NCBI GenBank assembly: GCA_964017195.1
Contig: OZ024894.1
Location: 34,655,614 to 34,719,613 of the forward strand
Reading direction: 5' to 3'
DNA: 64,000 nt
Origin: Siderastrea radians
Taxonomy: Eukaryota; Cnidaria; Anthozoa; Scleractinia; Rhizangiidae
Positions 1 to 64,000 of this stretch are shown piece by piece (positions within the stretch are counted from its first letter, which is position 1; each line of letters opens with the position of its first letter). The translations under genes and the position numbers were made by a program. The notes beneath the pieces were generated by a model. The model ran no database searches and was not told the DNA's origin. It saw nothing but the letters and a program-made list of their open reading frames with translations.

Positions 1-468
1 CTATTCCCTTTTCCATAACTATTTTTAGCAATTTAAGGTATTTGTTCGCCATTTAAGAATTCAAAATGACTGAATAAACCTTTTGTAACTGTCAGTATGA
101 AATACCCGAAGCACTACTATTTACTATGTATATATATTTGTTTAGCTATTTTTTGACACTACATCATACTATTAATTGTAATTACAATAACCTTAAGATT
201 AAAAAAAACAAAGTTAATCAATGAGCAATTTATATACATACAAATATGAACTTAGTTTAAGATGTAGAATGTCTGAATGACCACCGCTCCCCCAAATCAA
301 GGATGGGAAAATGGCGCGTTTTTCCCTTCGCGCGACTTCAACATTGATTTTGGGGGTGGGGTGGTTTCTGTTCCATGTTATTCCGACCGAGATTGTAGCT
401 TCTAAAACGTTTGAGGTCATTCGATTGTCTTAAAGGTTATAGGATTAATCATGTTACATTTTGCAGCG
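1..468. other. 3' flank of the first receptor gene, no gene seen
   Basis: AT-rich sequence at the left edge. It lies downstream of the minus-strand receptor that ends at 469. No coding region with family resemblance, no RNA gene and no clear repeat was recognised. A short GC-richer patch is present at about 285-370. Confidence 0.5.
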
Positions 469-1665
469 CTATCTGCCTCCATGAGTTTTAGAGTGTCTTG
501 GTCTGTCTGTCTGTTTTGGTCTATCTGTGCCAGCTAATTCTGGTAGATTCACGTTTTCGTGGTCGAGTGAAACTGATACGCTTCTCCTTTTGCAACATAA
601 ACGACATTTTTCAAAAGAAAATGGACACAACGTTTTCAAAGCACAGCGAAAATTGTAACTGAATGAAAATAGAACAATTGGATTTATCGCTGTACTAAAG
701 GTCGGGAACACAAAATAAGAAAACCCAAGAATCCACTTGCACTTATCCCTGACGAAAACGTTAGGCTCAATTATCTTTAGAATCAAATAGACGCAAAAAA
801 GAGAAAAGCACACAGAGTACGCTATAACAATTGATTTAAATATTTTCATGATATTTTGGCTCTGCTTGCGTCTTTTTTGTTCAGCTGTATTGCTTTCAGT
901 ACCCAGTCTTTGTCTTACAACGCTCATAATGCGAGAATACAAGATGACTATTGCAATCAATGTTGCAATGTTAATTAAACTAATGCCGGTCATGTAGTAG
1001 ATTATAAGCGAAAACTTGTTGTTCCACGCAAATCTGCAGAATGTTTCCTTTCCGACCTCCTCAACTTTGGAAAAGTAGAAAATGGGAGCGCAATACCCCA
1101 AGGATATTGACCATGTTGCAAGCAACATAATTACTCTTATTTTGCGTGACACCAGTGTGGCTTTCAAGGGAAATACAGTAGCGATGTACCTGTCAACAGC
1201 AATCAATACCAGGCTCAGAATTGATACCGAAGTAGATACCGTCCTAGTATACATTCCTACTTTGCACCCAGTTGTGGCCAGGGGACCATGGATCAGGCTT
1301 CCTCTGCTGGTTATTATCTCGTCAGTGAGGTACAATGGCCAAGCTGTGAGACTGGCAAGAAAATCAGACACCGCCATGTTAACGTAGTAGTAGTTGGTGC
1401 TTGTTCTGAGGCTTGGCGTTTTGTACACTGTGACAAACACGAGAATGTTGCCAATGAAGGCGGCCAAGCAGATCATAGCCATGGTTGTTGTGAAAAATAC
1501 AGAGACAGCGTATGGGCACGACGCCTCATGAGAGGAGTTGATGTACGTGTTGGTGGAGTTGTTCATGGTGATAGGGAAGTCGTGTTTAACAACTCTGTTG
1601 AAATGACCTTTGTTTTCAAAATTAACGTCCAGAAAGTAGCCTTGATTTGACCTGTAAGGGTTCAA
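469..1665 (-). CDS. Class A (rhodopsin-like) GPCR, subtype A-like, intact
   Basis: Open frame of 398 codons for a seven-transmembrane receptor, expected at the plasma membrane. Visible landmarks are the TM1 Gly-Asn (residues 72-73), the TM2 NMAVSD motif (96-101), a Cys pair for the TM3-ECL2 disulfide (134 and 210), DRY at 158-160, the TM4 Trp (about 185), and NPIVL in TM7 (328-332) in place of NPxxY. TM6 lacks the usual CWxP. By comparison with the paralogues the start is more likely Met34 at 1564-1566 (MNNST..., N-glycosylation sites just after it), giving 365 residues. It is the most diverged member of the array, the only one on the minus strand, and the only one with DRY rather than DRF. 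It resembles peptide/amine-type receptors; the ligand cannot be told from sequence. Confidence 0.88.
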   Translation of the reverse strand: MNPYRSNQGYFLDVNFENKGHFNRVVKHDFPITMNNSTNTYINSSHEASCPYAVSVFFTTTMAMICLAAFIGNILVFVTVYKTPSLRTSTNYYYVNMAVSDFLASLTAWPLYLTDEIITSRGSLIHGPLATTGCKVGMYTRTVSTSVSILSLVLIAVDRYIATVFPLKATLVSRKIRVIMLLATWSISLGYCAPIFYFSKVEEVGKETFCRFAWNNKFSLIIYYMTGISLINIATLIAIVILYSRIMSVVRQRLGTESNTAEQKRRKQSQNIMKIFKSIVIAYSVCFSLFCVYLILKIIEPNVFVRDKCKWILGFSYFVFPTFSTAINPIVLFSFSYNFRCALKTLCPFSFEKCRLCCKRRSVSVSLDHENVNLPELAGTDRPKQTDRPRHSKTHGGR

Positions 1666-1950
1666 AAATGTGTCATTAAATATTATGTCATTAAATGCAC
1701 ATGAAACATTATTTAGGACAGTGTAAATGTATACAAAAGCGACGTGTATTAGTTGTTTACAAATTGCTAGGAGGAGTGGAAAGGATTATGCACCATAAAA
1801 ACAATGAATACTGTCAAAATTGAAAGCAGAGTGCTATCCCTAAAGCCTAACTTCGTTCCCAGTTGCACTTAACGTGAATTGATGGTGACATCTTTAGGAG
1901 CTCGTTTCACTCTATAAACTCATAAAGGCCTCGGAACTAGGTTCCCTAAA

Positions 1951-2170
1951 GGCTAGTTTCCACACGGATCCCTAAGATCGCAAAGATGGCTGCAATCGCT
2001 ATAGAAAAGCTTTCAGCAATCGTTGCAATCATAGGGAAACCACTCTTCAGCAATCGTTGCGAAATGATGTAATCGTTACTATCGCTGAAGTGTGGTTTGC
2101 ATATGATGAAGGTTTTTTCTTCAACGATTGCAGCGATCGTAGCGAACGTAGCGATCATATGGAAACAGCC
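1951..2170. repeat. Inverted-repeat element (MITE-like)
   Basis: The left end (GGCTAGTTTCCACACG) and the reverse complement of the right end (GGCTGTTTCCATATGATCG) form short terminal inverted repeats. The interior is rich in GCAATCGTTGC and CGATCG palindromic words. A related decayed copy with the same ATATGGAAAC and CAACGATTGC words lies near 20695-20815. There is no coding content. Target duplication is not clear. Confidence 0.5.
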
Positions 2171-2520
2171 TTAAGTGTGCTAAGCAGGAGGACATTCTTA
2201 CGAAGATTACGTAACAGACATCCCGCCACTGACAATTTCTTCGCATGTCTTCCATAAACATTTTTTTTAATACGAGGCAGAAATAGGCCGATTTAAAGGC
2301 ATTTTTATCTTACCTTTTCTCGAAAATAGCTACAGAGGAGACATCAGGTTAGTCGGCGTTACTCGCAGGGGAACTACGTTTTATCACGCGATCAATGTTG
2401 TAAATTAAACTATTCTGACTCGGTTGAAATAAAAATATTCTGTAGTATTCTATAAAATGTATTTATAGAATACATTCTTCCCAGCGAAAATTACCGAGAC
2501 GTCTGTATTTTAAGAAGGTA

Positions 2521-3096
2521 AACCATGTCTTGTCATTCCATTTAAGTTTCTTTTATTCTCAAAAGATCACTGCTAGCGTATTTTTCTTTGCGATTAAGTT
2601 AAAAATTGTCTCACAAATTTTCAGCCCTCGAGGGCAAAACCGAATTTATTGTTACAAGGCACAATAGAAGGATATGTGGATCTTCGCAGTATTTAAATTG
2701 CAAGTCCTATACGATTTTATTTTTGACAAATACAATGCGGCGCGTCCGCTATCAACTAATTCAATGTCGACCTCCATATGCCGAAAAGAGAATCAACCCA
2801 ACCCCATTTTGTTTGACTTCAGTTGTATTTAAATACTGGCGGTTTCTATTTCAATTTTGCTGACTGTTTGTTTCCATGCACGAACCAAGCTTGCAATTTA
2901 AAAGTGTTTTTGTGGCCACCATGATCTTTGTTTTTTAATTGAACTTGGAAAAATTATCTTCCTTAAATTCACCTTTTTGCGAAAATATTTGTGGTTTGCC
3001 GAGTTTCTGGTCCTCGAAATGTTGCTGACGGGTTTCTGTCGCTGTTTATTTAATGATAAAAAGGAAATGTTGCTTATGGCTCAAAATTGACTACCG
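2521..3096. repeat. Old duplicated segment, copy 1
   Basis: This stretch is clearly but distantly similar to about 6491-7053. Shared landmarks in the same order include AAAGATCA, a CACAAAATTT-like word, CGAATTTATTGTTAC / CGAAGTTAGTGTCAC, and GAAATGTTGCTT followed by CTCAAAATTGAC / TTCAAAATTGAC. No convincing coding region is present. Flanking segments at about 3930-4290 and 10000-10370 also match, so the duplication was larger than this block. Confidence 0.55.
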
Positions 3097-4782
3097 TCAA
3101 ATCATTTGCCCGACAAATATTACAGCTTTCACTACTAAATAATAACATGACAACGGTAAATCAATCTATGGGAAAACGTAGAACCCTTCCGCTAGGCAAG
3201 AAAGTATACTTTAGTATATACGTAAATAATGTTGTACTTTTGAGCTTGGTTGGTTTTGTTTTATATCGCTGTCTTCCCATTTTGTCAAATAATAATACAT
3301 AATTCCAGCTCTCTGGAAAACTATGGAAGTTTTTGAGCAATTTTGCGTCTCTTCTGTGAATTTTTACAAAGCCACAGCTAAAATATACCGAGCGTCTAAT
3401 GTTTCGTAAAACGGGGAATAACGGCAAAATGATGAAATAATTAACATTTAAATTCTAATTGGATTAAATGGCAAAAAAAAATAAGACAACAAGAAAGCTC
3501 AGAAAGGCCAAATACCAATGACCATTAATTTAGACACAACGAGAAAAGAAAAATTAAACCATTACCTTTAACGTAGGAACATCACCTTAAGCTAAACTCC
3601 ATGAAAACTAATCATTGGTACAGCAGTTCCCATGTAAATAAGGACAATTGAGCTGCTGAGTTTTTGACATTTAAATTATGAGCGAGTTATTAATGGCGAA
3701 TTTGACATCCATATGCATTTGTGTAAATAGCTCGAACGAAAATGGCGATTGAATAACATTTAATCAACGTGGTATGCTATCATATGAAAAAGAAGAAATC
3801 CCCTTGAACCGGTTTGTCTTCACATAACCTTCTAATAGAAAGTTATTAAAGCCATTGGTATGATGATGATAATTTGTAATACAATTTACAGGTTATCATA
3901 ATGTAATGAGCACAGCGATATCGCACCCTTTTGTTCTGTTTACATCAAATTAATAGAATATGGAAATACATTTTGCTATCAGTGTTTTCTCCGTGACTTG
4001 CACGAAAAGGCTTAAGCTAGAACTCGAAACGAAATGTTGTAATTTCATTAAATTCGCTGGGGGTGAGAATTCTGTGATGTCTTTTCTTACGCAGTTGCGT
4101 GGGTCGTTTTCATTTTCCTTGCTCACGTATCATGATGTAAGTCATAGTTGCCATTGACTTTGTATCACGCAGCAGCACTCAGATACGTGAGCAGGCTAAT
4201 AATACGTGAGTGGCCTTTAAAATATTCATTGTTTGACTTTTTCTCTCTTTAGTGTAATAAAAATACGCGGCAGTCTTACACAACTTAAACACTGCATTTT
4301 CGGAGACATTCAGAACATTCAAAACGCCACGATGAAAAAATGAAAAGAGTTCAGCAATTAGTAGACTACAGTTATGTAACGTAGTGCTGTTTCGAGCCTT
4401 CTTTGAGATTATGTTTACTTTAGAGGGTTGCATGTTATTTCACTGCATCATCTCTTTAATTTAAGCGTGATTTTTAAAGACACGACAAATTTTATTTAAA
4501 TAAAACGTTTTACCTGAAAAACCTTAAGCGATGCCAGTTTTGTGATCAATGTTCGATCAACTTCCTACCGAGCATCATGCTGAGTGTTGTGTTTTTCTTA
4601 ATGAAATCCTTACCCATGGCTTAAGGGTCCATAAGGTAAAAATTACTCAGTTTCAATATCATATTTTTCTTTGTTAGCAAAAACTAATCTTGGTCACTTA
4701 AGGCGAAAGCCGATGTTTAAACAGTCAGACGCTTTGCAACACATGCACGCAAACATCGCCTCTTTGATCTATCAAGGGCGCC
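3097..4782. other. Intergenic, no gene recognised
   Basis: AT-rich DNA with only short, low-complexity open frames on either strand. The part at about 4100-4290 contains repeated GATACGTGAGC / ATACGTGAG words and is similar to about 10230-10370. Nothing else was recognised. Confidence 0.4.
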
Positions 4783-6058
4783 CCAGGGGCCCGTTTGTCG
4801 AAAGTCCCGATAACCTTTCGGGCCCGGAAAACTATTTTATAAGCTCGATGTTTATTAGGCGGCCGTCGGCCGTATACGCACGTCGAGCCGACTAGTAAAA
4901 TGGACGTTTTTTGTTTTTCATTTTCGTCGCCGTCGCCGTCCGTCAGTTCGCTTAGTCCTCTTGGGATCGCGCGGCCTCTGAACAATGGCCTTGCTGTTAT
5001 AATGACGTAAACAGCTAGATTTTATCAGGTTTGAAATCCAATCTCTCAAATACCGGACATTCTCCTAGTGAATAAACAATATAATTTTCCATCTATGATC
5101 GCAGAAAACTTCAGGGTAGTATTGACAAAATACATTAGAATCGCTGAAGACGTGTTTATAAAACGTGGTTTTAAAGGGAATACGGTGAAAGATCGTGACA
5201 GTCGGACGTCCATAAGCACGCAGATTGTAGGTGAATACAAATAACAATGTTATCGTTTTCGTGACCGTTTAACAAAACCCGTATTATATCAAGTTGCCTG
5301 TCAACAACTTGCTATTGATAGCCTTGCGTGGTCTTAGCTGATATGCGATTTCAACAATAGGAGATTGTCGCTGTTGCTACTAGTTCTCGTGCTAGGTTGA
5401 ATCGTGTTGTCTTTGGGGCTAACCCATTGACCTTGAAATAAAGCAATTTAGATCGTAGTTGCCGTTCTTCCGTGACAAAGCTGCTAGATCTTTGGCGCCC
5501 GATATTTGGACGGACGATTCCGTGGAGCAGTCAAACAGCAAGGTAAAGGTAACATTTCAGTTCTTTATTTATTCGGTTAAGTGTGCCATGGTTGCAACAT
5601 AGCCAAAATATTGCATCACAATTTCGCGGTTTTTCGTCACACAGGTTCACGTGCTGTCTCATTAGTGGGTGAAGGTGGGATGCCGTTGAGTCACCATGGG
5701 CCACCTGTAAATTCTTCAGAATACCCAAAATATCTTTCTTAGTTAGTGTCACAGCATTAGTCAAAATATTGCTTCAAATAGCCATTGTTGTGGTCACACG
5801 GATTCACGTGCTGGGTCTCCTTGGAATTTTAAGAGAGTGTACACGATACCATCTGCCGCCTATAAATTCTTCAGAATTTCTTGTATTAAAAACTCAGATT
5901 TTGTTGGTTTTGAAAGCTGAGCAATAAAATTTTCGTTGATAAAACAAGTCAGACTGATATGCGGGCTAAAACCTGTGCCAACGTTCCATAGATTTTGATT
6001 TTAATTTAGATCTCCGGCGCCGAAAAGTTACTGGAACTTTCGACAAACGGGCCCCAGG
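4783..6058. mobile_element. Non-autonomous DNA transposon with terminal inverted repeats
   Basis: The left end reads CCAGGGGCCCGTTTGTCGAA and the right end, reverse-complemented, reads CCTGGGGCCCGTTTGTCGAA. Similarity continues inward for about 40 bases (AAGTCCCGATAACCTTTCGG against AAGTTCCAGTAACTTTTCGG). The 1.28 kb interior has no transposase-like frame. Ends with GGGCCCGTTT..CGAAAGT are a repeat type I associate with coral genomes. A target duplication was not identified, so the edges may be off by a few bases. Confidence 0.75.
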
Positions 6059-6490
6059 ATCGAGCTTTTAGTGGTGCATTAATTTGTAACCCAACCAACT
6101 GAAGCAAGATGGCGTGGTTTATTGTGGTCGCCGGTGAATGTGACGTAGTTTACATCGGAGATCTCTGCCGGAGCATGACAGGGATAACAATTAAACTGAT
6201 GAAATCGCTCGTGCCCAAACCTCCGCCTTCCCATCGGAAAGAAGTAACTTTTATTGAGCGAGACATCTACAACAATGGAGGGTGGAATACTTTACTTGAA
6301 TGAGGCTTTACCCTAAGGGTTTATCATCAAAAGGGCTGATGGAAATTAAACTTTCTACAGCGTTTACGTGGATGCTCAAGATGGAGAGAAAGAGCGCAGT
6401 TATGAGGAAAAAGTTGAAAAAAATGAGCACTTCTCAGATAGACTTTATTCAACCGTTTCCTGAAAAACATTGAAGCTATCCCGGCTGTGA

Positions 6491-7053
6491 ACCTCTTAAG
6501 GCCACAATTCCTTTCACTTTTATTCCTCGAAAGATCATGCCCCGGGCTAGCGCACTTTTTGTTCGATTCGGTAAGAAAAATGTTTCACAAAATTTAGTGC
6601 TAGAAAGCAAGACCGAAGTTAGTGTCACAAAACATAATACAAGGGCATTTCTACCTTTGTATTTCTTGGTTAAGTTACAACTCAAATATAGTTTTATTTC
6701 TTCGAAGGGCAGAAATGCATGTTGAAATAATCAAACCTAACCACAGCAAGTTGAACTTTACTAATTCTTTGTCTTAGTACAGGCGGTCCATATTTTAGTG
6801 TTGGTTACAATTTGTTTGCATTCAGCAACCGCTCTTAATTGTAAAAATAGCAAGCTTTTTTTTCCAAATCTAACTGTGTTCAAATACAGTAAAAAAGATC
6901 AAGCTGTTTCCCTCATTTACTAACCTTTGTTTTGATAAATATTTCGTGGTTTTCCTTAGTTCCTCGAGATGTTGCCGACGGATTTCTGTCACCTGTTGCT
7001 TCTTCAAGGATAAGAAGAGAAATGTTGCTTCTGGTTCAAAATTGACCACGGAC
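6491..7053. repeat. Old duplicated segment, copy 2
   Basis: This is the partner of 2521-3096 with the same landmark order. The copies are well diverged, so this is an older event than the receptor-unit duplications. No gene is supported in it. Confidence 0.55.
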
Positions 7054-7203
7054 ATAACATTTGTTCGATAAGTTCAAAGAAGCAAATGATGGCTTTGATC
7101 GCACTCAGTCTTATTTCAGTATCTATTGTAATTCAGTCCTTACTGGAATTTAACGTCATGCAAAAATTAAAATAAGAAAGGAAACATGATAATAGAACAT
7201 TGG

Positions 7204-7367
7204 CACGATGGCGTCATTTGACAACAGCTACCAGAATCCTTCAGTTTGTTGTTTTCTGATGCAAATTAGGGCTACTGTTGTTTGTACCTCAGTGGGATTA
7301 CAAAATTTTAATAAGAAAGGAAAACCGAAATAAATTCTGGCAGTTGTAGTCAATTGACGCCATCGTG
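7204..7367. repeat. Foldback (hairpin) repeat
   Basis: The arm at 7204-7237 (CACGATGGCGTCATTTGAC...) matches the reverse complement of 7334-7367 (CACGATGGCGTCAATTGAC...) over about 34 bases with a few mismatches, around a loop of about 95 bases. A direct repeat built on AATAAGAAAGGAAA occurs just outside the left arm and again inside the loop. It is probably a small decayed element. Confidence 0.6.
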
Positions 7368-8621
7368 TAAATTTCACATTGTAAGCGAACTGGCTCTAAC
7401 ATTTACCGTTCAGTTTTTGTTACTGGGGTGATGAGGCAAATTCAAGGACAGTTAAGGTGGCCCTGGTCGACAGTGTCCTTTTTAAATCACGTTTTTGAAA
7501 AGCGTTAACTGATTTCTTAGGAAATGCAAGAGCAAACAGAAGTACCCGTAAAAATAGAAAACTTTAATTTTATAGCGATCGAACTCGACTTATGGTTACT
7601 GGGTCAGTATATTGGTATCAAATTTATGCGGCAGTTGAGACTGACGTGTAGGGTAGTTTTAAAAGCACAATTAAGGAGTCGCTCCTTTGCCGGAAAACCT
7701 CCGGACTGGATTGTTACGTAACTTGCAGTGAGTAAACTTGAACTCCTGCTAACTTGTTTGAGGTCATTATAAAAAAAAGTATTCGTCTTGGCGTACGAAA
7801 AATAATTGCATTTTATTTGAAGGGAAGGCTTTGGAAAAACCTCATAGCTACCACAAGTCCTTTTGGTAGCTATATTTTTTTTACAGATTATTTCTGTTTG
7901 CAACTGCACTGCTGCAATACCTGCAGGCCACCATAACCAGGCTCGATAGCAGAGTTCTTCGGTGAGTGTGGTTACGGTTAAGTGCTTCCTCAGTTTTATC
8001 TCAGCTTTGGCTTTGTTCTAGACCACGCTACTGAGCGTGTTATATACTGTCGTTGAATTTCTTTGAATTAACCATAACACCCAAGCAACAAAAAAGAAGC
8101 CACATTAAAATATCACCTCCCCTTTTTTTATTTAAATTTGTTATGATTTGACCCTATTCAGCCTGGGGGGGATGGGGGACAAGGTGCTAGTGTTAACTTT
8201 GGGAACGTTTATAACTTTACACGACGAGCGGGCACGGCACCCCTAAATTGTGGCACTCGGGCTCATAAATTATTGGCCGGTACATCTTATTTTTGTGGTT
8301 TAAATGGAGACTCATAGGCATGGTTCCTAAGCAATTTCGAAATTGTTGTTATCTTGAGGAGAAATGCCTCCAAAAATTTCCATTTGAAAAAGGTAAAGGT
8401 AGCCCTGGTTACTCAGGATCCCTAAGGGGTTTAAAGATGCAGGGCTCCAGCCTAAAACATGCAAGGCTCCAGGTCTCCAAGGCGGAAACATCGGGGCTCT
8501 AGGACTCCATCACTTTACTCCAGGGCTCTATTTGGCCAGAATGAGAATTTGTGTCCGGGATCCAAGCAGAGAAAGGCCTTAGACTCCGGGCTCCCCAACA
8601 AAACATTGGGGCTGTAGGGCT
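7368..8621. other. Intergenic, no gene recognised
   Basis: Only short open frames without family resemblance are present. From about 8390 to 8620 there is a loose run of GGGCTCC / AAGGCTCCAGG words that looks like degenerate short repeats leading into the SINE. Confidence 0.4.
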
Positions 8622-8842
8622 CGTCGTTGTAGCCGGTCGGCGGTTCGAGGCCCATTCCATGCCATCGTGTTGTATCCTTAGACAAGAAACTTTACCCCAC
8701 GTTGTCTCTCTCCACCAGTCCCTGCGATGGACTAGCATCCCATCCAGGGGGGAGTAGCAATACTCTCAGTTGCTTCATGCTACAGAAACCGCGATAAACT
8801 CCGGCCGTGAGGGCCTCCTGGGCTCGTGTGCGAATTTACCTT
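8622..8842 (+). mobile_element. tRNA-derived SINE, degraded copy
   Basis: It contains a B-box-like word (GGTTCGAGGCC) near 8643, then the body typical of a widespread cnidarian SINE: CAAGAAACTTTACC, CTGCGATGGACTAGCATCCC, TTCATGCTACAGAAACC and a CTCCGGCC..GGGCC..GGCTCG 3' part. The A-box region is degenerate. It is too broken to be an active copy. Family recognition is from memory of coral repeats. Confidence 0.65.
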
Positions 8843-9149
8843 CACTTTGCTTTTCTTCGTGAAATGCATTGACACTACGTGTACGTGCAATGTTGCTGGG
8901 AGTGCCCCTTCCTCGTTTTAGAAGCGCCCATCAAAAACTAAGCCGTTCCATAATCCGGGAAACTTTTGCCGTGTAAAAGAAAAATTGGGGGCAACAAATT
9001 TAGTCATGCACTGATACTAGAAACGCACGGGCGGCCCTGTCCAAAACGCTTGTCGTGTAAACTGAGCCTTTTTTAATACGCAAGGTGCTTGTGGATGGCA
9101 CCAAAAATCTTCAGGCACCAAAAATCTTCAAGGCACCAAAAATCTACAG

Positions 9150-9265
9150 ATCTGCACCGGTATCGCAGAGGTCATGGTTCGATTCCCGGTCATGCCTGAA
9201 TTTTTTCGGGTTTCTTCTTTCAACTGCTTAAGTTGAAATATCGTCACTGCTATGGTCTACATATA
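9150..9265 (+). mobile_element. Second tRNA-derived SINE family, fragment
   Basis: A word like GGTATCGCAGAGGTCATGG followed by a B-box GGTTCGATTCCCGGTC, then CCTGAATTTTTTCGGG and TTCTTC..CAACTGCTTAAGTTG. This resembles an anthozoan tRNA-derived SINE. Upstream, at 9095-9150, the word GGCACCAAAAATCT is repeated three times. Confidence 0.5.
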
Positions 9266-10638
9266 TTTCAATAGGGATAACAGAGATCGGTATCTGAAAG
9301 AGATCCACCCAAATTAAGAGTAGCTGATTTTCATAACGTGTCTATCCAACCACAACGCAATGACAAACGGTAAATATGGGTGAGTGGGGCAGTTAGAACA
9401 TTGGCACCGACTTTCAGTATACGTGAGCGAACGTCCTTCAACCCAGAAGATCAGTGTTGATGCGCAATAATACCAATTCTTTGCGTACAAAATCAACTGA
9501 TATGCCTGTGAATTCAAAGTCGGAAGTCTCTCGAGACATCGTAGTTGGAAGGTCACTGAGTATCCTTACATTCAGTACCGCGAAAGAGTGCTCCTAAAAC
9601 GTGCACCAACTTATGTGAAAGACAATTAGCAATGTCAAGGTTATCCGTATAGGTCGTATCATCAAGCAAAACCTTATGCACTGAAACCTCAGTACATGAA
9701 CGAGTGCAGAGACGATGTTGAACGAGGTGGCCAAGCGAATTTAACATTTTTTGTTCAGACCTGAAAACAAAGGACACTTGAATTAACACAATTTTACATG
9801 ATTTAATTTGGTGGCCAAAACGTTGAGTGCAATTCTTCTACGTCCACGTAAGCATCTATATAAAAAGAACGAACATATTATGGTGACTGAATAAACTTTT
9901 ATCCACGTAATATCACTATTCGTTAGAATTGAGATTCTAGCACGATTTTTAGATTACAAAGAAAAAATTTCATAATATTCTACCGTCCCGAATTTTTTAT
10001 TTAAATTACATTAGGAAGGTACATGTTATTTTGCGGAGGAACAAGCACGATAATATTTTGTCCTTCTACTCTGTTTATAACGAATAGGAAAATGGCAATA
10101 TATATTATTGACCATTATTTTCCAGTAATTATAATTATCAGTGTGTTTTATTGCATTAACGGCTTTTGTGCGTCAATAATATCAAATTCATCATGTTCAC
10201 TCTCCTTATGACAGCCCTTATGTGACTATTAACCTATGTATCACGTAGCAACTCTCAGGTACGTGAGAGGCCTTCTTGCTTTTTAAAAATATTTATCCAG
10301 TACAACTTTGCGTCTCTTGGTTTCTTTAGTATGGTAGAAATCTGCGATATTACAGAAATTTTCCATTGCACTATAAAAAAAAAACAGACTTTAACAATAT
10401 GATGCAGTAATCTTATGTGCCGGTGATTGGAACCTGTTTGTCAGTGATGGTAACATTATGCTTCTTTTCTTCTGCAAAGTGTAGTTAAACACAAGCAGAT
10501 TTTCTGTGATCGTCCCAGTCAGAGTAGTCCTGTGAAGGATTGTTACCAGTGACATGGTGACTACCGCACAGGTTATCGAAGCGAGTGTCATCACAAGAGC
10601 CTGGACTCAGAGTGACTGGTTGGGACTTCAAGACCTGT
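9266..10638. other. Intergenic, no gene recognised
   Basis: Short open frames only. The part at about 10000-10370 resembles 3930-4290, including TATCACGTAGCAACTCTCAGGTACGTGAG-type words. A poly-A run lies near 10375-10384. Confidence 0.4.
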
Positions 10639-10780
10639 CCCCAGTTGTTCAAAAGTTGGATAGCGCTATCCATCGGATAAATCACTCTCCAGTGGATAAG
10701 TGTTAGGGAACCAATTGCTTTATCCACTGGATAGAGATTTATCCAGTGGATAGCGCTATCCAACTTTTGAACAACTGGGG
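10639..10780. mobile_element. Short palindromic MITE
   Basis: A 142 bp foldback. The left arm CCCCAGTTGTTCAAAAGTTG and the following GGATAGCGCTATCC are repeated as an exact reverse complement at the right end (TTTTGAACAACTGGGG). Internal words ATCCACTGGATA and GCGCTATCC also pair. There is no coding capacity. Target duplication is not evident from the flanks. Confidence 0.8.
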
Positions 10781-10857
10781 TCGGACCGCTTAAAAGAGGA
10801 TGGCAGCTCAATACCGGGCTGCTTAATCAGGATTGACGGCTTTCATTTTCACAGAAC

Positions 10858-11944
10858 AGCTAGCATGGCCAGACGGTGCTAACCACTCCCTGCCGGTACA
10901 AATGGCACGAGCTACTCTTTATTCCAGTGTTCGAGGATAATCTAAGTGTATTTTACGATGATTCAAGCGACAAACATCTCTTTGGAACATGACGCACATT
11001 CTACATTCGATCTAAATTGCAAATTGATATCAAGCAGTATTAAGGAGACGAACGACACAGCTGTAGTTCCAACGTACGTGGATGGAATCAATAATTGATG
11101 GTACTCCGAGTCACTTGCACGTCAATTTTAGCATGTCCTATCACAATTTTATTAGCATTAGTGAATAGATGTGTGGGCGGCAAACTATTATTAGAAAGGA
11201 CCATATTTCAAAATTTACAATACGTCACAAGTTACTTGCTTTTATTTGTACTGATGAAAAATACTTTATTGATGAAATAAGCTTCTCTCAAGGTAAGTGT
11301 CCTTTAGGTGAAGCCACCTTTTTAATTGTTTTTTTGTTTTGGCGTTTTTTTTGTGTGTGTGTGTGTGGTTTTTGAAGCCCTAGTTTTATAGCGCTCTTAT
11401 GCTGTTGTAGAAAGTGTTAAAAGTCACTTTAACCCAATTTTGCGGAGCATGTGAATTTGAATTTTCCGAGCTGAGTGTTCATTATTTGCTTTCATATTGT
11501 TTGCGTTATTTCAAATCTTAAATTTTGAAAGTTTAGGAGCACCGAGGCCGGCCCCAGAGTGGTGGCAATTTTGTTTTAAAAAATCTCGCACAAAAAATCA
11601 CGCGCGTATCAATTTAAGGTTTGCCAATGTAAGACGGACACGGAAGACGCCACGATCGCGAGCAATAGTGGCTACAAAATAAATATTCACTACTGTTTTA
11701 TTTTTACTCAGTAGACCTTTTTATAAGGCTGTAGTTTACAGTATACTTGGCCAATGAATTTTCGTTTGCTCCTCTCGAGTTTTAAATATAAGAGTCCTTT
11801 TATGCGAATATCATCGTGCACGTTGGTTTGACTCGTTTAACAACGCAACTAGTATACGTTCGTTGAATAATCATCAGGAGTCAAGGCAATATAAGAAGAT
11901 GTCAAATGGCAAAGGACAAAGTTTGGGAGATTTAGGCAACGCAG
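10858..11944 (+). other. Upstream region and leader exon of the first A-type pseudogene
   Basis: This region is co-linear with 21402-22432 upstream of the second A pseudogene, including TAACCACTCC and GGCTACTCTTTATTCCAGTG. The leader exon probably covers about 11850-11944 and ends GGCAACGCAG before donor GTAATA. The matching copy ends GGCAATCCAG before GTAAGA. The exact transcription start cannot be placed. Confidence 0.5.
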
Positions 11945-12674
11945 GTAATAAAAGGGGGCTTCAATCGTGACCTGCATTCTTCCGTTGGGGGATGGGGGAT
12001 TTTAAAGATTACTGATACGCCACACAAAATAGGATGAAATATAATGGTTTCCCGGAAGAAAACATTGACCGTAATCAGTATATTGGTTGACGTCTAGCTG
12101 CAAGAAGATCAAACCTAAACTATTCACCCACTTGCAATCCGATTTTAATATTTGGTACTTTAATCGATAAAAAGATACAAGATGGCCATTTAATCTGTTA
12201 CGTAGCATGCGTGGACCTCGCTAAAGGTACACTAACTGCCAGTTGAAACAGGAAGTTAAGAATTGGCTAAATAATTTGAAATGTGGGTGATGCGCAATAA
12301 TAGTTCATTATCACCATTAGTGATCCCGTTCCGCCACAATTCAGATCCACGAAGCTTCCAGTGTTTGGAACATTATATGCAACTGGTGTTCTGATTATAA
12401 ACGATGATGTTAAGTCAGTGTTGAGCTCAGTAGTTGTTAAAACCGTAGATGGGCACTGAAAAAAAATCGGTGTCCGCCTAAACCCATTGCCTTGGCACAC
12501 CTGACTGATCATCCGTCTTATTAAGCCGTTAGGATCAAAAGCGTCATGGGCAGCAATGAAGAGAAAGATGATATACGTGTACTTGTTTATGTGGTAACTA
12601 TTAATAATATTCAGTTTGTTGACGAGCATGGCGCTGCAAATAATAATTGTTACCGCATTTTTTCCTTCCTATAG

Positions 12675-13878
12675 ATCAAGTAAAGGGCAAGAACCTTACG
12701 AAACGTTTCAGTGACGACCATCATCTTATTATTGAAAGCAAAAGCGAACTGACACTATGAACAACTCCACTCGCATATCCTATGAGAGCAATTCGTGTCA
12801 ATACCCAGGTGTTTCTATATTCTTCACAACCGTAATGGCTATAATCAGCGTGGCCGCTTTCATTGGCAACATTCTTGTGTTTGTCACGGTATACAAAACT
12901 CCAAGCCTCAGAACAAGCACCAACTACTACTACGTTAACATGGCAGTTTCTGATTTTATGTCTAGTATCACCACATGGCCGCTGTATCTCACTGACGAGA
13001 TAATAACCAGCAGAGGAAGCCTGGTCCAAGGTCCCCTGGCCACAATTGGATGTCAAGTGGGAGTGTTCGGGAGGAACGTCTCTCATTCAGTGTCCGAACT
13101 AAGCCTGAGGCTAATCGCTGTGGACAGATTCATCGCCACTGTATTTCCCTTAAAAGCCACTCTGCTGACAAAGACTATAAGAGGAGCTTTGATCTTTTCA
13201 ACGTGGCTTCTATCGATAGGGTGGAGCTTTCCATCATTTTACTATTCCAAAGTTGAAAAGGTTGGTCATGAAACGTTCTGCAGATTGGTGCTAAACGCGT
13301 CTGCGATTACGAAGTAGTATACGTTTGGCCTGATCATGATCATTGCACTCTTAATTGCCATTATCATTCTGTATTCAAGAATCATGCGAGTGTTATCAAC
13401 AAGACTTCAACCAGAATACGGCACGGAAGGCAGCAGCGCTGAACAAACAAGAAATAAGTACAATCAAAACGTTATGAAGATATTTAAATCAATAGTTATA
13501 GCTTATTTCGTTTGCTACTTTCTTTTTTGCATTTATTTGATACTCAAAATGATTTTTCCTGGGCTTTTCATTCAAGATAAGTGCAAGTTCATTTTAGGTT
13601 TTGCTTATTTTGTCTTTCCCATACTCAACACTGTAATCAATCCGATAATTTTATTCTCATTTAGTTCGAACTTTCGACAAGCTTTAAAAGAGTTGTTTTC
13701 GTTTTCTTTCAGCAAGAGTAAATGCAGGACATGTTGGAAAGGGGGAATAATTACACCGTACCACAAAAATGAGGGCCTACCAGAATTAGTAGCATTTAAA
13801 ATGGTTAAAATAAACGATCATTATAAGAAGTCCGAACACACCGGAGAGCAAGAACCATGTGCGGATGACAGATTATAA
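12675..13878 (+). pseudogene. A-type GPCR with one in-frame stop
   Basis: The second exon begins after acceptor CTATAG (12671-12674); the start codon is at 12757. The frame runs through TM1-TM4 and reaches TAG at 13315-13317, just before TM5. It continues in the same frame to 13878 with TM5-TM7, a tail like that of the 24441 copy, and NPIIL in TM7. The second A copy has TAC (Tyr) at the stop position, so one C-to-G change would explain it. A second unfavourable change puts Arg in the TM3 core just before AVDRF, where all relatives have Val. Without suppression the product would be a 186-residue TM1-TM4 fragment. Read-through or an assembly error is possible, but the extra Arg supports a true pseudogene. 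Confidence 0.82.
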
Positions 13879-16062
13879 AATGCGAAAGTTGATGTCTAAC
13901 GACGAGGAAACATTGCGAATATAATACGGACATTTGTAAAGAGAGAATCTACCTTTTTTTGTTTCTATCTTTGATTTCAAAACAGTGACACTTGTGATAG
14001 ACTACAGAAAAAGCTGATGCAAACAGCTACAAAAACACACGTTGGAGGCTTGTGCTTAAACACCATTTTTCGCTGTTTTCAAGGTTAATTTTTTTTTGTG
14101 TCGGAGCACAGTACAGTTGGGGAGGGGACGGAGGGTGACATGCTTTGAGCTTGATTTTCCTGGGTGGGGGACGGGTTCGTGTGGTTGTTGCATTTCAATG
14201 ACCTTTCTCGCTAGCCCTACCATGCAACAACAGCTATTCTTAAAACGATGGGCTGAGCTATTGTTTTGGAACTTTTAATTCCCAGCTGATTAACGTAGTG
14301 AAAACGTTTGCCGCACTTTTTTTTACCGAGTTGTGTAAATATATGTGGAAAATGTTGGTAACTGAGTTCAACCACAATACGCTAATTCATGCATTTAAAA
14401 TCTCGTTCATTTAAGTGGGAACAAAAACGCTTAAATCAATACACTGGGTAAATATTGCTGGACTGATCAAATCATTTATTGCTGAACAAAAACTTCACTC
14501 ACAGTCTAGCAATTTTATGATACGCACGCCGTTAGTTATTGCAAAATCAGACTGTATGAAATTTCTGAGGGTTAAGTCTTCATGAATCTAGTGGCTCACA
14601 GTTGTCCGAGCTTAACCTTTTACCTCAAAAGGGATCGTCTTTGACAAACCACAGTTTTGTTCCAGTACTCTTCGGACTTTCTTACAGCCTCAAGATTAAG
14701 CAATTTGTTGTTATATATCTTAAAGATTATTCACTGTCAAAATAGAACGGGAATAAATGTTTCACTGATTTATGAAGCATTGAGTTTAGTTGATGCCTAA
14801 TTATACGAAATGATCCGTGACGTTTGTCTGCGCTGCAAAACGTGAATTGAATCGCATTAGGAGGGCAAATTACGTGCATTAAACTTTGTTCAATGAATAA
14901 TCTTTCATGTTGATCTATTGCCATAGACACCAATTAAAGTGCATATCAAACTCACGATTTACAGCCTTGCCTTTGCCATATGTTTAAATTCCACAAACGT
15001 CCGATAGTAATTAACATTATTTGTACGACAGAAATACTAAATTGATTGTTACAGATACTATAGAGATTTCTTAAAGTTAAAGCAAGTCATACTTAGGGCT
15101 CTCAACTGGGTAAACAGTCAACCGTCAAGTACCGAAAAATATTACAATATTCTTAATATTATAATATATTATTAAAATATTATAAAGATTTGTCCCATTG
15201 ATCGTAAACGTTCGGCCTAAATTAGTTTTAAACTTCAAGGATCTAATTAAACAATAGAGTTCTTCTGTCGAAGGCACTATCGTGTGATAGGTTGCCCGAG
15301 GAAATTTGATGTTCACAACAAATATTAATTAACCCGAGAACGTACTTCGAGGGCTTATATGAAGTTTGAACATCAAATTTCCGAGGGAACCTTTCACACA
15401 TGGGGCCTGAAACAGAAGAACGCTGTTGTTTTTATTGTACAACGCTAAATTTTGAGCGAAAATTGCCAAAACGGGCACTAGGCGCTGATAGGCGCGCGCT
15501 GAGGAGAGACACTTCTCAAAGCTTCTGGGCAATCTTCAAAGCTCCTGATATAATAATGTTTAAATTCGAGAAATACCAAAAAAAAAATTCAAAAAGAGAA
15601 AAGTCATCCTTATGTTTTTATGTCTGGTAATCTTGGACGGTGTAAATAAAAGAGCCTGTTCCCATACATTTGTAAATTGAAAATTTGTTTATTTTGACGA
15701 ATTTGTTACTGTCCTTTTTTTAATTTTAAAAAAGTGAATTGAATTGACTGATGTCCATGGCCTATAGCGTCGGTTAAAACTTACTTCGTCGACACTTTTT
15801 CTTTACCCTTTGACATATGTATTTAGAATTACCATATAATTTTAAAAAAGAAAGACGTCAATAGCCAATATTGCTTTAGGAAGAAATATTATATTAATAA
15901 TTGGTTCTTCCAATGGATTTTCAAACGGATTGTATACTATTCCGCTAAAATAGTACCTATATGTATATTTTTTGTGGCTATCGCGATTACTGGTAAGAGC
16001 CGTTTTTGTATTTAAAAATAATTTTATTTTGTGGTCTTCATTCAATGCAATTTTAAAATTTT
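13879..16062. other. A-to-B spacer, no gene
   Basis: No supported gene. The stretch is a repeated spacer: 13980-14450 matches 24650-25110 and 28690-28800; 14550-15000 matches 25390-25830; 15060-15260 matches 26220-26480 and 29930-30130; and 15640-16060 matches 27170-27550. It therefore marks the boundary between an A gene and the following B gene in at least three places. Confidence 0.6.
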
Positions 16063-16622
16063 AGGAATGTAACATAAATTATTTCTTATTTGATCGACAG
16101 TACAGAAAACCATAAGGAAAACTTAATTTTCCCTTGTCGATGATGTCTTCATTTTTATTCGCTTAATGCATAGCTCTTTCCAAAGCGTTATTTAATAGAA
16201 GAACCTTAAATAAGACACATATGCGAAGAGGCCATGATCACGCAATATCAGTTGGTCATACTCCTTTAAGGCCGATTTTGGTACGATTTGGTCGCATGCG
16301 ATATGCATGTCGCATGCGATATGCTTACGCCATGCCTACAACACGAATCGTAACAATTTTAACAAAAATAATTGTAATCATGTAACATAATAATGCGACA
16401 TAAATTATTTCTCATTTGCTTGTCGTTGCTGTTAAATCTTTACGAGATCGACAGTACAGTAAAAAATAAGGAAAACTTAATTTTCCTTGTCGATGATGTC
16501 TTCATTCATTTTTATTTGCTTAATGCGCAGCTCTTTCCAAAGCGTTATTTAATAGAAGAACCTTAAATAAGACACATACGCGAGGAGGCCATGATCGCGC
16601 AATATCAGTTGGTCATACTCGT
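16063..16622 (+). promoter_or_regulatory. Duplicated putative upstream control block of B1
   Basis: Two similar copies lie in tandem (about 16063-16265 and 16380-16622). Each contains GATCGACAGTACAG, TCTTTCCAAAGCGTTATTT, AGAAGAACCTTAAATAAG and the core AGAGGCCATGATCACGCAA (GATCGCGCAA in copy two). The same core precedes the B/A remnant (27681), B2 (31337 and 31462) and B3 (56775), always a few hundred bases before the leader exon. Conservation in fast-changing spacer suggests a promoter or enhancer. This is inference; no TATA box position is asserted. Confidence 0.5.
16291..16325. repeat. 18-bp tandem/palindromic repeat
   Basis: The word GTCGCATGCGATATGCAT is followed at once by a second copy missing its last two bases. 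GCATGCGATATGCATGTCGC is itself partly palindromic. It sits in the extra DNA between the two copies of the B1 upstream block and is not found near B2 or B3. Confidence 0.7.
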
Positions 16623-16708
16623 TTATACTTCTGAGCTGAGTTAATATATTTATTTTTCAGTTAATTGCCCATCTACAGGTAATTTTTTTCTTCTTCCTTT
16701 CTTGGCAG

Positions 16709-16885
16709 CCTTAATTTCAGCGATGAATTAGAGTAGGATCCTCACTTTCGCGATAACATATAATTTGGGGTTACAAACAACAACGTTCGCATCTTATTTG
16801 AATAAACACCAGGCATCCAGAAAGGCCGTGGGTAGTATTTCTGAGACGCAAGACATTGATCTCGAAGATCAGTTATGCTGTAAAG
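16709..16885 (+). other. Non-coding leader exon of B1
   Basis: The acceptor-like CTTTCTTGGCAG ends at 16708, and a consensus donor follows (GTAAAG then GTAAGT at 16886). The same exon with the same borders is present before B2 (31650-31824) and B3 (56909-57086). The next acceptor, ATCGACAG, ends at 17802, giving a 917 bp intron and an exon that opens 32 bases before the ATG at 17835. A second good donor (TTTG then GTGAGT) at about 16979 is also conserved in B3, so alternative donor use is possible. Confidence 0.55.
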
Positions 16886-17296
16886 GTAAGTTAGGCGGAG
16901 TATTTTCGTCCGACAGTTCACTGTGTATTGGCTTTGATTTCAAAGACACGCTAGCGAATGGGAAAATTTGTATCTTTGGTGAGTAATTTTTCTCTTTTCA
17001 GGGCTTTCACTAAAATTGAATTGAATCGGCTATGCTCTGGCAAATGTTCCATCTAGTCGCTGGCAATAATTACTGGCACTAATTCCGCTTTTACTAAGTT
17101 TTTTACTAGAGTGTATTATTAATAACTGATTTCGATATGGACGTTTTAGAGCTACCTTCGAGTACCTGTTAAAACCGTCACTGTTTTAATTGTTTAAAAG
17201 ATAATAAGCACAAAAAAGGACGACTAAATTGTGGTGTTTAAAATAGCTACTCATAAAACTGTCTGCAACATATGTGACACCACACTGTTTTTAAGT

Positions 17297-17448
17297 CTTA
17301 TTTAGTATTGTAAGATTTTATTCAAAACAAGTTCAAAGCCGTGCTCCTTTACTCTCACCGTTGTCGCTGAACTCACGGTCGCGCGCGATGAGTTCCCATT
17401 TACCAGTAAAAATAAAGAACGAGTGCACCATCCCGCTATGGTTGCATT
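17297..17448. other. Segment inverted in the B1 leader intron
   Basis: Read on the minus strand this matches 57821-57985 (B3 intron) and 32681-32848 (B2 intron), for example GGTTGCATT, GAACGAGTGCACCATCCCGC and ATTTACCAGTAAAAA here. Sequence on both sides is co-linear with the other introns (CAGTTCCCCATCTGTTCATG follows in B1 and B3). So only this piece of about 150 bp is flipped. Confidence 0.75.
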
Positions 17449-17802
17449 ACTACAGTAGCCTCTTACTCTTCCAGTTCCCCATCTGTTCATGTAACAGTTA
17501 CCTTAAGATCTTATTCAGAATAACATCATCATCACAGAAGCCTTATGGAATGGTTATAGGTTTAGCCTTAAGATATTGAACTTAAAAGGACGATTGAAAC
17601 TTACCGTTCTAGAGCTACTGCCATTTATTTTTTATTAGAAATCTTTTCCAGTTGACGTCACGGCAAAAATAAAAGGGAAATGACAGATTCAAGAAACTTT
17701 GTGCATTTATCTTATGTATCTCCATTTTAGAGAGGTATAATTCAGTTATTACTGTATAGTAATGACATTCTTTTATCATTGAATTTTTCATTTGATCGAC
17801 AG

Positions 17803-18926
17803 GTGAAAATTAAACCTTTTATTTCCCTTTCGCCATGAACAACTCCTCTCACGTCAACTCCAATGATTACGTACCGTGCCCATACATGTACGCCGTATAT
17901 GCATTCTTCACAACGACGTTGGCTCTAATCAGCTTAGCAGCTTTTATTGGCAACACCCTTGTGATTGCTGCAGTATACAAAACTCCAATCCTCAGAACAA
18001 GTACCAACTACTACTACATTAACATGGCAGTTTCTGACTTCCTTTGTTGTCTCGTAACTTGGCCTTTGTACCTCACTGACGTGTTAGTAACAAGCAGTGG
18101 AAGCCTGATCCAAGGTCCTCTGGCCACAGCTGGGTGTAAAGTAGGAGTCTTTCTGAGGACGGCGTCGTATTCAGTATCCAATACAACCCTGGTGCTGATC
18201 GCTGTAGACAGATTCATCGCTATTGTATTCCCCTTAAAAGCCACTATGCTCACGCGAAAAATAAGACTAGTTTTAACATTTGCAACTTGGGTGATATCCC
18301 TATCATGTTGTTTTCCCAATCTCTTCTTTTCTAAGGTTAAAAACTTTGGTCATGTAACATCGTGCAGTTTTGCATGGGATAGTTTAACGGCTGTGATCTA
18401 CTACACAGCTGGCTTAAGTATGACCGCTGTTGCACCATTAGTAGCTATTGTTATCTTGTATTTCCGTATAATACGTGTTTTTAAAAAAAACTCCATACAC
18501 GAATTCAACACCAGAAGCAATAATTTTGAACAAAAAAGGCGAACGCAGAACCAAAACATCATGAACATATTCAAATCGATTGTTGTAGCTTACTTTGTTT
18601 GCTGGTTTATGTTGTGTATTTGCATGATTTTACAGATCACTTCCCCTGAAATTTTTTTCGAAGATTCGTGCGGCTGGATTCTGGGTTTTTCGTATTATGT
18701 GTTTCCATCGCTTAGTACGGTAACCAATCCAGTAATTTTATTTTCATTTAGTTCAAACTTCCGTCATGGTTTTCGAACGTTGTGCCCCCTTTCCGTCAGT
18801 GAATGCAGTTCATGTTTCAATGTGAGAATTATTTCACCTGATCAAGGAAATGAGTGCCTTCCAGAACTTGTGGCACATCGAATGAACGAAAGAAAACGAG
18901 AACATGACATCGAGAAAAGCACTTAA
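17803..18926 (+). CDS. Class A GPCR, subtype B1, intact
   Basis: The coding exon runs from acceptor 17802; the ATG is at 17835 and the protein has 363 residues. Short glycosylated N-terminus (NNSS at 2-5); TM1 Gly-Asn at 39-40; NMAVSD in TM2; Cys101-Cys177 disulfide pair; DRF instead of DRY at 125-127; TM6 VCWFM without the usual Pro; NPVIL (298-302) in place of NPxxY; Cys-rich juxtamembrane tail as a possible palmitoylation site. A charged third intracellular loop with EQKRR lies at about 232-236. It differs from B3 at about 20 of 363 positions and more from B2. Loss of DRY and NPxxY tyrosines in the whole clade suggests altered activation or coupling. The ligand is unknown; a peptide- or amine-type receptor is the closest general resemblance. 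Confidence 0.9.
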
Positions 18927-21401
18927 ACCAGCTAGTATTTCTATTCATATAATTTAAGCTTAGCTGCAGATAACATCGTATTCTAATGGGAAAAAAGGGT
19001 GTACCTTTTTTAAAGTTATTTGTTAAAGGAGTTCATTTGGCTGACTTTAGACAAAGTGACTTATACTTGAGCTATGATTAGTCCCAAGTTTGCAAAGCAG
19101 GATTGAAGGGTACCGCCCTCCAAAGTAGCAAAATTTACCTTAAGGAATTTGCTTGTTATATAGGCAAATGCCACCAAATATTCAACCGAACTGGAAAATA
19201 AATATTTTTAAATATTTTACAGAACAAAACATAACAAGTAGTGCTGGGATAAAATGCAGGATTGCAAGAATTGAAGTGATTACAGTTCGTCATTCGAAAC
19301 AGGTGGTCCAGAAATCAAAATTACCATTTTGATGGCACCTTGAGTGTTTTAGCCTCCATTTAGTGTCCGTCTAATTTATATGGTTTGGCTTACATCATTG
19401 TGGTGGCTTTTTCTTCCTATTTCATGATAGTGAAGAAAGCTTAAAGCAAGTTCCTGGCCATAAGAAAACACGATATATGACGATAGATAACAGAAATTTT
19501 AAAATTGTGGTGAAAACAATTTTGAACAACACAAACAAAAACCACGTTAACTTAAACTCTTGGGGTAGCGACTGAAAGACAAGAGTGAAATTTGTTTGGT
19601 ATGTTTTGGAAGTTTTTTTTAAGAAAGGATTTCAAGGTCAGATGATGTTTGATGGAGGAGGAAACAGCAGGAGACTAACGCTTTGACCTTGATTTTCCTG
19701 TGGGAGAGGGTTCATGAGATTAGTGCATTTTAATAGCCTTTCTGTTAGCCCTACCATCCAACAACAGCTACTTAAGATGAAGGGTAGAACTATTGCTTTG
19801 GCAATCAGTTCAGAATGATTAACGTAGTAAAACATTTGCTACACTTTTTTCAACCGAGTTATGTAATTATATGTTTAAATATTGAGTTTGAGAAGCTATG
19901 TCGGTCATTGAGGTCGACCATAATACGCTAATTCATGTATTTAAAATCTCGTTCATTAAAAGAGGGAACAAAAACGCTAGAACCTACACTGGGTTAATTT
20001 TGCTGAATCAAATCATTTATCGCTGAAAACAAACTTCAGTGAACAGTCTAGCCTTAACAAGTAGTCTCATCGGATTATTCTTAACAAGGAGTTGTTAAAA
20101 TGTGCACTTTAAAGTTAAAATACAATACATGAGGGACTTTTAGAGAAACGAATGACATAAGACAGTTTGACAATAATTTTAAGACAATAATTATATAAAA
20201 ACGAACAATTTCGAAACACATTTTTATTGAGCGTCCTGTGCCCAGATGCTGACTGAGAATGATCCGTATCATCTACAGGTAACGCAATTTTTATAATACG
20301 CGCGTCGTTTATTGTTTTACAATAACAGTGAGTATTCTCTGATTGGCTCTTGCCTACTGTCGATGAGGGTATAGACCATAAAAACTGACGTCATTTGTAA
20401 CGCAATCCGGACTGGGGCCAAGGATAAATTTTGCCAATAAATGAAGTACAGCAATTCTGGAAACATTTATTGAGGACACAGTCCGCAATCTGTTAATTTT
20501 AACTTTTAATTGACTGAACTTCTCAGAAATCAACTGCAAGGGGAAAAGAAGACCCGGAAAGAAGCATTATTTGTGAGCGGGCGAGAATCAGTTGCTGATC
20601 GACCGTCTCCACAAAGGAATGAAAATGAATTTCAACAAACTCAGTGATTAAATCAGTGGATTTGAGCACTTCTTCGAATGGAATAAAGGCCGTGATCATA
20701 TGGAAACCACACCAGCGATCGTAGGATCACAGCATTTTACAACGATGGCTGAAGAGAGGTTTCCATATGATTGCAACGATTGCTGAACGCTGTTGATGGT
20801 TGTAGGGATATTTAGAAAAAAATCCTTCTGGACATAAGAGACAACAAATTTCTAGATATTAAGCCAATAGCGAGCTTTAATTACGCCTATTGAGGTCGAC
20901 GCGTACCAATCTCGTTCCTAACGCCTCGTTCCCTACTGGTGAGCAACAAAGAGACTGTAAGGCACCTGGGAACGTGACTGGTTTGAAATCAAAACTTGTG
21001 CTCATACTCAATGTCTTTTTCCGTCCGAACTTAAGGTCCTAATATCGATATATGTCATTCGGCTTCTAGAGAAACTGATCATTAGTCTTTGAAGATTCTC
21101 TTCTTTTCCCTACAGATTTGAGGTTTATTGCAGTTTATTAGAAAGCCAGCTTGAAGCACGTTTTCTGCTAAATCGTTTTATCCAATTTAGTTGTAAATTT
21201 TGGTAGCATTTGGCAGTATAAAAATGGAACAAGTGAGCGAAATTTCGATACTTTGTCGGGACATTGTCCCTTTAAAATAGATGAGATAGAGGATGACCGC
21301 TTAATACAGCTTTGACTGTGTTCAAATACGAGTCTTCAAATTGAAAAGGAAAAAGAAACACTGAAATATTCGATTGCCGCACTCGATCTATATCACAGAG
21401 C
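18927..21401. other. B1 downstream flank, duplicated after B3
   Basis: No gene supported. About 18927-20330 is near-identical to 59501-60858, and 20330-20930 resumes at 63772-64000 after an insertion in the other copy. A decayed MITE-like piece with ATATGGAAAC ends lies at about 20695-20815. The rest up to the A-type upstream region at 21402 shows nothing recognisable. Confidence 0.6.
19197..19202 (+). terminator. Candidate poly(A) signal of B1
   Basis: AATAAA about 270 bases after the stop codon of B1, conserved at the same place after B3 (59763-59768). Confidence 0.4.
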
Positions 21402-22432
21402 GGCTAACATGGCCTGACTACCGAGCCTGCTAACCACTCCACGGTACAAACGGCATGGGCTACTCTTTATTCCAGTGACTATTCGAGGATAATCAAAGTC
21501 ATTTTTCACTGATTCAGCGGAAAATCTCTTTATATAACGCATAATCTTCATTTGATCTAAATTGCAAATTGATACGAAGCAGTACTAAAGACACAAACGC
21601 TCTGTTTCAGAAGCAACTGCAGTTTCATGGTACGTGAGCCAAATTTTAACAGGTGCTCTGAGACACTTTTACGTCTATTTGAGCGTGTCCGATCATCATT
21701 TTTCTTTCTTTTATTAGCATTGGTGAATAGATTTGTGGCTGGCAAACTGTCATTAACAACGGCCAAATTTTAATATTTGCAATATGTCACACGTTAATTG
21801 CTTTTATTTGCACTGGTGTAAAATACTTTATTGATGAAATAATCTTCGCTCAAGGTAAGTGCCCGTTTTTAATTATTTTGTGGTTTTTGAAGGTTTAGGA
21901 CGCTGTTATACTGTGGTAGAAAGTGTTAAAATTCAATTTAGCCTAATTCTCTGCAGCATTTAAACTTGAATTTTCTGAGGTGAGTATTCGTTATTTGCCT
22001 TCATATTGTTTGCGTTATTTAAAATCTTGAATTTCGAAAGGTTAGAAGCATCGAGGCCCGTCCCAGAATGAGGGCATTTTTATCACTTATTCGTCTGCCT
22101 GTAAGCTTAAAAAGATTTACCAAGAGAAGACTGACTCGGAAAACGCCACGATCGCCCATAATAGTGTCTATTAAATAAATATTTTTCATTGTTTTCCTTT
22201 TACTCAGTAGACCTTTTCGTATGCCAGTTTACAGTATACTTGGTTAATAAATTTTCCTTTGATCCCCTGCAGCTTTAATTTATTACAATTATACGAATGT
22301 CATCGTGCGCGTTGGTTTGACTGTTAACTGACGCAACTGTTATAAATTCGTTGAATAAACATCAAGAGTCAAGACTATTGAACAACTTGGCAAATGACGC
22401 AGACCAAAGCTTGGACAGTTTAGGCAATCCAG
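21402..22432 (+). other. Upstream region and leader exon of the second A-type pseudogene
   Basis: Co-linear with 10858-11944. The leader exon ends GGCAATCCAG at 22432 before donor GTAAGA. The coding exon starts after acceptor CTATAG ending at 23241. The intron is about 0.8 kb. Confidence 0.5.
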
Positions 22433-23241
22433 GTAAGAGAAGTAGCTTTAATAGTGAGGGGGATAACTTGACTTTATTTAAAGGCAACGAGCGCCACAAA
22501 ATAGGAAGAAAGTATACAGTTTAAGCAATGTTTTCCCAAAAGAAATATTGTCTGTTAACAGTATATTGATTGACTGAGAAATGTAAAACTTGTTTTTTTT
22601 GGCAAGATCAAACCTGAATTATTCGCCGGACAAGAATTAACTCCGTTTCCTATTTGGCGACTCCTGATAAAAGATTATAAGATCAGGGGCAATTTATTTG
22701 TTGCATACATGCATGGCACCTCGTTAAAGACACAATAAATCCCAGCTATAACTGCGAGTTAAAAATAGCTAAATTATTTGAAATGTAGTTGAGGTGGCAT
22801 CACAATAATAAGTTACTGTCATCATTGGTGATTCCGTTCCGCCACGAGTCAATCCATCAAGCTGAGTGATTGGAACATCATATCGAAGTCATGAGCTCGA
22901 ACCCCTTCGGCTGTATTTACATGTAGGCCCCTTCTCTTAACAAAACGTCGGCTGAATGTGCTTTAATTAATAATTCCTATTTTGTTGTAAACGACGATGT
23001 TAAGTCAGTGTTGACTGAGCTTGGTATCTGTTAAGAGCGAAGGTGGGCAGAAAAAAACTCGGCGTCCGCTTAAACCCATGACCTGCCGCAAGGATCAATT
23101 GATGATGTCGAAAGCGTCATGGGCAATAATGAAAAGAAAGTTGGTAAATGTGTACTTGACCATGTAGTAACTATATTCAGTTTGTTTTCGAGCATGGGGC
23201 TGCAAATAATAATTGTTACTACACTTTGTTCATTGCTATAG

Positions 23242-24441
23242 ATCAAGTAAAGAACAAGAACTCAGGAAACGATTCAAGAGCATCATCTGATTGTAAAAGG
23301 CAAAAGAATACCAACACAATGAACAACTCCACTCGCATATCCTATGAGAGCGATTCGTGTCCATACCCAGGTGTTTCTATATTCTTCACAACAGTAATGG
23401 CAATAATCAGCGTGGCTGCTTTCATTGGGAATATTCTTGTGTTTGTCACGGTATACAAGACCCCAAGCCTCAGAACAAGCACTAACTACTACTATGTTAA
23501 CATGGCAGTTTCTGATTTTATGTCTAGTATCACCACATGGCCGCTGTATCTTACTGACGAGATAATAACAAACAGAGGAAGCCTGATCCAAGGTCCTCTG
23601 GCCACAACTGGGTGTCAAGTGGGAGTGTTTGGGAGAAATGTCTCTCATTCGGTGTCCATTCTAAGCCTGGTGCTAATTGCTGTGGACAGATTTATCGCCA
23701 CTGTATTTCCGTTAAGAGCCACTTTGCTGTCAAAGACCATTAAGAGCAGCTTTGTTGCTTTCAACGTGGTTGATATCGATAGGGTGGTGCTTTCCATCCT
23801 TTTACTATTCCAAAGTTGAAAAGGTTGGTCATGAATCATTCTGCAGATTGGCGCTAAACGCGTCTGCGTTTACGACGTACTATTCCTTTTGCCTGATCAT
23901 GATTATCGCATTATTAATTGTCATTATCATTCTGTATTCTCGAATCATGCGAGTGTTATCAACAAGACTTCAACCAGAATACGGCACGGAAGGCAGCAGC
24001 GCTGATCATACAAGAAACAAGTACAATCAAAACGTCATGAAGATATTTAAGTCAATAGTTGTCGCTTATTTCGTTTGCTGGTTTCTTTTTTGCATTTATT
24101 TGATACTCAAGATCATTTTCCCTTCGCTTTTTATGCAAGATAAGTGCAAGTTTATTTTAGGTTTTGCATATTTTATCTCTCCCATGCTTAACACTATAAT
24201 CAATCCGGTCATTTTATTCTCATTTAGTTCGAACTTTCGACAAGCTTTAAAAGAGTTATGCGCCTTTTCTTTCAGCAGGTGTAAATGCAGGCCATGTTGG
24301 AAAGGGGGGATAATTGCACCTTACCAAAAAAATGAGGGCCTACCAGAATTTGTAGCATTTAAAATGGTTGAAATAAACGAGCGTTATAAAAAGTCCGAAC
24401 ACACCGGAGGGCAAGAACTATGTGTGGATGACAGATTATGA
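23242..24441 (+). pseudogene. A-type GPCR with one frameshift
   Basis: The start codon is best placed at 23319 (MNNSTRIS..., as in the 12757 copy); an upstream in-frame Met at 23226 lies in the intron. The frame covers TM1 to TM3 with DRF. At about 23740 one extra base relative to the 12757 copy (CCATTAAG against CTATAAG) shifts it, and it stops at 23819. The TM4-TM7 part continues in another frame from about 23745 to 24441, with NPVIL and a long charged tail ending DDRL. It has no Arg in TM3 and no stop before TM5. One base separates it from an open gene, so a sequencing or assembly error should be ruled out before calling it dead. Confidence 0.82.
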
Positions 24442-24547
24442 AGTGCGACGAATGATGTTAATGCAAATGTTTATGGTGACCAATATCAAGCTGTTCGCGC
24501 AAGTGTACCGATCATTTTAAGTCGATGTACGATATACCAAACTGTGA

Positions 24548-24553
24548 AATAAA
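24548..24553 (+). terminator. Candidate poly(A) signal of the second A-type copy
   Basis: AATAAA about 105 bases after the stop codon at 24441. Confidence 0.35.
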
Positions 24554-25535
24554 TCAACTACGAGGAAAGACAAATAATAGAATACCGAGTTTGTTTTGTT
24601 ACATATAAACAGAGAGAATCTATCTAATTACGTTTTTGTCTTTAATTTCGCAATAGTGACACTTGAGACAGACTACAGAAGAACCTGACATAAACAGCTG
24701 CAAAAACACACGCTGCAGGCTTTTTTTGACCAGCATTTTTCGCTGTTTTCAAGACTGTTTTTTGTGTCGAAGGACTTAGTATTGGGAAGGGGACAGAGAG
24801 AGACATGTTTTGAGCTTGACTTTCCTGGGGCAGGGGCTCGTGTGGTTTTTGCATTTCAATGACCTGTCTTGCTAGCCCTACCATGGAACAACAACTACTT
24901 GAAACGGAGGGCTGAGCTATTGTTTTGGAACTTTTAATTTTCGGATGATTAACGTAGTTAAAACATTTCCTGCACTTTTTTCAACCGATTTGTGTAATAT
25001 ATGTGGAAAATGTCGGTCGCTGAGTTCAACCATAATATGCTAAATCATGCATTTAAAATCTCGTCCATTTAAAGAGGGAACAAAAACGCTAAAATCAATA
25101 CACTGGGTTATTTTTGCTGGACTGACCAAATCATTTATCGTGAAAAAAAATTCTCTTATCAGTCTAACCTTAAACAGCTAGGAGTATCATCTAAAGGTAG
25201 GGCAATTTTGTAATGCGCACGGCGCTTGTTATTGCAAAATATCGAAAACGTAAGGGCTGTGGATAATTCAGATTTAATTGTAGCAGCTATGGTACGGTCT
25301 GAAATTTCTTGGACTTTTCTTTTTGCGATATGCATTTTTTTGTTTTGCAATTGCTTAAAAACACAGATCCCGCAAAATTTACTACCTAATGTTAAGTCTT
25401 CATGAATCTAGTGGCTCACAATTGTCGGGGCTTAACCTTTTACCTCATAAAGGCTCGTCTTTGACAAACCCCAGTTTTGTTCAAGTACTCTTCGGACTTT
25501 CTTGCAGCCTCAGGATTAAGTAATTTGTTGTTATT

Positions 25536-26165
25536 TTAAAGATTATTCATTGTCAAAATAGAACGGGAATAAATGTTTAAGACTGATTTATGAAACATTG
25601 GGTTGAGTTGATACCTAAATATACGAAATGATCCGTGACGTTGGTCTGCGCTGCAAAACGTGAATTGAATCGCATTTTCTAAGGAGGGCGAATTACGTGC
25701 ATTGAACCTTGTTCAATGAATAACCTTTCATGTTGATCTATTGCCATAGACACCAATTAAAGTGCATATCAAACTCACGATTACAGCCTTGCCTTTGCCA
25801 TGTGTTCAAATTCCACTAACGTCCAATAGTAATTAATACGTATTATGTTAAAGATTATTCATTGTCAAAATATAACAGGAATAAATGTTAAGACTAATTT
25901 ATGAAACATTGAGTTGATATAGAAATCTGCAGTGATGCAAGGCGTAATTATACGAAATGATCCGTTACGTTGGTCTGCACTGCAAAACGTGAATTGAATC
26001 GCATTGGGAGGGCAAATTACGTGCATTAAACCTTGTTCAATGAACAACCTTTCATGTTGATCTATTGCCATCGACACCAATTAAGTAAGTATCAAACTCA
26101 CGATTTACGGCCTTGCCTTTGCCATTAATGTTCAAATTCCACAAACGTCCAATTGCAATAGTAAT
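25536..26165. repeat. Tandem duplication, about 312-bp unit
   Basis: TTAAAGATTATTCATTGTCA starts both units (25536 and 25848). They share AACGTGAATTGAATCGCATT, GATCTATTGCCAT and CAAATTCCAC in the same order. The corresponding region after the first A copy (14720-15010) is single, so the tandem copy arose after the unit duplication. A third, diverged copy lies at about 29590-29870. Confidence 0.75.
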
Positions 26166-27600
26166 TAATTATTATTTGTACGACGTTAAAATACTGAATT
26201 AGCTGTGACAGATCCTATAGAGTTTTCTTCAAGTTTAAGCAAGCCATACTTAGGGGTCTCAACTTGGTAAACAGACAAACGTCAAGTATCAAAAATGTTA
26301 ACCGTCCACTGACAAAAAGGGATTTTTTTACCGTCTACCGTAACCAAAGGATAAAGAGTCAATCCGAAATTAATAAATTTATCCGTCAACCCACATAGGG
26401 ACAATTTTTGTCCATCTATCGTAAATGTTTAGCCTAAACGAGTTTTACAGTAAAAATTCAAGGGTCTAATGCATTATAGATCTCTAAAATTAATCCGTCA
26501 CTGCCAAAATGGTATCTTCTGTACCCCAAACTCTTGTCAGTGTCCCATGGCTTGTTAATAAAATAAAATGAATAAAAAATAAATGAGAATTGTGGGGAAT
26601 ATCAATCCACTGTATCCAGATCGAAATGGAATTTAGTCATCTTGGTTTTTGTCAGATAAAAAAACAGAGAACCAACAAAACCCTCTGAAAAAAAAGACGA
26701 CAACAAATAGCGAACTCAGCCCACCTGTGAAACCAAGTGCGATGTGATTTATAATTCCCATTACGAATGTGAAGGTGTCAAATTAGGCAAAAAAGGGAGA
26801 TAAGACATTTAATTTCCGGATGCTCGCCCTAAAATACCCCCGCTGCACTTAATCACAGGATTTGGCTAACATTCCATATTTTATTGTTTAAACTTATTCA
26901 TCTATTGAACAGCAAAATGACCGTTATTACTTTCCCGCAGCTGTAAAATAACTTAGTTTAGTAACATATGGTTAAACTCTTTCAGTTTACAGGATTTATG
27001 CACTTTCTTGGGTGCAAAAATCAAAATTTAAACGGTACTTAAAATCAAGAATTCTATGTGGGAAAAATCTAAATACTGAGCAATTTTGTGAACAGTTCCT
27101 GATATGATAATGTTGAAATTCAAGAAATACCCCCCTCCCCCCACCAAAAAAAAAAGTAAATTTAAAATTTGTTTATTTTGACGAATTTGTTTGTATTTTC
27201 GGAAACGTGAATTGAATAAATTGCAACTGATCCCCAGGGCCTATTACGTCGGTTAAAGCGTACTGAATCGACACTTTTTCTTTATCTTTTGACATATGTA
27301 TTTAGAATTACCATATAATTTTAAAAAAGAAAGACGTCAATAACCAATATTGCTTTAGGAAGACATATTACATTAATAATTGGTTCTCCCACGGATTTTC
27401 AAACAGATTGTATACTATTTGGCTAAAATAGTATTTCTATGTATATTTGTTTGTGGCTGTTGCGACTACTGGTAAGAGCCGTTTTTATATTTAAAAATAA
27501 GTTTATTTTGTGGTCTTCATTCAAAGCAATTTTAAAATTTTAGGAGTTAAACATGATGGACAGATGGAGATGGACAGTATAGAAAACCATAAGGAAAACT
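26166..27600. other. A-to-B spacer, no gene
   Basis: Repeated spacer corresponding to 15010-16060 and 29880-31140. It includes GTAAACAGACAAACGTC-like and TTTAGAATTACCATATAATT words and short poly-A or poly-C runs (27128-27160). No gene is supported. Confidence 0.5.
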
Positions 27601-27810
27601 CCGTTCATATTTTATTTGCTTAATGTACAGCTCTTTCAAAAGCGTTATTTAATAGTAGAACCTTAAATAAAGCACATATTATGCAAAGAGGCCATGATCA
27701 CGCTATATCAGTTGCTCATACTCGTTTATACTTCTGAGCTAAGTTAATATATATATTTTTCAGTTAATTGCCCATCTACAGGTAATTTTTTCTTCCTCCT
27801 TTTTTGGCAG
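27601..27810 (+). promoter_or_regulatory. B-type upstream block in front of the chimeric remnant
   Basis: Contains AGAGGCCATGATCACGC (27688), CATACTCGTTTATACTTC and CAGTTAATTGCCCATCTACA, as before B1 and B3. It ends with acceptor-like TTTTTTGGCAG at 27810. Confidence 0.5.
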
Positions 27811-28063
27811 CTTTAATTTCAGCGATGAATTAGAGCAGGATCCTAATATTCGCGATAACAGATAATTTGGGATTCCGAACAACAACGTAACGTTTGCACC
27901 TTATTTGAATAAACACCAGGCATCTAAAAAGGCCGTGGGTAGAATCTCACCGACGCAAGACATTGAAGAATTTGAAGCATTTAAAATGTTGAAAACAAAT
28001 GAACATTATAAGAAGTCCGAACACACCGGAGAGCAAGAACTATGTGTGGATGACAGATTATGA
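27811..28063 (+). pseudogene. Chimeric remnant: B leader exon fused to A receptor tail
   Basis: 27811 to about 27966 is the B-type leader exon (AAGGCCGTGGGTAGAATCTC, GACGCAAGACATTGA). At 27966-27968 it passes without a break into the last 31 codons of an A-type receptor (EFEAFKM...KKSEHTGEQELCVDDRL) with the stop codon at 28061-28063. All seven transmembrane segments, the B coding exon and the spacer between are missing. The junction has only a few bases of shared sequence (GA/GAA). It cannot make a receptor. The A-type 3' flank follows (CGTACCGATCATTTT). Confidence 0.8.
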
Positions 28064-28139
28064 AATGCGACAAATGATGTCAATGTAAATGTCTAAGGTG
28101 TTTTCGGAAGCGTACCGATCATTTTGACTTCATTCATGT

Positions 28140-28587
28140 GTTTGGTAGGTAGGTAGGTACTTTATTAAAATACTTTGCAGCTCATGGAGCTGAATTGCGT
28201 ATTCTACATTCTATGATACAAATTTACAAAATTTAAAATTTAAAATTTATAATATATAAAATCTAAAAATAATAATAATTATTATAAAATTTAATAATAC
28301 TAATAATTATAATTATAATATCTAAAAACTATATCGCTAATAATGATAGCATTAAAAACCTAGTTATTCACTTTTTGCATTCACCAGAGAGCATGACGCC
28401 ATAATAAAACTGTTTTTAAATCTGTTTGTCTTACACCGCGGCAAGTTAAAGGTGCGCGCGTGCCTTAAATTGTACTTACAATCATATAAGGGTGGCAAAA
28501 GTTTCTTAAGTTTGTGGCCGCTGTCGTTACAGATATTCTCAAAGTTGTGCTTGCAAATATCATTGTGATGCTTCGCTACAGTTTGAA
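28140..28587 (-). mobile_element. Short retroelement tail inserted antisense, with target duplication
   Basis: The insert interrupts A-type 3' flank that is continuous at 24505-24545. It is bounded by TTCATTCATGT (28129-28139) and TTCATTTATGT (28588-28598), a probable 11 bp target duplication. On the minus strand it ends with AATAAAGTACCTACC and a (CCTA)n-like tail, as in CR1/L2/RTE-like LINEs or SINEs that use them. The interior includes an AT-only stretch (28230-28340). No coding frame is seen. Confidence 0.6.
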
Positions 28588-28604
28588 TTCATTTATGTAC
28601 AATA

Positions 28605-31328
28605 TACATTAAATCTCCAGGTATAGTATACTTGACATTGAAATAATTACGTAAATAGAGCGACTCTTTCTATATATTTTCTATCTTTGATTTCATAATA
28701 ATGACACTTGTGACAGACTATAGGACAAGCCGACGTAAACAGCTGCAAAAATACAAGCTGCAGGCTTGTGTTTGAACGGCATACTTCGCTATTTTCATCA
28801 AGGTGGATTGCTTTTGCAAGGTCGATATATTATCATGGATATTGTCCCTTGAACGCTAACTTTAAAAAAAGGGGCTGAAAACGACTTTAAACAACAGAAA
28901 AAAAAACTGCGATAACTTAAAATCTTGGACTAAAGACTGAAATTGACTATGGATACAAAAGTTAAGTATGTTCGATACGTGCATTTCTTAATTAGGCAGG
29001 CTCCTAGGCTGCTATGCCTAGGCTTCGACTCATGTTTTAAAAGATCTTTTCAAGAAGGACCTCCAAGGTCGGGAGGGAACAGAAGGAGGCTAAATATGCT
29101 TTGACCTTGATTCTCCTAGGGAAAGGGTTTGCGCAGTTATTGCTCTTCAGTGGCCTGTTTTTTTAACTCTAACATCTGGCCAACAACAGCCACTTAAGCG
29201 CTTTGTTTTTATCCGAGCTGTTGTGCACAGTGTAAATATATGTGGAAATAAAACGTTTAGAAGTGATCTCGGTCACTTAGTTCAACCGTATTACGCTAAT
29301 TCTTGCATTTCATGCATAAAAACGCTAGAATTTAAACTGGGTGAATATTGCTGGATCAAATCATTTATTGCTGAACAACTGAAAACCAGAGAACAGTCTA
29401 GCCTTCGACAGGAGTCTCATCTACAGATAACGCAAATTTATAATACGCGCACCGTCTTTTATTGCAAAATATTGAAAACGTAAGGGTTGTAGGAGAATTC
29501 AAAGGTTTGATTGCAGCAACTGTGGTATGGTCTGAAATTTTTGCGGGTTTTATTTTTGCGATTACATTTTTTTTTTTACAATTTCTTAATGTGAATGTTT
29601 AAGACTGAATTGAAAAACATTGAGTTGATATAGAATCTGCAGTGATGCAAAGCCTAAATATACGAAATGATCAGTGTCGTTGGTTGGCAGCTGCAAAACG
29701 TGAATTGAGTCACATCTTGAAGACAAATTATGCGCATTAAACCTTGATCAATGAAATAACCTTTCATGTTAGTCTATTCCCATAAACATCAGTTAAAGTG
29801 CATGTGACCTGCGCATGATTTACGGCCTTACCAAGTGTTCAAATGCCGCAAACGTTTTCCACAAGTTAAGGTAAGTGTCCTTCAGCTGTCACATTTTACC
29901 TTTCGCATCAGTGGTTGGCAAGCCATACTGAGGGTTTTCAATTGAGAAACAGTCAACTGACAAGAAAGGAATTTTTACTGTCATATCGTCACCAAAGGGG
30001 GGATAAAGTGTCAATTTGAAAATGTTTTATTTTTTTCATTCAACTGACAACTGAGCACAATTTTTGCCGCTGATCGAAAATGTTTACCCTAAGTGAGTTT
30101 AAATTTCAAGGATCTAATCTAGATGTAATCTAAAATTACTCCATCACGGCTAAAATGCTATTAGTTTTCTGTACACCAGAAAAGTGGCATGTCCACTGAC
30201 AAAGTGGCTCTTCATCCACTGTTTCCAGATCGAAATGGAGATCCAAATCTTGCTTTTCAAGTGTCAAAAACCGAAGGACGGCAAGCAACAAACTCAGTCC
30301 GCCTGTAACACCAGAAACTTCACATTCAAGAAAAAATTCACATCCGTAATTTACATAACGAATTTAATGGCATCAAAGGGAGACATTTAATTTCCGGATG
30401 CCGTTAATGACTCACGAACGTTTGTGCGCAATATTTTAGTGCTAAACTACCTTCCTTGCACTTGGTCACAGGTTTTGGCTAACTTTCTGTATTTTGGTGT
30501 TTAGATTAATACACTGTACTGCAAATTTATGGAATAATTTAGCATACATATAACTGCAAATTTATGGTATAATTTCCTGCTTCATGCAGCTGTAAGTAAA
30601 TTAGTTGAGTAATATATTGTAATCTCTTTCAGTTCGCATTTTTTAAAATTTTTATTTGGCAAAGAATTTATGAAAATGGACAGTTTTTTGCAAAGCTCCC
30701 GAAGTCATATTCATTTGTTGAAATTCAAGAATTATGCCCAAACAAAAAGAGATAGTCATCCTTTAGTCTTTATATCTTGGATATGGTTAATTAAGTGTAG
30801 TTTCGGAAACTTGAATTGAATTAAATGTAACTGATGCTTATGGCGTATTACATGTATGTCGATGAAAGTTTACTCAATTGACACTCTCTCTCTCTCTCTT
30901 TCTCTTTTAACATATGTACTTAGAATTACGTTATCATATAACTAAAAAACGTCGAACGCCAATATTGCTTTAGGAATAAATAGTACATTGAATAACTGGT
31001 GCCTCTAAAGGTTTTTAAACGGATCTCACACTATTTGGCTAAAATAGCAATTTCATGTATATTTTTCAGTGGCTATCGCGATTATTGGTAAGTGTAGTCT
31101 TCACATTTAAAAATAGACCTTTTTTGTGCTCTTTCTTCCAAGCAATCATAAAATTTTAAATTCCCATTTTGGGAGTTTAACATAAATTATTTGCCTCTTT
31201 GCTTTTTATTGTAAAACCTTTAGGAAATCGAAAATACAGAAAAAGTTTGTTTGCAGGCGATGCCTACATTCATGTTTTATTCGTTTAAAGCACAACTCTT
31301 TTGAAAGTAGAAACTTAAATTAAACTCG
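28605..31328. other. A-type 3' flank passing into B-type 5' flank, no gene
   Basis: 28690-28800 matches the A flank at 13985-14080. 29590-29870 is a diverged copy of the 25536 repeat unit. 29930-30150 matches 15090-15260. From about 30830 it becomes B-type upstream DNA, with a (TC)n run at 30883-30905. No gene is supported. Confidence 0.5.
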
Positions 31329-31578
31329 TAACATTATGCAAAGAGGCCATGATCACGCAATATTGATTGCTTATACTTGTTTATACTTCTTTGACTTGAG
31401 TTCATATATTTCTTCTTCGCTTAAAAGACAGGCTACGGATTATTTATTATTATTAACATTATGCAAAGAGGCCATGATCACGCAATATTGATTGCTTATA
31501 CTTGTTTATACTTCTTTGACTTGAGTTCATATATTTCTTCTTCGCTTAAAAGACAGGCTACGGATTATTTATTATTAT
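31329..31578 (+). promoter_or_regulatory. Perfect 125-bp tandem duplication of the B2 upstream block
   Basis: 31329-31453 and 31454-31578 appear identical apart from their edges. Each holds ATGCAAAGAGGCCATGATCA, TTGATTGCTTATACTTG, GACTTGAGTTCATATATTTC and ACAGGCTACGGATTATTT. Identity indicates a very recent event. The same core is single before B3 and duplicated differently before B1. Confidence 0.8.
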
Positions 31579-31649
31579 TTTGTATTTTTTTGTATTTTAC
31601 TTTATTTATTATTGTTATTATTTTATTTTATTTTATTTTATTTTTGCAG

Positions 31650-31824
31650 CCTCAATTTCAACGATGAATTAGATTAGAAACCTAATATTCGCGATATCAG
31701 ATAATTTTGGATTACAAACAACAACATTTTCCCTTATTTAGTAAACATCAGGCACCCAGAAAGGCCGTGGGTAGCATTTCTGAGACGCATAACATTAACC
31801 TCGAAGATCAGGTATCCTGTGAAG
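31650..31824 (+). other. Non-coding leader exon of B2
   Basis: Acceptor TTTTTGCAG ends at 31649; the exon ends CTGTGAAG before donor GTAAGT at 31825. It is homologous to the B1 and B3 leaders. The coding exon begins after acceptor ATCGACAG ending at 33568, so the intron is about 1.74 kb and is lengthened by repeat insertions. Confidence 0.55.
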
Positions 31825-32461
31825 GTAAGTTAGGCGAAGTATTTTTCCTTTGACAGTTCACTATGTTATTGGCTTTGATTTCAATCAAAAAGGTTCCCTA
31901 TAAGTAATGAATGGGAAAATTTGTATATTGGGTGAGCAAAGTTAAGGGTGAGACGTCTGCAACGCAGCACATCCGCTGCTCAGTAAGATAAGGATATAAT
32001 CTGAAATAATGTGTTAAAGTTAAAAGAAAAATAATATTGTAACTAGAGCTGTATCATTTCAAATAAATCGGAAATCAAAGAGAGTATGGGGTGGTAGAGA
32101 AAAATAGAAAGGAGTGGTTACAAAGTTTGGGGTAAAAAAAAGAATGGTTGGAAAATTGTAAATTTGGTGCTGTGATTGCAGTCGTCACTGTTGACGTCAC
32201 TTTCTCTTCTATCTACAGTAGATAAAGTAGTCATCTGGTGTAGACGAAGTTCACTGCAAGTAAATCATCGACGTTCCTTCAAGGTAAGTTTTTTCCTTTT
32301 CTCGAAAATTCCCCATGCACTATTCAGAAGTGAGTATCCGTTTTGTGATAACTTGTAAGGAATAGCAATTTCCAAAGTAAGAGGACGTTGAAAGTATCGG
32401 TGTCCTTAATTGATATCTCTAAAACTGATTCATTTGGACATCATGTAGGGCTGATATCAAC

Positions 32462-32657
32462 TGATCATGAGCGGGGGTGAAATAGGGTAAATTGGCCACC
32501 GAAAGGAGATTCAAAAGCTGACGTTTCGAGCGTTCGAGAATCAGGGGATTCTGGGTTGCGTCCCTTGATTCGCTCTGACAGACTCTTAAACGCTTCAAAC
32601 GTCAGCTTTGAATCTCCTTACAGTGGCCAGTTTACCTTATATCACCTCATTTGATCA
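32462..32657. repeat. Foldback MITE in the B2 leader intron
   Basis: The left arm (GGGTAAATTGGCCACCGAAA, then GGAGATTCAAAAGCTGACG) pairs with the right arm (reverse complement GGTAAACTGGCCACTGTAAG, then GAGATTCAAAGCTGACG). Both outer ends carry TGATCA. A decayed copy lies at the same place in B3 (about 57655-57800). B1 lacks it and has the inverted segment instead. Confidence 0.65.
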
Positions 32658-33156
32658 AAGCTTATCAAATTGTTTTCAAGACGAATGCAACCAGGGGGCG
32701 CTGGCCACTCGTTCTTTATTTTTGCTGGTAAATGGCAACTTATCGCGCGCGACCGTGACTTCATTGACAACGGTGAGGTCATACTTCATGAAGAAGCACG
32801 GCTTTGCAGTTGTTTTGAATAAACCTTCACAACATTAAGAAATAAACAATTACAGGTTTGAGGATGCTGTGTCGCGGAATAAATAAAACTTAGTCTATTA
32901 CACTCCCAGTTCCCCTTCTGCTCATGCCTCGGTTAGCTTGATCTTATTCAGAATATCATTATCAGCAGAGAAGCCTTATCCAGTGGTTATAGGTTTCCTC
33001 AAACTATTGAACTTAAAAGAACAAATGAAAATTAAACGTTCTAGTGTTACTGTCATTAATTTTCTTATTAGAAATCTTTTCCAGTTGACGTCATAGCGAA
33101 AATAAAGAGAAATTGACAGATTCAAGAAACTTTGTGCATTTCTTTTATACCGTAAA

Positions 33157-33409
33157 TGGTTTGAACCCGGGAGTCATGTCATCAGTCGATAAATTAATTA
33201 TGATCGTCCGAGTGAGTGTCAGGACTACTTATTTTATTAAATTTTTATAATTAGATTTTAGTCCTTAGATTAGACTTTAGATTCTAGTTTTTAGATTTTA
33301 GATTTTAGATTTTAGATTTTTTTTTAGGCTTTTATGTTACAGGACCCCATTACTAACAGTGCTCTTACACTGAAGGGTTATCCTGTTAAAATATTCGCTT
33401 ATCATCATA

Positions 33410-33452
<43 letters not shown>

Positions 33453-33492
33453 CCGACGATCATAATTTACCGACTCATTTGTTTTAAGCGCT
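33157..33492. repeat. Insertion in the B2 intron with inverted ends and microsatellite
   Basis: B1 and B3 read straight from the GACAGATTCAAGAAACTTT region into CCATTTTAGAGAGGT; B2 has about 335 extra bases there. The insert begins near AGTCGATAAATTAATTATGATCGTC and ends near GACGATCATAATTTACCGACTC, which is the inverted match. Between them are repeats of TTAGATT (33250-33320) and a (TTA)n run (33411-33450). Confidence 0.6.
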
Positions 33493-33568
33493 TCCATTTT
33501 AGAGAGGTGTAATTCACCTATTACTGCAATGACATTCATTTATCATTGCAATTTTATTTGATCGACAG

Positions 33569-34704
33569 GTAAAAATTAAACATTATTCTTCACTTTCGCC
33601 ATGAACAACTCCTCTCACATGAACTCCAGTGATTACGTGACGTGCCCATACATGTACGCCGTATCTACATTCTTCACAACAACGTTAGCTCTAATCAGCT
33701 TAGCAGCTTTTATTGGCAACATCCTCGTGATTGCTGCAGTATACAAAACTCCAATCCACAGAACAAGTACCAACTATTACTACGTTAACATGGCAGTTTC
33801 TGACTTTCTTTGTTGTCTCGTGACTTGGCCTTTGTACTTCACTGACGTGTTCGTAACAAGCAGTGGAAGCCTGATCGAAGGTCCTCTGGCCACAGTTGGG
33901 TGTAAAGTAGGAGTCTTTCTGAGGATGGCGTCGTATTCTGTATCCAATACAACCCTGGTGCTGATCGCTGTAGACAGATTCATTGCTATTGTATTTCCCT
34001 TAAAAGCCACAATGCTCAAACGAAAAATAAGACTATTTTTAATACTTGCAACTTGGTTGATATCTCTAGCATGTTGGTTTCCTGATCTCTACTTTTCTAA
34101 GATTAAAAACTTTGGTCATGTAACATGGTGCAGTTTTGCATGGGATCGTTTAACGGCTGTGATCTACTACACAGCTGGCACAAGCATGACTACTATTGCA
34201 CCATTAGTAGCTATTATTATCTTGTATTGCCGTATAATGTGTGTTTTAAAGAGAAACTCCATACACGAATTCAACACCGGAAGCAATAACTTTGAACAAA
34301 AAAGGCGAGCGCAGAACCAAAACATTATGAACATATTCAAATCAATTGTTGTAGCTTACTTTGTTTGCTGGTTTATGTTGTGCATTTGCACGATTTTACA
34401 GATCACTTCCCCTGAACTTTTTATCGAAGATGAGTGCGACTGGATTCTGGGTTTTTCGTATTACGTGTTTCCATTACTCAGTACGGTAATCAATCCAGTA
34501 ATTTTATTCTCATTTAGTTCAAACTTCCGCCATGCTTTGAAAATGTTGTGCCCCCTTTCCTTTAGAAAATGTATTTCATGTTTCAAAGCAAGCGTTATTT
34601 CACCTGATCTAGGAAATGACGGCCATCCAGAACTTGTGGCATATCCAATGGACGAAAGAAATAGAGAATATAACGAAATCGAGAAAAGCAATTTATCCAC
34701 CTAG
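33569..34704 (+). CDS. Class A GPCR, subtype B2, intact
   Basis: ATG at 33601, 367 residues, in a single coding exon preceded by acceptor ATCGACAG. The layout matches B1: glycosylated short N-terminus, NMAVSD in TM2, the TM3-ECL2 Cys pair, DRF, VCWFM in TM6 and NPVIL in TM7. The C-tail is a few residues longer than in B1 and B3 and ends EKSNLST. It is more diverged from B1 and B3 than those are from each other, so it split earlier. Substitutions include Asp in place of Gly near the start of TM7 (ECDWILGF against SCGWILGF) and several changes around ECL2, which may alter ligand preference. No lesion is seen. AATAAA follows at 34749. Confidence 0.9.
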
Positions 34705-34748
34705 TAATTCTATTAATTCAAGTTTAGCTGTAAAAAACTTCATATTTT

Positions 34749-34754
34749 AATAAA
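34749..34754 (+). terminator. Candidate poly(A) signal of B2
   Basis: AATAAA 45 bases after the stop codon. It is closer to the stop than in B1 and B3. Confidence 0.4.
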
Positions 34755-35137
34755 AAAGTTGTACTTTTTTTGGACTTATTAGTAAAAGGAGTTCATTTGG
34801 CCAGGATAACATGGAAATGTTGTACCATTGTAACCATCAAATGTACCGTATTAGACTTCGTAGATCCGGCGTTTGCTTGAACCCGGCGTTTATTCGGGAC
34901 CCGGCCTGCGTTTATTAAACAGCAGAATTTTCCATCGTTTTGATAGGCTTGCTATATCACGATAGCCGAACAAATGAAGTTTTCATACCAGATCAACCAA
35001 AGCTGCCTTTCAATTGCATTTCATCAAGCTTTTAGGTTTTCGCAACCATTTTCCTTCGATTATATAGCACACACAACAAGCGTCCAGTCATATTACATCA
35101 ATATAGAATAATAGTATTTCATTCGTGTTTGGGGAGC

Positions 35138-35377
35138 AGGGATGGCGCAGCCGGTGATAGCACTCGCCTTCCACCAATGTGCCCCGGATTCGATTCCCGG
35201 TCCCGCTGTCTTATGTGGGTTGAGTTTGTTGTTGGTTCTCGTCCTTGCTCCGAAGGTTTTTCTTCGGGTTCTCCGGTTTTCCGCCCTCCATGAAAACCAA
35301 CATTTCCAAATTCCAATTCCACCTGCTTGTATAGCGCATTTGATTATATTTATATAGAAAATGCGCTCTATAAGTTC

Positions 35378-35420
<43 letters not shown>
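35138..35420 (+). mobile_element. tRNA-derived SINE with (ATT)n tail
   Basis: The head has an A-box-like GATGGCGCAGCCGGTGATAG and a B-box GGATTCGATTCCCGG about 45 bases later, followed by a tRNA-unrelated body (TTGTTGGTTCTCGTCCTTG, CTTCGGGTTCTCCGGTTTTC, GCGCTCTATAAGTTCTTTA) and a long ATT repeat. The strong promoter boxes and clean tail suggest a fairly young copy. It is not a functional tRNA gene: no acceptor-stem pairing and a long 3' body. Confidence 0.75.
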
Positions 35421-35421
<1 letters not shown>

Positions 35422-36011
35422 AGGTGAGACCGGAAAACAATATTATAATTATTAGTTAGTCATTAGTAATACACCTCTTATCAAATTAGAACCAGTGTTT
35501 CATAAATTTTAAACTGATAAGCCTCTGTTGTAGGTAATATAAACTTAAATATCTAAGCAATTTCAATGCTTTATTCAATAAGTGATTTGAAACCGGGATA
35601 CTATGGTGCAATACGTTTTCTACAGTGTAAGACGCTCTCATACTCATATTTTTCTCCTTATATGGTAAAATGACGCTATAGTTGAATGATGATGATATGC
35701 TTGATTTTTCTTTCTTGACTGTCCAATAGTGGTAGTTACTCAGAAGGAGTAGCGTACTGGAGTTAATATGAAATATAATTTAAATTACTGTAAAAGCTCT
35801 AATAGTCCTGCTCTCTAATACGCCTTCTTACCTACTACTTGCTAATTACAAATAAATAATTTATTATTATTTGCTTACAATTATGTCATGACATTGGGGC
35901 TTGAAAATTATTTTATGTTTCGACTGATGCCGCGTATTATTTTACTGCCAGAGGAAGATGCGAAGAAATGCAGCATTATGCATGAATCAATTTATTCATC
36001 TAGTTTAAGTA
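35421..36011. other. Intergenic, no gene recognised
   Basis: AT-rich, short open frames only, nothing recognised. Confidence 0.4.
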
Positions 36012-36137
36012 CCAATCAGTCAATCAATCAACCACTCAACCAACTGGCTGATAAATCAGTCAATCAGCCAATTAAAAAATCAATCAATCAATCAATCAAT
36101 CAATCAGTCAATCAATAAATCAATAAATAAATCAATC
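36012..36137. repeat. (AATC)n-type microsatellite
   Basis: Imperfect repeats of CAATCAAT, AGTCAATC and AAATCAAT. A peptide read from this stretch (SINQSINQ...) is a by-product of the repeat. Confidence 0.85.
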
Positions 36138-37052
36138 TGTGACTTCAGTGTTGCCAATGCGAATAACAAATGGTCCAGTAATGACTAGTGACTTTATTTG
36201 ATGCACAGATTATGACTCACTCTCTTACTACCCCAGACCGTGATGGCAGTAGATCTCGAGACTTTAGTTCTTTTTGGTTTGATAATTTGTCATCAATAAG
36301 CATTGTTACTGATTGCCATAATCTGGTACCAAAGAAAAACAAAAGGAATGACCTCTTCCTAAATCATTTCAGAATAGTCTGAAACCTAACAGGCAATGAA
36401 CTGACAAAAAGGGATCAGACTGTGGGGAATCAGTCAATCGATATAGTTTTCCCCATAAAGAGAATTCAATCAAATAGGTCTGACTCTTCATTCCTGGGAT
36501 AGTAGTGGGGGGGGGGGGGAAACACCCCCCACAAAAGATATGGGGCAGGGTGTGCTCATCAGATATTTTGAAGTAGAGCCCTAAAAGGTGTACTCCAGGA
36601 TTCATTCCATTTTCATAAATCATCCACTTAGTAGTACTGAGGGGTCAGTCAAACTAATCAATGACATCAAAATGTTAAGCAGAAAAAGACAAAAAAATAT
36701 ATAACCTTATTTCAAAACTGCTCTTCAAATTTTTTATTTGAATTGATAAAGTGTGTCTGGGAATATAGGTAAAAGTACAAATTTCTTAACCAAACCCTTA
36801 ATAATAAACTGCCATATTTTCCTGACATCAGGTGGTTTACCTGTAAGAAAAACAAAGCAGATTTTAATTATCGCAATTACCAATAGTAGGACAGTCAGTG
36901 TGCACGCGCCAGAGAAAAATGAGAGACTGCTCGTAGACTATGAGAATGGTACCAACTTGGGCCGGTACGACTTCAGATCGACTCCAAATGCTTACCTCTG
37001 TTTACACGAAACGTACGAAACATGAAGCTAGTATAAAATAATTATCATCTTA
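36138..37052. other. Intergenic, no gene recognised
   Basis: Contains a G run followed by a C run (36508-36531) and short open frames. Nothing recognised. Confidence 0.4.
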
Positions 37053-37332
37053 GGCTGTGTTTACATGAGTGATTTCATCCCAAGATGACTTTCATATCGG
37101 TGTCTGGTCATTTACCTGTAAGTTTTTACATGGTTTGGAGCTGAAATGGTGTTTACCCTGGGACGATTTCATCCCGTTGCTGAAGACCGGGATGAAATCG
37201 TCCCAGGGTGAACACATGTCAGCTCCAAATCATGTAAACATTTACAGGTAAATGACCAGACGCCGCAATGAAAGTCACCCCGGGATGAGATAAAAGTCAT
37301 CCCAGGATAAAGTCACTCATGTAAACAGGGCC
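37053..37332. mobile_element. PIF/Harbinger-like foldback MITE with TTA target duplication
   Basis: 280 bp, palindromic almost throughout. Ends are GGCTGTGTTTACATGAGTGA on the left and GGCCCTGTTTACATGAGTGA as the reverse complement of the right. The inner pairs GGTCATTTACCTGTAA and CCTGGGACGATTTCATCCC are both mirrored. It is flanked by TTA at 37050-37052 and 37333-37335. A three-base TTA/TAA duplication and GGSC-type ends are typical of PIF/Harbinger MITEs (family knowledge). Confidence 0.82.
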
Positions 37333-39590
37333 TTAGGCTGGTTTAACTCATCACTGCTGCTGAACCAATATGAATGACTCAGAACGGTTTGAAATCAGAC
37401 TGGGGTGCCACTTAAGCATGAACAGGGTTCCAATTGGTCTGAGATATTTGTTTTGGGTATGCACGTTTAATAAGTGGCGTTGGAGCATTCCAAGCTGTTG
37501 GATAATAGATAAACTGGATTTTTAAGGATGGGATGGTTGCGGACAATATTAACACAAACAGAGTTTAGATTGGTCTCAGGTAAACACTTCATGCCAGTCT
37601 GACTTTCAGACCGGTCTCATGTAAACAAAATCGTATCAGTCTGAGTTTGCACCAGTCTCATGAAATCAGGGCGTTACTGCCCCTGGGTCTCTGAGGATGT
37701 TGTTAAACATTCTTGAGAGCTGCTCGACTTTAGGCTAAGGGGGTGTTTACATAATACCAGCATGATTTTTATTCTGGTACAAGTTCCTCCCGATTTCCTT
37801 TTGTTTCTCTGTATTTGTTTAATGATTACAGCACAAAATCTCATAACTGTACAAGTCATACATGTGTGAGCTTGCCCCAGTAGTGGTACTGGGTCACAAT
37901 AATCACTGTGGTACGGAAACCCAACATGGTATAACTGCTTGACTCCTTCTGCATTAAGTTTTAACCCTTTAACCATCAAGAATAAATCTTACATCACCGT
38001 GAAAAATGGATTTTGTAACTTAAGTGGGTATAAGGTTTTCATCACCTACCCCAATGGAAGTCTTGATGGAACACTCATGTAAATGTTGTGATTTAATTTT
38101 ATCCTTGGTTCAACTTTTATTTTCCTTTGTGAGTATTAGGATTGCCAAATTTTCTTTTTGTTTTAGCCACCCAGTCTTCTATGTGTTTACACGACAATAT
38201 AAAACAGATCATGCTCAAATTCCACACTACAGAAATTTGTGCTTGTTCTCACACACTAAAAGGCAGATGGTTTAAATATCTGGTATATTTGAATGATTTT
38301 AAAACTGTTTAACTGTGCTTAATTATGTTTGACTGGGTTCAGAAATTGGAAGCAAACACTGCTGTATGCATATTATTGGTTTAATTGTGTTCAACTACGG
38401 AACCCAAATTAAACCAATCACTGCATTTGACCCAGTTCATTTTACTGAACAGTGAGATAGTACGTAAGCTGGGATAATTATATGATTGATATCTTCCATG
38501 TGCATACCTTCACTGTAAGAAAAGCTACATCACTGATCACTGCTGACATATACATGCCTAGTATAGATAAAAAAAGGATCAGTGGAAACAACAACTTCAG
38601 GGCTAAAAATTGACAGTCTCCTGGTTGCCAGTAGCAATTTAAAACTGACCAGGGCCACTAAAAGTTGAGGTTTGTTTTTACTGACATATGACTCCAGTCT
38701 TACTTGGAGTTCTACAGTATGTGGTACTTTTTCCACATGATTATTGGCGAAATCCCTGGATAAAAGACTTACTTCTCACCCGGGTTAGGAGGGGTCTATT
38801 CAAGTAAATATCGTTTTAATTTCTTTTATTTAGACTTGAGGATTTTGAAAGCCACTTTATCTAAATGGCCTGGTCCACTATACTAAGCGAGCAAGTGAAA
38901 AGACCCTGGGGACGAGGTTGGAATTCAAGGATACTGGCCCGAGTTGCAATTCAATGATTCAAGCACTGAAGTTAATTTTTTACCCTGCAAATTATGGAAT
39001 AACTTAATCAGTAAAAGTAGAGAATGAGATGTACATAAAAATTACATCCACCTGCTTTGAACTCGATTATCTTAAGCATATTTTCCCAAAAGTGATCAAC
39101 ACATAACTTTTAATAAAAGTTTTACATGTACTTAATTCGAAATTTAAATTTGTTGTTTGTCATCAAATCATGCCAACTATAGCTTTGAACCTTACTTAAT
39201 CTAAGAAACATTCGTGAGTCATTAGATGTATATAAATAATTTGCAAGCAGTGAAGAAAAGCCCAGCTAATAAACAAATGGAGTTGGAGATAAAATAAAGT
39301 ATGTTATGTGTTATGTTATGTTGTTGTGAGTTGTGTACAACACGTAAGCTTAAAGGCCCACCTTCACCCAAACGGCCTTGCGACCGTTTGTTATTGTTTT
39401 CAAATGGCTCTATTGTTTTTCTCGCGATCTGATTGGTGGCCAGAATATTCCTATGACAGTTATGGGTCTAAAATTGAACTGGCTAGGAGTTGAGCACGGC
39501 TAGTCCTAAATGCTCTGGAAGTATGACTTTCTTAGACTGTAATGCTTTCAGATCTGCATCAATATTTTTACGTAATCCATTGGGTGGCAA
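37333..39590. other. Repeat-rich intergenic, no gene recognised
   Basis: 37340-37680 has GGTCTGAG / CAGTCTGA / ACCGGTCTCATG words and two GTAAACA motifs, like decayed MITE sequence. The rest has short frames only. The left end of the large polyprotein element must lie somewhere in or left of this stretch, but I found no matching terminal repeat. Confidence 0.4.
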
Positions 39591-39896
39591 TCAGTGAGGA
39601 ATCACACGGCAGGGTACAAAAGGGATTTCTTCTCTCAATGTGACCCAGAGGCGATGGTTTCCCTCGGTCAAATAAGCACGACCATTCTGCAGGTCGCATG
39701 AGATAATCAAGGGCTCTTGAAATCCCTTCTTTAGAATGAAACGCCTGACTTGTTCCAAGTGATCATTAGCGTTTCCCAGCTTTGGTGTAAGTGATCTGTC
39801 AAATTCTCTGTACTCCCATAATTCTGTTGTTTTTACCATTTGATAATCATGTGTTTGGTCAAACAAATCAGACATGTAAAATTTTGCACACATCAT
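39591..39896 (-). pseudogene. ParB/sulfiredoxin-fold-like domain, C-terminal part of the polyprotein
   Basis: 101 codons. The sequence has the ParB-like core: an N-terminal strand region (about residues 25-35), a helix (NDHLEQVRRFILKKG), then EPLIISCD..NGRAYLTEGNHRL, in which GNHR matches the conserved G-x-x-R signature of ParB-type nuclease/NTPase folds, and a final VPCRVIP strand. It lies in the same frame as 40121-39900 and is separated from it by one TAA (39897-39899) directly followed by ATG ATG. It may be the last domain of the polyprotein behind a nonsense codon, or a separately started product. Its function in the element is unknown; single-domain ParB folds can be nucleases or regulators. 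Confidence 0.6.
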
Positions 39897-41340
39897 TTAA
39901 TTTACATTTTCAGTGGGCTCATCAAGTTTTTGGAAAAATAAACCTGAACTGTCTAATGGTTTGAAGTCACTTTCAAAGTCATCCTCACTATCACTAGAAT
40001 TTTGTAGAGCTGCAACCATTTCTTTAAAAGATTTAATTGTTGGTGATTGTTCTTCTTCTTCTGATTGATCTTCCGTTTCATCTCTTACTGTAATTTTCAG
40101 TTTTCTTGGTGGATGATGCACCGGTTTACAGGTACTGCTTTTTTGTTTTTTTTAGTGGGGTGTCTTTCAGGTGTATAGCCATGTTTGACTGGTGTTAAGT
40201 CTAGCCTTTTGGTGCCTGCAGTTGCTGTTATAGTTTCCTGTGTTTTTACCAAGTTAACCATAGATTCATTTACAAAAGTTACAGGAACGAAGTCATTGAG
40301 TTGTTTAGTAGATGGATTAGAGTTGTACTTCTCAGGAGCTTCAAAGTAGTTCTCAATATTGCAATCAGGTACAAAAGTTATGGGTACACTTGAACATGAG
40401 TTGCAGTGTTTCAGTAAAAGTTCCTTTAGGTCAGCTATTTTCCTATTTGATTGTGCAGAGATATTGTGATGTTGAAGAGTAGCTTTAATGTTTGTAAGGC
40501 TGGCCTTGTTGTCTCTTAGTATCAGCAAGTTTTTGTGCTTTTCAATAATTTCTTTAATTACTTGACTATCATTCAAACTGTCTGGTCGGTTAAATGTGAC
40601 TCCATTGGCAAGTGTGTGTGATGTTGCAGCTCTTTCAAACATTAAAAGGTACAAATTCTCCTTTTCAAGAAATAATGGTCTTGGACCAACAAAGGTTGCT
40701 TTGCCATTATTCCATAGACCATTGTAAACAAACCAACCATTTTTGGAACTTTTTTGAGTGGAATGCACTTCACAACAGTAGTGATGTGATTTCAGGTAGA
40801 CAATGCCAGATAATCTATACACAGAGCCATTAATATCAATTGTGGTGTTTTCCTTGTCCAAGCTTGGTGTGTACCCTTTTGTAGAATTGCCTGTGTACCC
40901 GACAAAAAATATGTCAGGTTGGTTAAGAACAGTTGTTGATTGCTGCACCGCTGCTCCACAAGTCACAGGATCACTTATGATAGCCAAGTCAGAGTCCATG
41001 ATGTTACTTGAATCATTTTTCATCAGAATAGAGCATTTTGATGTAGGGATAAAATTCGTTAGTGTAAGTTTGTGTTTAATCACCTGAATAACATCAAACT
41101 CTTTGGAATCTTGGAGTAGGTGTTTGTCTAATACATCATCAGTGCTGACTGGAAACACCTTATGTCTATAAGTGCGCAATGATTCATGGCTTTGGCCATT
41201 ACTGCATGATTGTGAATAATTTGTTTTGAGTGGAAATTTTTGTTGAAGATCTTCTGGCATGGATTCAAGAAGCCTGTATAGGATAGAATCAAGTGCGGCT
41301 TCTTTTCCATAGGCATAGTATGTGTGACCATTTAATGTTT
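39897..41340 (-). pseudogene. Protease-like domain plus acidic linker of the polyprotein
   Basis: The main frame is 41260-40097 (387 codons) and can be extended upstream in frame to about 41340 (NGHTYYAYGKEAALDSILY...). About residues 150-205 (YRLSGIVYLKSHHYCCEV, then GWFVYNGLW and LYLLMFER) resemble the His-box half of papain-fold ubiquitin-specific (C19-like) proteases; the Cys-box partner is not obvious, so this is tentative. A basic stretch then leads, across a frameshift in the A-run near 40140, into an acidic linker at 40121-39900 (TEDQSEEEEQ; SSDSEDDFESD). If the reading is right, a deubiquitinase-like domain sits in the same polyprotein as the ubiquitin-like domain encoded at 48842-48630. 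Confidence 0.45.
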
Positions 41341-41354
41341 TGACTTAACCACTT

Positions 41355-42119
41355 TCACGATGTCATTTTACTTTCATGAAATTGTCCCTTTTCCCTTAAT
41401 ACAAAAGAATCAAGTAGTGCAGGAAGGCCTTGTGACATATTTACATTTGGAGAACTAAAATGACGTTTGAAACTGTGATAGGTCATTTCAAGGAAAGTGT
41501 CTTGATGACAGCTGTTGTGTATTCCATTAGAGCCATACCTATAAGATTGATAGGACAGTTGTTGTGCACCTTGTGACCTACTAATCCTTTTTCTGCATAC
41601 CTCACATGGAGTGAGTTTGCATTTCCATTCTTCATCTTTGCAACCCTGACACTTACGGGAAACACTTTTTTGCTTGATTGGTTTGTCTATAGTCTCAAAC
41701 TTCTTCAGGTCACCATGAGACAAAACATTTGGGGTTATTAGAGAATTAGGAATGAAACTAATACAGGGACTTTTTGTGGCAATTTCCTTACTTCTTTGCT
41801 TAAGACCAAAGACATCCTCATGCCATGCTGGTTCTATCTCATCAGAAGCAAGATTCCAAAATTTGTAAAGGTAATTTAAAAGCAATTCTATATAACTGTC
41901 ATCTTTCTCAACAAGAAAAACTTTGGTGCCCACAGGAGTCCAAACAACATAGTGACATTGTTGAGTGGTTGTACAGTACATTTCCAACATAATTTGAGGG
42001 ATATGGTTGACACACACACTTTTGTAAGGGACTGGTTTGCCTCCCATGAAAGGACATTTAATCTCAAGAACTGTTTTTCTTTTTCCATCTAACTCTATGA
42101 TGCCATCCGGAGAAGAACC
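41355..42119 (-). pseudogene. YqaJ-type nuclease, C-terminal half
   Basis: Reading on the minus strand from the end of the nested insertion: GSSPDGIIELDG, then KTVLEIKCPF and HIPQIMLEMYCT, matching the YqaJ/lambda-exonuclease fold pattern D-G ... E-x-K ... Q-x-Q/L, with catalytic Asp near 42097, Glu and Lys near 42064-42070, then YVVWTP and a closing FW helix. A Cys-rich patch follows (CQGCKDEEWKCKLTPCEVCRK, 11 residues between pairs). The N-terminal half is at 44188-44545; joining the flanks after removing one copy of the two-base duplication keeps the frame. The frame ends at 41355 and the polyprotein continues in another frame. YqaJ nucleases process DNA ends in phages and are common passengers in eukaryotic transposons. 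Confidence 0.75.
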
Positions 42120-42121
42120 AA

Positions 42122-44187
42122 CCCGTACGAAAATATCAGGCCTGACTGAGCCACATTCAGGCCTGAATCTGACCTTAATTGCTAGGTCAAAGCATAAACA
42201 GAGCCAGAGAGGAGCGTATCAGATATTTTTTAGGCTTAACTGATAGAAGGAGCTATCTTTACATCTCTGTGAGCATAATTTTAGGCCTGAATTCAGGCCT
42301 GAATTTAGGCTTTAACTTAAAATGATGGAAGTGAAATCCAACCGGCTACTCTCAGCCTGATGGGAGCCTTATTAAAACCTTAATTATGTGTTACCTCAAC
42401 TCTCCCAGCTGAAAATTTTCTATTAAGCGCTCTAATTTCAGTTTGCAGAAAAAACTACGGTCAACTATTACTCAGTAAATTAACGCAACATTTGTGAGGT
42501 TGCTGCTCGGCCGTGATTAGCGGGAATTAGCACTTGATGAACATTGAACTTGCAGTTGGCAAGGTTCGTTCTGTTTTTGTTCAAACACGAAATTTACACC
42601 AAAGAGACTGGCCTGATATCGATGAAAGAATGTTTTGAAAAAAGGCGTTCAGGGGTAGTCAGTGATTTAAGTTGTACATTTTACTCACCAGAGTGGAGCA
42701 TTTAATTCCCTTGCTACGGCTCTCTACAGAAAAACACGCAAGCCGCTTGTGTACAGAGAAAAGGTGCTCAATTTAGAAACATTTTTTTTGAAAAATAGTT
42801 TCCATTTTCTTTTCCCCCGCAATTTAAACGAATATTCCTTGCAGATTGCAAGAAGTATCCAGAGCTCCTCTATAAGATCTGAACGTGACATCAATGCATG
42901 CCGGAATGCGGCCTCAAAGTCCCTTGAGACACGTTAAGACAACATGTTTATTGTTGCAGAAAGCCAGCTCATGTTACAAAAGTTAACTCAACCTTTGTCA
43001 ACCGTTACAGTTACACAACCTAAAGCGGGAAAATTTCTGGTAGAGTTGCGTCTCATTTTCGAGATGGTTATGGGAATATTCCTTTGCTTTTACCTGAACA
43101 CTGATAAGCTATTCCAGCAAGTTTGTCAATTTGTATAAGCAGTGATTCCTCATTGTGATCGTGGAAGCAGGAGTCAGGAAGAGTGCTGTTTTTGTCTGTT
43201 GCCTGAGATCAGTGATTTGGGATATGTTCTCCAGTCTGTTGATAAAGTAGATCGGTGGCCTGCAGGAACGCAATGTTCATCGATAATTATAGACTTTCAA
43301 AGAAAAGAAGCAAGAGACAGATTGAGGTGAGCAACTTTCAACATGTGTTGCCTCGCGGTACTAAGCCGAAAGCGACATAAGACAAAGACCAACGGTTACG
43401 CATCCAATTCAGTTCTGTAACTAATGGCACATTCCTTGGTGATTTTATTCTTTTTTGCAGTTCACTGGATTGTAACCAGTGTTGTAATTTGCCTTGTGAG
43501 CATTAAGCAGAATGTACAGTGACTAGAATTTGTATCTCATCTGTGAACAAATTTGTAAATATTTTAATTTCGTTATGTTCAAGTCCTCAGCAGACTAAAT
43601 TTTACACAGTTGGTTAGGTTACAATTTGACTGTAACCCGTGAAAATATTAAAGACATAGCTTTTTCTAAGGCATGTACTGGTGTTTCATTGTGACTGTGA
43701 GTTTTAGCATGGTTGGCGTACAAAAATGTGGCGCTCTGATAGGTTGTGCGTTGTATCGCGTGCTTCGTACAGAAGATCTGTCCAAGATTCTTTTTCTTTG
43801 GCTTTGTTGTGTACCATATCAGTGTCTACATATTTCAAGCTTAAGATTATTTCAGGCCTTATTCAGGCCTTTTTCAGGCCTAAATATTTATCTATTGACA
43901 TCAAAGTGTAATTCAATCGACCCACGAGTCCTACAGCAATTAAGGCCTGATTATGGCCTCATTCAGGCCTGAATGTTTCCATTGATTTCGTGCCTAAAAT
44001 TTTTAAGGCTTCGAAGCCTTAAGAATTTCAGTTATTTAAGGCTTGATTTTAAGGTTACTGTGAGGTTCCCTTAGCCTAAATTCAGGCTTCATTTTTAAGG
44101 TTCTTTTCAGGCCTGATCTGGCTTTATTCAGGTTTCAAAAGTCAGGCCTTATTCAGTCTCGCGTAAGGTCTGAAAATTTCGTACGGG
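42122..44187. mobile_element. Nested non-autonomous DNA transposon with subterminal AGGCCT repeats
   Basis: The left end CCCGTACGAAAATATCAGGCC and the right end reverse-complemented CCCGTACGAAATTTTCAGACC form terminal repeats. It is flanked by AA on both sides (42120-42121 and 44188-44189). Both ends carry clusters of CAGGCCTGAAT / TTCAGGCCT words (42140-42310 and 43855-44160), typical of transposase-binding subterminal repeats. It splits the YqaJ domain exactly between WL and GSSPDG. No transposase-like frame is present in the 2,066 bp. The superfamily is not assigned; a two-base duplication would be unusual except for Tc1/mariner (TA), so the duplication length should be checked. Confidence 0.85.
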
Positions 44188-45042
44188 AAGCCATGATTGA
44201 TTTTTTTCATCATTTAAAAGCCAAATCCCAGTTTCTCTTACAATTAAATTGTCTTTATTTTTGGCCAAAAACCTTTGTAAGTAGGTGACAAGGGCACTGT
44301 CTTCATTGATAGAACCCCATAACATTGCCAAATTTGATTCATTTGCTTCTTTAGTTATACCATGTAAATCATTACACAAATCATTCCAGTAATCATTCAT
44401 GGCCTTTTTCCCATACCACCCAAGAGCTGTTGCTGCCTTGCTTCCATTGATTTTCCCCTTGCGAGCATTAAACCACTCAGCAGTTCTTTGTTTGTAAAAT
44501 TTGGGATCACAGGTACTTGAAGTTTCAGAAGATATTGACTTGTCGCATTTGAAATCATCAAGACTCTTCACAGATAAATTACCAAGGAATTTTATGAGTG
44601 ATGTACCAGTCTGGAACCATGCAGGTTTTACTGTTGGGGGTTTATTTTGCTTAATTTTTGTTTTAAGCTGACCATCATTTTTAATTTTGTTTGGACACTC
44701 TGCTTTAACGTGGCCCTGTTTGCAACATAAATAGCAATTTTGCTTGGCCAGCCACTCTGGTTCATGTCCTTCGGGACAGTCATTTGCCCAGTGACCTTCT
44801 TGTTTATGGCACCGAAAACAAATATCATTTGATTGTGCCTTTGCTGTCATGTTTCCATTAGATTTCTCGTTGAACTTTTTTAGCATTTGTCGTACAGCAG
44901 ACTCATCCTCTTCATGTTTTGGTGCAAGGCCATCTCTAGCTAAGTAGGTTACGCATCTTCTTTTTGTAAATTTTCTTACAAAAGCAGAAAGAACCTGACT
45001 TGAAAGCCTTATTTGTGATTCTGGCATTAAAACCTTTTGTCA
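44188..45042 (-). pseudogene. Zinc-knuckle region and YqaJ nuclease N-terminal half
   Basis: From Met at 45027: a basic N-part, then two zinc knuckles at about residues 70-113: CFRCHKQEGHWANDC (one residue longer than the CX2CX4HX4C norm) and a canonical CYLCCKQGHVKAEC. The YqaJ start follows with FYKQRTAEWFNARKGKI and GSKAATALGW, then LAMLWGSINEDSAL, the W-G-x-x-x-E signature of YqaJ N-terminal helices. It breaks at NQSWL where the nested transposon sits. The upstream coding continues in the same frame beyond a TGA at 45040-45042, so the Met is probably not the true start. Confidence 0.7.
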
Positions 45043-47980
45043 TAGCTTTTTCCAGTAAAAAGAAAGTGCTCTGTCAACCTTAAGTTGATTGATGGCTTCT
45101 TGAAGTGAGTTGTTAGACCAGTTGCCAGTAAAAAATTTAGTGCGCAGATGAAAGTCTAGTTGCGTTGCAAACATTAATACATGCTGATGGTTTTGATTTG
45201 CATGTAAGGCAGTCAGTATAGGTTGACATGTTTGTAGGATTGTAGCAGGTGAAAAGAGATCAATATATTCAACAGTTTGCTTAACATGTCGAGATGCTGT
45301 TGTTTGTCTGCGGCATCGTGGAAGTTTTCATCAAAGTCCCATGTGCCTTCACTAAATTCTTGATCACACAATTCCCATCCTTCTTTTTCACTAAAATGGT
45401 TCAAACTGTCAGGAAATGTTCGTTTTGGTTTAGATAAGGGAAGAGAAACCAGATTAGGAAGGGCTGTCAAATCATAGGAACCACATGTTCCTTGGGCATC
45501 TTTCATTTCAGAAGACAGAAGTAGTTCAGTTTCCAGAGAAGCTGATGACTCAAAATACTGTAATGCTGTTGGTTTTCCTCCTGACACTCGTGCACGTTGC
45601 AAGGAGAAATAATCATCCTGGCACATGGTCTTTGGAATGATGTGTAATTCTGGATGATGCATTTGCAAATATTGAACTACCCCCAGAAAAGCTCTAATGC
45701 TTCTCTTTAGGTCATTGAATGTGATCCGAGGTATAAATTTTTTCCAGTGTTTTTTTAAACCACTGGTTGCTTACAAACTTTCCTGTTTGGTTTCTTTGTA
45801 CCATTCATCAAACCAGAGCACTATTGTTAAAAGTTCTTTATAACACTTGGGATCAACCTCCAAATTGTTGTTAAATTTTCTAAATAATTTGTAGCACTGC
45901 TCTATGTAGGTGCGTGTTGCAACTGTTTCTTCAGGGGGTAAAGGTCCCTTTAGGATGTCTAATGCTACATCAATAGAGCAAAGGGTGACAGCCCTTTTGA
46001 CACTCATTTTGGTTCTAGGTGTTAACTTTAAATGCTTCCAGGTTACTTTGGTTAGCTGGTGTTTTACAACTGGTATTAAATGATCTGCTGTTATTTGTTT
46101 ACCCTCCTTTTCTAATTGCCCATCAGGATTGACAATGAAGTTTCTCAATTTTTTAATCATATGGGGGTAATCTGAAAGCCACCAAATTGGCTTGTTGTCA
46201 TTGAAAGGATTATATGTCACCCAATTCTGTGCTCCAGCTCGACTGAAAAAGGCATGTGAATATGTTGAACCATCGGAAACACCATATATAACCTCTATTT
46301 TTTCCCATTTTCAAGATTAAGGCCACCAATTGCTTCACATACTTGCCAAACAAGAGAGGAAAGAATTCTGTGGTCAATTTTTTGCAATGGAAAAGAAGCC
46401 ACTGGCCATGAAAAATCCCCTTCTATTGACGAGTAGAAAAATTGGCAAATAAGTTTGGCTTTTTTAGATCGGTTTGTACATGTAGGTTCCTCATTTGAAA
46501 GTATTCCATCAGTGTCAGAGTTAGAATCAGTATGACGAGTGTCAGAATCACTTGATTCAGAAGAGTTGTCATCATTGTCGTCTTCATTCTCAAGATGTGG
46601 ACTCAGATTTATTTCAGAGTTAATATTTAAATCTTTAAATCCGACTAATTCTCCTGTCCTTTTTACAAAGTACTATTCCTTCCTTTACAGTCATTTCATC
46701 CCAGTGAATGCCCCCGACTCCTTTACAACCCCTCCTTGTCATTTCTTGAACCATGAGCGCCAGATTTTGCTGAGATATTGGGCTTGTTGTACTAGCTGCC
46801 TGTCTTTACTGCTTAACGGTCTCCCAGGTTGGTATGGGTAGAATGCTTCGTACAACATCATATCCTTTCTTATGACACTTACTAGCTATCAAACAGCTCC
46901 ATTTAATAACAAGACGATTATATCTCATTCCTTTCGGATGTGGCTTCTGATTGCTTTTTGTCAGATTTCCATGCCTTAAAAATTCCTCCTCCTGACGTTT
47001 AAGAGATGTCAAAGTATCAGTCAGGAGGGCGTACAAAACAGAGTTTTCAGTAAGCCACTGGTTTTGCAAGGCAATATCCATCAATTTTTGAAGGTCAGAG
47101 GATCTGGGGTTGAAATTTTTGGGAGCTTCAACTTTTTTTTGTTTTTCTTTTTGATACAAAAAAATGTAGTATCGTTTTGCCTTTCTTTGGGTTTGGGCAA
47201 CCATTTTGTGTAGGTTTTTGGCCCTGATAATTAGTTCAGCACGAGATAGTCTGCTGAGATTAACATGGGAGTCATGAGCTGTTTTGGATTGTGTACTCTC
47301 AGGAGAAGGTTGTTTTTGCCAACGCATGTTTGACCTTACAAAAACCTGGCATTCATTACATCTTACTTTTGATTCGTTTAGAATGTAAGAACACTTGGTG
47401 CTTCTTATACATTTAACAATTTTTCCATCAACAATTGACCTTTGAGAGTCAATTTGGAATAAGGAGGTCTGTTCTTTTCTTTCAGCAATGTCAATCATCG
47501 TTGGATCATTTATTCCACGACAAACACGTAATTCTTCAGTTGTTTTGAGTATCATTTGTAGAGCAGTTTTAAAATGTTTGGCTGAAAGATAAACTGTGGA
47601 AGTTCCCCATAATCCACTTTGTTCCCCATGATATGCACTGTAAAATGACAAATGTTATTTGTTGCAGTTGGCATATTTAAGGGAAGGAAAAAGGTTATTT
47701 CTTTCCAGTTGGGTATTTGAACACCATTTGTTACATTTGGCTTAGTAAGAACAACCTTGAGACTGTCATCAGTTGTTTTCGAATTTGAAAATGTTACTGT
47801 CCATGGAAAGATGTCATAGAGAACAGATTGAAAGATTGTATATGCATTTGCTTGCAAGGGCTCTGAGAGATTTCCTCCAGAAGCATAGCACCCCTCAGCT
47901 GTGTTTGCTGTGGGTCTTTGGTCTTCCAGAAGTTGTATTAACCCTTGTGTAAAAATCCCTGCTTTTAATTTTGAAATCAT
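45043..47980 (-). pseudogene. P-element / THAP9-like transposase, broken
   Basis: 47980-47650 and 47651-46806 give an N-terminal part with a CX5C...CX2C zinc-binding patch, a coiled region, and MRYNRLVIKW...LPIPTWETV, the pre-catalytic signature of P-type transposases. After an in-frame TAA (46806-46808) the same frame reads SPISQQNLALMVQEM and then GGIHWDEMTVKEGI, with the first catalytic Asp at 46698-46700. After frameshifts near 46655 and 46300 it reads VIYGVSDGSTYSHAFF and IWWLSDYPHMIKKLRN, the second Asp at 46170-46172, and MSVKRAVTLCS. Further shifts lie near 45770, 45750 and 45260. The third acidic residue was not placed. P-type enzymes cut and paste DNA through an RNase-H-like fold. 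No THAP zinc finger is seen, which is unusual for the family. Confidence 0.78.
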
Positions 47981-48510
47981 GGGTAACTCAAATTTGCTTC
48001 TGGTACATCAGAGGTTTGAGTGGAAGTGAAGCTTTCTGTGTGTGGTTTGGCTTGGATGGCAGGGTCAGACCAAAGTGATGGATTGGAACATTTTTGTGTC
48101 CCTTCAAACATAGCTTGAGCTTTCATGTACTCGTCCTGTATTTTGACAGATCTAAAAAAAAATGGCTGGCATGACATTAATGTAGCTTACTTTAGATTCA
48201 TCATTTGAATCTTTAGCTTGATAAAGGTCATTGTGAAAATCAGTTTTATTTCCAGTTTGCTCATCTAGAAAGTTACATGCTACTGCAAACAGATTGTTGA
48301 ATACATTTATGTTGCGTTTATTGCAGGGAATGTCACTGGAAAGACAGACCTCGTTTCTGCACTGTGAACATTGCACAATGCATGGATTGACCTTTAGAAT
48401 GCCACGCTGGGCGTCACTTCGAGATTTTGATGAATTTTTACCCTTTGCAGGCTTGTGCCCTCTGGATGTTAAACTGGCATAGTGTTTATCACAAAACCCT
48501 TAGATTCTTA
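47977..48510 (-). pseudogene. Cys-rich linker of the polyprotein
   Basis: Continues the 423-codon frame after a frameshift near 48510: CDKHYASLTSRGHKPAKGK, then VNPCIVQCSQCRNEVCL and DIPCNKRN, a cluster of Cys/His pairs that could bind zinc. A one-base change in a run of nine A (48153-48162 on the plus strand) then shifts the frame to 48177-47977 (RSVKIQDEYMKAQAMFEG). The family is not recognised. Confidence 0.5.
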
Positions 48511-49760
48511 ACATTTTCCATATCACCAGTTAGGTCTTGAGGGCTACACTTAATTTCATACCTTCCAATTAGGCTGTCAAATTTGCGAGTGCCTGCATCA
48601 TTTTCGCACCCCTTAAGGCAACATTTTGCACCTCCAGTTAAACGCCCATTCATAATTACAGCCCCAGATATTTCTTTCAATGGCACAAAGTCATGTAAAG
48701 GTTTACCACTGCTTGAAAGCCAGTATAAATCACTTGTTATGTTAAATTTGGAATTCACCTGTGACCTCAAGTCAGAAACAGTTGCATGTGGTGCAAAGGT
48801 AAAAGAGTGTGATTTTCCTGTTACATCCATAACTAAAATAGATGTAACAAACCTTTTTGACCTAAACACCATACTGAAGAAAATACCAGGGTGGTGAAGT
48901 TCTGCCATTTTTATATAAGGATAACTCAACAACACACCAAGGAAAAGATACAAAATAGGGAACAACAGGGGAAGGTCTGTAGGAAGAGTGGAGCTAGCAT
49001 CAAAGCTTTCACCAACTGTTGTAACAACTACCAAATATGAAACCACCAGAAATCGATAGGGTAAAGCAGATATGGTCAGAATGAGAGCAGTGGCTGCTAA
49101 GTAAAAGGGGACAGAATGGCCTGCTGCCATAGTATGATTTGTTGCAAGATTTAACAAGATGCTGTAGTACAGTAAAAGACATGTGATCATAACAGTGGAA
49201 AGAAAAACCTTTGATGCTAGATTCCAAAAATATTGCACAAGAAAGAATTTGGGTAGTGACTTGAAATGTAAACAAGTCTTATAAAGAGGTTCAAGCAGAT
49301 ATAAAGACAATTTTATAATAACAACAGCAGGAAAAAAGATTATCTCCAACAAATAATTTAGTGTTTGGCTGTCCTTTACAATGTGCTTTGAACAAGTTTT
49401 GCAAATGATTTCCCAGTTCATGAGGACAATGATTGTAAGTACAGCACAAACAATAGTAATGGTTGAATAAAATAGATTGGACAGGAGAGTGTGATGAAAT
49501 TGCCTTGTTTTAAACTGTTGTAAACACAAGCATAACATCAGTAACAGTGCCCACTGAAGCACACCCAAATTTGCATCAATCAGATGAACACTTGCCCCAC
49601 ACCATTGGCGTGGCATTTTTTGATTGGAATTTGGCAGGAACTTGAAGGAATGTAAAGGGTATGAGGCAGCCTTGCAATGTTTGGAAAGGCTTTTGAAATA
49701 GCTGCCATTACAACATGACTGAACAGAACAGATGCCACAAGATACACAAAGAAATGGCAT
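48489..49760 (-). pseudogene. Multi-span membrane domain fused to a ubiquitin-like domain, N-terminus of the polyprotein
   Basis: 423 codons from ATG at 49758-49760. Residues 5-35 are Cys-rich. Residues 65-300 hold six or seven strongly hydrophobic segments (for example WALLLMLCLCL, STITIVCAVLTIIVL, FFPAVVIIKLSLYLL, LAATALILTISALP, LLFPILYLFLGVLL). Residues 307-377 (48842-48630) read as a ubiquitin-like beta-grasp: ILVMDVTGKSHSF, TVSDLRSQVNSKF, GKPLHDFVPL, VIMNGRLTGG, the last close to ubiquitin's R-L-R-G-G end. A Cys-rich stretch follows (AKCCLKGC). The frame is intact here, so this part has decayed least. The membrane family is not recognised. The Gly-Gly followed by more protein suggests a processing point; that is inference. 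Confidence 0.6.
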
Positions 49761-50818
49761 TGCTCATGGAAAAAACAAGTAACGTTTATACTAAATCATA
49801 CAGCAAAATTGCCGTTACCAAAATTAAAAGAAATACCATTTTTAATTCGTAATTTGTTTCTTTATATTTTCTGCTAAATAATAATTATTGACACTACAAT
49901 AATATTACATTAATATTGTCACTTTTCGTTTAATTATTATTAATTATTATTATATACAACTATTTTATTATAATTAGAACTATTTTTCTTTTTTTCTTTC
50001 TTATAAAGTAATTATATTATTCAGTAAAGTAAATGTTGTGATTTTTATGTCAATTTATTGTCACACTTGTGTGTTCAACACCAGACTTTATATAATAGTA
50101 TATACACCAAATTTGAAAACCAAGTAAAGCTTATTCCCGAAGGCACACTGTTTTTAAAAAGAAACAATGAAACAATTTTGAAGGCCACGCAAGCGCAACA
50201 CCACATGATAACGACAGCAAAACAACCACAACACAATACACTGTATTTACCTCGCAGGAAGCAACAATTATGCCACACAGATCAAAATTACCGCACAATC
50301 AATATTTTAAAAAGCCAATAGATTGCATTAAGCAGCGTAAAAGCCCACAAATTTAAAAACAGAAAACCAAGACAATTAACACAAGGACAGTCGGACGAAA
50401 GATTGAAGACAGCCAACAAAAGTAGGCACTCACAAAGAGACAGAAATCGATCACACCGCTGTGACATTTGGAGGGAAATCAAGAAATCAACAATAGCCCA
50501 CACTCAAACGGACTGATATGGAGAACGGCTGATTCAATCCCTACAAAAATGTATCGAATTTAAACGTGTGTGATCAGTGAATAAAACCTCCTATTCTGAA
50601 GACTATTCGTTGCGTATTTTAGAGAAGAAAAGGAACTGATTAACGTTGACCTTGCTGGTCCCGCAAACAAGATGGCGGTCCCGCCACAAAGTCCTCGACA
50701 CAAAAATTACACAATTACGCACACAAAACACTACAACAGTTTATACAAACAGATAAAAGCAACAACAAAGCTCACACACTAACGATCAAATTATCGAACA
50801 ATAGCGATATTAGCCTAG
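49761..50818 (-). other. Upstream region of the polyprotein gene, interrupted by the LINE
   Basis: AT-rich with AATTATTATTAATTATTATTA runs at 49920-49980, then less AT-rich toward 50640-50720 (GCAAACAAGATGGCGGTCCC). No gene seen. 50806-50818 is the left copy of the LINE target site; the original sequence continues at 56194-56360. Confidence 0.45.
50806..50818. repeat. Left target-site duplication of the LINE
   Basis: GATATTAGCCTAG, repeated exactly at 56181-56193 just after the poly-A tail. Confidence 0.9.
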
Positions 50819-50917
50819 CCTAGAGTTTGAGGGATTACCGCTGATCATGGAGGAGTGAGGACGTCTCTTGCAACGCTCCGCAGAAAAACTGAAAAATTTT
50901 AGCCTAAAATCCCGCGT

Positions 50918-51835
50918 ATGGAATTTATCAGATCAACTATCAAGAGAAAATCGCGAGGTTCATCTTCTGGAGACTCTGCCTGCTCCCCAGACGAGAAGAA
51001 ACAAAAAGAAAGTTCTGGAGATATTATCCTTGAAGCCTTCAATATGGCGGAAGGTATGGCGGAAGGTTTGGCCGAGAAGGTCGACCTTATCTTATCGAAA
51101 TTGTCCAAGCTTGACAAACTGGATCAGATCGAACTCCGTCTAAACAACCTTACCACCTTTGTCTCCAGTATTGAAATGTCCGTGAGTAGGCTTGAAAAAG
51201 AAGTCTCAGCTCTCGATTCTAAAACCAAGACCATCGACAAGTCGGTCAACGAGCTGAAAGAAAGCGTAAGTTTCTGTGAAGATGAAATTGAAGAAATGAA
51301 AAAGAATGCCTATGACATCAAAGACGGCTGCACTTCAGACATCGAAGACCTACGTAAGCAGTTTTTGTATTTAGAACATTACAGCAGAAGGGAAAATTTA
51401 AAGTTTTTGGGCATTCCTGAGAGGATCATTTCTGCCGACGAAGATGATGACAGGCCGAGCGAAGACACGAAGGCAATTGTTTACAAGTTTATGGAGGATG
51501 AGCTGGCGATAGAAAACCCACAGCAGAAAATTGAATTTCAACGCATTCACCGTTTGGGAAAATCAGCCAAGAATGGGCCACGTCCAATCCTAGCCCGATT
51601 TCTCCGCTATTCAGACCGCGAGGAAGTTTTACAGCTGGCTCGAAGTAAGTTGAAAGATTCTGATTTTGCAGTCTACGAAGACATTCCCAAAGAACTGTAT
51701 GACATTCGAAAAGCTCAAATGCACAAAGTTAAAGCAGCGAAGAAAAAGGGTTTAAAAGCTGCTTTCAGTAAGGTCCAGCCTGATCGCCTCTTTACTAACG
51801 GCAAATTTATCCCTGTAAACCAACCGTATTTCTAG
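50918..51835 (+). CDS. LINE ORF1 protein (L1-type RNA-binding chaperone)
   Basis: 305 codons, open. Residues 1-35 are basic and Ser-rich. A long coiled coil at about 45-130 (repeating LSKLDKLDQIELRLNNL and ISRLEKEVSAL-like heptads) should trimerise the protein. LEHYSRRENLKFLGIPE at about 147-163 is the classic entry to the L1 ORF1 RNA-binding domain. FQRIHRLGK and RPILARFLRYSDREEVL, then VYEDIPKELYDIRKAQ, form the C-terminal domain. The usual role is to coat LINE RNA and act as a nucleic-acid chaperone in the cytoplasm. It is the only undamaged frame of this element. Confidence 0.88.
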   Translation: MEFIRSTIKRKSRGSSSGDSACSPDEKKQKESSGDIILEAFNMAEGMAEGLAEKVDLILSKLSKLDKLDQIELRLNNLTTFVSSIEMSVSRLEKEVSALDSKTKTIDKSVNELKESVSFCEDEIEEMKKNAYDIKDGCTSDIEDLRKQFLYLEHYSRRENLKFLGIPERIISADEDDDRPSEDTKAIVYKFMEDELAIENPQQKIEFQRIHRLGKSAKNGPRPILARFLRYSDREEVLQLARSKLKDSDFAVYEDIPKELYDIRKAQMHKVKAAKKKGLKAAFSKVQPDRLFTNGKFIPVNQPYF

Positions 51836-52172
51836 GTTTATTGTCTTTTCCTTCATAAATTATATAACTATGAGACACCACTCTTGTAAGAAACAAAAAT
51901 TATGCAAGAATGCAGGATTTTGCTTTGAATAGCCTTTTAACGGCTCTGCGGAGCGTGCATGACGCCCGGAGAAGATGACGCCCACACAACTTGTTTTGGG
52001 GCAATGGGTAACACTATGCTTTTTTCTTTGTTTTGTTTTGTATGTGTTTAAAGTTTTTCCAGATATCAGTTTTTTCAATAAGTTTATCAGTTTTTGCAGT
52101 GTAATTATCTCTTTTTGTTCACTCGGCTCCACTTCCTTTAATGTTTCCATCTACTACTTTTAACACCCCCAC

Positions 52173-55100
52173 TTGAGTATCGCTAATTATAATTTTAAGC
52201 TTTTGTCCTTAAATGCTCGAGGGATTCGCGATTTTCATAAGCGTAAAGCAATTTTTACATGGATTAAGAAACAAAAAGTCGATCTCGCTTTTCTCCAAGA
52301 AACATACAGCTCCCGTGAAATTGAAAATCAATGGAAGTTTCAATGGCTAGGCAGAATGTTGTTTTCGCACGGCACAACTCACAGCAAAGGCGTTCTTATT
52401 CTTTTCAGCGGCGATCTTCAGATTGATATTAAGAACGTGCAGGGGGATAGCGAAGGCCGATATATCTTTGTGGAAGCACTTGTTCAAGATACACCGTTTC
52501 TTTTTGTTAATTTATATGCGCCAACGGAAAGGTGTGAACAATGCCCTTTCTTTGATCGCTTTGCCGAGGCTTTAGAAAACATGAATGCCGACCCCAACAG
52601 TCAAATTATCATTGGTGGTGACTTTAACACTCATCTTGACCCTATACTTGATAATCTAGGAAGAAAGAATAGAATCCAAACCTTCTGTTAAAAAACTTAA
52701 CGAAATAATGACGGCAATGGATCTTATTGACATTTGGAGAATTCGCAATCCCGAAAAAAAGCGATACACGTGGACTCAAAAGAAACCGTTAATAAGACGA
52801 CGCCTAGATTACTGGCTCATCAGCACAGAAATTCAAGATGACATCACGGAAGCAAACATAATCCCTGCTATTAAGTCTGATCATTCGGCAATAACTCTCA
52901 CAATAAATAGCCTAGATAAGCAACCATTTGGCCCTTCTCACTGGAAATTTAATTCTAGCCTCTTAGACGATGCGACTTATATCCATCTCATCACCTCAAA
53001 ATATTCCGACTGGCTTAACGAATTCAAAGACGTCAACGACAAACGCGTTCTGTGGGATCTAATTAAGTATAGAATAAGACAAGTTTCTATTAAATATAGC
53101 AAGGAAAAAGCTAGAGAACGAAGAGCCCGTCTGGTAGAAGCCGAACAAAAAGTTACGCAGTGCGATTTAATCTGCAATACAGACCCTTCAGAGAAAAACA
53201 TCTATAACCTTGAGACTGCAAAATATGAATACGAACTTCTTTACGACTATATTGTGCGGGGAAACATTGTAAGATCAAGAATAAATTGGTATGAAAATGG
53301 CGAAAAAAATTCAAAATACTTTCTTAATCTAGAAACTACAAGGTCCAGTAAAACCGCGGTCCGTCGACTTTTTGATTCTAAAGGAAAGATAACGGTTAAC
53401 CCACAAGCTATAATGAACGAACTTAAAAGCTACTATCAAAATCTATACAGTAGCCGCGATCACGACTCGAATGAGGATCTTTGCTCAGATTTTTTGGATA
53501 ACAATAGCATCCCAACTCTAAGTGAACAATCAATGTTGGTATGCGAAGGAAAGCTTTCGCTCACGGAATGCCATAAAGCTCTACAAAAATTTCCAAACGG
53601 TAAAACGCCGGGTAATGATGGCCTTACTGCCGAGTTTTACAAATGTTTTTGGAACTTACTAGGTCAGCAACTTACGGACTCCTTAAATTTCTCTTTTGAG
53701 AACGGCGAATTATCTAACTCACAAAAACAGGCTGTCATTAGGCTTATAGACAAAAAAGACAGGGACAGAAGATACATTAAGAATTGGAGACCTATCTCTC
53801 TTTTAAATGTCGACGTTAAAATTGCCTCGAAAGCCCTCGCCTCGCGTTTAGAAAAAGTTTTACCAGAGATCATACATCCTGATCAGTATGCTTATGTCAA
53901 AGGAAGAACGATATTCGATGCTGTTAGGACAATTGACGATATTATGGAATACACTAAAATCAAACAGCTACCTGGACTAATGGTTGCTTTCGACTTCGAA
54001 AAAGCTTTCGATTCATTAAGTTGGCCTTTTTTGTTTAAAGCTTTGAAATCTTTTAACTTTGGTGAGTCCTTCATTAAATGGGTTTCTACACTTTATTCCA
54101 ATATTTCAAGCTGCGTCCTCAACAACGGCTTTGCGACACAAATGTTTGAAGTACGCAGGGGTGTTAGACAAGGTGACCCACTGTCGGCCTATCTTTTCAT
54201 CGTGGCTCTGGAGGTATTGCTTATCAAAATTCGTTGCGATAAGGAGATCAGAGGAATTATGGTTGAAAAAAGAGAAATAAAATTAGCAGCTTTTGCTGAT
54301 GACTTAACTACATTCTTACAAGGAATCAACTCCGTTCAACGCCTTTCTATAATTCTAGACGGCTTTGGAATCTGCTCAGGTCTGAAACTAAATGCGGAGA
54401 AGACCGAAGCTTTATGGTTGGGGAGCAATCACGAGAACCCTCCGTATATCGATATAGAGAAAGTTAATAAACCAATCAAGATTCTAGGGGTGCATTTTAC
54501 TTACAACTGGCGCAAACGTCAAGAACTAAATTTCGATGCTGTATTGAAATCGATATCGAAAACTCTGAAGGGGTGGAAATGGAGGAACCTCGCCCTATAT
54601 GGGAAAATCCAGGTCGTGAAATCCTTCGTCATACCCAAATTTATGTTTCGTGCTTCTCTCATCTGTCTCTCTAAAGATATCATAAAACAGGCTAACTCCG
54701 TTATTTATAAATTTATTTGGAAAGGAACGGATAAAATCAAACGTCTCGCTATTATCAGCGATTACAAAAACGGTGGTTTAAGAATGCCTCACATTGAAAC
54801 ATTAATCGACACACATCGCATTATGTGTCTTAAAAAATATTCTCAGGACTATATTTCCCCTTGGAAGCACATCCTGTCTTTTTTTCTGAAGGACTACGGG
54901 GCAAATTTCTTTTGCATTGTAATTTTAGTGTTGCTGATTTACCTAGCTATCTTCCAAATTTCTATAAAGAGTGTTTCACAGTCTGGTGCAAACTATCAAC
55001 CTTATCTGTTTCAACTCGCGAACATGTCCTAGAACAAGTATTATGGAACAACCAATTCCTTCGCATTGACGGAAAGCCCGTATTCTGCAAGAAAATATCT

Positions 55101-55954
55101 TCTAACGGTATAATATCCCTTGGAAGCATATTGACAAAAAATGGAAATCTCAAACCTTGGAATTTTTTTAAAGTAAATGGACTAAATCCCAACGACTATC
55201 TTCTACTTATAGGTCTTTATAAATCGCTCCCTTTTGCATGGAAAAAACTCATTAAATCCAATGATGAAGCTGATGATCCATCTATCTCTCAAAACACTGC
55301 CCTTAAATTCACTCTTAATTTGAAGGACGATACTCTGAGCCTTGACTCAATTACATCCTCAAAACTGTACTGGAAACAGATAGAGACTATTCAGGTCTAT
55401 CCCTCTGCACGAGTCAAATACACTACTCGATTCTCTACTTGCAATCTTGATTGGGACTCAATCTATTTGATTCCGCACCTTGTCACCCTAGACACCAAAA
55501 CAAGAACTTTTCAATATAAAGTACTTAATCGAATAATCTTTACTAACAAAACACTATACAAAATGAGGTTAGTCGACTCACCTCTTTGCACCTTTTGTAA
55601 AATTTCAGATGAATCCCTCGAGCATCTATTATGTAGTTGTGAATTTACTATAGCTTTCTGGAAGTCTGTTGTTCTTTGGGTTAAGTCTTTACACATTGAC
55701 ATTGACTCTCTAAACGATTGCGACATCATTTTTGGTCTTATACACAAAAGAGGCCTCACTGGCTGCTTTTAAATCATATAATCATTGCTGGCAAACAGAT
55801 TATCTATCAAAACCGTCTGAAAAACTATGTACCATTACTGTCTCATCTTATAGCTAAATTAAGGTATACAGAATCTATTGAACGAGCAATAGCTAAAAAG
55901 AACAACAGACTTAACATACACGAAGGGAAGTGGAAGCCTTTGCTTAATATTTAA
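52173..55954 (+). pseudogene. LINE ORF2 (endonuclease plus reverse transcriptase), three frameshifts
   Basis: The endonuclease part (52173-52691) shows LLSLNARGI, FLQETYSS, NLYAPTE and IIGGDFNTH. A one-base shift at about 52665 moves to 52690-54905, with RRRLDYWLIS and SDHSAITL completing the endonuclease, then the reverse transcriptase: RPISLLNVDVKI, VAFDFEKAFDSL, RRGVRQGDPLSAYLF, the catalytic FADDLTTF and LKLNAEKTEALW. A second shift at about 54905 leads to the C-terminal part with CTFCKISDESLEHLLCSC, a zf-RVT-like finger. A third shift at about 55760 reaches the stop at 55954. Catalytic residues are present, but the chain cannot be made whole, so the copy is dead in cis. Confidence 0.9.
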
Positions 55955-56180
55955 TGTATCAAAAAGATACTGTACCGCTGGAAAAATTTAAATTTAATTA
56001 ATTATTAAATTAATTTTATTTTATTTCATGTTGTTTTTTTCGTTTTAGTGTGTATAGGCCGTTTATTTTTATCTATGACAGTGATGTAATGCAATGTATG
56101 TAGTGTAACGTATGCAACGTAGTCAGTAATCTCAGTCGATGTGTGTATGTAAAGATGTTAAAATAACAATTAAAAAAAAA

Positions 56181-56360
56181 GATATTAGCCTAGTGTTTTG
56201 TCTCTTCTTGACCTCTGTTGTTCTTGCTTCAATGGCGTCCTACGCTAATCTGCACAAACGACGCGAAACTCTCGCCCGTTGCTATGTGACGTCACACTGG
56301 CAAGCGGAATGGGTCAACAAACTTAATTGGAAAACAATAGAGACGCCCCCTCCCTCCTGG
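56181..56360. other. Right target duplication and last part of the large transposon
   Basis: 56181-56193 is the right copy of GATATTAGCCTAG. 56194-56360 is the continuation of 50818 before the LINE landed, ending GCCCCCTCCCTCCTG. The next bases, from GTATTTAGAATTACC, are B-type upstream DNA also found at 15818 and 27299, so the right edge of the large insertion is at 56359-56361. Confidence 0.6.
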
Positions 56361-56908
56361 TATTTAGAATTACCATATAATTTTAAAAAAGAAAGACGTC
56401 AATTACCAATATTGCCTTAGGAAGACGTATTGCATTAATAATTGGTTCTCCCACCGGATTTTCAAACAGATTGTATACTATTTGGCTAAAATAGTATTTC
56501 TATGTATATTTGTTTGTGGCTGTTGCGACTACTGGTAAGAGCCGTTTTTATATTTAAAAATAAGTTTATTTTGTGGTCTTCATTCAAAGCAATTTTAAAA
56601 TTTAGGAGTTAAACATCAATTATTTCTTATTTGCTCGTCGCTGTTAAATCTTTACGAGATGGACAGTACAGAAAACTATAAGGAAAACTTAATTTTCCCT
56701 TGTCGATGTGTCTCCGTTCATATTTTTTCAGTCAAAAGCGTTATTTTATAGTAGAAACTTAAATAAACCACATATTATGCAAAGAGGCCATGATCACGCA
56801 ATATTAGTTGCTCAAAGTCGTTTATACTTCTTTGAGCTGAGTTAATATATTTATTTTTCGGTTAATTGCCCATCTACAGGTAATTTTTTCTTCTTCCTTT
56901 TTTGGCAG
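56361..56908 (+). promoter_or_regulatory. B3 upstream region with conserved block
   Basis: Co-linear with 15818-16708. A single copy of the AGAGGCCATGATCACGCAAT block lies at about 56781-56800, then CAGTTAATTGCCC-like DNA (GGTTAATTGCCCATCTACAG) and acceptor-like TTTTTTGGCAG ending at 56908. The large insertion cut this region off at its left end, 420 bases before the block. Confidence 0.5.
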
Positions 56909-57086
56909 CCTTAATTTCAGCGATGAATTAGAGTAGGATCCTAACTTTTGCGATAACATATAATTTGGGATTACAAACAACAACCGTTTGCACCTTATTT
57001 GCATAAACACCAGGCATCCACAAAGGCCGTGGGTAGAATTTCTGAGACGCAGGACATTAATCTCGAAGATCAGGTATGCTGTAAAG
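56909..57086 (+). other. Non-coding leader exon of B3
   Basis: Same borders as in B1 and B2: starts after TTTGGCAG, ends CTGTAAAG before GTAAGT at 57087. An alternative donor TTTG/GTAAGT lies at about 57180. The coding exon opens after ATCGACAG ending at 58376; the intron is about 1.29 kb. Confidence 0.55.
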
Positions 57087-57462
57087 GTAAGTTAGGCTGA
57101 GTATTTTCGTCCTCCAGTTAACTGTTTATTGGCTTTGATTTCAAAGATACGGTAGCAAATGGGAAAATTTGTATCTTTGGTAAGTAATTTTGACAACATC
57201 GGATCGGCTATGCGCTGGCAAATGTTCCATCTAGTCGCTGGCAATAATAACTGGCACTTTGCTGTTTTTGCTGCTACCTTCGAATACCTGTTAAAACCTT
57301 CACTGTTTTAATTGTTTAAAAGGATAATAAGCACTAAAAAGGACGACTAAATTGTGGCGTTTAAGACAGCCACTCATAGAACTGTATGACACCACACTGT
57401 TTCTATGACTGAAACTGTACTCCTGCGACGCCGGTGAAGAAGTGAATCACTTTAATTTGATA

Positions 57463-57643
57463 GAGCAGTTTTCAAATGAGTGTCGAAAGTAATGTTGTGT
57501 TTGCTTTGGTTTTGCTTTACTTCGCTCTCTGATTGGATAAAAGAGTTCGCGTCACTTTTTCAACCAATCAGAGGTTAAACCAAAATTGGTTAGAATAATT
57601 ACTTTGGTTTTGGTTTTACGACACTCATAGTTGAAAACTGCGC
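57463..57643. mobile_element. MITE in the B3 leader intron
   Basis: The ends GAGCAGTTTTCAAATGAGTG and reverse-complemented GCGCAGTTTTCAACTATGAG pair, followed by TGTCG on both sides. Absent from the equivalent place in B1, so it inserted after the B1/B3 split or was lost in B1. About 180 bp, no coding content. Confidence 0.7.
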
Positions 57644-57654
57644 AATCAACTGAG

Positions 57655-57800
57655 TTGAAATAGGGAAATTTGGCCACTGTAAAGAGATTCAGAAACGGAT
57701 GTTCGAGAATCAGCTAAGAGGTTATGAGTTGTGTCCCTTGATTCGCTCCGACAGAGGGTAACGCTAGAAACGTCACCTTTTGACCTTCTATCAACTCGTT
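57655..57800. repeat. Decayed copy of the B2-intron foldback MITE
   Basis: Shares GAAATAGGGAAATTTGGCCA, GATTCGCTCCGACAGA and GAAACGTCA with 32480-32620, but the arms no longer pair well. Confidence 0.5.
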
Positions 57801-58376
57801 TGACCAACACCAAATTGAAACGAATGCAACCAGGGCGGGATGGTGCACTCGTTCTTTATTTTTTACTGGTAAATGGCAACTCATCGGGCACGACCGTGAG
57901 TTCAGCAACAACTTTGAGGTCATAAGTCATAAAGGAGCACGGCTTTGTACTTGTTTTGAATGAAGTCTTACAACACTAGAAATAAACAATTACAGGGTTG
58001 CGGATGCTCTGTTTTCCGGAATAAATGAGACTTAGCCTCTTTCACTTCCAGTTCCCCATCTGTTCATGTAACAGTTACCTTATGATCTTATTCAGAATAA
58101 CATCATCAGCACAGAAGCCTTATCGAATGGATATAGGTTTAACCTCAAAATATTGAACTTAAAAGAACAATTGAAACTTAACCGTTCTAGAGTTACTGTC
58201 ATTAGTTTTTTATTAGAAATCTTTCCCAGTTGGCGTCACAGCGAAAATAAAGGGAAACAGACAGATTCAAGAAACTTTTGCATTTATTTTATGCATCTCC
58301 ATTTTAGAGAGGTATAATTCAGCTATTACTGTATAATGACATTCATTTATCATTGAACTTTTCATTTAATCGACAG

Positions 58377-59500
58377 GTGAAAATTAAACCTTTTATTTCA
58401 CTTTCGCCATGAACAACTCCTCTCACGTCAACTCCAGTGATTACGTGCCGTGTCCATACATGTACGCCGTATCTGCATTCTTCACAACAACGTTGGCTCT
58501 AATCAGCTTAGCAGCTTTTATTGGCAACATCCTCGTGATCACTGCAGTATACAAAACTCCAATACTCAGAACAAGTACCAACTACTACTACGTTAACATG
58601 GCAGTTTCTGACTTCCTTTGTTGTCTCGTAACTTGGCCTTTGTACCTCACTGGCGTGTTAGTAACAAGCAGTGGAAGCCTGATCCAAGGTCCTCTGGCCA
58701 CAGCTGGGTGTAAAGTAGGAGTCTTTCTGAGGATGGCGTCGTATTCAGTATCCAATACAACCCTGGTGCTGATCGCTGTAGACAGATTCATCGCTATTGT
58801 ATTTCCCTTAAAAGCCACTATGCTTACACAAAAAATAAGACTAGTTTTAATATTTGCAACTTGGGTGATATCCCTAGCATGTTGTTTTCCCAATCTCTTC
58901 TTTTCTAAGGTTAAAAACTTTGGTCATGTAACATGGTGCAGTTTTGCATGGGATAGTTTAACGGCTGTGATCTACTACACAGCTGGCTTAAGTATGACCG
59001 CTGTTGCACCATTAGTGGCTATTGTTATCTTGTATTTCCGTATAATACGTGTTTTAAAAAAAAACTCCATACACGAATTCAACACCAGAAGCAACAATTA
59101 TGAACAAAAAAGGCGAAGGCAGAACCAACACATCATGAACATATTCAAATCGATTGTTGTAGCTTACTTTGTTTGCTGGTTTATGTTGTGTATTTGCATG
59201 ATTTTACAGATCACTTCCCCTGAAATTTTTTTCGAAGATTCGTGCGGCTGGATTCCAGGTTTTTCGTATTATGTGTTTCCATCACTCAGTACGGTAACCA
59301 ATCCAGTAATTTTATTTTCATTTAGTTCAAACTTCCGTCATAGTTTTCGAACGTTGTGCCCCCTTTCCGTCAGTGAATGCAGTTCATGTTTCAAAGTGAG
59401 AATTATTTCACCTGATCAAGGAAATGAGTGCCTTCCAGAAATTGTGGCACATCGAATGAACGAAAGAAAACGAGAACATGACATCGAGAAAAGCACTTAA
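58377..59500 (+). CDS. Class A GPCR, subtype B3, intact
   Basis: ATG at 58409, 363 residues, aligned without gaps to B1 and differing at about 20 positions. DRF, the TM3-ECL2 Cys pair, VCWFM and NPVIL are all kept. Differences that could matter are Asp82-to-Gly in ECL1, Ser176-to-Trp next to the ECL2 Cys (B2 also has Trp, so B1 is the odd one), and Leu283-to-Pro at the start of TM7 (IPGF against ILGF). Flanks are near-identical to those of B1 for over 1.3 kb downstream, marking a recent segmental copy. No lesion is seen. Confidence 0.9.
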
Positions 59501-60858
59501 ACCAGCTAGTAGAAAAGCACTTAAACCAGTTAGCTGCAGATAACATCATATTTTAATGGGAAAAAAGGTGTACCTTTTTCAATTTATTCGTTAAAGGAGT
59601 TCAATAGGCTGACTTTAGACAAAGTGACTTATACTTGAGCTATGAAGTCCCAAGTTTGCAAAGCAGGATTGAAGGGTACCCTCCTCCAAAATAGCAAAAT
59701 TTACCTTAAGGTATTTGCTTGTTATATAGGCAAATTCCAACAAATATTCAACCAAACTGGAAAATAAATATTTTTAAATATTTTACAGAACAAGACATAG
59801 CAAGTAGTGCTGGGATAAAATGCAGGATTGCAAGAATTGAAGTGATTACAGTTCGTCATTCGAAACAGGTGGTCCAGAAATCAAAATTACCATTTTGATG
59901 GCACCTTGAGTGTTTTAGCCTCCATTTAGTGTCCGTCTAATTTATATGGTTTGGCTTTCACCATTGTGGTGGCTTTTTCTTCCTGCTTCAAGATAGTGAA
60001 GAAAGCTTAAAGCAAGCTCCTGGCCATAAGAAAACACGATATATGACGATATATAACAGAAATTTTAAAATTGTGGTGAAAACAATTTTGAACAACACAA
60101 ACAAAAACCACGTTAACTTACATTCTTGGGGTCGCGACTGAAAGACAGAGTGAAATTTCTTCGGTATGTTTGGGAAGATTTTTTTAAGAAAGGATTTCAA
60201 GGTCAGATGATGTTCGATGGAGGAGGAAACAGCAGGAGACTAACGCTTTGACCTTGATTTTCCTGTGGGAGAGGGTTCATGAGATTAGTGCATTTTAATA
60301 GCCTTTCTGTTAGCCCTACCATCCAACAACAGCTACTTAAGATGGAGGGTAGAACTATTGTTTTTGCAATCAGTTCAGAATGATCAACGTGGTAAAACAT
60401 TTGCTACACTTTTTTCAACCGAGTTATGTAATTATATGTTGAAATATTGAGTTTGAGAAGCTATGTCGGTCATTGAGGTCGACCATAATACGCTAATTCA
60501 TGTATTTAAAATCTCGTTCATTAAAAGAGGGAACAAAAACGCTAGAACCTGTACTGGGTTAATTTTGCTGAATCAAATCATTTATCGCTGAAAACAAACT
60601 TCAGTGAACAGTCTAGCCTTAACAAGTAGTATCATTGGATTATTCTTAGCAAGGAGTTGTTAAAATGCGCACTTTAAAGTTAAAATACATGAGGGACTTT
60701 TAAAGAAACGAATGACATAAGACAGTTTGAGAATAATTTTAAGAGTGTTACCGACAATAATTATATAAAAACGAACAATTTCGAAACACATTTTTATTGA
60801 GCGTCCTGTGCCCAGCTGCAATTTTATAATACGCGCGCCGTTTATTATTTTACAATAA
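59501..60858. repeat. Segmental duplicate of the B1 downstream flank
   Basis: Near-identical to 18927-20330, with small indels. A 20-base tandem copy of AGAAAAGCACTTAAACCAG lies at 59490-59530, spanning the stop codon of B3. No gene is supported. Confidence 0.8.
59763..59768 (+). terminator. Candidate poly(A) signal of B3
   Basis: AATAAA at the position equivalent to 19197-19202 after B1. Confidence 0.4.
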
Positions 60859-60862
60859 ATAT

Positions 60863-62722
60863 ATGTTATTTACCGGCCGGGAGGTCCGTATAGGGAAAAA
60901 CTGTGCCCGCGGTCTTGAGTACGCCCCGAGGGCCGTACTCAAGACCATGAGCTATAGGAAACATGGAGTTCGAATCGAAAGTTGTTTCAAGGAAACAGCG
61001 CTGAAAGATGTCGAAGGTTCAATAAAATTATCACGTTACCGTTAGTTCTGTTGTTCTGTGTCTTTGATTTCTACATCATCTTCTGCAAATATCCCTGTTT
61101 CTCCCCGATTCTCTGCCGAGTTCGATGGTAGATGCTTGAACCACCCGCCATTTTGAAATTCACTCAGTCCCAGTTCTACCCAGCTAACTGGAAATAAACC
61201 TCTCCTGTGAAGCCACTGGGTAGGAAGCACTTGGGCCGTTGCTAGGAGATTTGTGCCATTAGCCAATCGTAGGGCCGAAAAGACAATTGCTATTGTTTTT
61301 CAAATTCGTCTTTAGCTGGTAAGAGCAAAAATAACTTTCCAGTCCCCTGCTAGCAAACATATGTGAGAAAAAGTCGACTCTCCCCACAAGGCAAGAGTCG
61401 GAAACGGAAATAAAATTTTCTTGTCGGGTCTTTTCTGGGAAACTTTTAGGGAACAGTATTATATTGCATTTGCCGAAATTCGGAGCAGCAGCTGTTGTCT
61501 CCCCGAAGAAGCTAGCAGTCACAAAAACAACATACAACATACATGTATTTGTTTGGCCGAAAACAAAAAGCATTAATTTTACCATAGAACACAAGTTGAA
61601 GGTTACATTCCGGGGACGAAAACAGAAGAAGCATTATTTTATAGCCGAGCGCCGAAAGCGAATATTTTGTTTCGTCTCGCTCTCCGCGCTTGGCTAAATA
61701 AACGCTTGTAAGGTCTTGTAATGCAGGTTATCCGAACAGACAGTTTCACTGAAACCATCTGTTCTTGCAACTGCTGATATTAGGTAGGTGAATTGTCTTA
61801 GCTGGGGCAATTGTTTTTCCTCCCTCGTAGTAAACCCGTCGTTAATTCTTCGCTACAATCGTTCCCGGGAAAGCGGCTCTCAAAAGACTTCAAAAATTGT
61901 TTTTATGTCTCTGGCAATGTTCCTCGACCTTAACATGAAAATAAAGTGTTTGTAGGCTTCGTCCACACTAATTCCATGATTTCCCGGCTGATCGGAACAG
62001 TTTTCCTTCTCGACAACGCAAAATAATTCTCGCAATATAAAACGCACGTTGAGGTTTTGATCAGCGAGTACACAGGCTCGATTCGTTTCGAAAACGGGAA
62101 ATAAACCCGAAAGTAAATATCTCCTTCAAACTGTAAGCGTAAACTAAAGTTAATAATCAAATGCGAAAGAACTGGCCACTGATGCGATCTGGTTTTCAAC
62201 TAAAAATGAATTTAAGTTTCGCAATGTGATTCTACTTTCTGAATCTCCGAGAAAACCCCTGAAAGAAGAACCAAGATAGAACCTAATTTGAATTGCAAAT
62301 TTTAATCCGTTGCACGACGACCTTCCATATATGGAAGTCCGTCGTGCAATGTTCTTACGAGCTCGTGACGATAGCCTGGCAAAGATAGCCTACCCACTCG
62401 CTTTAGGGGTTTGTGGTAAGCTGAGTAGAACTGGGACTGAGTGAATTTCAAAATGGCGGGCGGTTTAAGCATCTACCATCGAACTCAGCCGCTGAGAGAA
62501 TCGGGGAGAAATAGGGATATTTGCAGAAGATGATGTAGAAATCAAAGACACAGAACAACAGAACTAACGGTAAGGTGATAATTGTATTGGAGTCTCGACA
62601 TCTTTCAGCGCTGTTTCCTTGAAACAACTTTCGATTCGAACTCCATGTTTCCTATAGCTCATGCTCAAGACCAAGGGCACAGTTTTTCCCTATACGGACC
62701 AACCTAGGCAGGTAAATAACAT
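60863..62722. mobile_element. DNA transposon with terminal inverted repeats of about 320 bp
   Basis: 60863-61185 is the reverse complement of about 62420-62722 with moderate divergence: ATGTTATTTACC at both outer ends, then GGTCCGTATAGGGAAAAACT, CATGGAGTTCGAATCGAAAG, CATCATCTTCTGCAAATATC and ATTTTGAAATTCACTCAGTC. The left arm carries an extra hairpin (GGTCTTGAGTACG / CGTACTCAAGACC at about 60908-60949) missing from the right arm. The 1.2 kb interior has no transposase-like frame. Confidence 0.85.
62310..62349. repeat. 40-bp near-perfect hairpin inside the element
   Basis: TTGCACGACGACCTTCCATA pairs with TATGGAAGTCCGTCGTGCAA with only a couple of mismatches and no loop. It lies just inside the right terminal repeat. 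Confidence 0.8.
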
Positions 62723-63771
62723 TTTTATTTTTTCCCAACATTTACGAGTTTGCAGATCAATCTTGAAAGGTTGTCAGAACGCGCGTATTAAAGTTTCACT
62801 GAGTCAGATGGCAGGAAACCGTGGAGCGAATGTAATCATAAACACTTAAGTGTAATATTTTCGACTAGAAACTACCGTATCAACACGGAAAAGGTTGTTT
62901 TTCAAGAACAGACACGCACATGGAAAATCCTGCCCGGCATAGGGATAAACAACCCAATTAAATACTTATAATTAAGCTTAAGCTTACTAAAAACAAAACC
63001 AAAGGACTCAATCGTTAGGACAGGTTTAATTGCCCTTGCGTAAAAAATGAAAGAGAATAATAAGTCTTACTTCGAAAAACATTTCTGTTTAGCCTAATTA
63101 CTTTCTTTTTATGTTTTGCTTCGTACCTGTAAACGTATGTGCTGGTTCTTTGGATATAAACAATTTAATTATTTAGCGAAATCGTTCGGTTTGATTTAAC
63201 CAAAGCGAACGGTGCGCTGGCTTTTAAGCTTATCTTCATTTGCGACAGATGAAAAAGCAAAATTCCAGTTTAAGCCTGCACAATTTCTTGAATGAAAATA
63301 TACCGAACCTCGTTAATTTAAGAGAAAAAACTGAAAAACGAAGTCATTAAAGTAAATATCGGAGTCAAAAGGCATTGTGGCGATCGCTATTTAAAAACTA
63401 AAACTGCTGTGTTAAGTGAATTCAACAACAAACTCACCAACCGCCATGCTAAGCTACACAAAATTTAAACGAGTACTTGCCTTTTGAAGGTATTTCAAGG
63501 TCTTTAATTCCCCTTCTTGTTGAACTTTCCATTTACAACACACACAAGAATTGTGACTTGCCAAAAAAGTCGCATCTTTGAGCCGTAAATAAAAAAATCC
63601 TCGAGTTCAACCGAGGTATGTTGTTTTTCAACTTTCATTCAATGTTTTGGTTACCATGACAAAACCGGTCCGAATAGGAAAAAACTGGACCGGCGGAACG
63701 CGCGTCAACAGCCAATCAAATTCAAGGATTCCGGATTCCGGATTCCGGACCGGAAAAATACTTAAGAAAAA

Positions 63772-64000
63772 AATAACAGTGAGTATTCTCCGATTGGCTC
63801 TTGCCTACTGTCGATGAGGGTATAGACCATAAAAACTAACGTCATTTGTAACGCAATCCCGTCTGGGGCCAAGGATAAATTTTGCCAATAAATGAAGTAC
63901 AGCAATTCTGGAAACACTTGTTGAGGACGGAGTCCTCAACAAGTGCGACCTTTAATTAGGCCTATTGAGGTCAACGCGTGCCACTCTCGTTCCTAGAACC
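63772..64000. repeat. Resumption of the B1-type downstream flank
   Basis: Matches 20327-20480 and 20870-20930 (CTACTGTCGATGAGGGTATA, CAAGGATAAATTTTGCCAAT, GCCTATTGAGGTC) with a short internal deletion. A small palindrome, CTTGTTGAGGACGGAGTCCTCAACAAG split by its centre, lies at 63918-63944. Confidence 0.75.

What the first reader, a model, noticed from the sequence alone, without database searches (positions are those of the whole stretch)
39591..49760. Possible undescribed P-type transposon coding a giant self-processing polyprotein
On one strand and in one order I read: multi-span membrane region, ubiquitin-like domain ending RLTGG, Cys-rich region, P-element-type transposase, two zinc knuckles, YqaJ nuclease, protease-like domain, acidic linker, ParB-like domain. 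Classic P elements code a THAP-transposase and little else. Removing the nested insert leaves about 8.1 kb of nearly continuous coding, about 2,700 residues, broken only by single-base lesions, so one long frame is the simplest ancestor. I know of no described P-superfamily element with this domain set, but I could not search.
Basis: partly seen in the sequence, partly recalled or inferred. Interest (0 to 1): 0.92.

Follow-up and report, generated by a model that had tools for sequence, protein, structure and literature searches.

The report
Giant P-type transposon encoding one polyprotein
This stretch is a decayed copy of a 10-kb cut-and-paste jumping gene of the P-element type in a likely coral genome, whose better-kept copies carry one giant open frame joining a ubiquitin-like domain, a transposase, a predicted DNA-trimming nuclease and a predicted protease behind predicted membrane spans; the giant protein is predicted to cut itself apart next to the ubiquitin-like domain, which the papers searched do not describe for any DNA transposon.

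Summary
Window 56359-39452 (minus strand) is a 3'-truncated, broken copy, split by a LINE-like insertion and a 2.07-kb insert. The same 805-Mb genome holds other copies. Five were read at both ends: 10.1-10.8 kb, inverted ends starting CAGGAGGGAGGGGGCG, target duplications of 8 bp (4 of 5) or 9 bp (1 of 5), as in P elements. Young copies are 98.7-99.9% identical over long alignments. One copy has a single 2,509-codon open frame holding, in order, the ubiquitin-like tail RLxGG, a THAP-like module, the P-type catalytic residues, two zinc knuckles, a YqaJ nuclease, a Cys...His protease-like domain and a ParB-like domain; another shows the start, with eight hydrophobic segments. dN/dS between subfamilies is 0.06-0.42 wherever computable. 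So this is a P-superfamily transposon with a giant single protein, not a chance pile-up; my paper searches found no description of it. Self-processing after RLxGG fits the anatomy but is untested, and the protease assignment is weak: the ubiquitin-hydrolase model hits 1 of 13 segments, and profile and structure tests gave no support.

The parts
56344..56359 (-). 5' terminal inverted repeat of the element (16 of 16 bases; element start at 56359)
   Evidence: the first 134 bases of the young copies match 56359-56227 at 78%
50816..56226 (+). LINE-like insertion that splits the element's 5' leader (edges approximate)
   Evidence: element matches stop at 56227 and resume at 50815; long open frames between them, typed as LINE by eye
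50561..50815 (-). remainder of the 5' leader
   Evidence: 69% to young copies; sibling L019 aligns from 50804, where its fetched stretch begins
48853..49839 (-). N-terminal membrane region (predicted); start codon at 49839 by comparison with P0002
   Evidence: eight hydrophobic segments in L011, L019 and L021
48630..48852 (-). ubiquitin-like domain ending RLTGG (48644-48630)
   Evidence: Pfam ubiquitin 3.4e-6 above cut-off; for relatives
48437..48629 (-). THAP-like C2CH module beginning two residues after GG
46968..48436 (-). middle region up to the transposase core
   Evidence: alignment to P0002
45043..46967 (-). P-type transposase core: D1 in HWDEM, D2 in YGVSDG, SDYPH; catalytic Glu lost in this copy
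44690..44825 (-). two CCHC zinc knuckles
   Evidence: Pfam zf-CCHC 5.2e-4 (just below cut-off); above cut-off in relatives
44188..44480 (-). YqaJ nuclease, N-terminal half
   Evidence: Pfam YqaJ 3.4e-8
42122..44187 (.). nested insert, 2,066 bp, 25-nt inverted ends at 84%, two bases duplicated at the site
41962..42121 (-). YqaJ nuclease, C-terminal half with EIKCP
   Evidence: Pfam YqaJ 5.7e-4 (just below cut-off)
40630..41545 (-). protease-like domain: Cys in NSCHQDTFLE (codon 41510-41508), His in SHHYCCEV (codon 40783-40781)
   Evidence: for the window; for relatives
39486..40545 (-). SAP-like stretch (read by eye), acidic linker and ParB-like domain (GNHRLW); frame ends at TAG 39485-39483
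   Evidence: ParB_N E = 0.15 (below cut-off) for relative P0001
39452..39485 (-). last matching bases; the 3' end of the element is missing beyond 39452

Best explanation
Window 56359-39452 is a decayed copy of a 10.1-10.8-kb P-superfamily DNA transposon (inverted ends CAGGAGGGAGGGGGCG, target duplications of 8 or 9 bp) whose better-kept copies carry one giant open frame, and the giant protein is likely cut after its ubiquitin-like RLxGG tail by its own predicted cysteine protease to release the transposase. Shown by calls: the ends, the duplications, the young copies, the single 2,509-codon frame, the order of domains, and dN/dS well below 1 on each module where it could be computed. Inferred: the precursor (about 2,800 residues, from the overlap of two copies) is tethered by eight hydrophobic segments; cleavage after GG frees a protein that starts with the THAP-like DNA-binding module, the position THAP has in P transposase; the freed DDE core then cuts and pastes the element; the zinc knuckles and lambda-exonuclease-type YqaJ domain would trim broken DNA ends and favour templated repair at the donor site; the ParB-like domain is an optional accessory. 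I put the element and single-protein part at about 0.95 and cleavage after GG at about 0.45.
For: Ends and duplications: 8-bp direct repeats in 4 of 5 copies and 9 bp in 1 of 5. Young copies 98.7-99.9% identical over long alignments, at different places; seven 5' ends at 99-100%. One 2,509-codon frame with all landmarks in order; Pfam on that frame gives YqaJ 1.3e-11, zinc knuckle 1.4e-8 and TNP-like RNase H 4.6e-7, all above cut-off, and ubiquitin 0.04, below it. Transposase to 6p5a at 7e-11, with the D(2)H motif and the catalytic Glu aligned. UBL: fold search of the P0017 model has 283 matches at E<=0.001, the best being ISG15 and ubiquitin. The tail RLxGG followed by CC is in the window and in 10 of 26 proteins, that is, in every one that reaches the UBL; the strict tail-to-THAP pattern is open in 9 of 12 fetched copies. 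The THAP-like module starts 2-3 residues after GG. The protease-like Cys box is in 7 of 7 and the His box in 5 of 5 proteins that reach them. These patterns were written after seeing the sequences. YqaJ to lambda-type exonuclease 3syy at 9e-15. dN/dS against L019/L021: UBL 0.08/0.14, transposase 0.07/0.07, YqaJ 0.14/0.06, protease-like 0.16/0.16, ParB 0.12/absent, membrane 0.39/0.40.
Against: Cleavage was not observed. Pfam's ubiquitin-hydrolase model is hit in 1 of 13 protease-like segments (E = 0.02, below cut-off), and L018, a close relative of the one that hit, did not hit; a PDB profile search and hhalign against a thin, partly recalled USP profile (probability 0.9%) gave no support; the structure model of that half is useless (pLDDT 37). 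THAP reaches Pfam only in 1 of 5 segments, below cut-off, and not by PDB profile. In the more distant clade P0009 has a THAP-like module without RLxGG before it; whether that clade has a UBL upstream is unknown, and P0015, which has the protease-like domain, starts inside the transposase. No single examined copy is open from the first Met to the last stop. dS is near saturation; against L018 most modules could not be computed, and UBL and THAP-like rise to 0.32 and 0.42.
Confidence: 0.6

Rival explanations
1. Same transposon and same single protein, but the UBL and protease-like domain act on the host ubiquitin system (for example by removing ubiquitin from the transposase or recruiting host factors), and the protein stays whole.
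For: UBL and DUB-like domains often act in trans (general knowledge). No cleavage product has been seen, and the distant P0009 has a THAP-like module with no RLxGG before it.
Against: The tail keeps RLxGG in the window and in all 10 proteins that reach it, with the DNA-binding module 2-3 residues later; a UBL used only for binding does not need a GG tail.
Confidence: 0.3
2. UBL-GG is cut by host deubiquitinases, as in natural ubiquitin fusions, and the element's own protease-like domain cuts elsewhere or does nothing.
For: The profile also matches the ubiquitin-S27a fusion and polyubiquitin through the GG.
Against: The Cys and His boxes are conserved and the domain is under constraint (dN/dS 0.16), so it does something.
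Confidence: 0.2
3. Unrelated neighbouring genes or nested transposons that happen to lie on one strand.
For: The window copy alone is broken into many frames.
Against: One 2,509-codon frame holds the landmarks from UBL tail to ParB; the longest open stretch in 200 shuffles of that sequence was 154; the other copies show the same order as far as their frames reach.
Confidence: 0.01
4. A virus-derived or bacterial contaminant element.
For: YqaJ is common in viruses and phages (Pfam name).
Against: Three scans of viral contigs and one of prokaryote genomes found no relative, and a fourth viral scan found only a 25%-identical YqaJ-type match (short-pattern scans). The fetched copies lie on 37-75-Mb contigs.
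Confidence: 0.01

Closest known systems
P superfamily DNA transposons (Drosophila P, Galileo, THAP9-type)
   Same: RNase H-like DDE core with D(2)H and the GTP-binding insertion, THAP-like N-terminal module, 8-bp target duplication
   Different: 10 kb and about 2,800 residues instead of one transposase; adds membrane region, UBL, zinc knuckles, YqaJ nuclease, protease-like and ParB-like domains in one frame
ISL2EU transposons (PHIS superfamily; PMC4482050, passages read)
   Same: THAP-bearing DDE transposase paired with a YqaJ exonuclease
   Different: mostly two separate frames, AT dinucleotide target duplication, average about 4.8 kb; here one frame and 8-9-bp duplication
Ubiquitin fusion proteins (ubiquitin-S27a, polyubiquitin)
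   Same: GG tail of a ubiquitin fold joined head-on to a C-terminal protein
   Different: the UBL is not ubiquitin, follows a membrane region, and the carrier is a transposase that may bring its own protease
Burro giant Gypsy-like elements of planarians (PMC6431247, passages read)
   Same: transposable element with a huge polyprotein that carries ubiquitin-related domains
   Different: retrotransposons, not cut-and-paste elements

Membership tests
P superfamily | DDE core with signature D, D, [C/D](2)H, E (signature from PMC8230255, passages) | tested here: met
   one search aligns SDPPH with SDTPH and QDDVEN with the QD-VEH of 6p5a; all four landmarks by exact pattern in 10 of 17 proteins that show any of them (several of the rest are fragments); the window copy lacks the Glu
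P superfamily | GTP-binding insertion domain | tested here: met
   TNP-like_GBD above cut-off in P0007, P0008, P0010, P0014 and P0015, 5 of 14 proteins scanned; window piece 0.0043, below cut-off
P superfamily | 8-bp target site duplication (PMC1562414, passages) | tested here: met
   8 bp in 4 of 5 copies, 9 bp in 1 of 5; not testable for the window copy, whose 3' end is gone
P superfamily | terminal inverted repeats (27-31 bp in Anopheles P elements, PMC1562414, passages) | tested here: met
   16 bp perfect, 22 of 31 overall, and a shared subterminal GTACCAGTGTGACGT
P superfamily | N-terminal THAP domain | tested here: inconclusive
   THAP E = 0.021 in 1 of 5 segments, below cut-off; none by PDB profile
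P superfamily | excision and integration activity | not testable with these tools
   young near-identical copies only suggest it
ISL2EU / PHIS | AT target duplication and YqaJ in a second frame | tested here: not met
   8-9-bp duplications; YqaJ in the same frame
Ubiquitin-like domain | ubiquitin fold with GG tail | tested here: met
Peptidase family C19 / UCH (or other papain-like DUB) | Cys box then His box then Asn/Asp, and match to the family model | tested here: inconclusive
   order and conservation fit; UCH model in 1 of 13 segments, below cut-off; negative
YqaJ / lambda exonuclease | family match and catalytic SPDG...EIKCP | tested here: met
   one search shows SPDG...E-KCP in 6 of 8 frames by pattern, with L010 reading SPDA...EIKCP and L017's frame not covering it
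ParB N-terminal domain | family match | tested here: inconclusive
   ParB_N 0.15 for P0001, below cut-off; PDB profile negative

The most novel reading that the evidence does not exclude
A cut-and-paste DNA transposon that works like a polyprotein virus: it makes one membrane-tethered giant precursor, its own DUB-like protease cuts after a built-in ubiquitin-like RLxGG tag to set free a transposase that begins with its DNA-binding finger, and a built-in lambda-type exonuclease steers repair of the break it makes.
Probability: 0.4. Interest if true: 0.93.

Novelty: new variant of a known kind. Interest (0 to 1): 0.82.

Why it matters
P elements are a founding model of cut-and-paste transposition, and classic members (recalled) encode a THAP transposase and little else. 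A young P-type element with one giant protein shows that a DNA transposon can gather a UBL, a protease-like domain and a recombination nuclease in a single frame and keep each under selection. It makes three questions testable: whether DNA transposons use ubiquitin-style polyprotein processing, whether transposase release from a membrane controls activity, and why YqaJ-type nucleases are paired with THAP transposases more than once (here fused, in ISL2EU as a second frame).

Tried and rejected
Terminal repeats could not be found from the window alone: inverted-repeat and duplication-plus-repeat scans were at shuffle level; they became visible only with sister copies. Viral and prokaryote contig scans gave no relatives (one 25%-identical YqaJ match). 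Structure models: only the UBL was usable; the other model was not. NCBIfam gave only sub-threshold matches, the best to a lambda-exonuclease family. USP and ParB assignments were not supported by PDB searches or hhalign. Considered and rejected: chance juxtaposition, contaminant, virus. An SGNH-hydrolase-like stretch fused upstream in P0006 was not taken as part of the element, because P0004 of the same clade starts after it.
Full report
What was checked. The window's stop-to-stop frames between 38.5 and 51 kb were scanned in ten pieces. Pfam finds a ubiquitin domain above cut-off in 48492-49763 (3.4e-6), the GTP-binding insertion of P-type transposases in 45774-46310 (0.0043, below cut-off), a zinc knuckle (5.2e-4, just below) and YqaJ (3.4e-8) in 44152-45039, and the second half of YqaJ in 41358-42218 (5.7e-4, just below); the protease-like and ParB-like pieces had no match.

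Relatives. A search with the transposase region found 17 proteins, a second with P0001 twelve, and a third with an alignment of N-terminal relatives eight, 26 different proteins in all. P0002 (1,438 residues) and P0001 (1,819 residues) are open frames that overlap by 478 residues at 75% identity. Together they align in order from window 49795 to 39486, with frame changes, stops, a short unaligned stretch near 49.6 kb, and the nested insert between 44188 and 42122. P0018 is from the coral Oculina patagonica (name given by the source). Relatives at lower identity keep the same order: P0006 and P0020 are listed with the same 11,732-base contig length and meet head to tail when placed on P0004. 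In a tree of the transposase core the window falls with P0001 and P0002, beside a P0004-P0006 clade and a more distant P0007-P0013 clade.

The window's own genome. When the genome search answered, the window was placed on a 50-Mb contig of an 805-Mb assembly in 439 contigs. P0001 itself lies in this genome (100%, C14), with several copies at 98-100% and others mostly at 62-75% (32 matches, 26 of 233 candidates scored). The fetched young copies are 98.7-99.9% identical to each other over long alignments. Comparing their ends gave the boundary: the 3' end reads ...CGCCCCCTCCCTCCTG and its inverse CAGGAGGGAGGGGGCG starts the element. Direct repeats flank the copies: AATTGGAG, CGAATGAC, CTCCAAAC and GTTGCCAC (8 bp each, 4 of 5) and TTTGGGAAC (9 bp, 1 of 5, the C9 copy that is the window's sibling). 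Lengths are 10,509, 10,837, 10,833, 10,146 and 10,614 bp. The 8-bp duplication is the one described for P elements (PMC1562414, passages read). A 110-base 5' end has 40 matches in the genome (40 of 62 candidates scored), seven of them at 99-100%.

Single protein. In copy L010 one open frame of 2,509 codons contains, in order, RLIGG, CCLKGC, VCDKHY, HWDE, YGVCDG, SDYPH, QDDVEN, two CCHC knuckles, EIKCP, a four-Cys motif, NSCHQD, HYWCEV and GNHRL; the longest open stretch in 200 base shuffles of the same sequence is 154 codons. Pfam on this one frame finds YqaJ, zinc knuckles and the P-type RNase H domain above cut-off, and ubiquitin (0.04) below it. Copy L011 is open from the start codon, with eight hydrophobic segments before the UBL, through YqaJ. 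The two frames overlap, so the full protein is about 2,800 residues; no single examined copy is open over the whole length. Across the 12 fetched copies the UBL tail pattern is in a listed frame in 10 of 12 (the strict tail-to-THAP pattern in 9 of 12), both protease-like boxes are found in 11 of 12 and the ParB landmark in 6 of 12 (L010, L012, L014, L015, L018, L019). L011 was read only up to an insertion. The other five, whose protease-like segments are nearly identical, look like one subfamily without it.

The window copy. Of five copies compared, L019 on C9 is closest, 97.2-97.5% identical over 50804-44188 and 42121-39452. The window copy keeps its 5' end at 56359, is split by a LINE-like insertion (about 50816-56226) and by the 2,066-bp insert (42122-44187), and loses its 3' end after 39452. 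It has lost the catalytic Glu that the sibling keeps. It is a dead copy of a family with better-kept members.

Selection. Between the young copies and two subfamilies (L019/L021), dN/dS by module is: membrane 0.39/0.40, UBL 0.08/0.14, THAP-like 0.20/not computable, middle 0.25/0.18, transposase 0.07/0.07, knuckles 0.18/0.17, YqaJ 0.14/0.06, protease-like 0.16/0.16, linker 0.18/0.29, ParB and tail 0.12/absent. Against the more distant L018, UBL is 0.32 and THAP-like 0.42, the membrane region had only 11 codons, and the rest could not be computed because dS is saturated. dS is high throughout, so the values are rough, but pN is below pS in every module measured. This argues that the modules, including the UBL and the protease-like domain, have been kept by selection.

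What the modules are. Transposase: profile to the Drosophila P transposase 6p5a, 7e-11; the two other listed matches are at 0.59 and 0.73; landmarks as in the P signature (PMC8230255, passages read). UBL: the model of P0017 is reliable only there and its best matches are ISG15 and ubiquitin; the tail RLxGG followed by CC is in the window and in 10 of 26 proteins, every one that reaches the UBL. THAP-like: C-x3-C, then C-x2-H after about 37 residues in L010, starting 2-3 residues after GG; Pfam THAP 0.021 in 1 of 5 segments, below cut-off; no PDB match. In P element the first Met of THAP touches DNA (PMC3688188, passages read), so a free N-terminus there makes sense. YqaJ: lambda-type exonuclease 3syy, 9e-15. 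Protease-like: Cys, His and a following Trp-x-x-Asn/Asp in papain-like order, conserved, but the UCH model misses 12 of 13 segments, and searches give no support; USP, Josephin and other papain-like deubiquitinases cannot be told apart (these likenesses are recalled). The motif patterns were written after seeing the sequences. The SAP-like stretch is my reading by eye.

Mechanism. The best fit is a membrane-tethered precursor cut after the UBL tail, releasing a THAP-first transposase fused to zinc knuckles, a nuclease and the protease-like domain. The anatomy (a GG tail placed directly before the DNA-binding module, and a conserved Cys/His domain in the same chain) supports it; no cleavage was seen. 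Against it, the distant P0009 has a THAP-like module with no RLxGG before it. Rivals are action on the host ubiquitin system and cleavage by host enzymes.

Novelty. Ten paper searches found no element with this set (listings only, apart from passages of PMC4482050, PMC10027918, PMC13228809, PMC3688188, PMC8230255, PMC6431247 and PMC1562414). ISL2EU elements pair a THAP transposase with a separate YqaJ frame (PMC4482050), so that pairing has precedent. Repbase was not searchable, and a catalogue entry may exist. The host is likely a stony coral: Oculina relative, and most matches lie on contigs C1-C14, which fits the 14 chromosomes of many corals (recalled).

Noticed in passing
window 469-1785, 12736-13878, 17814-18926, 23160-24441, 33580-34704, 58388-59500: A cluster of related rhodopsin-type receptor (GPCR) genes, some apparently broken, surrounds the element (typed by eye, no family search).
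   Followed up: no
window 50903-55772 (+): LINE-like element with an ORF1-like frame and endonuclease/reverse-transcriptase-like frames, inserted in the transposon's leader (typed by eye).
   Followed up: partly
window 42122-44187: 2,066-bp insert with inverted ends CCCGTACGAAAAT and several internal ATTCAGGCCTGAAT palindromes, two bases duplicated at the site; superfamily not determined.
   Followed up: partly
window 31329-31579: Two perfect tandem copies of a 125-bp unit.
   Followed up: no
genome G000, 5' end matches: 33 further matches to the 110-base 5' end at 79-96%, 18 of them to bases 1-86 at 84%; some may be short non-autonomous relatives.
   Followed up: no
genome G000, YqaJ matches: Sets of like-scoring YqaJ frames of 641 codons (4 places) and 732 codons (6 places): other YqaJ-bearing repeats, perhaps ISL2EU-like.
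   Followed up: no
P0006 residues 53-206: SGNH/GDSL hydrolase-like domain (1.6e-6, below Pfam cut-off) and a long proline-rich repeat stretch in frame upstream of the membrane region in one relative.
   Followed up: partly
C9:20047976 copy (L011 and beyond): A young copy carries an inserted stretch of about 3 kb after the YqaJ region.
   Followed up: no
L013, L016, L017, L020, L021: Copies that end before the ParB-like domain and look like one subfamily, so ParB was gained or lost within the family.
   Followed up: partly
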